From: Gilvimarinus sp. 2_MG-2023
Lineage (GTDB): Bacteria; Pseudomonadota; Gammaproteobacteria; Pseudomonadales; Cellvibrionaceae
Assembly: GCF_030547685.1 (NCBI RefSeq)
Contig: NZ_JAUOQM010000024.1
Coordinates: 1 to 40,581 of the forward strand
Length of the DNA stretch: 40,581 nucleotides
Reading direction: 5' to 3'
Numbering within the stretch: position 1 is the first letter of the stretch; every line of letters begins with the position of its first letter. Below, in pieces: positions 1 through 40,581 of this stretch. The notes under the pieces were generated by a model that saw only the letters and a program-made list of their open reading frames with translations, had not been told where the DNA came from and made no database searches. The position numbers and the translations under genes were made by a program.

Positions 1-42
1 CAGACATAAAAAAAGCGCCTTTAGGCGCTTTTTTTATGTCTG
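1..42. terminator. Bidirectional Rho-independent terminator
   Basis: A perfect inverted repeat has 19-bp arms at 1-19 and 24-42 around a TTTA loop. The GC core is GCGCC/GGCGC, flanked by A7 on the left and T7 on the right, so either strand yields a hairpin followed by U residues. It lies 11 bp beyond the stop codon of the minus-strand gene ending at 54 and would terminate that gene and a convergent gene left of the window. Confidence 0.9.
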
Positions 43-53
43 TAATAGTTAAA

Positions 54-383
54 TTAGCTCGGCGGGTTTAATTTGGCCAGTGCCTGGCGAACCAGCTGAA
101 TGTAACGCCGTTGCTGCAGTATAAAAAACAACGGCAAAATAATGAATAGCATAATAAGAGCAGAAGCATCCTGTGACAATGACAATGCCGGCGCTACAAA
201 CACCATAAAAAGCACAGAAACGATAAACATGATGGCAAATTGCATTATGTTGCCACGCCAGCGCGTGAGTTTTTGATCGGGGCCAAAGGCCAAGGCCTTT
301 GCTTCGGTTAAGCGGTTGGCTTTTTCATCGTCGGGTAGGTCATGTAGCTCCGGAAAGTGTTTGAACTCTTGTTTACGTGCCAT
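54..383 (-). CDS. Small two-TM membrane protein, unknown function
   Basis: This encodes 109 aa if translation starts at the ATG at 383 (MARKQEFKHF). The reading frame stays open upstream to 527, but that part (MLFYCFFSSV...) is AT-rich, low in complexity and has no ribosome site, so I reject it. Residues 1-42 are charged and probably cytoplasmic. Two hydrophobic stretches, about 45-68 and 73-89, look like membrane helices, and the end (QQRRYIQLVRQALAKL) is basic and amphipathic. I do not recognise the family. The gene stands alone and ends at the terminator at 1-42. Confidence 0.6.
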   Translation of the reverse strand: MARKQEFKHFPELHDLPDDEKANRLTEAKALAFGPDQKLTRWRGNIMQFAIMFIVSVLFMVFVAPALSLSQDASALIMLFIILPLFFILQQRRYIQLVRQALAKLNPPS

Positions 384-666
384 AAATAAGTAACCGTAAA
401 AAGGTCGAAGTCTAGCGTGCTCAGGGTTATTGTGCAAAAAATATGATTTGCACAGGTCAAATAACAAAATCTTAAGTATGCAGGCTTGGTAATAAAAAAC
501 TGAACTAAAAAAACAATAAAAAAGCAATGACCTTAAGCGTAGGTTGCGCTATAAAGTCACAAAGCGCAGGTTATTAATAAACACTTTGGGGCAGGCATTA
601 AAAGTATATTTTTCGTCTGTTTCTTGTTGACGCGTACTTAACGCGGGTTCATTGAGGGGTGTGATT

Positions 667-939
667 ATGGCGAGTCAATACGACGAAACCGAACAGAATC
701 TGGATCAGAACGACGATATGGAATCTGAAGAGACAGAAGCGCTTAGCGTGGCAGTTACCGGTAAGGTTCACTCTGCGGAAGATTACAATATTGCCTCGCG
801 AGAAAAGCTTCGTACCGAGCTTTCCTGTCAGATAGAAGCCTTTTTGGCTCGCGGCGGAAAAATTAATGAAATTCCCAACCATCCAGTGTCCAGCCGGCCG
901 GGCAAACCTGCCAGCGACTTTACCGGCAGCTTGATGTAG
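667..939 (+). CDS. sutA: SutA-like RNA polymerase-associated regulator
   Basis: The 90-aa product starts at the ATG at 667, preceded by GAGGGG at 654-659. A start at 652 would overlap that ribosome site. Residues 1-30 are highly acidic and probably disordered. The C-terminal half carries IEAFLARGGKINEI (56-69) and ends PxKPxSDFTGS. This matches my memory of Pseudomonas SutA, which has an acidic N-tail, then EEFLARGGKVQEI and a PKKPDSKYGS-like end. SutA binds RNA polymerase and alters transcription in slow-growing cells. The match is by motif only, so the symbol is tentative. The gene is monocistronic and followed by a long inverted repeat. Confidence 0.7.
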   Translation: MASQYDETEQNLDQNDDMESEETEALSVAVTGKVHSAEDYNIASREKLRTELSCQIEAFLARGGKINEIPNHPVSSRPGKPASDFTGSLM

Positions 940-1004
940 TCAACTTTCAAACGCCTGTTGGGCAATGTCTCAGCGGTATGGTTTTGGGATGCATTAGGCA
1001 TTGT

Positions 1005-1046
1005 CGCCTTGGGCAATTATGACTGTTGGGTGATATGCCCAAGGCG
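1005..1046. terminator. Long hairpin after the sutA-like gene
   Basis: An 11-bp perfect inverted repeat (CGCCTTGGGCA at 1005-1015, its complement at 1036-1046) has a 20-nt loop and is followed by CGTTTAAAA. It lies 65 bp beyond the plus-strand stop at 939 and 66 bp beyond the minus-strand stop at 1113. The U tract is poor on both strands, so it may be a weak terminator or another RNA structure. Confidence 0.5.
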
Positions 1047-1112
1047 CGTTTAAAACCCTAGGTGGTCGTGTATCTCCCTAATGAGTGGCCACTGAGTAGT
1101 TTCTTGCGTAGC

Positions 1113-1688
1113 CTAAAAGGCCATCAACGCCACCGCGAGCACACTTAACACGCCGCCGATCACAATTAACAACCCGTCCTTGGCGACTATGCCTAAAGCC
1201 AGCAATACCATAATGCCCGAAGGTATAGCCGCAGCAAAAGGAATAGGCCCGAGTGGAATCAGTGCCAGTGCCAAGCCAATGCATAAAAGAGCGGTGACTT
1301 TAATGCCTACAGCGCCCAATAAAAAGCCTAAGCGCGGCTTTAAGACCCGATCAACCGGTGTTGTATAACGCTTTGCTGGCCGCAAAACTTTATCCACAGA
1401 GGATCGCTCGACTTCGATTTTTCGCAATCGCTTGGGTAGCCACGGCGTGTTGCGGCCCAGCAATATTTGCCCGGCAATTAAAATAATCACTATCGCCGCT
1501 ACAATAGGCACACCGGGAATCCCCCCTGTGGGTAAAAAAGTCACCAGTGCCGGCACCAAAAGCATTGGGCCAAAACCTCGATGGCTCGCACTTTCTAGCA
1601 CATCGCCGACGCTGAATGAATTCTGGCTGCTGGCGCCGAGAATGAGGTCAATGGTTTGGGTTAAACCGCCTTGCTGTGTGTTAGCCAT
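1113..1688 (-). CDS. ExoD-family membrane protein
   Basis: The product is 191 aa from the second of two adjacent ATGs; AGGTGA lies 6 bp before it. The ATG at 1691 would abut that ribosome site. The N-terminal third (LESASHRGFGPMLLVPALVTFLPTGGIPGVP) and the GRNTPWLPKRL motif are typical of ExoD, a family named from Rhizobium exopolysaccharide and alkali-tolerance mutants. Four or so membrane segments fall near 45-60, 62-78, 125-155 and 160-190. The biochemical role of the family is not settled. It lies 7 bp downstream of csbD and probably shares its transcript. Confidence 0.8.
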   Translation of the reverse strand: MANTQQGGLTQTIDLILGASSQNSFSVGDVLESASHRGFGPMLLVPALVTFLPTGGIPGVPIVAAIVIILIAGQILLGRNTPWLPKRLRKIEVERSSVDKVLRPAKRYTTPVDRVLKPRLGFLLGAVGIKVTALLCIGLALALIPLGPIPFAAAIPSGIMVLLALGIVAKDGLLIVIGGVLSVLAVALMAF

Positions 1689-1695
1689 CATTCAC

Positions 1696-1899
1696 CTACT
1701 GCTCGTATTTAACAGACCACTGATTCACTTCATCCTCAGCGGCTTGTCGGGTGATGCCGTAGCGCTCTTGTAAGCGTCCGACCAGTTTGTCGCGCTTGCC
1801 GACCACTTTTTGAATATCATCGTCAGTTAAACGTCCCCACTGTTCTTGCACACTGCCTTTCAGATGTTTCCAGTTACCCTCAAATTGCTCGGTGTTCAT
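1696..1899 (-). CDS. CsbD-family stress protein
   Basis: The 67-aa product starts at the ATG at 1899, which has the strong ribosome site AGGAGG 6 bp upstream. The open frame extends to 2097, but that part is not protein-like. The sequence MNTEQFEGNWKHLKGSVQ and the later GKRDKLVGRLQERYG are characteristic of CsbD (YjbJ-like) proteins. These are small, hydrophilic, abundant stationary-phase or stress proteins of unknown mechanism. The exoD-like gene follows closely. A sigmaS-like -10 lies upstream at 2042-2036. Confidence 0.9.
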   Translation of the reverse strand: MNTEQFEGNWKHLKGSVQEQWGRLTDDDIQKVVGKRDKLVGRLQERYGITRQAAEDEVNQWSVKYEQ

Positions 1900-2035
1900 A
1901 GAGTCCTCCTGTCGGCTTGAAGTTAAACGCAATAAAGCAAAGAACAGTCCAGTCGTGTGCCGAGATCCGCTGGGCTGTGTTTTAGCCTGTTCGAGTGGGG
2001 GGCAGGCAAGGGTTGTTTTGGTAAAAAGCAGACTG

Positions 2036-2042
2036 AGTATAG
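2036..2042 (-). promoter_or_regulatory. Possible sigmaS-type -10 element for csbD
   Basis: Read on the minus strand, 2042-2036 is CTATACT, the core of the extended -10 preferred by RpoS in Enterobacteria. It would give a leader of about 130 nt before csbD. No clear -35 was found. CsbD homologues such as YjbJ are RpoS-dependent in E. coli, which fits, but the site call is inference. Confidence 0.35.
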
Positions 2043-2104
2043 ATTTTTTATAAAAATTACACAGATTTTGGTATTTTAGGGAGTATAAGCCAAACATTAA
2101 GGGG

Positions 2105-2120
2105 AGCGGGTTAACCCGCT
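2105..2120. repeat. 16-bp perfect palindrome before a small membrane protein gene
   Basis: AGCGGGTTAACCCGCT is a perfect palindrome ending 7 bp before the ATG at 2128. At that position it could be a protein-binding operator or a hairpin affecting translation of the gene. Confidence 0.5.
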
Positions 2121-2127
2121 AAAGCGT

Positions 2128-2400
2128 ATGTGGGTATGGTTTTTGTTGATTGTTCCATCACTGTTGACGGGCGCTATTTGCGCGTTAATTTCTCGCGGTT
2201 TCATCAGCGCGATTCTCGCTGGTGCCTTGCCTTGGCTGGGACTATTAGCCGCTTTAATTTACAGTGTTTACTTCACGCCTTATGAGGGCGGAGGTGCCAG
2301 CTTGTGGTTAGTGGCACAAGTTGTCGGTGGTACAGTAGCCGCGGCCTGTGGTTTTGCAGGCTTTAGCTTGGTCAAGCAGTTGCGTTCGGACAAAGGCTAG
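2128..2400 (+). CDS. Small three-TM membrane protein, unknown
   Basis: The product is 90 aa and very hydrophobic. Segments at about 3-23, 26-47 and 58-82 look like membrane helices, with a short YEGGGAS loop between the second and third and a positively charged end (KQLRSDKG). I do not recognise the family. No clear Shine-Dalgarno is visible next to the ATG, and the 16-bp palindrome at 2105-2120 occupies its upstream side. It is divergent from csbD and lies 114 bp before the LacI-family regulator. Confidence 0.55.
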   Translation: MWVWFLLIVPSLLTGAICALISRGFISAILAGALPWLGLLAALIYSVYFTPYEGGGASLWLVAQVVGGTVAAACGFAGFSLVKQLRSDKG

Positions 2401-2505
2401 TCTGAAAAATAACGTTAACACGCCTTGCTATACGTGGCAGAATAGCCACAACGAACTATAACAAAAGCGTCGCGAGCGGCTCTCAAGGCTTGGCTTCGCC
2501 CATAG

Positions 2506-3549
<1,044 letters not shown>

Positions 3550-3738
3550 CTGTATTGCATATACCACTGAATGCTTAAGATCTATTACGTTGAAGACTAA
3601 ACAATAGCCGAATAGCGATTGCCACACTGTATAATTGTATATAGCTTAAGGTAGTCAATTTGGGATCTCGGCAAAAATTTTTAGCGGAAATTACATTATC
3701 AATAAGTCTCATTTAATAAATTTAATCCGTACAAAGCA

Positions 3739-4014
3739 ATGAAATCAGACCCTAAGAAATTACTAGAAAAGAATCGTGAATTGGTGCACTCGGAGGCGAT
3801 GAAGGTGGTGTCTCACGTTCAGCGCGAGCAAGGCGAGTGGATGTTGCATACGGTGATGATAGAGGGGTGTGATATACCGTTTAAGTTTAAACGTAAAGAT
3901 AAATATCAAAGTTTAAAGGGTGCACGTGTCAACATCACTTACTACCCGGAGGCCGAAATGGTTGCGGGGTTGCGTTTTGAAGTGATGAAGGTTGTGCGGA
4001 TTAAACGCGCCTAA
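3739..4014 (+). CDS. Conserved-looking 91-aa protein, unknown function
   Basis: The 91-aa product is basic and lacks signal or membrane segments. The first 30 residues are helical and charged. The rest alternates like a small beta-rich domain (DIPFKFKRKDKYQSLKGARVNITYYPEAEMVAG). I do not recognise the family. There is no clear ribosome site before the ATG. The gene sits between lacI and the convergent symporter gene and belongs to neither operon. A truncated, frameshifted relative of its first 23 codons occurs at 17109-17225, about 80% identical over 69 nt by hand count, so it has been duplicated within this region. Confidence 0.6.
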   Translation: MKSDPKKLLEKNRELVHSEAMKVVSHVQREQGEWMLHTVMIEGCDIPFKFKRKDKYQSLKGARVNITYYPEAEMVAGLRFEVMKVVRIKRA

Positions 4015-4089
4015 AGACTTTAAATATTACTTCGCATTGGGGTGGCGCGTTTTACAGGCTCACCCCTAACGTTGTAAATCTGGCGACGG

Positions 4090-5598
4090 TTACTCCCCCA
4101 CATCATCTACGTTTAAGGTAAAACCTGCTGCCAGTAAAAAACAGCCGCTCGCTAAGGCCAGAGCATAAATACTGCTGCCAGCGAAGACAGTACTCATAAC
4201 AAGCCCTAAAATACTGGCCGCCAGTATTTGCGGAATGACAATAAAGAAATTAAAAATTCCCATATAAACGCCCATCTTATGGCCGGGCAAGGCGCAGGAA
4301 AGCATGGCGTAGGGCATAGAGAGAATTGACGCCCAGGCAATACCAACACCCAGCATAGAAGCCAGTAACCAGTTGGGGTCGCGCACAATTAAAAAAGAAA
4401 GAAAACCCAAGGCACCACAGGCGAGATTAATACTGTGAGTTATTTTACGCCCCAGTTTGCGTGCCATAAGTGGAATAATAAAAGCGGCCAGCATGGCGTA
4501 GCCATTGTAGGAGCCTTGCAGTACCCCGGCCCAATCTGCGCCCTGGTTGAACAATTCGCCTGAAGTGTCTGTGGCGCCAAAGTGATGACTGGAAACCGCA
4601 GGGGTTAAATAGATCCACATAGTGAATAAGGCAAACCACGAGAAAAACTGCACAACTGCCAGTTGCACCATAGTGCGAGGCATATGGAATAGGTCGTGTG
4701 TTATTTGATATACCCCGTGCTCAGTGCGCCGATTGTTTTGCAACCAGCCGGCGGCCAGCTGTAACATCGCAAAACCGCCGCAGCTGCCCGCTAGAATATA
4801 CAGTTCGCCCTGCAGGGCAAAACCGGTAATAGCCGCAGCGCCTAGTACGCTTAGCAGCAGCCAAACTAGGCCGCTTTTATGGTAGAAGCTGGCGGGCTTA
4901 AGGGTGGCCGTTTCCTTGGTGTCGACTTGCCCTTCAGCGCTGTTGAACTTCGCCAATTGTTCAGGCGAGTATTCGCGGGTGGTTAGTATGGTCCAGCCGA
5001 CGGCCAGTAGTAAGACAACTCCGCCCAGGCTAAACGACCAGATAACTGAATCGGGTACAACGCCCACAGCGGCCGTATTACTGACACTCCAAACGTTGGT
5101 CATAAGCCAGGGCAGGCTAGCCGCAACCACCGAGCCTACGCCAATAAAAAACCCCTGCATCACAAATCCCAGAGTACGCTGTTTCTGCGGCAGCATATCG
5201 CCCACAAACGCGCGGAAGGGCTCCATGGAAATATTAATGGAGGCGTCCATAATCCACAGCATACCCGCGGCAATCCACAGGGTGGGGGAGTGCGGCATAA
5301 ACAACAGGGACGCCGTAGTGAGCAGTGCGCCAATTAAAAAGTAGGGACGGCGGCGCCCCAAACGGTTCCAGGTTTTATCGCTGAAATAACCAATAATGGG
5401 TTGTACCAGCAGTCCGGTTAAAGGCGCGGCGACCCAAAGAATGGGTAGCTCATCAATCGAAGCTCCCAGAGTTTGAAAAATACGGCTGACATTGGCGTTT
5501 TGCAGGGCAAAGCCAAACTGAATGCCAATAAAGCCAAAGCACATGTTCCAGATTTGCCAAAAACTGAGCTCTGGCCGGGTGTTCGCGGTGGTTGTCAT
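4090..5598 (-). CDS. GPH-type MFS sugar:cation symporter
   Basis: This 502-aa polytopic protein has about 12 predicted membrane segments. The segment after helix 2 reads GYFSDKTWNRLGRRRPYFLIG. That is the D-x-R-x-R-x-GRRRP type signature of glycoside-pentoside-hexuronide symporters, plant sucrose carriers and bacterial maltose carriers. It should carry glucose, maltose or short malto-oligosaccharides across the inner membrane. It starts 73 bp downstream of the glucoamylase stop on the same strand and has no operator or clear promoter of its own, so the two form an operon from the promoter at 8095-8142. GAGAAACGCT precedes the ATG. The exact substrate is inferred from neighbours. Confidence 0.8.
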   Translation of the reverse strand: MTTTANTRPELSFWQIWNMCFGFIGIQFGFALQNANVSRIFQTLGASIDELPILWVAAPLTGLLVQPIIGYFSDKTWNRLGRRRPYFLIGALLTTASLLFMPHSPTLWIAAGMLWIMDASINISMEPFRAFVGDMLPQKQRTLGFVMQGFFIGVGSVVAASLPWLMTNVWSVSNTAAVGVVPDSVIWSFSLGGVVLLLAVGWTILTTREYSPEQLAKFNSAEGQVDTKETATLKPASFYHKSGLVWLLLSVLGAAAITGFALQGELYILAGSCGGFAMLQLAAGWLQNNRRTEHGVYQITHDLFHMPRTMVQLAVVQFFSWFALFTMWIYLTPAVSSHHFGATDTSGELFNQGADWAGVLQGSYNGYAMLAAFIIPLMARKLGRKITHSINLACGALGFLSFLIVRDPNWLLASMLGVGIAWASILSMPYAMLSCALPGHKMGVYMGIFNFFIVIPQILAASILGLVMSTVFAGSSIYALALASGCFLLAAGFTLNVDDVGE

Positions 5599-5671
5599 AG
5601 CGTTTCTCGTTATTTTATTGCACGGCCGGCCGCAACTCGTGGGTTGGGCCGGCTATTGTCACCGTAAAGCG

Positions 5672-8062
5672 TTAGGGGTTTTGATAGCGCTCGCCTACCG
5701 GTGGATAGTAGTCCCACACTTGACCGTCGCTGAGTGAGCGCAGCAGTTTAATGTATTCGGCATGGGTCCAGGCCAGGGGTGTGGCGGAATTAGTACCCTG
5801 GCCCATCTCGTAGCCATAAACTTGGTTACTGCCTACGCCGTCCCAGACTTGTTCGGGCAGCATAAGCCCTTCATTGGCAAAAAATTCCATGCTGGCGACA
5901 TACTGATCTTTTAGCGTTTGTATTTTACCGTCACCCTGCTGGTTGTTGTGTGCCAGTTCATAATGAGCGCGCTCGCCAGTTAAAAAAGGCCATACCCGGC
6001 CGCGTTGATCGCTGTGATTTTGGCCGTTTTCGCCGTAGCCTGCGCCGTTGCCGGTGCGCTCGCCGTAGCCATCCCCTCCGTAGCGGCGCCAGCCAACATA
6101 AGTGTGTTCGCCGGCGGGGAAGTCGTACTTCACTTGCAAAAACTCGGGCAGGTCGGTGTTATCCACTTCATTTAATGATTCGCGGATGGGACCAAAACTG
6201 GCGGAGTGTACGCCGTATCGCACGAGCTCTAAAAACCCCGGATCGACGATATCGCTCTCGTTGAGCGCAATTTGCCCATTGCGTTCGGTTAAAAGGCTCT
6301 GGTCGTTAGGGTCTTCGTTGCTGTTGATGCGCAGGTAATACTGGCCGTCGGGAGGCAAGGTGCCCTGGGTGGTAAACGCGCGGGGTTCGAGTGCAGCGCG
6401 ATACTCGTCAGCCTTGGCTAAAAACAGTTCAGCTTCGTTACTGTTGCCAAATGCCTGGGCAAATTCGGCGGCGGTGACTAGCCCGGCAATGGTGGCTGCG
6501 GTGGTTGAAGACGAGTGCCCGGCTTGCTCTTCCCACCTTTCTTGTTGGGTAAACGGTGGGGTAATGCTGGTGGTATTCCAGCCTAGGGCGATATCGCCAC
6601 CGTGGCTAAGAAACTGCGCCGCTGGTTTTAACATCTGGTTGTACCAGTGCTTGGCTTCGGCGTCGGACAATACATTCGCTTGCCAGAGCTTCCAGCCCAG
6701 CATAATGGGCATGGCCGTTTGGTCTAACTGAACGGCGTACCACTCGAGTGTGCCATCGACATGGGTTTTCTGCAAAAACCAGCCGGGGGCACCAGTGTAG
6801 CCGGGGGTATTGGGGCCGGCTTGAACGTGACTGAGATATTCAAACGCGACTTTGGGTGTTTGGGTGTCACCTAGCGCTAAAAAAGCCATAGCAACTTGGT
6901 AGAAGTCGCGCGGCCACACGGCTTTATAACCAGTAGAGGGCTCGGTAGCGGCAACCACATCGCCCCAGGGGTTCGATAAAGAGGCAATCAGCGCCCCGGC
7001 GTGGGTTTTATCTTCCTGAGCTTTTAATACCAGCGCGCTGGCATAGGCGAGTTCGCCGCCGTCGGTAGCGCTTGCGGCAAGCCGATCCAGTGGTTGTAGG
7101 CTGGCGATATAGTCTTGCCAGCCAATGTAATCACCCTCGCCATTATAGTGAGCGAGCACCTCGTCAAAGCCGCGGGCTAATGTGTTTTGGGCGCTGGCCG
7201 CAGCGGTTTTGGGTGAGTCGCCAAAACCATAGGCAAAATCCCATACAATAGTTTCGCCATCCGGAGCTTTCAGGCTCTGGCTGATACTGACGTTGCCCGG
7301 TGTACTGCCGGTGTCGGTAAAGTGCCAGTCCTGCTGGCCATTTAGCATGTCGGTTGGCAGGTCGGACTCACCCACAAAACCAACAGCAAGTTTGGCGTTT
7401 TGGGGGCCGACTAGGGCCATGGCGGAGTCGCCCTCTTGCGCGTAGGCAATTTGATCGGCTACCCAGGCGCGATCACCGGTGCCGGTATTGGCGATATGAG
7501 GGTTGGTGACCAGATGGGCCTGAATGTTAGGTTCGTGTGCGGTAAAGCGTACGCGTTGTAATAGGGTGTTGTGGGAAGGGTCTGTGACCAGAAACTTTTC
7601 TATGGTGTAGCGCCCTTCTACATCTCGGTTGATGATTTTATAGGCCAGTGATAGGGGGCGGCTTTGACTGTCGGTGTGCAGATACTGAATGTCGCTCAGA
7701 GTATCTTCCGATTCTAGGTCGGTAAAGTTATCGCCGGTGATAACAAATTGTGAGTCCCTGATTTGGGCTTCATGAATCAGCCCTGCCATGGTTTCTGTCA
7801 GTACGCCCTGCGCAACGGAAAACCACACCCGAGATACTGCACCCGTTGCGGCCTTATCGCTGTAAGCGCCCTGGTGATACTGCTCGTAACTGGTGCCAAT
7901 ACCGGTTTTGCCCGAGTAGGCCCAGGTGGGGCTAGCGCCAGGTGCGCCGTGGGCAGTTGTTTGTCCGGCTGCTGAAGGCTTAGGGTCGGGACCCTGACAG
8001 GCTACCAACGAGCAGGCGCCGAGCAGAGCCAGTGTTGTTGTCATTGCGCGATGTAACATCAT
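5672..8062 (-). CDS. GH15 glucoamylase, lipoprotein
   Basis: The 796-aa product is a glucan 1,4-alpha-glucosidase that releases glucose from the non-reducing ends of starch and malto-oligosaccharides. A lipoprotein signal is present: hydrophobic 8-18 and lipobox L19-V20-A21-C22, followed by a Pro/Ala/Gly linker. Residues about 45-320 match the beta-rich N-terminal domain of bacterial glucoamylases and glucodextranases. Residues about 325-790 are the (alpha/alpha)6 GH15 domain, with WPRDF (383-387), QERWEE (507-512, general acid region) and GRVWPFLTGERAHYEL (E697, general base). Mature C22 is followed by Gln, not Asp, which in enterobacterial rules favours outer-membrane sorting. ATG at 8062 or 8059 is possible; AGAGA lies upstream. 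First gene of an operon with the symporter. Confidence 0.93.
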   Translation of the reverse strand: MMLHRAMTTTLALLGACSLVACQGPDPKPSAAGQTTAHGAPGASPTWAYSGKTGIGTSYEQYHQGAYSDKAATGAVSRVWFSVAQGVLTETMAGLIHEAQIRDSQFVITGDNFTDLESEDTLSDIQYLHTDSQSRPLSLAYKIINRDVEGRYTIEKFLVTDPSHNTLLQRVRFTAHEPNIQAHLVTNPHIANTGTGDRAWVADQIAYAQEGDSAMALVGPQNAKLAVGFVGESDLPTDMLNGQQDWHFTDTGSTPGNVSISQSLKAPDGETIVWDFAYGFGDSPKTAAASAQNTLARGFDEVLAHYNGEGDYIGWQDYIASLQPLDRLAASATDGGELAYASALVLKAQEDKTHAGALIASLSNPWGDVVAATEPSTGYKAVWPRDFYQVAMAFLALGDTQTPKVAFEYLSHVQAGPNTPGYTGAPGWFLQKTHVDGTLEWYAVQLDQTAMPIMLGWKLWQANVLSDAEAKHWYNQMLKPAAQFLSHGGDIALGWNTTSITPPFTQQERWEEQAGHSSSTTAATIAGLVTAAEFAQAFGNSNEAELFLAKADEYRAALEPRAFTTQGTLPPDGQYYLRINSNEDPNDQSLLTERNGQIALNESDIVDPGFLELVRYGVHSASFGPIRESLNEVDNTDLPEFLQVKYDFPAGEHTYVGWRRYGGDGYGERTGNGAGYGENGQNHSDQRGRVWPFLTGERAHYELAHNNQQGDGKIQTLKDQYVASMEFFANEGLMLPEQVWDGVGSNQVYGYEMGQGTNSATPLAWTHAEYIKLLRSLSDGQVWDYYPPVGERYQNP

Positions 8063-8094
8063 TATTATCTCTTATTCATAGGGGATAGCTTCAC

Positions 8095-8123
8095 ACAATA
8101 ATAGACGTTATCGCGGCTCTCAA
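8095..8123 (-). promoter_or_regulatory. Glucoamylase promoter
   Basis: On the minus strand, TTGAGA (8123-8118) is followed after 17 bp by TATTGT (8100-8095). Operator A lies 5 bp upstream of the -35, with its centre 12.5 bp from the first -35 base. This is the spacing found at three other promoters of the locus. The transcript start would be about 8088, giving a short leader to the ATG at 8062. Confidence 0.6.
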
Positions 8124-8128
8124 TAAAT

Positions 8129-8142
8129 TACATACGTATTCA
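8129..8142. promoter_or_regulatory. TACGTA operator A (glucoamylase side)
   Basis: TACATACGTATTCA is a near-palindrome around the ATACGTAT core at 8132-8139. It is one of a pair in the divergent region, 29 bp centre to centre from operator B. The central CG is as expected for a LacI-family protein, and the regulator encoded at 2515 is the candidate. Confidence 0.75.
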
Positions 8143-8157
8143 ATGACTTTGCATGGC

Positions 8158-8171
8158 TGCATACGTATGCA
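8158..8171. promoter_or_regulatory. TACGTA operator B (alpha-glucosidase side)
   Basis: TGCATACGTATGCA is a perfect palindrome that extends to 16 bp (CTGCATACGTATGCAG, 8157-8172). It is the most symmetrical of the seven copies. It lies 5 bp upstream of the putative -35 of the plus-strand GH13 gene. Confidence 0.8.
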
Positions 8172-8176
8172 GTGTG

Positions 8177-8206
8177 TTGCGTGCAAAAGTCGTAGTGAAC
8201 TAATCT
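8177..8206 (+). promoter_or_regulatory. Alpha-glucosidase promoter
   Basis: TTGCGT (8177-8182) and TAATCT (8201-8206) are separated by 18 bp and sit directly downstream of operator B. The same operator-to-minus-35 spacing recurs at 10160, 14813 and, on the minus strand, 8123. Confidence 0.55.
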
Positions 8207-8282
8207 TTATTGCAAGGTAGGTAACAACTGACAATAACAAAGCGCAGGCACACCGGTGAGTGGATCTGGCAGAGGATTTTTT

Positions 8283-9893
8283 ATGCAACAGCAACCCTGG
8301 TGGCGAGGCGCCATAATCTATCAGGTGTATCCACGCTCTTTGATGGACGCTAATGGCGACGGCGTGGGTGATCTTCCGGGTATTATTAATCGATTGGACT
8401 ATATCGCATCGCTCGGGGTGGATGCCATTTGGGTCTCCCCCTTTTTTCGCTCGCCGATGAAAGACTTCGGGTACGACATCAGTGATTATCGCGATGTAGA
8501 CCCATTGTTTGGAACCCTAAATGATATAGATGAGCTTATTCAACAAGCTCACGCGCGCGGCCTTAAAGTGATGATTGATCAGGTGTTGAGTCATACCTCC
8601 GATCAGCACGCGTGGTTTCAGCAAAGCCGGGAAAGCCGCGATAACGAAAAATCGGACTGGTATGTCTGGGCGGACCCTAGCGAAGACGGTACTCCCCCTA
8701 ATAATTGGCTGGCCATTTTTGGTGGCAGCGCTTGGGAGTGGGAGCCGCGTCGCGGGCAATATTATTTACATAATTTTCTCAAATCACAGCCGGATTTGAA
8801 TTACCACTGCATCGAAGTGCAAGCGCAAATGCTTGACGAAGTCGAGTTTTGGTTGCAGCGCGGTGTCGATGGCTTCCGGCTGGATGCTATTAATTTTTGT
8901 TTTCACGATAAAAGCCTCCGCTCGAATCCGGCCAAGCCTGTTGATGAGCGAGAGGGGCGTGGTTTTAGTGAAGATAACCCCTACGCTTTCCAGCGCCATA
9001 TTTACGATAAAACGCAACCGGAAAACCTGCAGTTTTTGCAAAAGCTACGCGCGTTGTTTGATCGCTATGATCAAATTGTTAGCTTGGGCGAAATCTCTTC
9101 CGAAAATTCGCTGCAAACCATGGCTGACTACAGCCGCGGCAACGATAAGCTGCACATGACTTACAGCTTCGAGTTGCTAACCGACGATTTTTCTCCACAG
9201 TATATTCGCGATACGGTTTCGACTCTGGAGTCCAAGCTGGCTGAAGGTTGGCCGTGTTGGGCGGTGGGCAACCACGATGTGGCACGTGTTGTGTCGCGTT
9301 GGGGGGGCGCTAAAGCCGGTGATGCCTTGGCCAAAATGGTTAACGCAATGTTGTTTTCTCTGCGCGGAAGTGTCTGCTCCTACCAAGGTGAAGAGCTGGG
9401 TTTGCCCGAAGTCTCCCTCACACTTGAACAGCTGCAGGATCCGTATGGCATCACCTTTTGGCCGCGCTTTAAGGGCCGGGATGGCTGCCGCACACCTATG
9501 CCTTGGGGTGATACTGAGCACGGCGGTTTTTCTAGTGTTGAGCCCTGGTTGCCGGTAGTAGAAGAGCACCGCAGGCGCAATGTTGCTCGGCAAATTAAAA
9601 ATCAGAGCTCTGTGTTAAACGCGTATCAGCGTTTTACCCAATGGCGTAAGGAGCAAAATTCACTTCGCTATGGCGATATTGAATTTGTTGATCTGAATAA
9701 GAATGTTCTGAGCTTTTATCGAACCTTTGCTGGCGAGCGAGTCCTTTGCTGTTTTAATTTTAGTGAAGAGTCTTGCGAAGTGACCTTACCAGATGATTCT
9801 AATCAGGTGCTAACAGGGCACGGGTTTGATTTTAAATTGACAGGCAATAAGCTTATGTTGCCAGAATTTGGGGCAAGTTTTCTGCAATGCTAG
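8283..9893 (+). CDS. GH13 alpha-glucosidase
   Basis: The 536-aa product has no signal peptide and is probably cytoplasmic. It should hydrolyse maltose and short malto-oligosaccharides to glucose. GH13 landmarks are QVYPRSL (14-20), IDQVLSHTS (98-106), DGFRLDAINF with nucleophile D201, SLGEISSE with acid/base E270, and VGNHDVAR with transition-state stabiliser D332. The order and spacing fit the oligo-1,6-glucosidase/alpha-glucosidase branch (GH13_23-like) rather than endo-amylases. ATG at 8283 has AGAGGA 7 bp upstream; an in-frame GTG at 8256 lacks one. The gene is divergent from the glucoamylase and shares its operator region. Exact linkage specificity cannot be read from the sequence. Confidence 0.92.
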   Translation: MQQQPWWRGAIIYQVYPRSLMDANGDGVGDLPGIINRLDYIASLGVDAIWVSPFFRSPMKDFGYDISDYRDVDPLFGTLNDIDELIQQAHARGLKVMIDQVLSHTSDQHAWFQQSRESRDNEKSDWYVWADPSEDGTPPNNWLAIFGGSAWEWEPRRGQYYLHNFLKSQPDLNYHCIEVQAQMLDEVEFWLQRGVDGFRLDAINFCFHDKSLRSNPAKPVDEREGRGFSEDNPYAFQRHIYDKTQPENLQFLQKLRALFDRYDQIVSLGEISSENSLQTMADYSRGNDKLHMTYSFELLTDDFSPQYIRDTVSTLESKLAEGWPCWAVGNHDVARVVSRWGGAKAGDALAKMVNAMLFSLRGSVCSYQGEELGLPEVSLTLEQLQDPYGITFWPRFKGRDGCRTPMPWGDTEHGGFSSVEPWLPVVEEHRRRNVARQIKNQSSVLNAYQRFTQWRKEQNSLRYGDIEFVDLNKNVLSFYRTFAGERVLCCFNFSEESCEVTLPDDSNQVLTGHGFDFKLTGNKLMLPEFGASFLQC

Positions 9894-9907
9894 CCGATTA
9901 AACATCG

Positions 9908-9940
9908 AGCGGCTGTCGAGTGCAACGCCGGCAGCCGCTT
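9908..9940 (+). terminator. Possible terminator after the GH13 gene
   Basis: AGCGGCTG at 9908-9915 pairs with CAGCCGCT at 9932-9939, followed by TTATTG. It starts 15 bp beyond the stop codon. The 16-nt loop and short U run make it a weak terminator. Confidence 0.5.
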
Positions 9941-10088
9941 ATTGAAAATCCCTGCAAACAACTTCAATAAATCTTCCTGCCAATCGGCCTCATTCTTTCT
10001 TCAAAATCTTCAAGTTGTCACTTTTTAGTACACTGTGGGAAAGGCTTATGGGCGTCATATGGCCGATCAAAAAGCCGCAAAAATGCCG

Positions 10089-10104
10089 TGTGGTCTGACT
10101 GACA
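10089..10104. promoter_or_regulatory. Weak CRP-like site next to operator C
   Basis: TGTGGTCTGACTGACA matches 12 of 16 positions of the E. coli CRP consensus TGTGATCTAGATCACA by hand count. It ends 2 bp before operator C. Catabolite control of a sugar receptor would be sensible, and a cyaA gene is present at 33502, but the match is imperfect. Confidence 0.3.
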
Positions 10105-10106
10105 AA

Positions 10107-10120
10107 TGAATACGTATGTA
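10107..10120. promoter_or_regulatory. TACGTA operator C (TonB receptor, distal)
   Basis: TGAATACGTATGTA has the ATACGTAT core at 10110-10117. It lies 34 bp centre to centre upstream of operator D. No -35-like hexamer lies at the conserved distance on either strand, so it probably assists operator D. Confidence 0.7.
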
Positions 10121-10140
10121 ATCACGCCACTGTTAGCTAT

Positions 10141-10154
10141 TGAATACGTATGCA
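10141..10154. promoter_or_regulatory. TACGTA operator D (TonB receptor, proximal)
   Basis: TGAATACGTATGCA is followed by a 5-bp linker GTGTA and the putative -35 of the TonB-dependent receptor gene. Confidence 0.75.
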
Positions 10155-10159
10155 GTGTA

Positions 10160-10188
10160 TTGTTCGGGGGTGGGTGTCCAACTAGTAT
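10160..10188 (+). promoter_or_regulatory. TonB-dependent receptor promoter
   Basis: TTGTTC (10160-10165), a 17-bp spacer and TAGTAT (10183-10188) follow operator D with the conserved spacing. The leader to the ATG at 10286 would be about 90 nt. The rest of the 392-bp gap after the GH13 gene holds the hairpin at 9908 and operators C and D. Confidence 0.55.
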
Positions 10189-10285
10189 TAAACAACAGAG
10201 ACTACTGAGCCACACACTTTATATTGACAGTAGAAATCTCCTACACAGAACAATAAATTAGATCTCCCGGCGAGAGGACACCAAA

Positions 10286-13114
10286 ATGATAAAACGTAAG
10301 TTCAACCCCACCCTGGCACTTCTGCCCATGCTGACGATGGCCGCAGGCTCGGCCAATGTCTATGCTCAGGGCGATGAGATGCTCGAAGAAGTTGTGGTAC
10401 AGGGCTTTCGCTCCGTAATTCAGCAATCCCAGGCTATTAAGCGCGAATCGACCTCGGTAACCGAAGCGTTGACGGCTGAGGATATCGGTAAACTACCCGA
10501 TACCAGTATTGCCGAGTCACTGGCCCGCTTGCCCGGCTTGGCCGGTGAGCGTCGCGACGGACGCACCAGCGGCTTGTCGGTACGTGGTTTTAATGAGAAC
10601 TATGTAGGCACCACACTCAATGGCCGTGAACTGTTGGGTATGGGCGATAATCGCGGTGTTGAGTACGACCTTTACCCTGCAGAGATCATTAATCAGGTGG
10701 TTGTGTATAAAACACCGGAAGCCAGCTTAATGACCCAAGGTGTGGGTGGTACGGTGGATATGCGTACGATCCGTCCGCTGGATTACGACCGCATCGTCGC
10801 ATTTAATGCTAACTTCGAGCAAAACGGTAAAGAATCAGCCAACCCGGATTTTGACGATAGCGGCCATCGACTGGCATTCACTTACTCCGACTCTTTTGCC
10901 GATGAAACTTTAGGTGTTTCTGTTTCTCTGGCTTCTATGGAATCGCCCAGCCAGGAAGAGTATTTTCGCGGTTGGGGTTATGCCAATGTAAACCCGGATG
11001 CAGCGGTAGAAAATAGTATTACCCTGACCGGTGATGAAGTCATTTTGGGCGGTCACGACTCGTTTGTGCGCTCGGGGCTTATGGAGCGTGAGTCGGTTGC
11101 TGGTGTTGTCCAGTACGAGCCGAGTGAGCGTTTGAGTATCACCGTAGATGCGCTCTATATCGACTTTCGTGAAGACAAAGTATTTCGCGGGCTGGAAGAG
11201 GGGGGTGCCGAGTGGGGTACGGGCGATTACACGGTTACAGGTTTGGATAATGGCCTGGTTACCACGGGTTATTACGACGGTTTTCACAGCGTAATTCGCA
11301 ATGACGCCGAGCGCAAAGATGCCGAGTTAACCACCGTGGGGGCCAATGTTGAGTTTGCGATTACTGATGATTGGAGCCTGGCGTTCGATGCTTCTATCGG
11401 TGAAGTCAGTAAAACCATTACCAATATTGAAAGTTATTCAGGTGTGGGGCGTGCCCAATCAGCGACTCAGGGAGCCTTGACCCCACGCGCCTGGACCATG
11501 ACCGATACCGGCGTTATGTACAGTGCCCACCCGAGCCTGTCAGCGCCAGATTTGTCTGACCCCGATCAAGTTCGCCTTGCTGGGCCTCAGGCGTGGGGCG
11601 GTTCACTGGCGCCGGTGCAAGACTTTCAAGCCAGCGATGGCCAGCCATTGAACTATGTCAGCGCTCAGGATGGTTTTGTTAATAACCCCGATTTTGATGA
11701 GTCTCTGGACAGCTTTCGCTTAACGCTAAATGGTGAAGTTGATTGGGGTGTGGTGAGTGGTCTGGAAGTGGGTATTAATTACTCCGACCGGTCAAAAACC
11801 AAAATCAACCAGGGTGCATTTCTGACGGCTCCGACCTGGCCAAGCGATGGTCCAATTCCAGAAGAGTATTACGTGGGCAGTGCCAATCTGGATTTTATTG
11901 GCTTAGGTAATATGGTGGCCTACGATGCTATTAGCCTATACAACAGCGGCTATTACACCGAAACGGCGGCTGAGGAGTTAGAGACCGGTCGTGAGGGTGA
12001 TACTTATACGGTCGATGAAGAAATTACCACCGTTTACGCAATGGCCGATTTGTACGCTGAACTTGGCTCCGTAGAAATGACCGGTAATATCGGTGTGCAG
12101 TATGTTGATACCGAACAGATGTCCTCCGGTTTCAGTTCTTTTACCGGGCCAGACTTGTATGTATTGGCGACACCGGTCAGCGGTGGCGACAGTTATGATA
12201 AAGTTCTGCCCAGTATGAATCTGAACTTCCGCTTAGCAGAAGATCATACCCTGCGCTTCGCCGCGGCAAAAACCATTAGCCGTCCGCGTATGGATGATAT
12301 GCGTCCTAATACAACGGTCACGTTCTCATTTAACGATGCACAGATTCTGGAGACTTCCGATATCAATAACAGCCCCTGGAGCGGTAGTTCGGGCAACCCC
12401 GAATTGCGCCCTTTAGAGGCAAATCAATATGACCTTTCTTACGAGTGGTACTTCGCCGCCGATGGTATGTTCGGCGCCGCTGTATTTTACAAAGATTTGG
12501 TGAACTGGCACCGAGAAGGCGAGACCGTATCTGATTTTACGCCTTACTATATTCCCGGCTATCACCAAAGTGCCAACACTGGAGAAGGGCCTGCTTTATT
12601 TGAAGGCATCGTAACCAATCGAGAAGATGGTTTAACCGGTGAAGTGAGCGGTGTTGAACTACAAGCGAGTCTGCCTTTTCATTTGTTTAGTGAAACGCTG
12701 GATGGTTTTGGTCTGCTCGCCAGCGCCACTTACAATGACGGTGAGTTAGATGATGGTGGCGACGTACCGGGATTGTCGGAAGAAATTTTCCAGTTGACAG
12801 CTTATTATGAGCGCGGTGGTTTCGAGTTCCGTGTCAGCGGTCGCAAACGTTCGGAATACCTCACTGAGACGCGCGGCCAGAGCCTATCCTTGGTGGATAC
12901 TCGCAGTCAGGGTTCGGAGTTGTGGGATGCACAAATCGGCTACAACTTCAGTGAGTCTGGTATTGAGTCACTGCAAGGTTTAACTGTGACTTTGCAGGCG
13001 CAAAACCTGACCGACGAAGATACCGTGCAGTTCAATGAAGGTGACTCTCGTCAGATTACGCAGTATCAGAGCTTTGGCGCTAATTACCTGTTAGGTTTGA
13101 ACTATAAGTTCTAA
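10286..13114 (+). CDS. TonB-dependent receptor, probably malto-oligosaccharide
   Basis: The 942-aa product is an outer-membrane transporter powered by TonB-ExbBD. A signal peptide spans about 1-27 (cut after VYA), followed by a TonB box EEVVVQG (34-40) and the plug domain (about 55-175: AEDIGKLPDTSIAESLARLPG, GLSVRGFNENYVGTTLNGREL, GVGGTVDM). The rest is a beta-barrel ending in the aromatic NYKF. The plug wording is that of the large carbohydrate-type receptors of Proteobacteria such as Caulobacter MalA. GAGAGGAC precedes the ATG. Two operators of the starch regulon lie upstream, so the cargo is inferred to be maltodextrin. A terminator follows at 13152. Confidence 0.9.
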   Translation: MIKRKFNPTLALLPMLTMAAGSANVYAQGDEMLEEVVVQGFRSVIQQSQAIKRESTSVTEALTAEDIGKLPDTSIAESLARLPGLAGERRDGRTSGLSVRGFNENYVGTTLNGRELLGMGDNRGVEYDLYPAEIINQVVVYKTPEASLMTQGVGGTVDMRTIRPLDYDRIVAFNANFEQNGKESANPDFDDSGHRLAFTYSDSFADETLGVSVSLASMESPSQEEYFRGWGYANVNPDAAVENSITLTGDEVILGGHDSFVRSGLMERESVAGVVQYEPSERLSITVDALYIDFREDKVFRGLEEGGAEWGTGDYTVTGLDNGLVTTGYYDGFHSVIRNDAERKDAELTTVGANVEFAITDDWSLAFDASIGEVSKTITNIESYSGVGRAQSATQGALTPRAWTMTDTGVMYSAHPSLSAPDLSDPDQVRLAGPQAWGGSLAPVQDFQASDGQPLNYVSAQDGFVNNPDFDESLDSFRLTLNGEVDWGVVSGLEVGINYSDRSKTKINQGAFLTAPTWPSDGPIPEEYYVGSANLDFIGLGNMVAYDAISLYNSGYYTETAAEELETGREGDTYTVDEEITTVYAMADLYAELGSVEMTGNIGVQYVDTEQMSSGFSSFTGPDLYVLATPVSGGDSYDKVLPSMNLNFRLAEDHTLRFAAAKTISRPRMDDMRPNTTVTFSFNDAQILETSDINNSPWSGSSGNPELRPLEANQYDLSYEWYFAADGMFGAAVFYKDLVNWHREGETVSDFTPYYIPGYHQSANTGEGPALFEGIVTNREDGLTGEVSGVELQASLPFHLFSETLDGFGLLASATYNDGELDDGGDVPGLSEEIFQLTAYYERGGFEFRVSGRKRSEYLTETRGQSLSLVDTRSQGSELWDAQIGYNFSESGIESLQGLTVTLQAQNLTDEDTVQFNEGDSRQITQYQSFGANYLLGLNYKF

Positions 13115-13151
13115 GCAACTCTATGAATTTTTACTATGCTTAGATGTACTT

Positions 13152-13181
13152 AAAAGGATGCTCGAAAGAGCATCCTTTTTT
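13152..13181 (+). terminator. Rho-independent terminator after the TonB receptor gene
   Basis: AAAAGGATGCTC and its perfect complement flank a GAAA tetraloop (13164-13167), ending in T6. It lies 37 bp after the receptor stop and before the halogenase start. Halogenase expression therefore depends on read-through or a separate promoter. Confidence 0.9.
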
Positions 13182-13275
13182 GTTTGTGACGGATAATAAT
13201 GAATGGCCGATAGAGCCAGCAGCGCCCGGAAATTTAATAGTTTTTTGGGGTACTATTTATAAGTGGAGTGTCGGA

Positions 13276-14766
13276 GTGCAGAAAACGGTAGAAAAAGTGG
13301 TCATTGTTGGCGGTGGCACCGCCGGTTGGATGAGCGCCGCGTTACTTAAAAAAGTCCTTGGCTCTGTAGTAGATATTACCCTAATTGAGTCAGATCAAAT
13401 TGCAACGGTGGGGGTGGGTGAGGCGACGATTCCACCCATTCAGCATGTTAACAGCGTGCTCGGTTTGGATGAGGCTGAGTTTTTACGCGAAACCAAAGCC
13501 ACACTAAAACTGGCAATACAATTCGAAAATTGGCATCGCCAAGGGCAAAGCTACTTTCACACTTTTGGTGCCGCCGGTCAAAGCAGTGCGTTTTGTCAGT
13601 TCCATCATTACTGGTGTCGAGCGAGTCAATGGTCTGATACGAAAAGTTTGTGGCATTACGATTTAAATTACCTGGCGGCCAGTGCCGGTAAGTTTTCCAA
13701 GTTGCAAACCGAAGATGCGCGGCTGGACATGCCTTACGCTTATCATTTTGATGCATCACTGTACGGCCAGTACTTGCGCAAAATCAGTGAGGGCTTAGGG
13801 GTGGTGCGCCAAGAAGGCCTGGTGCGTGATGTGTTGCTAAACCCGGACTCCGGCGCGGTAGAGCAACTATTACTCGACAGTGGTCAAAAAATTGCGGCGG
13901 ACCTCTATATCGACGCCAGTGGCTTTCGAGCCTTATTGTTGCAAAAGGCGTTAGGGGTGGGTTTTGATGACTGGAGTCATTGGCTGCCCTGCGACACGGC
14001 AGTGTCTGTTCCCTCGGAGCGGTTTGAGCAAACCTTGCCCTACACCCGTTCCATAGCGCGCGAGGCGGGTTGGCAGTGGCGTATACCTTTGCAGCACCGC
14101 AACGGTAATGGACTGGTTTATTGCTCACGTTTTATGAGCGATGATCAGGCAACACAGACCTTGCTAAACAATCTGGAGTCAACCGCACTGGCCGAGCCAA
14201 GAATTAATCGTTTTCGCACGGGCAGGGCGCGGCAGCAGTGGCAAAAGAATGTGATTGGCGTCGGTTTGGCGAGCGGTTTTCTGGAGCCATTGGAGTCAAC
14301 CAGTATTCACTTAATTCAATCGGCAATCGTGCGCTTGTTGCGCTATTTTCCTCACCAGGGGATTCAGTCCGATGTGGTAGCTCGGTTTAATAAAGAGTCG
14401 AAGCGAGAGTACGAGCAGGTACGGGACTTCCTTATTTTACATTACACGCAGAATAACCGCAGTGATTGTGATTTTTGGCGGCAAATGCAAAGCTTGCCGT
14501 TACCTGATGCATTGCAGCAGAAAATCCAGGCGTTTACTGCTCAAGGTGTATTGATTCGCGACGATCAGGATTTATTTGCCGAGTCCTCTTGGCTGCAGGT
14601 TATGCTGGGGCAAGGGTTAGTGCCGCGCGATTATCACCCTCTTGCCGAACGGCTCGATAAAACCCAGTTACAAGCGTTTTTTCAGCAGACGCATCAGCTT
14701 AAATCGGCGGCGGTTAAGAAGATGCTGGCTCACGATGAGTTTATTGATCGCTATACCCGGCAGTGA
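13276..14766 (+). CDS. Flavin-dependent tryptophan-halogenase-like protein
   Basis: The protein is 496 aa from the GTG at 13276, with GTGGAG 7 bp upstream. The frame is open from 13144, but that stretch contains the terminator at 13152-13181, so the long form is rejected. Features are the FAD loop GGGTAGW (12-18), K78 at the position of the catalytic lysine of PrnA (K79), WQWRIP (266-271, the WxWxIP signature) and E340-S341 in EPLESTS, matching PrnA E346/S347. Characterised relatives halogenate tryptophan with FADH2 and O2. Copies next to carbohydrate TonB receptors are common in marine and soil Proteobacteria, and their substrate is unknown to me. The stop codon TGA is the first three bases of operator E. 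Confidence 0.85.
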   Translation: MQKTVEKVVIVGGGTAGWMSAALLKKVLGSVVDITLIESDQIATVGVGEATIPPIQHVNSVLGLDEAEFLRETKATLKLAIQFENWHRQGQSYFHTFGAAGQSSAFCQFHHYWCRASQWSDTKSLWHYDLNYLAASAGKFSKLQTEDARLDMPYAYHFDASLYGQYLRKISEGLGVVRQEGLVRDVLLNPDSGAVEQLLLDSGQKIAADLYIDASGFRALLLQKALGVGFDDWSHWLPCDTAVSVPSERFEQTLPYTRSIAREAGWQWRIPLQHRNGNGLVYCSRFMSDDQATQTLLNNLESTALAEPRINRFRTGRARQQWQKNVIGVGLASGFLEPLESTSIHLIQSAIVRLLRYFPHQGIQSDVVARFNKESKREYEQVRDFLILHYTQNNRSDCDFWRQMQSLPLPDALQQKIQAFTAQGVLIRDDQDLFAESSWLQVMLGQGLVPRDYHPLAERLDKTQLQAFFQQTHQLKSAAVKKMLAHDEFIDRYTRQ

Positions 14767-14777
14767 ATACGTATACA
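14764..14777. promoter_or_regulatory. TACGTA operator E
   Basis: TGAATACGTATACA begins at the stop codon of the halogenase-like gene. It is the first of three operators spaced 30 and 31 bp centre to centre. Confidence 0.7.
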
Positions 14778-14793
14778 GTGCTTTCATCGTCAA

Positions 14794-14807
14794 TGAATAC
14801 GTATGTA
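14794..14807. promoter_or_regulatory. TACGTA operator F
   Basis: TGAATACGTATGTA lies 5 bp (GTCTC) upstream of TTGAGA at 14813, the same arrangement as operators A, B and D. Confidence 0.7.
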
Positions 14808-14812
14808 GTCTC

Positions 14813-14841
14813 TTGAGAGAGGTGGGTATACGTATTAATCT
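14813..14841 (+). promoter_or_regulatory. Orphan promoter with no gene downstream
   Basis: TTGAGA (14813-14818), a 17-bp spacer and TAATCT (14836-14841) form a sigma70-like promoter pointing rightwards. Its spacer shares GGTGGGT with that of the TonB receptor promoter. Operator G lies between the hexamers. The transcript would start near 14848 and meet the terminator at 14946-14972 without crossing a credible gene. Confidence 0.55.
14825..14838. promoter_or_regulatory. TACGTA operator G, inside the orphan promoter
   Basis: GGTATACGTATTAA keeps the ATACGTAT core (14828-14835) with degenerate flanks. It occupies the spacer and touches the -10 of the orphan promoter. A bound regulator would be expected to block RNA polymerase here. 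Confidence 0.6.
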
Positions 14842-14847
14842 GATAAT

Positions 14848-14972
14848 GTTCTCTCAAGCAATAACCTGGATATGGGCATAGTTCGGGTTAGATGGAAGTA
14901 TTGAGTTAACGTGCTTTTATACATGACGCTTTTCATTACGATTGGGCGCGGCTTTGGCTGCGCTTTTTTTTT
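14848..14972 (+). ncRNA. Candidate sugar-regulated small RNA (about 125 nt)
   Basis: This is the predicted transcript from the orphan promoter to the Rho-independent terminator. No ORF longer than 23 codons with a ribosome site lies inside; the longest one runs through the terminator hairpin. The oligo-U end would suit Hfq. It could instead be the 3' untranslated region of the halogenase mRNA or the remains of a lost gene. RNA evidence is needed to decide. Confidence 0.35.
14946..14972 (+). terminator. Rho-independent terminator
   Basis: GCGCGGC (14946-14952) and GCTGCGC (14957-14963) pair with one G-T wobble around TTTG, followed by nine T residues. It is oriented for plus-strand transcripts only. 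It is the first good terminator after the halogenase stop, 180 bp away. Confidence 0.85.
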
Positions 14973-15054
14973 GATTTCAATCCAGATATTTTAACCGCGC
15001 CCCACTGGACGCGGTGATAATGATTATGAAATAGACTAGAGCCGGATAATACAA

Positions 15055-16650
15055 TTACTCACAGGGTGTATATGTTTTAGGATTATCATTCCAGTTCGGA
15101 TTTAGCCAGTCCGGGCCCAGTCGTGGGGATTTTACTTTGTCGCTCCAAACCAGCGGTGCAGTCATCAACGATAAATCGGCGCCAGCGCCGTCAAGTTGTT
15201 CATAAACCATATCGCCAGTACCAAATGCATCGCAACCGGTTAATGTTTTTTTGGAGTTTTCTGTAATCCCGTTTTTCAACGCTGGTGAGACTCGTCCATC
15301 GGTTATATTGCCTTTAATGCTAGTAAAACTTGGGGCGTATTCCGCTTTGTCGGTCCCGTGTTCGTTGCCGTACTCTGACTCTGGATTGAAGTCAGCACTG
15401 ATGGCGAGCCCTTTTACCCAATTCGCATCCGAAGGCTGTACATCCATCTGGAATACAAGGTTGTCGACAAAGGTAATCTGCTTGGGCGGGCGCGTCATGC
15501 TGAGCTTCCCGCGGTCATACCACGTTGATAGCATCACCGGTTGCGCAGAGCGGATAACGGTGTTGTTTTTTATCACCGGTCGCTCGCTGAGTTGGTAGCC
15601 ATTAATATTGGCTTCGTCGTCCTTTTTTGAGTAAGCGGCAGGCAAGCCAAGAGCGGGGCGGTACGGGGAAGATTTGCCGCCGCCGGCAACGCTGTCCATG
15701 TAGTTGTTAATAGCTTGGTTGTCGTCTCCAATCATACGTATACCGGCGGTACCTTCTTCACCCGCCTGGAAGAACCAGTTATAGGCGACAGTATTTTTAT
15801 CTCCGTGTCGTAGGGTCAGGCCTGCGGATGTGTTTCGGATGGTGTTGTGACGGAAGGTATTGTCAGAGGATTTGTTGGAAATAACTTCCGGTTCACCTTT
15901 AATCGCGGCATCATAAAAAAGATTGTTTTCAACCAGTACTTTAGCAACCACATGCTGCATTTTGGATTCGCCAATTAGCAAAGCCTCACCACCGTTGCCG
16001 ATGGTTTTTCCTGCATTGCGAGAGGCAAAGTAATTGCGGGTAATTAGGTGCGAGACGGGAAGTTCTTCGTTATTGGCGTGTTTTAGCTGGACTTGCAGTA
16101 CACGGCTGTCGGATTTTTTGGCGCCAAAATAGTTATATCGAATGACATTATTGTAACCATAAATTTCAATCCACTTGTATTCATTTTGAGCCCCTTCTGG
16201 GGTTTCGTTGTCGATTCTTACCCGCTGCAACACGCACGCTTTACACATGTCTTTCGATTCACCACTACTAGAGCCTGCTCTGCGGTTGGCAATGATGGGG
16301 CGTATTTTGTTTTTATAGGTGGAGTAGTTAACATCTTGAAAATCAAATCCGTCTACCACAATATAATATCCCCAGTAGCGAATCCAAGAAGCACCGGTTA
16401 AAACAACTTTGCCAGGGGTCTGCGCTCTTAAAATGATTGGCTTAGATTGCTCACCTCGACCCTGTACGTTGATTTTTAAATCGTGATAGGTTCCGTCGGG
16501 AATAATCACGATGTCACCAGCGTCTAGGCCTTTATGGGTCCAAGTTTCTTCACCGGAACCTTCGTAAACAATAGATTTGGAAGATGCTAACGGGCTAAAA
16601 CACAAAGCCAGTACAAGGGCGGCGAGTGTGTTTGTTGTTATTCGTATCAT
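15055..16650 (-). CDS. PL6 alginate lyase
   Basis: The 531-aa product has a signal peptide (hydrophobic 8-22, cleavage near LASS-KS) and a right-handed beta-helix full of N-x-I/V strand repeats. Family PL6 (chondroitinase B-like) cleaves alginate by beta-elimination. K260 (EVISNKSSDN) and R281 (LTLRHG) correspond to the catalytic pair of chondroitinase B, and E253/E255 in GEPEV fit its calcium ligands with the same spacing. N219 in IGNGGEALL may be another ligand. GTGGAG precedes the ATG. It is a one-domain lyase of normal length. It stands alone: no alginate transporter or other lyase is near, and no TACGTA operator precedes it. Confidence 0.9.
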   Translation of the reverse strand: MIRITTNTLAALVLALCFSPLASSKSIVYEGSGEETWTHKGLDAGDIVIIPDGTYHDLKINVQGRGEQSKPIILRAQTPGKVVLTGASWIRYWGYYIVVDGFDFQDVNYSTYKNKIRPIIANRRAGSSSGESKDMCKACVLQRVRIDNETPEGAQNEYKWIEIYGYNNVIRYNYFGAKKSDSRVLQVQLKHANNEELPVSHLITRNYFASRNAGKTIGNGGEALLIGESKMQHVVAKVLVENNLFYDAAIKGEPEVISNKSSDNTFRHNTIRNTSAGLTLRHGDKNTVAYNWFFQAGEEGTAGIRMIGDDNQAINNYMDSVAGGGKSSPYRPALGLPAAYSKKDDEANINGYQLSERPVIKNNTVIRSAQPVMLSTWYDRGKLSMTRPPKQITFVDNLVFQMDVQPSDANWVKGLAISADFNPESEYGNEHGTDKAEYAPSFTSIKGNITDGRVSPALKNGITENSKKTLTGCDAFGTGDMVYEQLDGAGADLSLMTAPLVWSDKVKSPRLGPDWLNPNWNDNPKTYTPCE

Positions 16651-17108
16651 AAAAACTCCACTTCAGGTTTGAGAAATTGGACAATAGGGCATTTTTAATG
16701 CTTGTGTGATTGCACCTCAGTAGAGGCGGGTCTGGATGTTTTGTTATTAAAACGATGGCTAATAATTTTATGTTCTGTCAGCTTAATATTTAACAATTGG
16801 GTCGAAGTTATATGCGTAAGTGACAAGTGCCTTGTTGGTTATGAGGGGCTATTGTGGCCTGAGCTACTTATACTTTCGCGACCAGTAAGTCCGGTGTTAG
16901 CGCTTCAATCACCGGCGGATTATAAAACCACGCAGAGCTTAGTATAACTGGAACTTCCCAGGCATCCTAGAGGGAACGTTTATACGCCCGGTAGGCCCTA
17001 TCAGACCGCTTATTTATGAAAGCTTATTGAAACCACATAGTTTATTGGGCATTAGAAGTAGTGGATAAAAAATTGATAATTCCTAACAACCAATAACTCT
17101 TATAGATA
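16651..17108. other. Intergenic region upstream of the alginate lyase gene
   Basis: This gap contains the promoter side of the alginate lyase gene, but I cannot assign a convincing promoter. An open plus-strand frame at 16702-16947 has no ribosome site or recognisable domain. No TACGTA operator, tRNA or mobile-element end was seen. Confidence 0.5.
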
Positions 17109-17225
17109 ATGAAATCAGACTTCAAAAAATTACTGGGAAAGAACCGTAGATTGATTCGCTCGGCGTCGATGAAGGTGTGGTGTGAATCATGCGGGCGTAA
17201 TAATTTTTCTGCGCACGATAGTTAA
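17109..17225 (+). pseudogene. Truncated, frameshifted copy of the 3739 gene
   Basis: The first 23 codons (MKSDFKKLLGKNRRLIRSASMKV) resemble those of the gene at 3739 (MKSDPKKLLEKNRELVHSEA...), with 55 of 69 nt identical by hand count. An apparent 2-bp insertion (TG near 17178) then shifts the frame, and translation ends after 38 codons. Beyond this point similarity fades. It is probably a decayed duplicate, 13.4 kb from the intact gene in the same orientation. Confidence 0.65.
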
Positions 17226-17292
17226 GGTTTAAACACGAAAAATTTATTGTTGATCGTAAAATTTAATATCTCATTGCGCTTGTATTCTGCGG

Positions 17293-18213
17293 TTAGTCAG
17301 AAGAGTCTTTGTTTTTCTTTTGCGCTCTGGGGTGAGCGTTGTCGTATACTTTGGCCAAATGTTGGAAGTCGAGGTGGGTGTATATTTGCGTGGTTGATAT
17401 ATTGGCATGGCCCAGTAGTTCTTGTACCAATCGCAAGTCTGAGCTGGACTCCAGCATATGACTGGCAAAGGTGTGGCGCAGCATGTGTGGGTGCACCGGT
17501 TGCGTCATGCCTTGTTTCAGGCTTATTTGGTGCAGCCGTTGTTGCACATTGCGTTGACTAATACGTTTGCCTCGGCTGGAGATAAACAGTGCGGTTTCGG
17601 CCTCGTCGGTGTGCTGAGCTCGCACGGGTAGATACGCCGCGAGCGCGGTCAGGGCCTTACTGCCGACAGGTAAACTGCGTTCTTTATTGCCTTTGCCCGT
17701 TACGCGAACACTGCCATCGATGCGATCTATGTCGGTCAAGTTAATGCCCACCAACTCGGATAAACGTAATCCCGAGGAGTAGAACAATTCCACCAGCGCT
17801 CGGTCGCGCAGGCTAATAAAATCGGTGCCGTTTATTTCGACAAATTGCGTGGCTTGATCGACATCTAAGGTTTTGGGCAATTTCCGGCTGACCTTGGGGG
17901 TTTGTAGGCCATCGGCGGGATTGTTGCTAAGCCAACCGCGCCCAATGCCAAAGCGGAAAAAGCTGCGTAACCCACTGAGCCAGCGCTGTAACGATTTTGC
18001 ACTGAGCCCATGGCGGTGCAGTTCGGTGAGATTTAACCGTATGTCATGCGTAGTGAGTTGATTCACCGAGGTTATGCTTCGCTCGGCGGCAAAGTGCTGT
18101 AATTTAATCAGGTCACGCCGATAGGCCTCAAGGGTTCGGTCGGATAATTGCCGCTCGGTTTGCAAATAGGTATAGAACGCATTCAGCTCTTGTTGAAAAG
18201 GCAGTGCGCTCAT
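17293..18213 (-). CDS. xerC: Tyrosine recombinase XerC
   Basis: The 306-aa product resolves chromosome dimers with XerD at dif near the terminus. The N-terminal SAM-like domain spans about 5-95 and the catalytic domain about 110-295. The catalytic set is complete: R150 (SGLRLSEL), K174 (GKGNKER), H243 and R246 (HMLRHTFASHML), H269 (LLGHANISTTQIYTH) and nucleophile Y278. Length and KVYDNAHPRA ending fit XerC rather than a phage integrase. The start at 18213 is chosen because upstream residues are not protein-like and the DUF484 stop lies 13 bp before. Last gene of the lptM-lysA-dapF-DUF484-xerC cluster. Confidence 0.95.
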   Translation of the reverse strand: MSALPFQQELNAFYTYLQTERQLSDRTLEAYRRDLIKLQHFAAERSITSVNQLTTHDIRLNLTELHRHGLSAKSLQRWLSGLRSFFRFGIGRGWLSNNPADGLQTPKVSRKLPKTLDVDQATQFVEINGTDFISLRDRALVELFYSSGLRLSELVGINLTDIDRIDGSVRVTGKGNKERSLPVGSKALTALAAYLPVRAQHTDEAETALFISSRGKRISQRNVQQRLHQISLKQGMTQPVHPHMLRHTFASHMLESSSDLRLVQELLGHANISTTQIYTHLDFQHLAKVYDNAHPRAQKKNKDSSD

Positions 18214-18226
18214 GGAAATGTCTCTT

Positions 18227-18913
18227 TTATGATGGCAGGTGAGGGGGAATAAGCCGGTTGAGCACTTCGGCAATATAGGCCAAAAAGAGAGTGCCCATAC
18301 TGGAGCGGTAATATTTAGGGTCGCGATTGCCGATGGCAAGCAAGCCGAATGTATTGCCGTGCACCAGAGGAACGGTGGCGGCCGAGCCTATCTCGCTGGC
18401 GGCGTCGCCAAAAATATACTGCTTGTGAGCATCGTCCAGGTGGCCGCAAAACGAGCGATTGCTTTTGAGCAGGGCGCCAATGTTTTCGCGCGCATCGAAG
18501 ATGCTAACCACGCGCGCTTCAGAACCGGCAATTTTATCGACATCGCCAAACAATAAAGTGCGGGTGAACTGAATATTGAATTCTTTGTTAAAGCTGTAGT
18601 GCAAAGCGTCGATGATATCGCCCAAGTCGCGTGCTTCGAGCAGAGAAAGAATCAATAACTTGGTTTTGTCGAATAAGCGATCGTTGTCGCGCGCATTGTC
18701 CAGCAATTGACTTAGCCGGTGGCGCATGTCCATATTGCGATCGCGCAATACGGAAACCTGCCGCTCGACCAAAGAAACGGCGGTGCCACTGTCATGGGGC
18801 AGTTGCAGTTCTGTTAGCAAGCCTGGGTGTTCGACAAAAAACTCTGGATTGTCGGCCAAAAATTGGGCGACATCGGTGGCTTTGATTCTCTGCGGCGTAT
18901 CGGCTTCGTTCAT
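18227..18913 (-). CDS. DUF484 GAF-like protein
   Basis: The 228-aa product has the DUF484 opening (VAQFLADNPEFFVEHPGLLTELQLPH), a coiled helical stretch (about 45-75: VERQVSVLRDRNMDMRHRLSQLL) and a GAF-like C-terminal domain (about 85-225: IDALHYSFNKEF, VPLVHGNTFGLLAIGNRDP). DUF484 genes nearly always lie between dapF and xerC in gammaproteobacteria; the function is unknown. Its ATG (18911-18913) overlaps the dapF stop as TGATG, so the two are translationally coupled. An AGGT is also present upstream. Confidence 0.9.
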   Translation of the reverse strand: MNEADTPQRIKATDVAQFLADNPEFFVEHPGLLTELQLPHDSGTAVSLVERQVSVLRDRNMDMRHRLSQLLDNARDNDRLFDKTKLLILSLLEARDLGDIIDALHYSFNKEFNIQFTRTLLFGDVDKIAGSEARVVSIFDARENIGALLKSNRSFCGHLDDAHKQYIFGDAASEIGSAATVPLVHGNTFGLLAIGNRDPKYYRSSMGTLFLAYIAEVLNRLIPPHLPS

Positions 18914-19746
18914 CAGAGCTTTACCTGTCCGTGAAATACATTGGTTGCCGGGCCGGTCATGATAACCGGTTGGCCGATGCCTGCCCACTGGATGTCGAGG
19001 TCTCCGCCAGGAAGGTGAACAGTGACTTGGTTATCCAACAAGCCGCGCACAATACCCGACACCACTGCCGCGCAGGCGCCGGTACCGCAGGCTAGAGTTT
19101 CGCCCACCCCACGCTCAAAGACGCGCAAACGCACCTCGGTGCGGCTGCACACTTGCATAAAGCCGGCGTTAACCCGCTGGGGAAAGCGTGGGTGTGACTC
19201 GACCTGTGGCCCCTGCTCGGCCACGGGCGCGCTATCGATATTGTCCACGAGGGTAACCGCATGGGGGTTGCCCATAGAGATCGCACCAATGGTGAGTACC
19301 TGACCATTACCTAAATCCAGCGGGTAGTCGGCGGCTTCGTTTTCGGCTTGAAAAGGGATATCGGTCGGGGCCAGAATGGGTACACCCATGTCGACACTGA
19401 TTTGTTCGTCTTCTTGAACTTTTAGCAGCATTTGACCCGCCGCGGTTTGTACACGGATGTCACGTTTGCCGGTCAGGCGCCGGTCGCGTACAAAGCGTGC
19501 GAAGCAACGCGCGCCATTGCCGCAGTTCTCCACTTCGCTGCCGTCGGCATTGAAGATGCGGTAGCAAAAATCCACCTCGGGGCTGGTGGGTATTTCCACC
19601 AGCAGAACCTGATCGCAACCCACACCCAAGTGGCGATCGGCCAAATGGCGCACTTTTTCTGGGGTGAGTTTCACTTTCTGGCTAATACCGTCGATGACCA
19701 CAAAGTCATTGCCGAGGCCATGCATTTTGGTAAAGCGCAGTCGCAT
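18913..19746 (-). CDS. dapF: Diaminopimelate epimerase
   Basis: The 277-aa enzyme converts LL- to meso-diaminopimelate, the precursor of lysine and peptidoglycan cross-links. It is a two-domain cofactor-free racemase with catalytic cysteines C75 ([16 protein letters not shown]) and C220 ([12 protein letters not shown]). The start [15 protein letters not shown] is the family's usual N-terminus; the longer open frame to 19812 is rejected. It lies 112 bp after lysA, a wide gap for the cluster, and the gap contains a hairpin. Its end overlaps the DUF484 start. Confidence 0.96.
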
Positions 19747-19800
19747 AGTGGTGTCCGAATCTCTTATCTTTGATTGGGGTGCCGCTCGGGCAGCCCGAAT

Positions 19801-19826
19801 TCGGCGCAACATGTTGAATGCGCCGA
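19801..19826. repeat. Hairpin between lysA and dapF
   Basis: TCGGCGCA (19801-19808) and TGCGCCGA (19819-19826) form a perfect 8-bp stem with a 10-nt loop. There is no U tract, so it is more likely an mRNA processing or stability element than a terminator. Confidence 0.45.
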
Positions 19827-19858
19827 TGTGTTAAGGCGATAGTATCGCAGTGTGCACA

Positions 19859-21106
19859 CTATTGCTCAATAACGTGTTCGCCACGAATCATATCGACGAA
19901 GCTTTCGCGCTCGCGAATAACGTGCACTTGGTCACCATCGACCAGCAGCTCGCAAGCGCGGGCGCGGGTATTGTAGTTAGAGCTCATGGTAAACCCGTAG
20001 GCGCCGGCGGACATAACCGCAAGGTTGTCGCCCTCTTCCAGTACCAGGTCGCGATCTTTGCCCAAAAAGTCGCCAGTTTCGCACACAGGGCCTACCAAAT
20101 CCCAGGTTAAAGCGTGACCGGTACGGCGCTTGAGAGGGCGAATATCTTGCCAGGCCTGATACAGCGCGGGACGGATATTGTCGTTCATAGCGGCATCAAT
20201 AATGGCGAAGTTGTGCGCCTCGGTGGGCTTGAGAAACAGTACTTTAGTTAGGAGGACACCTGCGTTGGCGGCAATGGAGCGACCGGGCTCGAACATTAAG
20301 GCCAGGTTGCGGTCGCCAATTTTGTCTTTAAGGGCGTCCATATAGTCGCCAACGGCCGGAGGCTGTTCATCTTTATAGGTCACACCCAAGCCGCCTCCTA
20401 AGTCTAGGTGACGAATATTGATACCCTGCTCGGCCAGGCTGTCAATCAGCACCAGCAGGCGATCTAGGGCGTCCAAAAATGGCGGCAGCTCTGTCAATTG
20501 CGAGCCAATGTGACAGTCGACACCGTGGACTTCAATGCCCGGCAGTTCGGTCGCACGACGGTACACCTCGGGGGCGCGCTCAATATCAATGCCAAACTTA
20601 TTTTCTTTTAGTCCGGTGGAGATATACGGATGGGTGCCGGCATCGACATCGGGGTTTACGCGCAGAGAAATACGTGCGGTAAGGCCTTCGGCTTCTGCCA
20701 CGCGGCTGAGCAGCTCCAACTCTGGTTCCGACTCGACATTAAAGCAATAAATACCCACCTTGAGGGCATTTCTCATCTCTTGGGCGGTTTTGCCCACACC
20801 GGAAAAGACAATACGTTTGGGATCGCCACCGGCGGTAAGAACACGCTCTAGCTCCCCACCTGAGACAATATCAAAACCTGCCCCCAAGCGAGCCAGCAAA
20901 TTAAGCAGGGCAATATTGGAGTTGGCCTTTACGGCGTAGCAGATCATGCCTGGGTGTTGGCCCAGTGCTTGGGCGTATGCCAAATAGTGTTGGGTGAACG
21001 CGGCACGGCTGTATACATACGCCGGGGTGCCATATTGTTCGGCAATATCGTTTAGACGTACATCTTCCACATACAGCTCACCGCTGCACTCGGTAAAAAA
21101 GGACAT
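19859..21106 (-). CDS. lysA: Diaminopimelate decarboxylase
   Basis: The 415-aa PLP enzyme of fold type III decarboxylates meso-diaminopimelate to lysine, the last step of the pathway. PLP lysine is K60 (MICYAVKANSN). Other landmarks are HIGSQ (substrate/PLP pocket), EPGRSI (phosphate binding), GPVCETGDFLG (active-site cysteine from the partner subunit) and a closing GAYGFTMSSNYNTRARACELLV. Length is normal. GAGAG precedes the ATG. It lies 16 bp downstream of lptM and upstream of dapF. Confidence 0.97.
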   Translation of the reverse strand: MSFFTECSGELYVEDVRLNDIAEQYGTPAYVYSRAAFTQHYLAYAQALGQHPGMICYAVKANSNIALLNLLARLGAGFDIVSGGELERVLTAGGDPKRIVFSGVGKTAQEMRNALKVGIYCFNVESEPELELLSRVAEAEGLTARISLRVNPDVDAGTHPYISTGLKENKFGIDIERAPEVYRRATELPGIEVHGVDCHIGSQLTELPPFLDALDRLLVLIDSLAEQGINIRHLDLGGGLGVTYKDEQPPAVGDYMDALKDKIGDRNLALMFEPGRSIAANAGVLLTKVLFLKPTEAHNFAIIDAAMNDNIRPALYQAWQDIRPLKRRTGHALTWDLVGPVCETGDFLGKDRDLVLEEGDNLAVMSAGAYGFTMSSNYNTRARACELLVDGDQVHVIRERESFVDMIRGEHVIEQ

Positions 21107-21122
21107 AAATTTCTCTCATGGA

Positions 21123-21248
21123 CTAATCGTCGGCTGGCGTTTGCTCAGGCGCTTTATCATCTGTGGGCAGGTATAGGGGACCTTGTTGACCACAACCTGT
21201 GCCTAAGCAAAGTAGTGCTGTGGCGCATAAAAGCCTTAGATAAGTCAT
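21123..21248 (-). CDS. lptM: LptM (YifL)-like small lipoprotein
   Basis: This 41-aa gene is easily missed. It encodes MTYLRLLCATALLCLGTGCG and then QQGPLYLPTDDKAPEQ. The signal peptide ends in lipobox L-G-T-G-C, with C19 as the lipidated residue. The CGQQGPLYLP segment is the hallmark of LptM/YifL, which helps assemble the LptD-LptE lipopolysaccharide export complex in E. coli. The position immediately before lysA is the usual one in gammaproteobacteria. cyaY, normally divergent here, is absent and replaced by the PAP2 gene. Confidence 0.9.
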   Translation of the reverse strand: MTYLRLLCATALLCLGTGCGQQGPLYLPTDDKAPEQTPADD

Positions 21249-21519
21249 ATTGGGTCGCTAATAGTCGGCAAACAAAGGGGCTAGTATAACCTGCCGGTTC
21301 CGGTGGGAACAATTGCACCGCTCAGCCCTCGGTTTCAGGCTCTTTCAGCCTTAGTTTTGCAAACTCTACCAAGGAATTTGCCGACTTTTACACGTCACTA
21401 GCGGGCAATGGTGTGCCAGGCCCCTAAACTTGGCCCCATTGCTGTGGCGCTATTCTTGCTATACCCCTTTATTCTATCGCTCTAATGAGTGTTGAATAAC
21501 AGCAAATAGGATTGAGCCG

Positions 21520-22266
21520 ATGTTGGGAGTTAACCGTTTTTTTTCTTGGTTGGGCAACCGCGAGCTGACGGTTTTGCTTGTGGTGTTTGCGCTGCTGGGT
21601 TCCGTTTGGGTATTTGCCGAAATTGCCGATGAAGTAACCGAGGGCGACACCCACGATATCGATCGCAGTGTGTTGCTTATGATGCGCACCGCGGGCGATG
21701 TTAGCGACCCGGTTGGACCCGGTTGGGTCGAAGAGATGGGGCGTGATATTACTGCGCTGGGTGGCAATGTGGTGCTCACGCTCGTGACATTAATGGTGAT
21801 GGGGTATTTAGTGTTGTGCCAACGCAGGCGCTTGGCTTTAGTCGTGCTGGTAGCATCATTGGGTTCGCTTGGAGTGAACACCCTGTTGAAAGATTCCTAC
21901 CAGCGCGATCGGCCAGATTTAGTTCCCCACGGTGCGGCGGTCTATACCGCGAGCTTCCCCAGCGGTCATTCTATGGTCGCGGCGGCTACTTATCTGACAC
22001 TGGGCGCGCTATTAGCCCGGGCCGAAAGACGGCGCCGGCTAAAGGCGTTCTATTTACTGGCGGCCTTGTTTATTACGTTTATCGTTGGTGTTAGTCGTCT
22101 TTATTTGGGGGTGCATTGGCCCACAGATGTGTTGGCGGGTTGGACGGCGGGGGCCGGCTGGGCCTTGCTCTGTTGGTTATTGGCCAATTGGTTACAGCGC
22201 CGAGGGCAGATTGAGCCGGAGCTGGACAGTCCTGCGGTATTGGGCCCGGATAACACTCGTTCGTGA
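21520..22266 (+). CDS. PAP2-family membrane phosphatase
   Basis: The 248-aa integral membrane protein has the three acid-phosphatase motifs: KDSYQRDRP (about 127-135), PSGH (148-151) and SRLYLGVHWPTDVLAGW (about 188-204). These provide the phosphate pocket and the two catalytic histidines. Relatives dephosphorylate phosphatidic acid, phosphatidylglycerol phosphate or undecaprenyl pyrophosphate on the outer side of the membrane. About six membrane helices are visible. AGGATTGAG precedes the ATG. It heads a plus-strand run with the DUF1206 and lipid kinase genes. The substrate is not determinable from sequence. Confidence 0.9.
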   Translation: MLGVNRFFSWLGNRELTVLLVVFALLGSVWVFAEIADEVTEGDTHDIDRSVLLMMRTAGDVSDPVGPGWVEEMGRDITALGGNVVLTLVTLMVMGYLVLCQRRRLALVVLVASLGSLGVNTLLKDSYQRDRPDLVPHGAAVYTASFPSGHSMVAAATYLTLGALLARAERRRRLKAFYLLAALFITFIVGVSRLYLGVHWPTDVLAGWTAGAGWALLCWLLANWLQRRGQIEPELDSPAVLGPDNTRS

Positions 22267-22317
22267 GCGTTAAAGGCATTACAAAACATGACATGTATTT
22301 TTACATTAGGACGTACT

Positions 22318-23106
22318 ATGAAGGCTGAGGCTGCTACATTGAGCAAACTTTCACCCATCGGTATGTTGGCTCGTATGGGCTACGGCGCTCGTGCACTGGT
22401 GTACTTAACAGTGGGATCATTGGCGCTACTAACAGCCACTGGATTTGGTGGCGAAACCACCAATAGTCGCGGTGCTGTTCGTACTTTAGCCGAGCAACCT
22501 TTTGGTTATATTCTATTAGTGGTGCTTGTGCTGGGATTGGTGGGATACGTTACTTGGCGGGCAACACAGGCATTGCTCGATACTGATAACCACGGCACCT
22601 CGGTAAAGGGCTTGGGTGTGCGAATGGGTTTGCTGATAAGCGCCGCTATACACTCAGCACTTGCTCTGTTTACCGCTAAGCTATTATTGTCAGATAGCGG
22701 TAGTGATGGCGGTCAACCCACGTGGTTGTCGAGCGAGTGGGGTTTGTGGTGTTTGGCGGGCGTTGGTGTGGGCATGGCCGTGGCTGGGGGAGCCCATATG
22801 GTGAAAGGTTGGCGTGCTGGCTATCAAAAGTTCATGCAATTACCCCCATCTCAGGTGGTTTGGATGCAGCCGCTGTGCCGCTTTGGTTTGGTCGCGCGTG
22901 GACTGGTATTGGTATTAATGGGTGCAATACTAGTGCGCTCGGCTCTAGTGGCTCATAGCTCAGAGGTTAAAGGTATTGCCGACGCGCTCAATACGCTGCG
23001 CGATAGTGCTTATGGCGCATGGCTGTTAGGGGTTGTTGCGACGGGATTAATCGCGTTTGGTTGTTATAGCTTGCTGGAAATGATATTTCGTCGCATCAAT
23101 TATTAA
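22318..23106 (+). CDS. DUF1206 membrane protein
   Basis: The 262-aa polytopic protein is built from three similar hairpin units of two membrane helices. Each unit opens with a phrase like ARMGYGARALVYLTVG (10-25), VRMGLLISAAIHSALAL (about 102-118) and CRFGLVARGLVLVLMG (about 186-201). That triple repeat is typical of DUF1206, whose function is unknown. ATG at 22318 has AGGA 6 bp upstream; the frame opens at 22288 without one. It lies 51 bp after the PAP2 gene and 25 bp before the lipid kinase gene. Confidence 0.8.
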   Translation: MKAEAATLSKLSPIGMLARMGYGARALVYLTVGSLALLTATGFGGETTNSRGAVRTLAEQPFGYILLVVLVLGLVGYVTWRATQALLDTDNHGTSVKGLGVRMGLLISAAIHSALALFTAKLLLSDSGSDGGQPTWLSSEWGLWCLAGVGVGMAVAGGAHMVKGWRAGYQKFMQLPPSQVVWMQPLCRFGLVARGLVLVLMGAILVRSALVAHSSEVKGIADALNTLRDSAYGAWLLGVVATGLIAFGCYSLLEMIFRRINY

Positions 23107-23131
23107 TGTGTAAAAGGAATCGATAACACCC

Positions 23132-24061
23132 ATGCCAAAACAGCCGATAGAGCGCGCCCTGTTAATTGTGAATCCTAAGGCCCGTCAGTGCGCAGAGGCG
23201 GAATTGGATGCTGGCATTGCGCGGCTTGAGCAAGCCGGTATAAAGATTGAACAGTACCAGTCTGCCGGTCCGGAGGAGAGTCGCCAGGCGGTGCTGGAGC
23301 GAAAAGCCGCATTGGATTTGGTCATTGTTGGCGGCGGTGATGGCACCATCAGTTCAATGGCAGGGGTGCTAAGTGAATGCCAGCTACCATTAGCGGTGTT
23401 GCCCTTGGGCACAGCCAATGACCTTGCGCGTTCTCTGGGTTTAACGGGAGAGCTGGATAACGCTTTTGCGGCTATTGAGGCCGGGCATCGTCAGTTTATT
23501 GATTTGGGGGTGGTGAACGGGCATTACTATTTTAATGTCGCACACTTGGGACTGGGAGTTAAGGTTACCGAAGAGTTAACGGACGAGGTCAAAAAGCATT
23601 GGGGCGTTTTTAGTTATTTAAAAGCCTTGTTCGCAGCTTTGGCCCGAGTGAAACAGTTTAAAGTAGAGTTGAAAGCTGACGGCCAATGGATGAAATTGCG
23701 CTCTATACAGCTTGCAGTGGGTAATGGGCGGTACTACGGTGGCGGCAATGTGGTGGATGAGCAGTGTCGGATCAATGATGGGCAATTATCGTTGTACAGT
23801 ATTCGGCCGCAATCGTTGTGGGAGTTACTGGCTTTGGCGCCGTTGTTACGCGATGGTAAGCAGCGTCAGGCTGACCGTGTGACACTGTTGCGAGCGAAAA
23901 CGATAGAGTTAATCACACGGCCTAAAGAAATGGAAATACACGCTGACGGTGAGTGTGTTGCCAAAACGCCCGCTGACTTTACGCTGCAAAGGAACGCTTT
24001 AGACGTGGTAATTGATGCTGACAATTGGATTGGAGAGACTAATGACACTGTTGAGAAGTGA
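23132..24061 (+). CDS. YegS/DgkB-type lipid kinase
   Basis: The 309-aa cytoplasmic enzyme phosphorylates diacylglycerol or a related lipid. The catalytic N-domain begins ALLIVNPKARQ (9-19), followed by the nucleotide-binding GGGDGT (67-72) and LPLGTANDLARSLG (91-104). The C-domain (about 135-305) is the beta-sandwich of the family. It follows the PAP2 and DUF1206 genes and overlaps the next gene by 20 bp. A lipid kinase and a lipid phosphatase in one run suggests a phosphatidate/diacylglycerol cycle, which is inference. AAAGGA lies somewhat far upstream of the ATG. Confidence 0.88.
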   Translation: MPKQPIERALLIVNPKARQCAEAELDAGIARLEQAGIKIEQYQSAGPEESRQAVLERKAALDLVIVGGGDGTISSMAGVLSECQLPLAVLPLGTANDLARSLGLTGELDNAFAAIEAGHRQFIDLGVVNGHYYFNVAHLGLGVKVTEELTDEVKKHWGVFSYLKALFAALARVKQFKVELKADGQWMKLRSIQLAVGNGRYYGGGNVVDEQCRINDGQLSLYSIRPQSLWELLALAPLLRDGKQRQADRVTLLRAKTIELITRPKEMEIHADGECVAKTPADFTLQRNALDVVIDADNWIGETNDTVEK

Positions 24062-24473
24062 TAGGCAGGTCGCCCTGCAACAATTGCATATAGCTTTACT
24101 GGAAAACGCTGACCACTATCGGGACGCGGCTGTTTTTGTCTCAGATACCAGCGCTGAATCGTGCTTTGAACAACTGGCGGCTGAGCGAGAAAGCCTGGCG
24201 CGCGATTTCGCCGCTGAAATTCGTTCGACCGAAGATTTACCGTCGGTGCCAGACCCCGAACGAGAAGAGGGCGAGCAGTTCATCAACCATTTGTCGGGCT
24301 TGTTTGCCGCCGATGAGACGGGAAAGGTCGTGGCTCAACGCCTGCAGGCAGAACAACAGTTAGCGCAAATGATCTCCGAACAGGAGCAGTGGTTAGAGGC
24401 TCAAGATGAGCCGCTGCTACGCCGTTGTCAGCAGCTGGTGAATGACAGTATTGAGCGTTTAAGGGCGTTGTAA
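24042..24473 (+). CDS. Ferritin-like (DUF2383-type) helical protein
   Basis: The 143-aa product starts at the ATG at 24042, preceded by GGAGAG at 24032; it overlaps the lipid kinase gene by 20 bp. It appears to be an all-helical bundle. The pattern HIALLENADHYRDAAVFV, then FEQLAAERESLARDF, resembles DUF2383/PA2169 proteins of the ferritin-like superfamily. Acidic and histidine residues typical of a di-iron site are only partly apparent, so metal binding is doubtful. Its function is unknown. Coupled translation with the kinase is likely. Confidence 0.5.
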   Translation: MTLLRSDRQVALQQLHIALLENADHYRDAAVFVSDTSAESCFEQLAAERESLARDFAAEIRSTEDLPSVPDPEREEGEQFINHLSGLFAADETGKVVAQRLQAEQQLAQMISEQEQWLEAQDEPLLRRCQQLVNDSIERLRAL

Positions 24474-24514
24474 GCAATTAGCCGTAGTGCGACCTTAAAT
24501 AAGATCGCTAACGC

Positions 24515-25468
24515 TTAGCCTACATCCACCATGCGGTTGCGCCCCTGTTGTTTGGCCATATAAAGGCGGCGATCTACCGATTGGAGAAATTCTTTGATGG
24601 TGTCTGTGTGCTCCGGCAGCGTAGTGTCTATACCCATGCTGACGGTAACGATGTGACTGGCGTCGGAACCCTGATGGGGAATTTGCTCTTTAAAGATTAA
24701 GCTACGGCAGCGGTCTGCGACCTTGCGGGCCGATTCGATATCGGTTTCGGGCAAGACTAAAATAAATTCTTCACCACCGTAACGCGCAAAAAAATCCCGC
24801 GGGCGAGTAGCGCTTTGACTGAGAACTTTGGCGACTTTTTTCAGACAATCGTCACCCTGAATATGACCGTAAATATCGTTGTATTGTTTAAAGAAATCGA
24901 TATCAAACAAAATGACAGACAGGGGTTGATTGTTGCGCCGAGCATTGGTCCATTCTACTTCAATGATAGAGTCGAACATACGGCGATTAGCGACATTTGT
25001 CAGACCGTCTTTAAACGATAGATCCTCCAATTCTTTTTGCAGGTCAAAGAGCTTATCTTCAATCTTTTTGCGTTCGCTGATATCAAACATAAAGCCCACG
25101 AGTGATTCAACGTCACCGATTTCGTCGCGAATAACGTGCACGACATCGCGAATCCATACGTAATCACCCTTTTTGGTCAGGGCGCGGTAATCGGCTTCGT
25201 GATCGGCTCCGGCCTTGGATTGTGATACGCAGTAGTCGACAGCCCAGTCGCGATCTTCCGGATGCATACGTTCAGCCCAGTCTTCAACGGATTTCCAGCT
25301 GTCTTGCGTCCAGCCCAACAACGTCTCAATTTGTGGGCCAATATAGCTAAACTTGAGTGTTTTCCAGTCAATTTGCCAAGGGATAGCTTGCGTGGATTCC
25401 AGCAGTGTTCGGTAAAACTGGGCATTGAGTGGAGGGTTTAGCGTGTTGATTCCATTCGAATCCGACAT
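24515..25468 (-). CDS. PAS-GGDEF diguanylate cyclase
   Basis: The 317-aa cytoplasmic protein has a PAS domain (about 18-135, with the PAC end GFMFDISERKKIED), a short coiled linker (136-152) and a GGDEF domain (153-315). The active-site signature is GGEEF (231-235) with upstream DGLTNVANRR and FDIDFFKQYND, so it should make cyclic di-GMP. An intact inhibitory site RPRD (222-225) lies five residues before GGEEF, predicting product feedback. There is no membrane segment; the PAS signal is unknown. It is divergent from the GGDEF-EAL gene at 25852. Confidence 0.93.
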   Translation of the reverse strand: MSDSNGINTLNPPLNAQFYRTLLESTQAIPWQIDWKTLKFSYIGPQIETLLGWTQDSWKSVEDWAERMHPEDRDWAVDYCVSQSKAGADHEADYRALTKKGDYVWIRDVVHVIRDEIGDVESLVGFMFDISERKKIEDKLFDLQKELEDLSFKDGLTNVANRRMFDSIIEVEWTNARRNNQPLSVILFDIDFFKQYNDIYGHIQGDDCLKKVAKVLSQSATRPRDFFARYGGEEFILVLPETDIESARKVADRCRSLIFKEQIPHQGSDASHIVTVSMGIDTTLPEHTDTIKEFLQSVDRRLYMAKQQGRNRMVDVG

Positions 25469-25851
25469 AGATTGTAAACCTTGTGAGTGTTTGCTCGATA
25501 TAACTTGATGGGTTGCCGAGAGCGAGTCTAGTCATACAGTATAAGTGACCGTATTTAAAATATCAGGTTGTCATAATGAGATCGACTGGTATGTGTTATT
25601 CAGTGTCAGGGAAGGCATAATAGTTTTATCAGGCAATGTACAGTCTTCAATATTGCCAATAAGTGCGATAAAAATGACAGCTAATAGAATTATCCAGTCA
25701 TAGTCGCTATAAATTATTTGATAATGGGTCGCATTTTCTGTTTTTAAGCGCTACATTTAGTGTGACGTCGTGTTTGTGTATGTGCTGAAATTTAGTTGGG
25801 TAATAAGGGCTCTAGCCTTTCCCTTGCCGATGGATGAGGTTGATTTTTACT
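25469..25851. other. Divergent promoter region between two c-di-GMP genes
   Basis: This AT-rich 383-bp gap separates the PAS-GGDEF gene (minus) from the REC-PAS-GGDEF-EAL gene (plus). It must contain both promoters, but I see no strong sigma70 pair, operator palindrome or small ORF in it. Confidence 0.5.
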
Positions 25852-27927
25852 ATGGGAACCCCCTTAAAAGTATTGTTTGTGGAAGACTCCGAGGTGGATG
25901 CGGAGTTAACACTGGTTGAATTGGAACGCGGTGGGTTTGAGCCCAGCTCTGATCAAGTGCAAACATTAGAAGAAATGCGTTCAGCCTTAGGTGATCAGCA
26001 GTGGGATGTCGTGATCTGCGACTATAAAATGCCTCGATTCACCGCCGAAGAGGCGTTGACCACTCTGCAGCACAGTGGTCAAGACTTACCCTTTATTATT
26101 ACCTCTGGAGCTGTGTCGGCAGAAGATGTGGTCTCCTTGTTAAAGCAAGGGGCGCATGATTTTATGGATAAGCGGGCACTGGCTCGCCTTGTGCCCGCGA
26201 TTGAGCGAGAGTTACGCGAAGCTGAAATGCGCCGTAGCCAGCGCGAAGCGCAAGAGCGCGTTAGAATTTTATCCCGTGCGCTAGAACAAAGTCCCGTTGC
26301 CGTATTGATTACGAACCCTGATGCCTGTATTGAGTATGTTAACCCGCGCTTTGAAGAACAAAGCGGCTACAGTGCCGCTGAGGCGATAGGGCAAAATGTT
26401 GGATTCACCTTACAAGATGAGCGATCCGACGAAACTCTCGCCCAGCTTTGGGCGACAGTACGAAATGGGCAAGAGTGGCACGGGGAATTTACTAGTCGCA
26501 CCCAAAAAGGACAGTTGATTTGGGAGCACGTAACGGTTTCGCCTCTGACTGATTCGCAGGAAATCATTACGCATTTCATAGTGATTAAAGAAGATATTAC
26601 TATCCGGCGCAGCTACGAAGAACAGCTTCTGCGCCAAGCCCACTACGATGAACTAACTGGTCTGGCTAATCGCGTGCTGTTGATTGACCGTTTACAGTTG
26701 GCGATCAATAACAATGAGCGCGAAGTATGCCAAGCGGCTGTCTTGGGTATTGATCTGGATCATTTTAAAAATGTAAATGATAGTTTGGGTCACAGCATTG
26801 GCGATAACCTATTGAAAGAAGCCGCTGATCGATTAGCAAAATGCGTTCGTGGTGGTGATACGCTGGCGCGTATGGGCGGTGATGAGTTTATCGTGCTGCT
26901 GCCAAGTCTGAAAAATCCACGCGACGCACAAATTGTTGCTGAGAAAATATTGCGTCAATTTGAACAGCCATTTGTTATTTTTGGGCGCAATTATTTTGTA
27001 ACTGCCAGTATTGGTATTGCATTATACCCTAACGATGGCGCCAACCCTCATTTGTTAATGCGCAATGCAGATTTGGCGATGTACCAAGCCAAAGAGCAAG
27101 GGCGTAACGGGTACCACTTTTTTACCGAAGACATCAATGTTCAATTATTAGAGCGTCTTGAACTGGAATCGCAGTTAAGATTTGTAGTGGAGCGCAATGA
27201 ACTACTGCTTCATTATCAGCCAATTTATGATTTGGAAAGTGTGCAGGTAGTCGGTTACGAAGCTTTGGTGCGATGGCGCCGAGATCGCGATACTTTGACG
27301 ATGCCCGGAGTGTTTATACCCTTGGCAGAGGATATCGGCATTATTCATGAAATCGATAGCTGGGTGTTGCGAACTGCATGTCGAGAATTGCGCGATATTA
27401 TACAAAATCATGGTATGCGTTTGGCGGTAAATATTTCAGCTCGACAACTTGATGTTGAAAACTATGCGCAGTATGTAGCCGAACAACTGGAGTTAAACCA
27501 GTTGCAACCGGATCAAGTTGAATTGGAAATAACTGAGAGAGTGTTGGTCGAAGATACCGATAATACCCAAGAAAATTTACAAGCGTTGTGCGAAATGGGA
27601 ATCCGTTTGTCAATTGATGACTTTGGGACAGGGTATTCATCGCTTGGTTATTTACAGCGTTATCCTTTTAAAACACTGAAAATTGATCGCAGTTTTGTGA
27701 GTAATATAGCGCAAGAGGGTGGTTCTGGCTCGTTGATAGAAACGATAATAACTCTGGCACATGGGCTGAATTTGGATGTTGTGGCAGAAGGCATAGAGCG
27801 TGAAGAGGAAATGATATTTTTACAATCATTGGGGTGCGACTATGCGCAAGGGTTTATGCTGGATAAACCCATGACATTGCGAAAAATACAGTTGATTTTA
27901 GCGCAAGAAGAGGGTTCGAAATCATAA
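25852..27927 (+). CDS. REC-PAS-GGDEF-EAL response regulator
   Basis: The 691-aa protein carries a receiver domain (5-120; acidic E11-D12, phosphoacceptor D57 in CDYKMP, K107), PAS (about 138-250), GGDEF (262-425; GGDEF at 342-346, inhibitory RGGD at 333-336) and EAL (about 440-685; EAL at 470-472). EAL catalytic positions are all present: NISARQ, ELEITE, IDDFGTGYSS, K in KTLKIDRSF, VVAEGIE and AQGF. Both synthesis and breakdown of cyclic di-GMP are thus possible. The start at 25852 is preferred over 25834, as GAGG lies at 25836. No cognate kinase gene is adjacent. Confidence 0.92.
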   Translation: MGTPLKVLFVEDSEVDAELTLVELERGGFEPSSDQVQTLEEMRSALGDQQWDVVICDYKMPRFTAEEALTTLQHSGQDLPFIITSGAVSAEDVVSLLKQGAHDFMDKRALARLVPAIERELREAEMRRSQREAQERVRILSRALEQSPVAVLITNPDACIEYVNPRFEEQSGYSAAEAIGQNVGFTLQDERSDETLAQLWATVRNGQEWHGEFTSRTQKGQLIWEHVTVSPLTDSQEIITHFIVIKEDITIRRSYEEQLLRQAHYDELTGLANRVLLIDRLQLAINNNEREVCQAAVLGIDLDHFKNVNDSLGHSIGDNLLKEAADRLAKCVRGGDTLARMGGDEFIVLLPSLKNPRDAQIVAEKILRQFEQPFVIFGRNYFVTASIGIALYPNDGANPHLLMRNADLAMYQAKEQGRNGYHFFTEDINVQLLERLELESQLRFVVERNELLLHYQPIYDLESVQVVGYEALVRWRRDRDTLTMPGVFIPLAEDIGIIHEIDSWVLRTACRELRDIIQNHGMRLAVNISARQLDVENYAQYVAEQLELNQLQPDQVELEITERVLVEDTDNTQENLQALCEMGIRLSIDDFGTGYSSLGYLQRYPFKTLKIDRSFVSNIAQEGGSGSLIETIITLAHGLNLDVVAEGIEREEEMIFLQSLGCDYAQGFMLDKPMTLRKIQLILAQEEGSKS

Positions 27928-27957
27928 AACGCCCCGTTAACAGGGCGTTTTATGATT
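27920..27957. terminator. Bidirectional terminator over two stop codons
   Basis: Fifteen-bp perfect arms (27920-27934 and 27943-27957) enclose an 8-nt loop, with a CGCCC/GGGCG core and AAAA/TTTT ends. The stem covers the stop codon of the GGDEF-EAL gene and touches that of the convergent HAD gene, so it should serve both. Confidence 0.85.
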
Positions 27958-28630
27958 AAGGCTGGATAATTTCCCAGCCATTTTTTGACGCTTCCGCTTC
28001 CAAACCGCGTCCCCCTGCTACAACTCCGGCGGTACCTATTAGTTGCAACATCGGTAAGTCAGAAATATCATCACCATAGGCAAAACAGTCCTTGGGATTG
28101 GTATTATGTTTTTGTAAAAACTGCGTTATGGCGATTGCTTTACCCTCCCCGATGGTTTGGGGTGACATGATGTCACCCGTGCACTGCCCATTTTTTACTT
28201 TCAGGTCGATGGCTAAAATATGGTTTACCTTGAGTTCATGCGCAATAGGCTCTAACAATTGGCGAAAAGAGCCTGAAACAAACACTGGGGCGTGTCCAAG
28301 CGCTTGGTGCTGCTGTAATCGCTCTACAACGTTTTGATGATAAAAGTGTGGTGATTTATGCTGCATGGTTTCGTACCACTGGCGCGAAACAGAAGCGATG
28401 TGCTCAATAGCCCGACCCGAAAAATGCTGATAATACAAGCGATTTAAATGGGCCCAGCATGCACCAGGATGCATATGTTCCAATAAGTCTTGTCGGTAAG
28501 AGGCTTCCTTTTCCGCGTCTGGATACATATGATACCAATAATCCTGAAAACTCAGCATGCTTTTCACAGAGATAAGCGTGTCATCAACGTCGAAAAAAGA
28601 AAATTGTCGTCGTTTTGTTGGCTGTTGCAT
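27956..28630 (-). CDS. HAD-superfamily subclass IB phosphatase
   Basis: The 224-aa protein has all HAD motifs: FDVDDTLIS (13-21; D14 nucleophile, D16 acid/base), VSGSF (motif II), K at about 174 (GEGKAIA) and YGDDISDLPML (motif IV). A helical cap sits between motifs I and II, as in phosphoserine-phosphatase-like HAD-IB enzymes. Substrate is unknown. It starts 10 bp after the stop of the AfsA-like gene, with GGGGG 5 bp before the ATG, so the two are an operon. That suggests it dephosphorylates the AfsA-like product or a later intermediate, which is inference. Confidence 0.85.
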   Translation of the reverse strand: MQQPTKRRQFSFFDVDDTLISVKSMLSFQDYWYHMYPDAEKEASYRQDLLEHMHPGACWAHLNRLYYQHFSGRAIEHIASVSRQWYETMQHKSPHFYHQNVVERLQQHQALGHAPVFVSGSFRQLLEPIAHELKVNHILAIDLKVKNGQCTGDIMSPQTIGEGKAIAITQFLQKHNTNPKDCFAYGDDISDLPMLQLIGTAGVVAGGRGLEAEASKNGWEIIQP

Positions 28631-28640
28631 ATGGCCCCCA

Positions 28641-29432
28641 TTAGCTCGCTAATTGAGAATCGATAGTCGAAGCTAGATCTGAGTAGGCATGTGCAAGATA
28701 ACGTTTTTGAGTTTTCTTGGCCTGCATTTCCTCTTGCCGGCCTATACGCAACTTATCGATGGCTGAGATGTTGAAAAACAAGCTCGACACACAGGTGTTG
28801 CACTGAACCACATCCGCTTCGATCGTGAAGCTCAAACGTTTAGGGTTATCGATATCTTTATTGGTAATACGGCAGACAATAGAAGCGTTTACTGGGAATG
28901 AAAAATTATTGTATTTTACCGACATATCGTTGAGCACGAACGCATATTTAATCTTTTTATTTTGAATGAAATGCGTTTCAGTGATTGCCACTGTAGCTTG
29001 GCGAACGGCTTCAATTAGTATCATGCCCTGCACATGTTGACCACTTTGGTGATCACTCATCAGCTCACAGTTCTCGTCAATCAGCAATTGTAATTCAAAA
29101 GTGTTCTCATTAATCTGTCGAGGGTGAGAGATCAACGTATTTTCTGGTTTATGCTTGTGGGTAATAGATTGACTGGCTCGTTTGGGTAAATGACGCCATA
29201 GGCTAAAATCGAAGCATGAGAAATTGGGTGATTGTTCGGCAATAGTGAGGACTTCCTCGATGCAGTGATCCCCCATCCCTTGGCCTGGGAGCAAGGTCGT
29301 CGATTCGTGCATAGAAAGCATTTGATCAGGCAGTGCCAATAAGCCTTTTAATTGTGAAACAGTCATGGCATCTTTGCCTATGGCATAAGACGCAAATTTA
29401 TCACCAACCACCAAAATAATACGGTTACTCAT
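28641..29432 (-). CDS. AfsA-like hotdog protein (A-factor biosynthesis family)
   Basis: The 263-aa product starts at the ATG at 29432, with GGGGA upstream; the frame to 29561 has no ribosome site. Residues about 88-190 match the AfsA hotdog domain as I remember it: THKHKPENTLIS (91-102), D127-H128, then VQGMILIEAVRQATVAITE (134-152). AfsA of Streptomyces griseus joins a beta-ketoacyl-ACP to dihydroxyacetone phosphate, starting gamma-butyrolactone (A-factor) synthesis. Streptomyces members have two such repeats; here only one is clear, and the N-terminal 85 aa are unfamiliar. No signal or membrane segment. The HAD phosphatase gene follows at 10 bp. Whether a butyrolactone is made is untested. 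Confidence 0.7.
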   Translation of the reverse strand: MSNRIILVVGDKFASYAIGKDAMTVSQLKGLLALPDQMLSMHESTTLLPGQGMGDHCIEEVLTIAEQSPNFSCFDFSLWRHLPKRASQSITHKHKPENTLISHPRQINENTFELQLLIDENCELMSDHQSGQHVQGMILIEAVRQATVAITETHFIQNKKIKYAFVLNDMSVKYNNFSFPVNASIVCRITNKDIDNPKRLSFTIEADVVQCNTCVSSLFFNISAIDKLRIGRQEEMQAKKTQKRYLAHAYSDLASTIDSQLAS

Positions 29433-29469
29433 GGGTTTTCCCCTTTGCTCGTGTGAGATTAATCTATCC

Positions 29470-29491
29470 TTGATCAGAGAAACCTGATCAA
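29470..29491. promoter_or_regulatory. Inverted repeat in the AfsA-like leader
   Basis: TTGATCAG (29470-29477) and CTGATCAA (29484-29491) are perfect 8-bp arms around AGAAAC. The element ends 38 bp upstream of the AfsA-like start codon. Its symmetry and position suit a repressor operator; it could also form a hairpin in the leader RNA. Confidence 0.5.
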
Positions 29492-29532
29492 CATTTGCTT
29501 GGAGTGTCAAAAATCGATCGTTTTGTACGCCC

Positions 29533-29548
29533 TGTGATCTATATCGCA
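29533..29548. promoter_or_regulatory. Predicted cAMP-CRP binding site
   Basis: TGTGATCTATATCGCA matches 14 of 16 positions of the consensus TGTGATCTAGATCACA by hand count, with a complete left half-site. It lies in the divergent region, its centre 108 bp from the AfsA-like start and 139 bp from the solute-binding protein start, so it could control either. Confidence 0.65.
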
Positions 29549-29679
29549 CTATTCGGGCCAAATTGATAAGACGGCCTATACTTATAAGAATAATGGAAGG
29601 ATTCGCTGTAATTTGGCGTCAAATTTTGCATAATGCCGATTGAACAGCTCATTGAATAATTAAATAAGCAGGTAATTCA

Positions 29680-30399
29680 GTGTATAAATCAGTAGGTGTC
29701 AAATTTTTGTTATGGCTAAGCGTTGTTTTGACGCCTGCTCAGGTGTTGGCAGCTAGTCTTAATTTTATATCAATCGATGTAGAGCCCTGGGCGACCGAAA
29801 AAAATGGAGAAATGTCAGGAGGGTTTATCGAGTTGGTGAAAGAAATATCCGCCAGAACCGGGTATTCCATTGATATTAGCTTAACCCCTTTTGCCAGAGT
29901 TGATCGGGAGCTGGAAACCGGCGGCCACGACTGCACGATATTGATTCCGCGCAGCGAAGAGACCGTGGTGCCAGGAGAGTTGGTGTCATACCATGAGATG
30001 GGTTTAATCGCCCGCCCGGGTGTGGAAATTAACAGCTACGAAGATTTAACCGGCCTTAAGATTTCGCTGATACGAGGCTCTTCTATTACGCCACGCTTCG
30101 ATTCTGACCAGTCCTTAAATAAGGTATATGATACGGATTATTTAATTGCATTGCGAAAGCTGGCGCGTGGACGAATTGATGCTATAGCAGGGGCCATTCC
30201 AACAGTGCGATACTTGGCGGTCCACAATCGTTTGTCAGCCGCTATCGGTGAAACATTGGCGTTGGCCGATATACCTCTAATTTTTCAATGTTCACGTAAA
30301 TCGAGTCAATTGCCACAGATGGAGAAAATAAATCAGGCCATTCGAGCAATGAAGCAAGATGGTACTATCGAAAAAATACGGCAACAATATTACTTCTAG
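29680..30399 (+). CDS. Periplasmic solute-binding protein (SBP_bac_3 type)
   Basis: The 239-aa protein starts at a GTG with AGG 7 bp upstream. Residues 1-24 form a signal peptide cut after LA. The rest is a family-3 extracellular binding protein: GGFIELVKEISARTGYSIDI (about 47-66), then YEDLTGLKISLIRGSS (125-140) and a C-terminal MKQDGTIEKIRQQYYF, the usual ending. No ABC permease or ATPase gene is near. The gene ends 18 bp before the histidine kinase gene, so it may present a ligand to that kinase. Ligand unknown. Confidence 0.85.
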   Translation: MYKSVGVKFLLWLSVVLTPAQVLAASLNFISIDVEPWATEKNGEMSGGFIELVKEISARTGYSIDISLTPFARVDRELETGGHDCTILIPRSEETVVPGELVSYHEMGLIARPGVEINSYEDLTGLKISLIRGSSITPRFDSDQSLNKVYDTDYLIALRKLARGRIDAIAGAIPTVRYLAVHNRLSAAIGETLALADIPLIFQCSRKSSQLPQMEKINQAIRAMKQDGTIEKIRQQYYF

Positions 30400-30417
30400 G
30401 GCCAGCGGGTGAGGAAA

Positions 30418-31989
30418 ATGGAGTTCTTCAAGCAAATTTCCAAAGCTGTAAGCCATACAGGCATTGGTCGACGGTTGTTACTGCACATCATTTTATTTAG
30501 TTCGGTAGTGACACTGCTAGCTACGGCGGTTCAGCTTTTTACCGATTATCAGCGCGATATTAGCTTGATTGAGGGACGCCTGGGAGACATACAGAGTAGC
30601 CACCTGTCGGCTATAAGCGCAAGCTTGTGGAATCTTGATACTAAGCAACTTTATATTCAAATAGAAGGTATTCGTCATTTGCCAGATGTGGATGCGGTTG
30701 CAATCTATGAGCTGTCAGAAAGTGTGATAAACCCATTAGTGATTGAGCTGGGAAAGTTTCAAGATACTAACGCCATTGTTCGCGAATATTTTATCTTTAA
30801 GCCAGATACCAATGACAAGCAAGTGATAGGAGTGCTGAAAGTTCAAGCTTCTTTGCAAGATGTATACGCAAGGTTGTTAGATAAAGCAGTGGTTATATTA
30901 TTAAGCCAAGGGGTTAAAACCTTTTTGGTGTCCATGTTTATATTATTTATATTTTATCGATTAGTTACCGTGCACCTCAGTGAGATTGCCAACCATTTGG
31001 CGCGATATAAAATAGTTGAACCAGCCCCAAGGTTAGCACTGCAGCGAAAGCAGCTTGACGATAAAGATGAACTAGATCAGGTTGTAGAGGCGTTTAATCA
31101 ACTGACAGATAATTTAGTAAGTGCTTATGATAATTTACAATCTATCAATAAAGCACTGGCAGACGATGTCGCGGCTCGAAAGCGTGCGGAGAGAGAGGTA
31201 AGAAGGCTTAATCTTGAGTTGGAAGAGCGTGTACAGCGTCGAACTGCAGAGTTAGAGGCTGCCAATAAAGAGTTGGGCAGCTTTTGTTTTTCAGTGTCTC
31301 ACGATTTACGTGCGCCGCTTAGGCGTATTGATGGTGTTTGTCAGGTGTTACAAGAGCGACTGGTAGATGATTTATCTGGTAAATCCAGGCACTTCTTTGA
31401 TCGAATAACTCAAGAAAGTCAATCAATGAGTGAAATGATTGATAGCTTTTTGCAATTGTCACGAGCGACACAAAGTGAGTTGAATGTAGATAGTGCTAAC
31501 GTTTCGTTGATAGTGGAAAAGCTAGTAAATGAGCTGCAAGAAAATAATAAAGATCGACAGGTAAGTGTAATCATTGAACCCGATATTTGGGCTGATATTG
31601 ATCGGCGAATGATGACGGTATTATTGAACAACTTACTGTCCAATGCATGGAAATATACCGAAAAAGAAAGTGCTGCGGTGATTGAGTTTGGGCATTATGA
31701 AGAAGAGTCGGGCCAGCAAGTGCTGTTTATTAAAGATAATGGGGCTGGTTTTGATATGAAGTATGCCGATCGGTTATTCACGCCCTTCACACGACTTCAT
31801 CGACAGGACGAGTTTGAGGGTGTTGGGATTGGCTTGGCAACCGTGCAACGTATTGTGGCAAGACATGGTGGGCACATATGGGCTGAGTCTGCCCCAGATT
31901 CAGGGGCAGTATTTTATTTTACTCTGTGGGAGATGCATAGCCACAGTAGCTCGGATACTCATCGGTTGCCAGTAATCAATAAAGCGTAA
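30418..31989 (+). CDS. Membrane sensor histidine kinase
   Basis: The 523-aa kinase (from ATG 30418; GTG 30409 is an alternative) has a first membrane helix at about 19-44, a periplasmic domain (45-158) and a second helix near 160-184. HAMP-like and coiled segments follow (185-285; ERVQRRTAELEAANKEL), then HisKA with SFCFSVSHDLRAPLRRIDG (H295) and HATPase_c (NNLLSNAWKYTE, IKDNGAGFDM, GVGIGLATVQRIV). The H-box is of the phytochrome-like type. No response regulator gene is adjacent. The binding protein encoded just upstream may be its periplasmic partner. It converges on the DUF6491-like gene with 4 bp between stops. Confidence 0.9.
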   Translation: MEFFKQISKAVSHTGIGRRLLLHIILFSSVVTLLATAVQLFTDYQRDISLIEGRLGDIQSSHLSAISASLWNLDTKQLYIQIEGIRHLPDVDAVAIYELSESVINPLVIELGKFQDTNAIVREYFIFKPDTNDKQVIGVLKVQASLQDVYARLLDKAVVILLSQGVKTFLVSMFILFIFYRLVTVHLSEIANHLARYKIVEPAPRLALQRKQLDDKDELDQVVEAFNQLTDNLVSAYDNLQSINKALADDVAARKRAEREVRRLNLELEERVQRRTAELEAANKELGSFCFSVSHDLRAPLRRIDGVCQVLQERLVDDLSGKSRHFFDRITQESQSMSEMIDSFLQLSRATQSELNVDSANVSLIVEKLVNELQENNKDRQVSVIIEPDIWADIDRRMMTVLLNNLLSNAWKYTEKESAAVIEFGHYEEESGQQVLFIKDNGAGFDMKYADRLFTPFTRLHRQDEFEGVGIGLATVQRIVARHGGHIWAESAPDSGAVFYFTLWEMHSHSSSDTHRLPVINKA

Positions 31990-31993
31990 AAAA

Positions 31994-32443
31994 TCAGGGC
32001 TTGTCTTTCTGCTGGCTTTGCTTGCGGATAGTAAGCGCATCATCGTGGGCGGTAAATGCCTGTTCACGATCTTCAAATTCAAACACGGAACGGATTTGGC
32101 AGTGGCTATCGCCGGTGCGTAAGCGACTTACCCCGCCCCCGCAGACATCCCCAAAGTGATCGTCAAACAACGCATTTGGGGAGATGCCTAAATCGAAGCA
32201 GCCTGGTCTAACGGTAGCCAAATAATAATGATTGCCTCTGGCGTTGATCGAAATGACGTCGCGTTCCAGAACACCATACCCTGTTATATCATTGACTTGA
32301 ACACAAGCCCGCCCATTCTGCTGAGTGACCTCTAACAGGGCTGTAGTCATACTGGGCGCGGCCGGTTTTGTGGACGTGCTGCAGCCCAAGCTGATTGCAC
32401 TGGCGACGATAGTAGTACATAAAAGCTTGTGGGAATAAAACAT
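31994..32443 (-). CDS. DUF6491-like lipoprotein
   Basis: The 149-aa product has a lipoprotein signal peptide, AISLGC (16-21) with C21 the lipidated residue, followed by a Ser/Thr/Pro linker. The body has ACVQVNDITGYGVLERDVISI, then NHYYLATVRPGCFDLG and a CGGGVSRLRTGDSHCQIRSV segment. This resembles the small DUF6491 family as I recall it. There are several cysteines, possibly paired. Function is unknown. GGAG precedes the ATG. It is convergent with the histidine kinase and not obviously in an operon. Confidence 0.6.
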   Translation of the reverse strand: MFYSHKLLCTTIVASAISLGCSTSTKPAAPSMTTALLEVTQQNGRACVQVNDITGYGVLERDVISINARGNHYYLATVRPGCFDLGISPNALFDDHFGDVCGGGVSRLRTGDSHCQIRSVFEFEDREQAFTAHDDALTIRKQSQQKDKP

Positions 32444-32582
32444 AGTGCGGCTCCGTAATGGGAGTGTAGATTTGATAATTGCGAGGTAAAACCGAATAAT
32501 GATTACGTCTTACCATATACTTTAAAAGGATAAGCTACCGATAGTTTAAATACAAAAAAAACAATATTTATATAGATAAGCC

Positions 32583-33311
32583 TTAAACTTCAAATGAAAA
32601 GCCGCGGCGAGTGAGTGAGTGGTAGGTATGTTCATCGAATCGGTACAATTTAGCAGCTCGATGTGAAACGCCGATTTCTTTTTCTTCGCAGTTTATTAGC
32701 AGGTTCATTTTCATGATTTTTCGACGAAAATTAGGTTTGTCGAGTTTTATGCCCAGGATGGATTCATAAAGTTCTTGCAGTTGCAATAAAGTAAATTTTT
32801 CAGGTAGCAAATTAAATCCAATTGGCTGTCGGCGTATGTTTTGTTGTAGTTGTTTGATGCCGTATTGCAGTATGTCTGAGTGATCGTAAATCAATTCCGG
32901 TAGTTCTCGGATGTTAAACCAGCAAACATCTTCCGTTTTATGTCCTACGGCCAGTTCGAACTTTTCAGCACTGACCAGGGCATAATAAGAAACGGTAATA
33001 ATGCGCCCCTTGGGGTAGCGATTAACCTGGCCAAAGGTTTTAAGTTGCTCAAGATAGAGTCCTTTTATGCCGGTCAGCTCGAGTAAGTGCCGACTGGCAG
33101 CATCGCGTAGGTTCTCATTATAACGAATGCGCCCACCGGGCAGCGCCCAGCAGCCGGCACTTTCCCCTTGACTGTGCTTGACGAGCAAAATGCTAAGTTG
33201 CCCCTCGTGAAAGCCAAAAATGAGATTATCGATAGAAATGGTAGGAATAATGCTGTCTTGCGGGGGGGCTTGGTCGAGCTGAGCATCTGCAGACGATTGA
33301 TTTTCCGACAC
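32583..33311 (-). CDS. NrtR-type Nudix transcriptional regulator
   Basis: The 242-aa protein starts at GTG 33311 with AAGGA upstream. A Nudix-fold sensor (about 22-160) is joined to a C-terminal winged helix (about 170-240; NLLPEKFTLLQLQELYESILGIKLDKPNFRRKI). This is the NrtR layout, known to repress NAD or sugar-use genes in response to ADP-ribose-like ligands. The Nudix box (60-82) is degenerate: R74-H75-L-L-E78-L79 replaces REUxEE, so hydrolase activity is unlikely. No NAD or pentose gene is nearby, so the target is unknown. An AT-rich 190-bp region precedes it. Confidence 0.87.
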   Translation of the reverse strand: MSENQSSADAQLDQAPPQDSIIPTISIDNLIFGFHEGQLSILLVKHSQGESAGCWALPGGRIRYNENLRDAASRHLLELTGIKGLYLEQLKTFGQVNRYPKGRIITVSYYALVSAEKFELAVGHKTEDVCWFNIRELPELIYDHSDILQYGIKQLQQNIRRQPIGFNLLPEKFTLLQLQELYESILGIKLDKPNFRRKIMKMNLLINCEEKEIGVSHRAAKLYRFDEHTYHSLTRRGFSFEV

Positions 33312-33501
33312 GTGACTATCCTTGGCTTAAGATTAAATGCATATTCAGTATAGGGTTATAATAAATTGAGCCATTATAGTCAAATATACCTTATTGTTAG
33401 AGTGGCTAAGTTGAAGGCTTACAGGGTTACGAGTGTTGGCCAGTTTGACCAGAGAGGTGCTCTTAGGTGAGAGGATTAAGGCCAATTGGGAGGCATAATC
33501 A

Positions 33502-36363
33502 TTACCGATAGATTTTTGTTAATGCTTGATTCAGTCTCGACTCGATGGATCGTTTCTGCTGTAGGTAATGTATTAACTGTAGCCCAGTTTCGGGCGCTAG
33601 AAGATCAGAGCAGGCAGTCAAATCTAAATCACTAATATGGCAGTGATAACGGTTTTTACCTTGGCGCTTATGCAAGATATAGCGCGCTGCCATTTCGAAT
33701 GGATCTAGTTGTTTGGCATTGTATTCGTGATTGTCGCAAATGATTGTGTAGTGTAGGCAAAGGTTTTCATCCGGCTCGACAATAACTTTGATATCCGTGT
33801 ATTGTACTGATTTGGTAGCAGTCGAGTCATTGTGGCATTCGATGGTGTAATCTTTGCCATTATTAATCACCTGACGAATTTCAATACCGTGCGAGTTGTC
33901 TAACGAGACAAAGTGATCTAGTGCGAACTTTTCCCCTTGAGAGGAAAGTCGTGCATTGACAGAGGCAATAAAGTTAATAATCGGAAGAGGGTAAGCTTGA
34001 CGATCTTGTGATTGATTGTTAAAACGAAATAAAGCCCCGCTTACATCACAATAGGTATAAATAATCCCGCTATCCGTCATTTCATAATAGAGATAGTGCT
34101 GGGCGGGTTTGGTTGATTCTATAATGCAACGAAGAGCTGTATTCAATAAGGCTTTGGAGTCAAGAATTAAAGGCCTGTCGTGTGATTGTGGCGTTTCCAT
34201 ATACCGAAAAAGATCTTCTATAGAGCGGAGCTTGGTGACTGACGGAGTTCCCTGATGAAACTGAACAACATAGAAGTGTCGATGAGTTTCAATCAAATAG
34301 CGTGCATACGAATTACCATTGACACCATAAAAGCATTGAGTAATACGATTGAAAAGTTCATATAGCCTATTTTCAATAAGTGCGCCAAATTGCTGGTCGG
34401 GGCAGACTATATCAAGTTCTGGTGGGGTTTTTATGGCGTGGGGCGGGGCAAATCTTAAGTAAGCGATAAGTATTTCGCTAAGAGAGTCCCGGTTATAATT
34501 TCTGACAATCAATTCCGACCAGCTATTGATATGGGCAATATCCGCAGAGCGGACCAGATTGTCGTGCAGGCCACTATAATTGAGCGCATCTGATTGCTCA
34601 CTTAATAAGGTTAAACCTTGTTTGTCATAATTTTCATAAGCTGATGATATTAAATTAATGGCAATTTGAACTCGTGCAACGTGTGCAGTTTCCATAAATG
34701 CCTCGTGAGATGGAGGCGATTGCGATTTAGATAACCATTTTTTGGTACGCTGAATAAGGTTTTGTTGTTCAGTATCCCGGAGGCAATTATTGCCTTGAAT
34801 CTCGACTTGAGTCGCAGTGTCAACAATGCCATTCCAAATGGCCCAGACCAGCAATGCGTAATATGAATCGGCCGACAGCAGGTGGTTATGGATTTGGGGT
34901 GATGTTTTTTTCTGAGAGCGTTTATCTTTAAAGAGCGACCAGTGAGGTTTATCCTCGTTGAATGTAATCCAGATGTTAGGTTCTGATAAATCTTTAGATA
35001 TTTCTGGATTAATCGTTTCAATTTTTCCTGATTTTCTTTCAAAAGCAGCGTGTAGTTTTCGACCAAGTATGGCGAGTTCCTGTGAGCTAATAGATGCTTT
35101 TTGAAATGATTGACGCGATAAGTTGCTGAGCAGTCGATAGCTTTGGCTTAACTCTTTGATTAATAAATCACGCTCATGAATAACTTGATTTGCTTTCCAA
35201 AGTTTATGGGAGTCAAGACGTAATAGTTGAGTGTTATCCCATTGCCACTGGACAACGAATTTTTCCAATAATATTCTCTGCCACGACTTTTCTCGACTTG
35301 ATGGCTGATGTGTTAACGCTTTATTGACCTTAAAGTAGAAGCAGCGCCGGGCGAGATCTAGCCGGTCATTTTGATTGGTTTTGGTAAAGTATTCTTCAAT
35401 ACGTTTGTAAATAAGCAGATAGCTGTCCACCTCATCAGCACATGGCTCTGATTGATGTACAATTGATTTATAGTCAAGGGCAAGTGGGTAGGCTGTACCA
35501 TTGACGGCATAAGCTTCCAACAGCATTAACTTTATCACTGATTTGTGTGGAGAGTTGATGCCTTTGTACAGCTGCCAAATGCCTGCTCCTAAATATTCCT
35601 CATGAGGGATGTGGGTAATTGGGCCAAAATCAACGACATCTTGTTTTCGAATAAATCGCTTTTTTAATAGTTGGTCGGTAAAATATTGGTAGTTGTTTTC
35701 GTGTTTAACGGGGACGTACCACCATAGCGGAATCTTCCCTGCCACCCATATTGCACTTCGATAAAATTCATCCAGCAAAAGATGGTTCTGCGCCGAACCG
35801 CTGCTTTCTTTAGACATGGCGCCTGATGCAGGCTTGCCTTGTTTTCTATCACCGCAAACTGGAAAGAAATGCGCCTCAACGCCAAGCTCTTTGTCGGCCC
35901 ATGCACTGATAGCCTCGAATTTAGCTTCTAGTTTGGTTAAATCTTTCTGCGGTATGCTGTTTTTATGACAGACCCAAATGTCAAAATCACTGCGTTCGCT
36001 GTGCGCAATAGTGCCGACGCTACCCATAATAAACAATGCATCGATCGCCAGCTCTTGTTGGGCAAAAGTTTTTTTCAGCTCAAAGCTTCGGGTGATAATT
36101 TTAGCGGCACTAATTTGAATACTGTTGGGCTTGAAATAGGGAATGCCGCAAGGCGTGTCGCTGCCTTGATATCCGGGTAGCATAGGATGATTTACATGCA
36201 ATAATACAGGTAACACATCTAAAAATAGTTGTTGGCGAATCCCAATGGCCTGCCGGGTTCGCTCCAGGCGCACGGTATTTAATCCTAAAAAACGCTGTTT
36301 AAGGCGTTTAAGTTGTTTGCGATCTATGCCGTCATCTGGGTTGAGTTTCGAGAAATCATACAT
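33502..36363 (-). CDS. cyaA: Class I adenylate cyclase
   Basis: The 953-aa enzyme makes cAMP from ATP for CRP. The N-terminal catalytic region has the nucleotidyltransferase signature FIMGSVGTIAHSERSDFDIWVCH (111-133), with D126 and D128 the expected metal ligands. The length and the closing segment (LHKRQGKNRYHCHISDLDL) fit gammaproteobacterial CyaA. The regulatory C-terminal half is long and complete. Its ATG (36361-36363) overlaps the stop of the hybrid kinase gene as TGATG and has no Shine-Dalgarno, so translation should depend on the kinase gene. Confidence 0.93.
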   Translation of the reverse strand: MYDFSKLNPDDGIDRKQLKRLKQRFLGLNTVRLERTRQAIGIRQQLFLDVLPVLLHVNHPMLPGYQGSDTPCGIPYFKPNSIQISAAKIITRSFELKKTFAQQELAIDALFIMGSVGTIAHSERSDFDIWVCHKNSIPQKDLTKLEAKFEAISAWADKELGVEAHFFPVCGDRKQGKPASGAMSKESSGSAQNHLLLDEFYRSAIWVAGKIPLWWYVPVKHENNYQYFTDQLLKKRFIRKQDVVDFGPITHIPHEEYLGAGIWQLYKGINSPHKSVIKLMLLEAYAVNGTAYPLALDYKSIVHQSEPCADEVDSYLLIYKRIEEYFTKTNQNDRLDLARRCFYFKVNKALTHQPSSREKSWQRILLEKFVVQWQWDNTQLLRLDSHKLWKANQVIHERDLLIKELSQSYRLLSNLSRQSFQKASISSQELAILGRKLHAAFERKSGKIETINPEISKDLSEPNIWITFNEDKPHWSLFKDKRSQKKTSPQIHNHLLSADSYYALLVWAIWNGIVDTATQVEIQGNNCLRDTEQQNLIQRTKKWLSKSQSPPSHEAFMETAHVARVQIAINLISSAYENYDKQGLTLLSEQSDALNYSGLHDNLVRSADIAHINSWSELIVRNYNRDSLSEILIAYLRFAPPHAIKTPPELDIVCPDQQFGALIENRLYELFNRITQCFYGVNGNSYARYLIETHRHFYVVQFHQGTPSVTKLRSIEDLFRYMETPQSHDRPLILDSKALLNTALRCIIESTKPAQHYLYYEMTDSGIIYTYCDVSGALFRFNNQSQDRQAYPLPIINFIASVNARLSSQGEKFALDHFVSLDNSHGIEIRQVINNGKDYTIECHNDSTATKSVQYTDIKVIVEPDENLCLHYTIICDNHEYNAKQLDPFEMAARYILHKRQGKNRYHCHISDLDLTACSDLLAPETGLQLIHYLQQKRSIESRLNQALTKIYR

Positions 36364-38849
36364 CAGTGTTTAACGGTTGAGATCTGCCCGTTGAGTAGGT
36401 CTGAAAGTGTTTGATAGAGTAATTGGGGTTTAATCGGTTTGCTGATGTAGTCATTCATGCCTGCCTCAATACAGCGTTCTCGATCACCATTCATTGCTTG
36501 TGCCGTTACGGCAATAATGGGTAGTTTCTTGCAGTGGTCAAGCTTGCGAATGACACGAGTTGCTTCAATACCGTCCAAGATGGGCATCTCTATGTCCATT
36601 AATACTGCATCAAAAGGGGTGGCATTTTGAAGAATATCAACGGCCAGTTGTCCGTTTTCAACGCAGGTGACATCAATGCCCTGTTTTTTCATCATGCCTC
36701 GAGCTACCTGTTGATTAACGGTGTTGTCTTCCACCAAGAGAACGCGTTTGCCTTCCAAATGTGCGCGTGTGTCGGTAACAGAGGGTTCTTCGTTAAGATC
36801 GGACAGGCATTCGGGTATGGCCCGGCAGATGGCGTCGAACAGGCGCGACTCGCTGACCGGCTTACTGAGGAAGTCGTCGACAAAATCCGTATCTTTATGT
36901 TGTGAAAATATCTCATCACGCTGAAATGAAGATACTAAAAATATTTTTGGCTTATGATGAATAAAAGGTGCGTGGTATATATCTCGCGCCGCTTCCAATC
37001 CATTTTTTAATGGCATTTTGTAATCGAGTAGTAGCAAGTCGTAGGCATGATGATTGGCCTCGGCAAGTTTGATTTTTTCCAGAGCTTCCTGCGCGCTTGA
37101 GGCGGTGTCGACATGATCGACCAGTTTTCCGGCAGACTTGGCGAGGATGTCGAGTGCCAGTTGGTTGTCGTCTATGACTAGCAAGCGCAGGGCGCGGCAG
37201 CTGCTTTTTTCTCCGGCAATATGGTGGTCTCCGATGTGGCTGTGCTCAAATTGGGCATGAAATGAGAAGTTAGAGCCTTTTCCCAGTTTGCTCGAGATAT
37301 CAATTTTTCCGTGCATCAAAGTCACGAGCAATTTACATATTTGCAAGCCAAACCCGTGCTTACCCTGTGTGCCGGAGTGTGGCTGGGTGTTGAGGTCGTC
37401 CCGCAGGGTCTTCAATGTGGTGGCGTCTAGCCCTGTGCCGTGATCAATAATGCTAAATCGAAGATCAATTTTATCACTACTAGCATTCATGTTCTGAGTT
37501 TTAACAATCACTTGGTCACTGTTCGAATACTGCAACGCATTAGTGACTAAATGGCTGATGATGTGGCCCAGGCGAACTGCATCACCCCGTAAAAAGCGTG
37601 GCACGTCATCGGCAATATCAAAAATAATGTTGACCGGCTTGTGTACGGCTGCACTTTCGAACATACGGGACAGTCGCTCAAATACATGTTCCAGGTCAAA
37701 GTGTGAGTTCTCGAGGATGATATGGCCTGTATCTAATTTGGCATAATCAAACACTTGGTTGACGGTGTGCAATAAAGAATTGGCCGCGTGGTTGATGCTG
37801 CTTAAATAACTTTCCTGTTGCGATTCGAGTTGAGTGTCAGTCAGTAGGTGGCCGAGCCCTAAAATAGCGTTGAGTGGCGTGCGTATTTCATGACTCATAC
37901 TCGCCAAAAATTTACTTTTGGTTTGGCTGGCCATTTCGGCCTCTGCTTTTGCTTGAATAAGTGCTTGCCGATCGGTTATGGATTGGGTGATGTCTGAGTT
38001 GGTGCCAACGCAGCGAGTGGCTTTGCCCTGCTGGTCTGGCTCAACCAATAGACATTGACTGTTGACCCAGACAGTCTCGCCGCTGCGTTTACGTAGGCGG
38101 TACTCCAGGCACAGGGATTCGCGCCGGTTGTCGATAGCTGTATTGAACTCTTGCAGCACATTGTCTACATCCTCTGGGTGGATAACCTGATTCTTGAAGG
38201 TCTCGAAGGTGCCGGGTAATGAGTCGGGTTCAAAGTCCAGCATGCGCAAATAACCGCGGCTAAAATACAGGGTGTTTTGCTCGAGATTCCAGTCCCAGAG
38301 TCCATCGCGCGAGGCTCGCATGGCGTAGCGAAATCGTTTGTCACGTTCGTTTAAATGATTGATTAGCTGACCGCGCTGATAGGTTTCTTGTATTAAGGTT
38401 GCAACGTGCTTCGCAAAGCTTAGTAAAGCCGGCGCTGGTGCACTGGGTAGCCTGAGAATAGCCAGAGTTTGGCCACGTACCTTAATCGGGGCAAACAAGC
38501 CGTCTTCGATCGCGAGATCTTCGCCGTTGCTAAGTTGCTCGCGATAAGCGCTTGGGTTCGGCGGAGTTGGTGCGGCCAGTTCACCTGCAATTAATTGCCA
38601 GTGGTTAAGGTCACTGTCGACCGACCAAAGTGTCAGTGGTTGAATGTCGAGTTGTTCACTTAACAGCCGCAGGCTGGCGTTTATGTCGCCGGGCTCAGTG
38701 GAACCCAGTAATAGCTCCAAATGACACTGCATAGAGGGCAGCGCCCGATTCGTAGAATCAGAGTTACTTCCGGTCAGCGCCGATAAGGCGTGCTCCAGCT
38801 GCGCAATACGCGCCTCCAGGGCGGCCGTGTTCTCACTTTTATTAGCCAT
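36363..38849 (-). CDS. Hybrid sensor kinase, GAF-PAS-HisKA-HATPase-REC-REC
   Basis: The 828-aa protein has no membrane segment. A short coiled coil (5-25) leads to a GAF-like domain (about 45-155), PAS (about 172-292), HisKA (KSKFLASMSHEIRTPLN, H320), HATPase_c (HLVTNALQYSN, DHGTGLD, GKHGFGLQI) and two receivers. The first receiver has D609 (LLLDYKMP) with K663, and the second has D752 (LMDIEMP) with K about 801. No HPt domain is present, so phosphotransfer onward needs a separate HPt protein. It is translationally coupled to cyaA, suggesting that sensing and cAMP synthesis are co-produced. Start at 38849 has a modest AGGA upstream. Confidence 0.93.
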   Translation of the reverse strand: MANKSENTAALEARIAQLEHALSALTGSNSDSTNRALPSMQCHLELLLGSTEPGDINASLRLLSEQLDIQPLTLWSVDSDLNHWQLIAGELAAPTPPNPSAYREQLSNGEDLAIEDGLFAPIKVRGQTLAILRLPSAPAPALLSFAKHVATLIQETYQRGQLINHLNERDKRFRYAMRASRDGLWDWNLEQNTLYFSRGYLRMLDFEPDSLPGTFETFKNQVIHPEDVDNVLQEFNTAIDNRRESLCLEYRLRKRSGETVWVNSQCLLVEPDQQGKATRCVGTNSDITQSITDRQALIQAKAEAEMASQTKSKFLASMSHEIRTPLNAILGLGHLLTDTQLESQQESYLSSINHAANSLLHTVNQVFDYAKLDTGHIILENSHFDLEHVFERLSRMFESAAVHKPVNIIFDIADDVPRFLRGDAVRLGHIISHLVTNALQYSNSDQVIVKTQNMNASSDKIDLRFSIIDHGTGLDATTLKTLRDDLNTQPHSGTQGKHGFGLQICKLLVTLMHGKIDISSKLGKGSNFSFHAQFEHSHIGDHHIAGEKSSCRALRLLVIDDNQLALDILAKSAGKLVDHVDTASSAQEALEKIKLAEANHHAYDLLLLDYKMPLKNGLEAARDIYHAPFIHHKPKIFLVSSFQRDEIFSQHKDTDFVDDFLSKPVSESRLFDAICRAIPECLSDLNEEPSVTDTRAHLEGKRVLLVEDNTVNQQVARGMMKKQGIDVTCVENGQLAVDILQNATPFDAVLMDIEMPILDGIEATRVIRKLDHCKKLPIIAVTAQAMNGDRERCIEAGMNDYISKPIKPQLLYQTLSDLLNGQISTVKH

Positions 38850-38871
38850 TAGCTGTGTGTCCTGCCTAGCT

Positions 38872-38885
38872 GCCTGTATACAGGC
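38872..38885. repeat. Perfect 14-bp palindrome upstream of the hybrid kinase gene
   Basis: GCCTGTATACAGGC lies 22 bp before the kinase ATG. It is too short in the centre for a LexA box. It could be an operator or a leader hairpin at the head of the kinase-cyaA operon. Confidence 0.45.
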
Positions 38886-38999
38886 GAACCGTAGTACGGG
38901 CGTGCCATTGCCGCCCTGTTGTTGCGGGATAGGCTAATAATAGACGAAACTCGCGACAATTCCACCCTGCTAGAGTGGTTGTTGCACAATAAAGGAAGG

Positions 39000-39024
39000 C
39001 GCTGCAGTGGCGGGCACTGCAGCG
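39000..39024 (-). terminator. Hairpin after argH
   Basis: CGCTGCAGTG (39000-39009) and CACTGCAGCG (39015-39024) form a perfect 10-bp stem with a 5-nt loop. It lies 12 bp beyond the argH stop. On the minus strand it is followed by a C/T-rich stretch (CCTTCCTTTATT), making it a plausible terminator. Confidence 0.65.
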
Positions 39025-39036
39025 TAAAGGCTGGAT

Positions 39037-40428
39037 TTAGCCCAGCAGCTGGCGGGCGCGGGCAACTGCTGCGGTAACCTGCGCCGGGGCGGTGCCGCCC
39101 ACGTGGTCGCGCGCAGCTACTGAACCTTCAAGGGTGAGCACTTCAAACACATCGGCAGTAATGGTGTTGGAGAACTGCTGTAGCTCCTCCAGGCTCATTT
39201 CCGATAAGTCTTTGCCAGTTTCTATGCCGTAGGCCACGGATTTACCCACTACTTCGTGGGCGTCGCGAAAGGGCATGCCTTTGCGTACTAGGTAGTCGGC
39301 CAAATCGGTAGCCGTTGAGAAGCCGCGGCGGGCCGCTTCGTACATGCTATCTTTGCGGGCGGTAATCGCCGGCACCATATCGGCAAAGGCGCGCAAACAA
39401 TCTTTGACCGTGTCAATGGCATCGAACAAGGGCTCTTTATCTTCTTGGTTGTCTTTGTTGTAGGCCAAAGGCTGCGACTTCATCAGCGTTAATAGACTGA
39501 TTAAGTGGCCGTTCACCCGGCCGGTTTTACCGCGTACCAGCTCGGGTACATCGGGGTTTTTCTTCTGCGGCATAATGGATGAACCGGTACAGAAGCGGTC
39601 GGGTAGGTCAATAAAGTCAAACTGAGCGCTGGTCCAAAGGACAAGCTCTTCACTGGCGCGAGACAGGTGGGTTAGCAAAATACTGGCAAAGGCGCAGAAT
39701 TCGATGGCGAAATCTCGGTCGGAAACAGAATCTAGGCTGTTGTTAGTGGGGCCATCAAAACCCAGCAGCTCTGCGGTGTAGGCGCGGTCGATGGGGTAGG
39801 TCGTACCGGCCAAAGCGGCGGCCCCTAAAGGCGATTGATTAAGGCGTTTACGGCAGTCTAGCAAACGGCTTGCGTCGCGGGTCAGCATCTCATTCCAGGC
39901 CAGTAAATGATGGCCGAATGTGACAGGCTGGGCGGTCTGCAGGTGGGTGAAACCCGGCATAATAGTGCCTGCCTCGCGCTCGGCTACCCCCAAAATCCCC
40001 GTTTGCAGACGCTTGAGTTCGGTGGCAATTGTGTCGATTTCATCGCGCAGGTAAAGGCGAATGTCTGTGGCGACTTGATCATTGCGCGAGCGGCCGGTGT
40101 GCAGCTTTTTACCGGTGATACCAATTTTCGCGGTTAGGGCAGCTTCGATGTTCATGTGCACATCTTCCAGGCTGACCGACCACTCAAAATTACCCGCATC
40201 GATATCGGCGCGTATTTCTTCTAGCCCGGTAATAATTTGCTGTTTCTCGTCAGCACTGAGAACACCAACTTTTGCCAGCATTGTGGCGTGGGCAATAGAA
40301 CCGTTGATGTCGTGGTGATACAGTCGCCAGTCAAATCCGATGGATGCGGTAAAACGCTCGACAAACGCATCGGTCGCTTCGCTAAAGCGGCCCCCCCATG
40401 ATTTGTTGGTCTGATCGGTATCGCTCAT
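39037..40428 (-). CDS. argH: Argininosuccinate lyase
   Basis: The 463-aa enzyme splits argininosuccinate into arginine and fumarate. Family signature [12 protein letters not shown] (about 279-290) contains the catalytic serine loop. Other landmarks are [10 protein letters not shown] at the N-terminus, [13 protein letters not shown] (about 107-119) and [14 protein letters not shown] with the catalytic histidine region. The start at 40428 is preferred because GAGAGAGA lies just upstream; the open frame to 40458 adds ten untypical residues. Length is normal. In pseudomonads argH also lies near cyaA and the lysA cluster. Confidence 0.97.
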
Positions 40429-40581
40429 AATCTCTCTCACAGCAGTCGTTGATGGCACACTGGTATAAACAGTGGCCAGAATACAAGAAAAGGCGGCATT
40501 ATAGCGTATCTAGAGCTGAGTCCCTATGCTTGAGAGATAGGAGGTGTGGAGGGCGTTATACTTGAACGCAGAACGCAGAAC

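Follow-up and report, generated by a model that had tools for sequence, protein, structure and literature searches.

What does an AfsA-like gene with a neighbouring HAD phosphatase gene make in a gammaproteobacterium, and what would read the product? A-factor-type signals are textbook Streptomyces hormones and are read there by cytoplasmic repressors. The locus analysed here lies in the window, the whole 40,581-nucleotide (40.6 kb) stretch of Gilvimarinus sp. 2_MG-2023 DNA.

The AfsA-like gene (28641..29432, reverse strand) encodes a putative butenolide-phosphate synthase of 263 amino acids counted from its ATG; an alternative TTG start would extend the gene to 29561. When the ATG form was compared with five other loci, the alignment ran from residue 1 in two cases and from residue 10 in three. 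The only Pfam family matching the protein was PF03756, the AfsA family (E 2.7e-16; 60.2 bits against a gathering cut-off of 24), and the match covered a single hotdog domain at residues 92-211. The HK, N, DH and E..RQ residues were invariant in all 41 aligned AfsA rows, the window's included, with H92-K93, N98, E141, R144 and Q145 unchanged throughout. An AfsA-like gene with HK...EN and EAVRQ motifs, picked out at these coordinates by an earlier sequence-only reading, was thus recovered by the PF03756 search that the same reading had proposed.

That reading had also named FabZ-like dehydratases as the best matches that would speak against an AfsA assignment. A search of the PDB with the AfsA-like protein alone gave no match at E <= 5, and a 15-row AfsA profile reached FabZ hotdog dehydratase structures at E 0.035 or worse, which was not significant. 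With PF03756 as the sole Pfam match, the FabZ-like interpretation was rejected. The region before the domain carries a GQG motif, a feature of the single-domain AfsA subfamily (Q51 and G52 in all 41 rows, G50 in 40 of 41; 12 rows shown). The 85 N-terminal residues had been described as novel, but the region could be aligned with other single-domain AfsA proteins, including one from Streptomyces clavuligerus, and a novel N-terminal domain was discarded. Unlike the Streptomyces synthases, the protein scored far below the cut-off of the ScbA/BarX gamma-butyrolactone synthase equivalog (NF041195; 27.8 bits against 200) and was not assigned to it. No AfsA match was found in the phages searched.

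Ten nucleotides separate the AfsA-like gene from the HAD-IB phosphatase gene that follows it (27956..28630, reverse strand). The stand-alone product of 224 amino acids scored 125.3 bits against TIGR01490 (cut-off 98.3) and carries the DVDDT, VSGS and GDDISD motifs, in agreement with the sequence-only reading. The motifs were present in the window and at all 22 other loci having the gene, the last D of DVDDT being N or E in three. A survey of gene neighbourhoods, also proposed earlier, placed the HAD gene beside AfsA in all 19 Cellvibrionaceae genomes with this AfsA type.

In the AfsA-type reaction, dihydroxyacetone phosphate (DHAP) is condensed with beta-keto thioesters and a phosphatase then acts (PMC7756379, PMC7037778). 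In vitro, condensation of DHAP with 3-ketothioesters has been shown for an AfsA-like domain of Gram-negative origin, and the phosphatase SabP is named as required for the SAB butenolides (PMC7756379); AhfaP/MmfP have been assigned to the dephosphorylation step after AhfaL/MmfL (PMC7037778). Because of these precedents, and because the AfsA and HAD motifs are present here, the product of the pair is probably a dephosphorylated butenolide, the HAD-IB enzyme presumably removing phosphate from the AfsA product. The AfsA/HAD assignment and butenolide-type pathway of the sequence-only reading were upheld by sequence and precedent. A Gram-negative AfsA gene near a HAD-IB gene is not new, with precedents in Ruegeria pomeroyi (PMC7426152) and Chromobacterium subtsugae (PMC12114271).

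AfsA together with HAD outside Actinobacteria is already in print for R. pomeroyi, Chromobacterium and gladiostatin. The AfsA-related and HAD-IB genes of the Gram-negative C. subtsugae have consecutive locus tags; unlike those of the window, they are co-expressed with MarR-regulator and efflux genes and are themselves under quorum-sensing control (PMC12114271). The AfsA-like (PBS) domain of gladiostatin biosynthesis in Burkholderia gladioli is likewise a Gram-negative AfsA-type domain with putative phosphatases in its cluster. It differs from the window's protein in being fused to a polyketide synthase that yields an antibiotic, and no sensor is mentioned in the portion of the report available (PMC7756379). 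The Streptomyces A-factor, methylenomycin-furan (MMF; MmfL-MmfP) and SAB butenolide (SabA-SabP) systems share an AfsA-family synthase with the window, and the MMF and SAB systems also have a phosphatase alongside it (PMC7037778, PMC7756379).

The conserved surroundings of the pair had been missed by the sequence-only reading. Divergent from the AfsA-like gene is a gene for a periplasmic solute-binding protein (SBP) of family 3 (29680..30399, forward strand; SBP_bac_3, Pfam E 7.2e-10). It is followed by a gene for a histidine kinase (30409..31989, forward strand) with a periplasmic CHASE5 domain (E 7.9e-20), HisKA (1.2e-12) and HATPase_c (3.1e-21) domains and the H-box SVSHDLRAP. On the other side, convergent with the HAD gene, lies a gene for a REC-PAS-GGDEF-EAL protein (25834..27927, forward strand), assigned by Pfam and by its GGDEF and EAL motifs to c-di-GMP synthesis/breakdown. 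Neither of the two neighbours of the SBP gene is a transporter gene, and a binding protein gene adjoining that of a kinase with a periplasmic sensor domain is the arrangement of a binding-protein-assisted sensor kinase. This adjacency was kept at all 18 uninterrupted Cellvibrionaceae loci. In LuxP/LuxQ autoinducer sensing a periplasmic binding protein hands the signal to a membrane histidine kinase; judged from the genes, the SBP and kinase of the window are a candidate for the same mode, with a different synthase.

A stand-alone receiver gene followed the kinase gene at 14 of the 19 Cellvibrionaceae loci (E <= 1e-20). None followed it in the window, in the nearest relative (G005) or in three genomes of genus g3 (a contig end lies there in G084). 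The best receiver matches of G000 had 33-39% identity, the best at E 3.1e-21. As no stand-alone receiver follows the kinase in the window, and REC-PAS-GGDEF-EAL is the only receiver-bearing cassette protein of the Gilvimarinus genome, the REC domain of this protein is the best cassette candidate for the kinase partner.

SBP genes beside CHASE5 genes also occurred elsewhere in Cellvibrionaceae without AfsA. At one locus (L144:1944-4827(+)) an SBP found with the cassette profile lay beside a CHASE5-PAS-sigma54-activator protein, and at another (L148:2289-6372(+)) a weak SBP_bac_3 match, below the cut-off, lay beside a CHASE5-PAS-HK-REC-REC protein. This recurrence favours the view that SBP and CHASE5 work together as a single sensor, and the two look like a reusable module. 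It is also a caution that sensors of this kind can respond to other ligands, so the cassette SBP may bind something other than the AfsA/HAD product. That its nearest solved relatives by sequence carry an amino-acid-binder label likewise tells against this product as the ligand. Among the CHASE5 literature matches listed, no paper was on the domain by its title. A structure model of the SBP (mean pLDDT 44) was too poor for pocket inspection or fold search. Asp is the amino-acid-binding residue of such proteins, and its loss was considered as a sign of a non-amino-acid ligand; the idea was dropped, as the Asp also seems to be missing from most of the SBPs in the wider group that do not belong to the cassette.

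The genes suggest a signalling circuit. AfsA (28641-29432) would condense DHAP with a beta-ketoacyl thioester of fatty-acid synthesis to a 2-acyl butenolide phosphate, and the HAD-IB enzyme (27956-28630) would strip the phosphate. The result would be a 2-acyl-3-hydroxymethyl butenolide, unless a housekeeping reductase converted it to a reduced butyrolactone. This chemistry is proposed by analogy with characterised AfsA relatives. The product would exit the cell and be bound by the periplasmic SBP (29680-30399), and the loaded SBP would engage the CHASE5 domain of the adjacent kinase (30409-31989). Phosphate from the kinase would pass to the stand-alone receiver at the 14 of 19 family loci that have one, and here to the REC-PAS-GGDEF-EAL protein (25834-27927), a route proposed from linkage. 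If so, the output would be a change in c-di-GMP, not direct control of transcription. From linkage, the chances are about even that the AfsA/HAD product is the ligand of the sensor. We are evenly divided on a self-contained cassette in which an AfsA/HAD-made butenolide is detected by the SBP-kinase sensor with c-di-GMP as output.

The genes, motifs, linkage and co-occurrence of the cassette were observed directly. Among 144 Cellvibrionaceae genomes, 26 had an AfsA match at E <= 1e-10 and 19 had the window type, set by E <= 1.8e-89 (the next genome was at 1.0e-68). Close SBP orthologues were found in the same 19 genomes (best match per genome E <= 2.0e-82; next genome 7.0e-33), and at E <= 1e-20 no SBP was matched in the seven genomes with other AfsA types. 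Of the 19, 18 also have a close kinase N-terminus (E <= 1.5e-43); in the nineteenth, G009, the kinase gene is in pieces with inner stops. The next kinase matches, at 4e-40, were in G128 and G116, two genomes that lack AfsA; the one in G116 is a longer hybrid kinase. With 18 GGDEF-EAL candidates scored in each genome, close matches to the REC-PAS stretch (E <= 1.5e-78) likewise came from 18 of the 19. A contig end truncates the copy in G087 (4.7e-36), and outside the 19 the best genome was G013 at 1.6e-48.

The gene order, with HK-SBP divergent from AfsA-HAD, was the same at all 18 uninterrupted Cellvibrionaceae loci, and in G009 the two halves of the locus lie at the ends of two contigs. In 18 of the 19 genomes the locus ends with the GGDEF-EAL gene; the exception is G003, in which the orthologue is on another contig. 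A sulfotransferase-family gene (L025:9257-10057(+)) follows the HAD gene in G003, at the expected GGDEF-EAL position. Three genus g3 loci (L113, L114 and L122) have two tandem solute-binding proteins before the kinase, not one, possibly with a widened ligand range.

The 19 genomes come from six genera, so the number of independent events is far below 19; the cases of co-occurrence that carry information are genus g2 and the Alphaproteobacteria. Close orthologues of all four genes (AfsA, SBP, kinase and GGDEF-EAL) were found in two of the 21 g2 genomes listed and of none in the other 19. All of these 19 contain weaker CHASE5 homologues, and in two of them an AfsA of another type is present. The pairwise identities of the cassette genes correlated with those of AfsA (r 0.79-0.83), as co-inheritance would give, which by itself is weak evidence. 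At L024 (G002) and L028 (G006), the AfsA and SBP of two genomes of one genus clustered with other genera, apart from the rest of their own, which suggests cassette replacement or a split genus.

The nearest named relative was Gilvimarinus gilvus, with an AfsA 80% identical to that of the window, and the gene was present in all eight Gilvimarinus genomes listed. In one survey PF03756 matches were found in 16 of 58 genomes against 0 of 14 control genomes. At E <= 1e-20 with profile A1, AfsA was found in 3 of 369 gammaproteobacterial genomes (own included) and in 3 of 385 genomes from the class to which Azospirillum sp. TSO22-1 belongs (that strain included); at E <= 1e-15 it was found in 10 of 390 genomes of that strain's order, all three sets being samples from larger groups. 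AfsA is rare outside Gilvimarinus and its close kin.

AfsA was also next to the kinase at five alphaproteobacterial loci, which show three further gene orders. Azospirillum sp. TSO22-1 (L019) contained REC, HK, SBP, AfsA, HAD and GGDEF-EAL genes, with the SBP gene flipped; its cassette proteins were 44-54% identical to those of the window, the REC being compared with that of L023. At three further loci (L018, L020 and L021), from two Kiloniella and a Rhodospirillales metagenome-assembled genome, AfsA-HAD is convergent with HK-SBP. The L018 kinase has an extra PAS domain, and the L020 and L021 kinases are equally long. No GGDEF-EAL orthologue was found in the fetched stretches of these three Kiloniella-type loci. 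The fifth locus, L107 of G541, has AfsA (8940-9722(-)), GGDEF-EAL and HK genes. The gene upstream of its AfsA gave an SBP_bac_3 match below the Pfam cut-off and fell outside the cassette SBP group, possibly a receptor swap. No HAD match was found at E <= 1e-10 in the whole G541 genome, whose completeness is unstated; its AfsA product may stay phosphorylated or be dephosphorylated by another enzyme. The GGDEF-EAL gene missing from the fetched Kiloniella-type stretches, and the HAD gene and cassette-type SBP missing from G541, count against the proposed circuit. Together, the Cellvibrionaceae and alphaproteobacterial orders make four arrangements that keep AfsA with the kinase, and in three of these the SBP is of the same family.

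The linkage could also reflect the inheritance of adjacent genes from a common ancestor without any function that they share, and most occurrences do fall within one family and show one gene order (all 18 uninterrupted family loci). Against this, the gene orders in Alphaproteobacteria differ, and the genes are jointly present or jointly absent within genus g2. Moreover, the other tested neighbours in the window (NrtR, DUF6491, CyaA, DAGK and more) were not found at the alphaproteobacterial loci, with the one exception of a 26% match to the 39037-40458 product at L107. Ancestry without function is accordingly a very improbable explanation.

At 17 other AfsA loci, from Ruegeria, Streptomyces clavuligerus and proteobacterial genomes, none had the SBP, kinase or GGDEF-EAL gene in stretches of 4.6-24.6 kb (E <= 1e-8, and E <= 1e-6 in a second comparison). 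One of them (L036) gave a kinase-like match of 27% identity at 1e-4. The three genes were also not found at L123, where an AfsA domain lies in a long frame and which was left out of the tree. A HAD-IB homologue was present in the fetched stretch of 12 of the 17, which makes the HAD pairing general and the sensor special to the AfsA group of the window. On the AfsA tree the 24 sensor-linked AfsA sequences formed one side of a branch (support 85/66; 75/57 when seven long rows were left out), next to the R. pomeroyi type (93/94), and support for a sensor-linked clade is moderate. A quick SBP tree placed 26 cassette SBPs in one group (SH-aLRT 100).

Streptomyces butenolide/butyrolactone receptors are TetR-type repressors, whereas the linked candidate receptor in the window is a periplasmic binding protein with a kinase. 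The receptor of a signal made by AfsA and HAD might instead be encoded elsewhere, perhaps as a TetR- or LuxR-type protein of the cytoplasm, with the SBP-kinase and GGDEF-EAL proteins regulating the operon or merely neighbouring it. TetR genes are present in the ahfa cluster (PMC7037778), and the SBP-CHASE5 pairs without AfsA would fit such a separation. However, AfsA, SBP, HK and GGDEF-EAL were jointly present and absent, AfsA stayed beside the kinase even without HAD (G541), and no TetR-type (ArpA-like) or LuxR-type match was found among the eight proteins of 24515-33311 scanned with Pfam. A receptor elsewhere is therefore unlikely.

The nearest characterised AfsA, R. pomeroyi DSS-3 SPOA0342 (39% identity, neighbouring tree group), belongs to a putative GBL killing cluster (SPOA0341-0343 and neighbours), in which, as in the window, a single-domain AfsA occurs with a HAD-IB gene, the latter taken from the annotated record. 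Killing by R. pomeroyi is reported to depend on afsA, as does the transcription of most of the cluster; the authors do not decide between a killing molecule and a signal, and they suggest that it may work together with at least one regulator encoded in the cluster (PMC7426152). In line with one model of that cluster, the AfsA/HAD product of the window could be an antimicrobial or other specialised metabolite, with the SBP-kinase sensing an outside cue (nutrient, competitor or surface) that times its production. The likeness of the SBP to amino-acid binders, the label carried by its nearest solved relatives by sequence, would suit such a cue. The R. pomeroyi cluster differs from the window in having AKR, CMD, tautomerase, MFS and hypothetical proteins and LysR regulators, and has no SBP, CHASE5 kinase or GGDEF-EAL gene of the window kind within the surrounding 24.6 kb. 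Conversely, a search of the 40.6 kb window at E <= 1e-8 gave none of its companions (SPOA0341/0343 type, two hypotheticals, tautomerase, AKR, CMD, MFS and LysR), and a killing cluster of this type was rejected there. Further points against a timed metabolite are that the GGDEF-EAL protein co-occurs equally strictly and that the cassette genes include no DNA-binding regulator, an NrtR-like regulator (32583-33311) lying outside. A metabolite timed by an outside cue is possible, if doubtful. One Cellvibrionaceae genome, G151, contained the whole R. pomeroyi-type killing cluster (L118:2738-9451), with MFS, CMD, AKR, LysR, HAD, tautomerase and two hypothetical proteins 45-74% identical to those of R. 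pomeroyi, plus AfsA.

A complete Gram-negative butenolide circuit, with an AfsA/HAD signal, an SBP and CHASE5 kinase as receptor at the cell surface and c-di-GMP as output, seems slightly short of an even chance. If it exists, an AfsA-family signal would be read by a membrane two-component receptor, not by a cytoplasmic repressor, and such a cassette would be carried by both Gammaproteobacteria and Alphaproteobacteria. In the open literature searched, as far as its accessible text goes, no membrane receptor or c-di-GMP output was seen for any AfsA product, and AfsA was not found combined with a periplasmic receptor and a c-di-GMP gene. The AfsA/HAD pair itself is of a known kind, and its combination with sensor and c-di-GMP genes would be the new part. 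Because the locus supplies a candidate receptor and output, the role of Gram-negative AfsA genes becomes directly testable.

The non-coding sequence was also searched. Upstream of afsA a perfect inverted repeat, TTGATCAG-N6-CTGATCAA (29470..29491, reverse strand), is possibly an operator and was kept outside the proposed mechanism. The TGATCA-N8-TGATCA pair was present in 2 of 23 upstream regions, those of the window and of its nearest relative (L027), and in none of the other 21; a conserved operator was therefore rejected. An AGTATA stretch, a weak signal, lay 147-276 nt upstream of afsA in 11 of the 23 regions. A pattern scan for promoter-like sites upstream of afsA gave no excess (2 found against 4.9 expected), and an Rfam scan of the leader gave nothing at the gathering score in the window, L023, L024, L026, L027 and L029 (L025 and L028 not included). 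An inverted repeat with 19-nt arms (95% complementary; 27920..27957), lying between the HAD and GGDEF-EAL genes, is probably a two-way terminator. Beyond the cassette, the NrtR-like NUDIX regulator (32583-33311), a class-I adenylate cyclase (33502-36363) and a PAS-kinase-REC-REC hybrid kinase (36363-38849), all on the reverse strand, are apparently ordinary neighbours.
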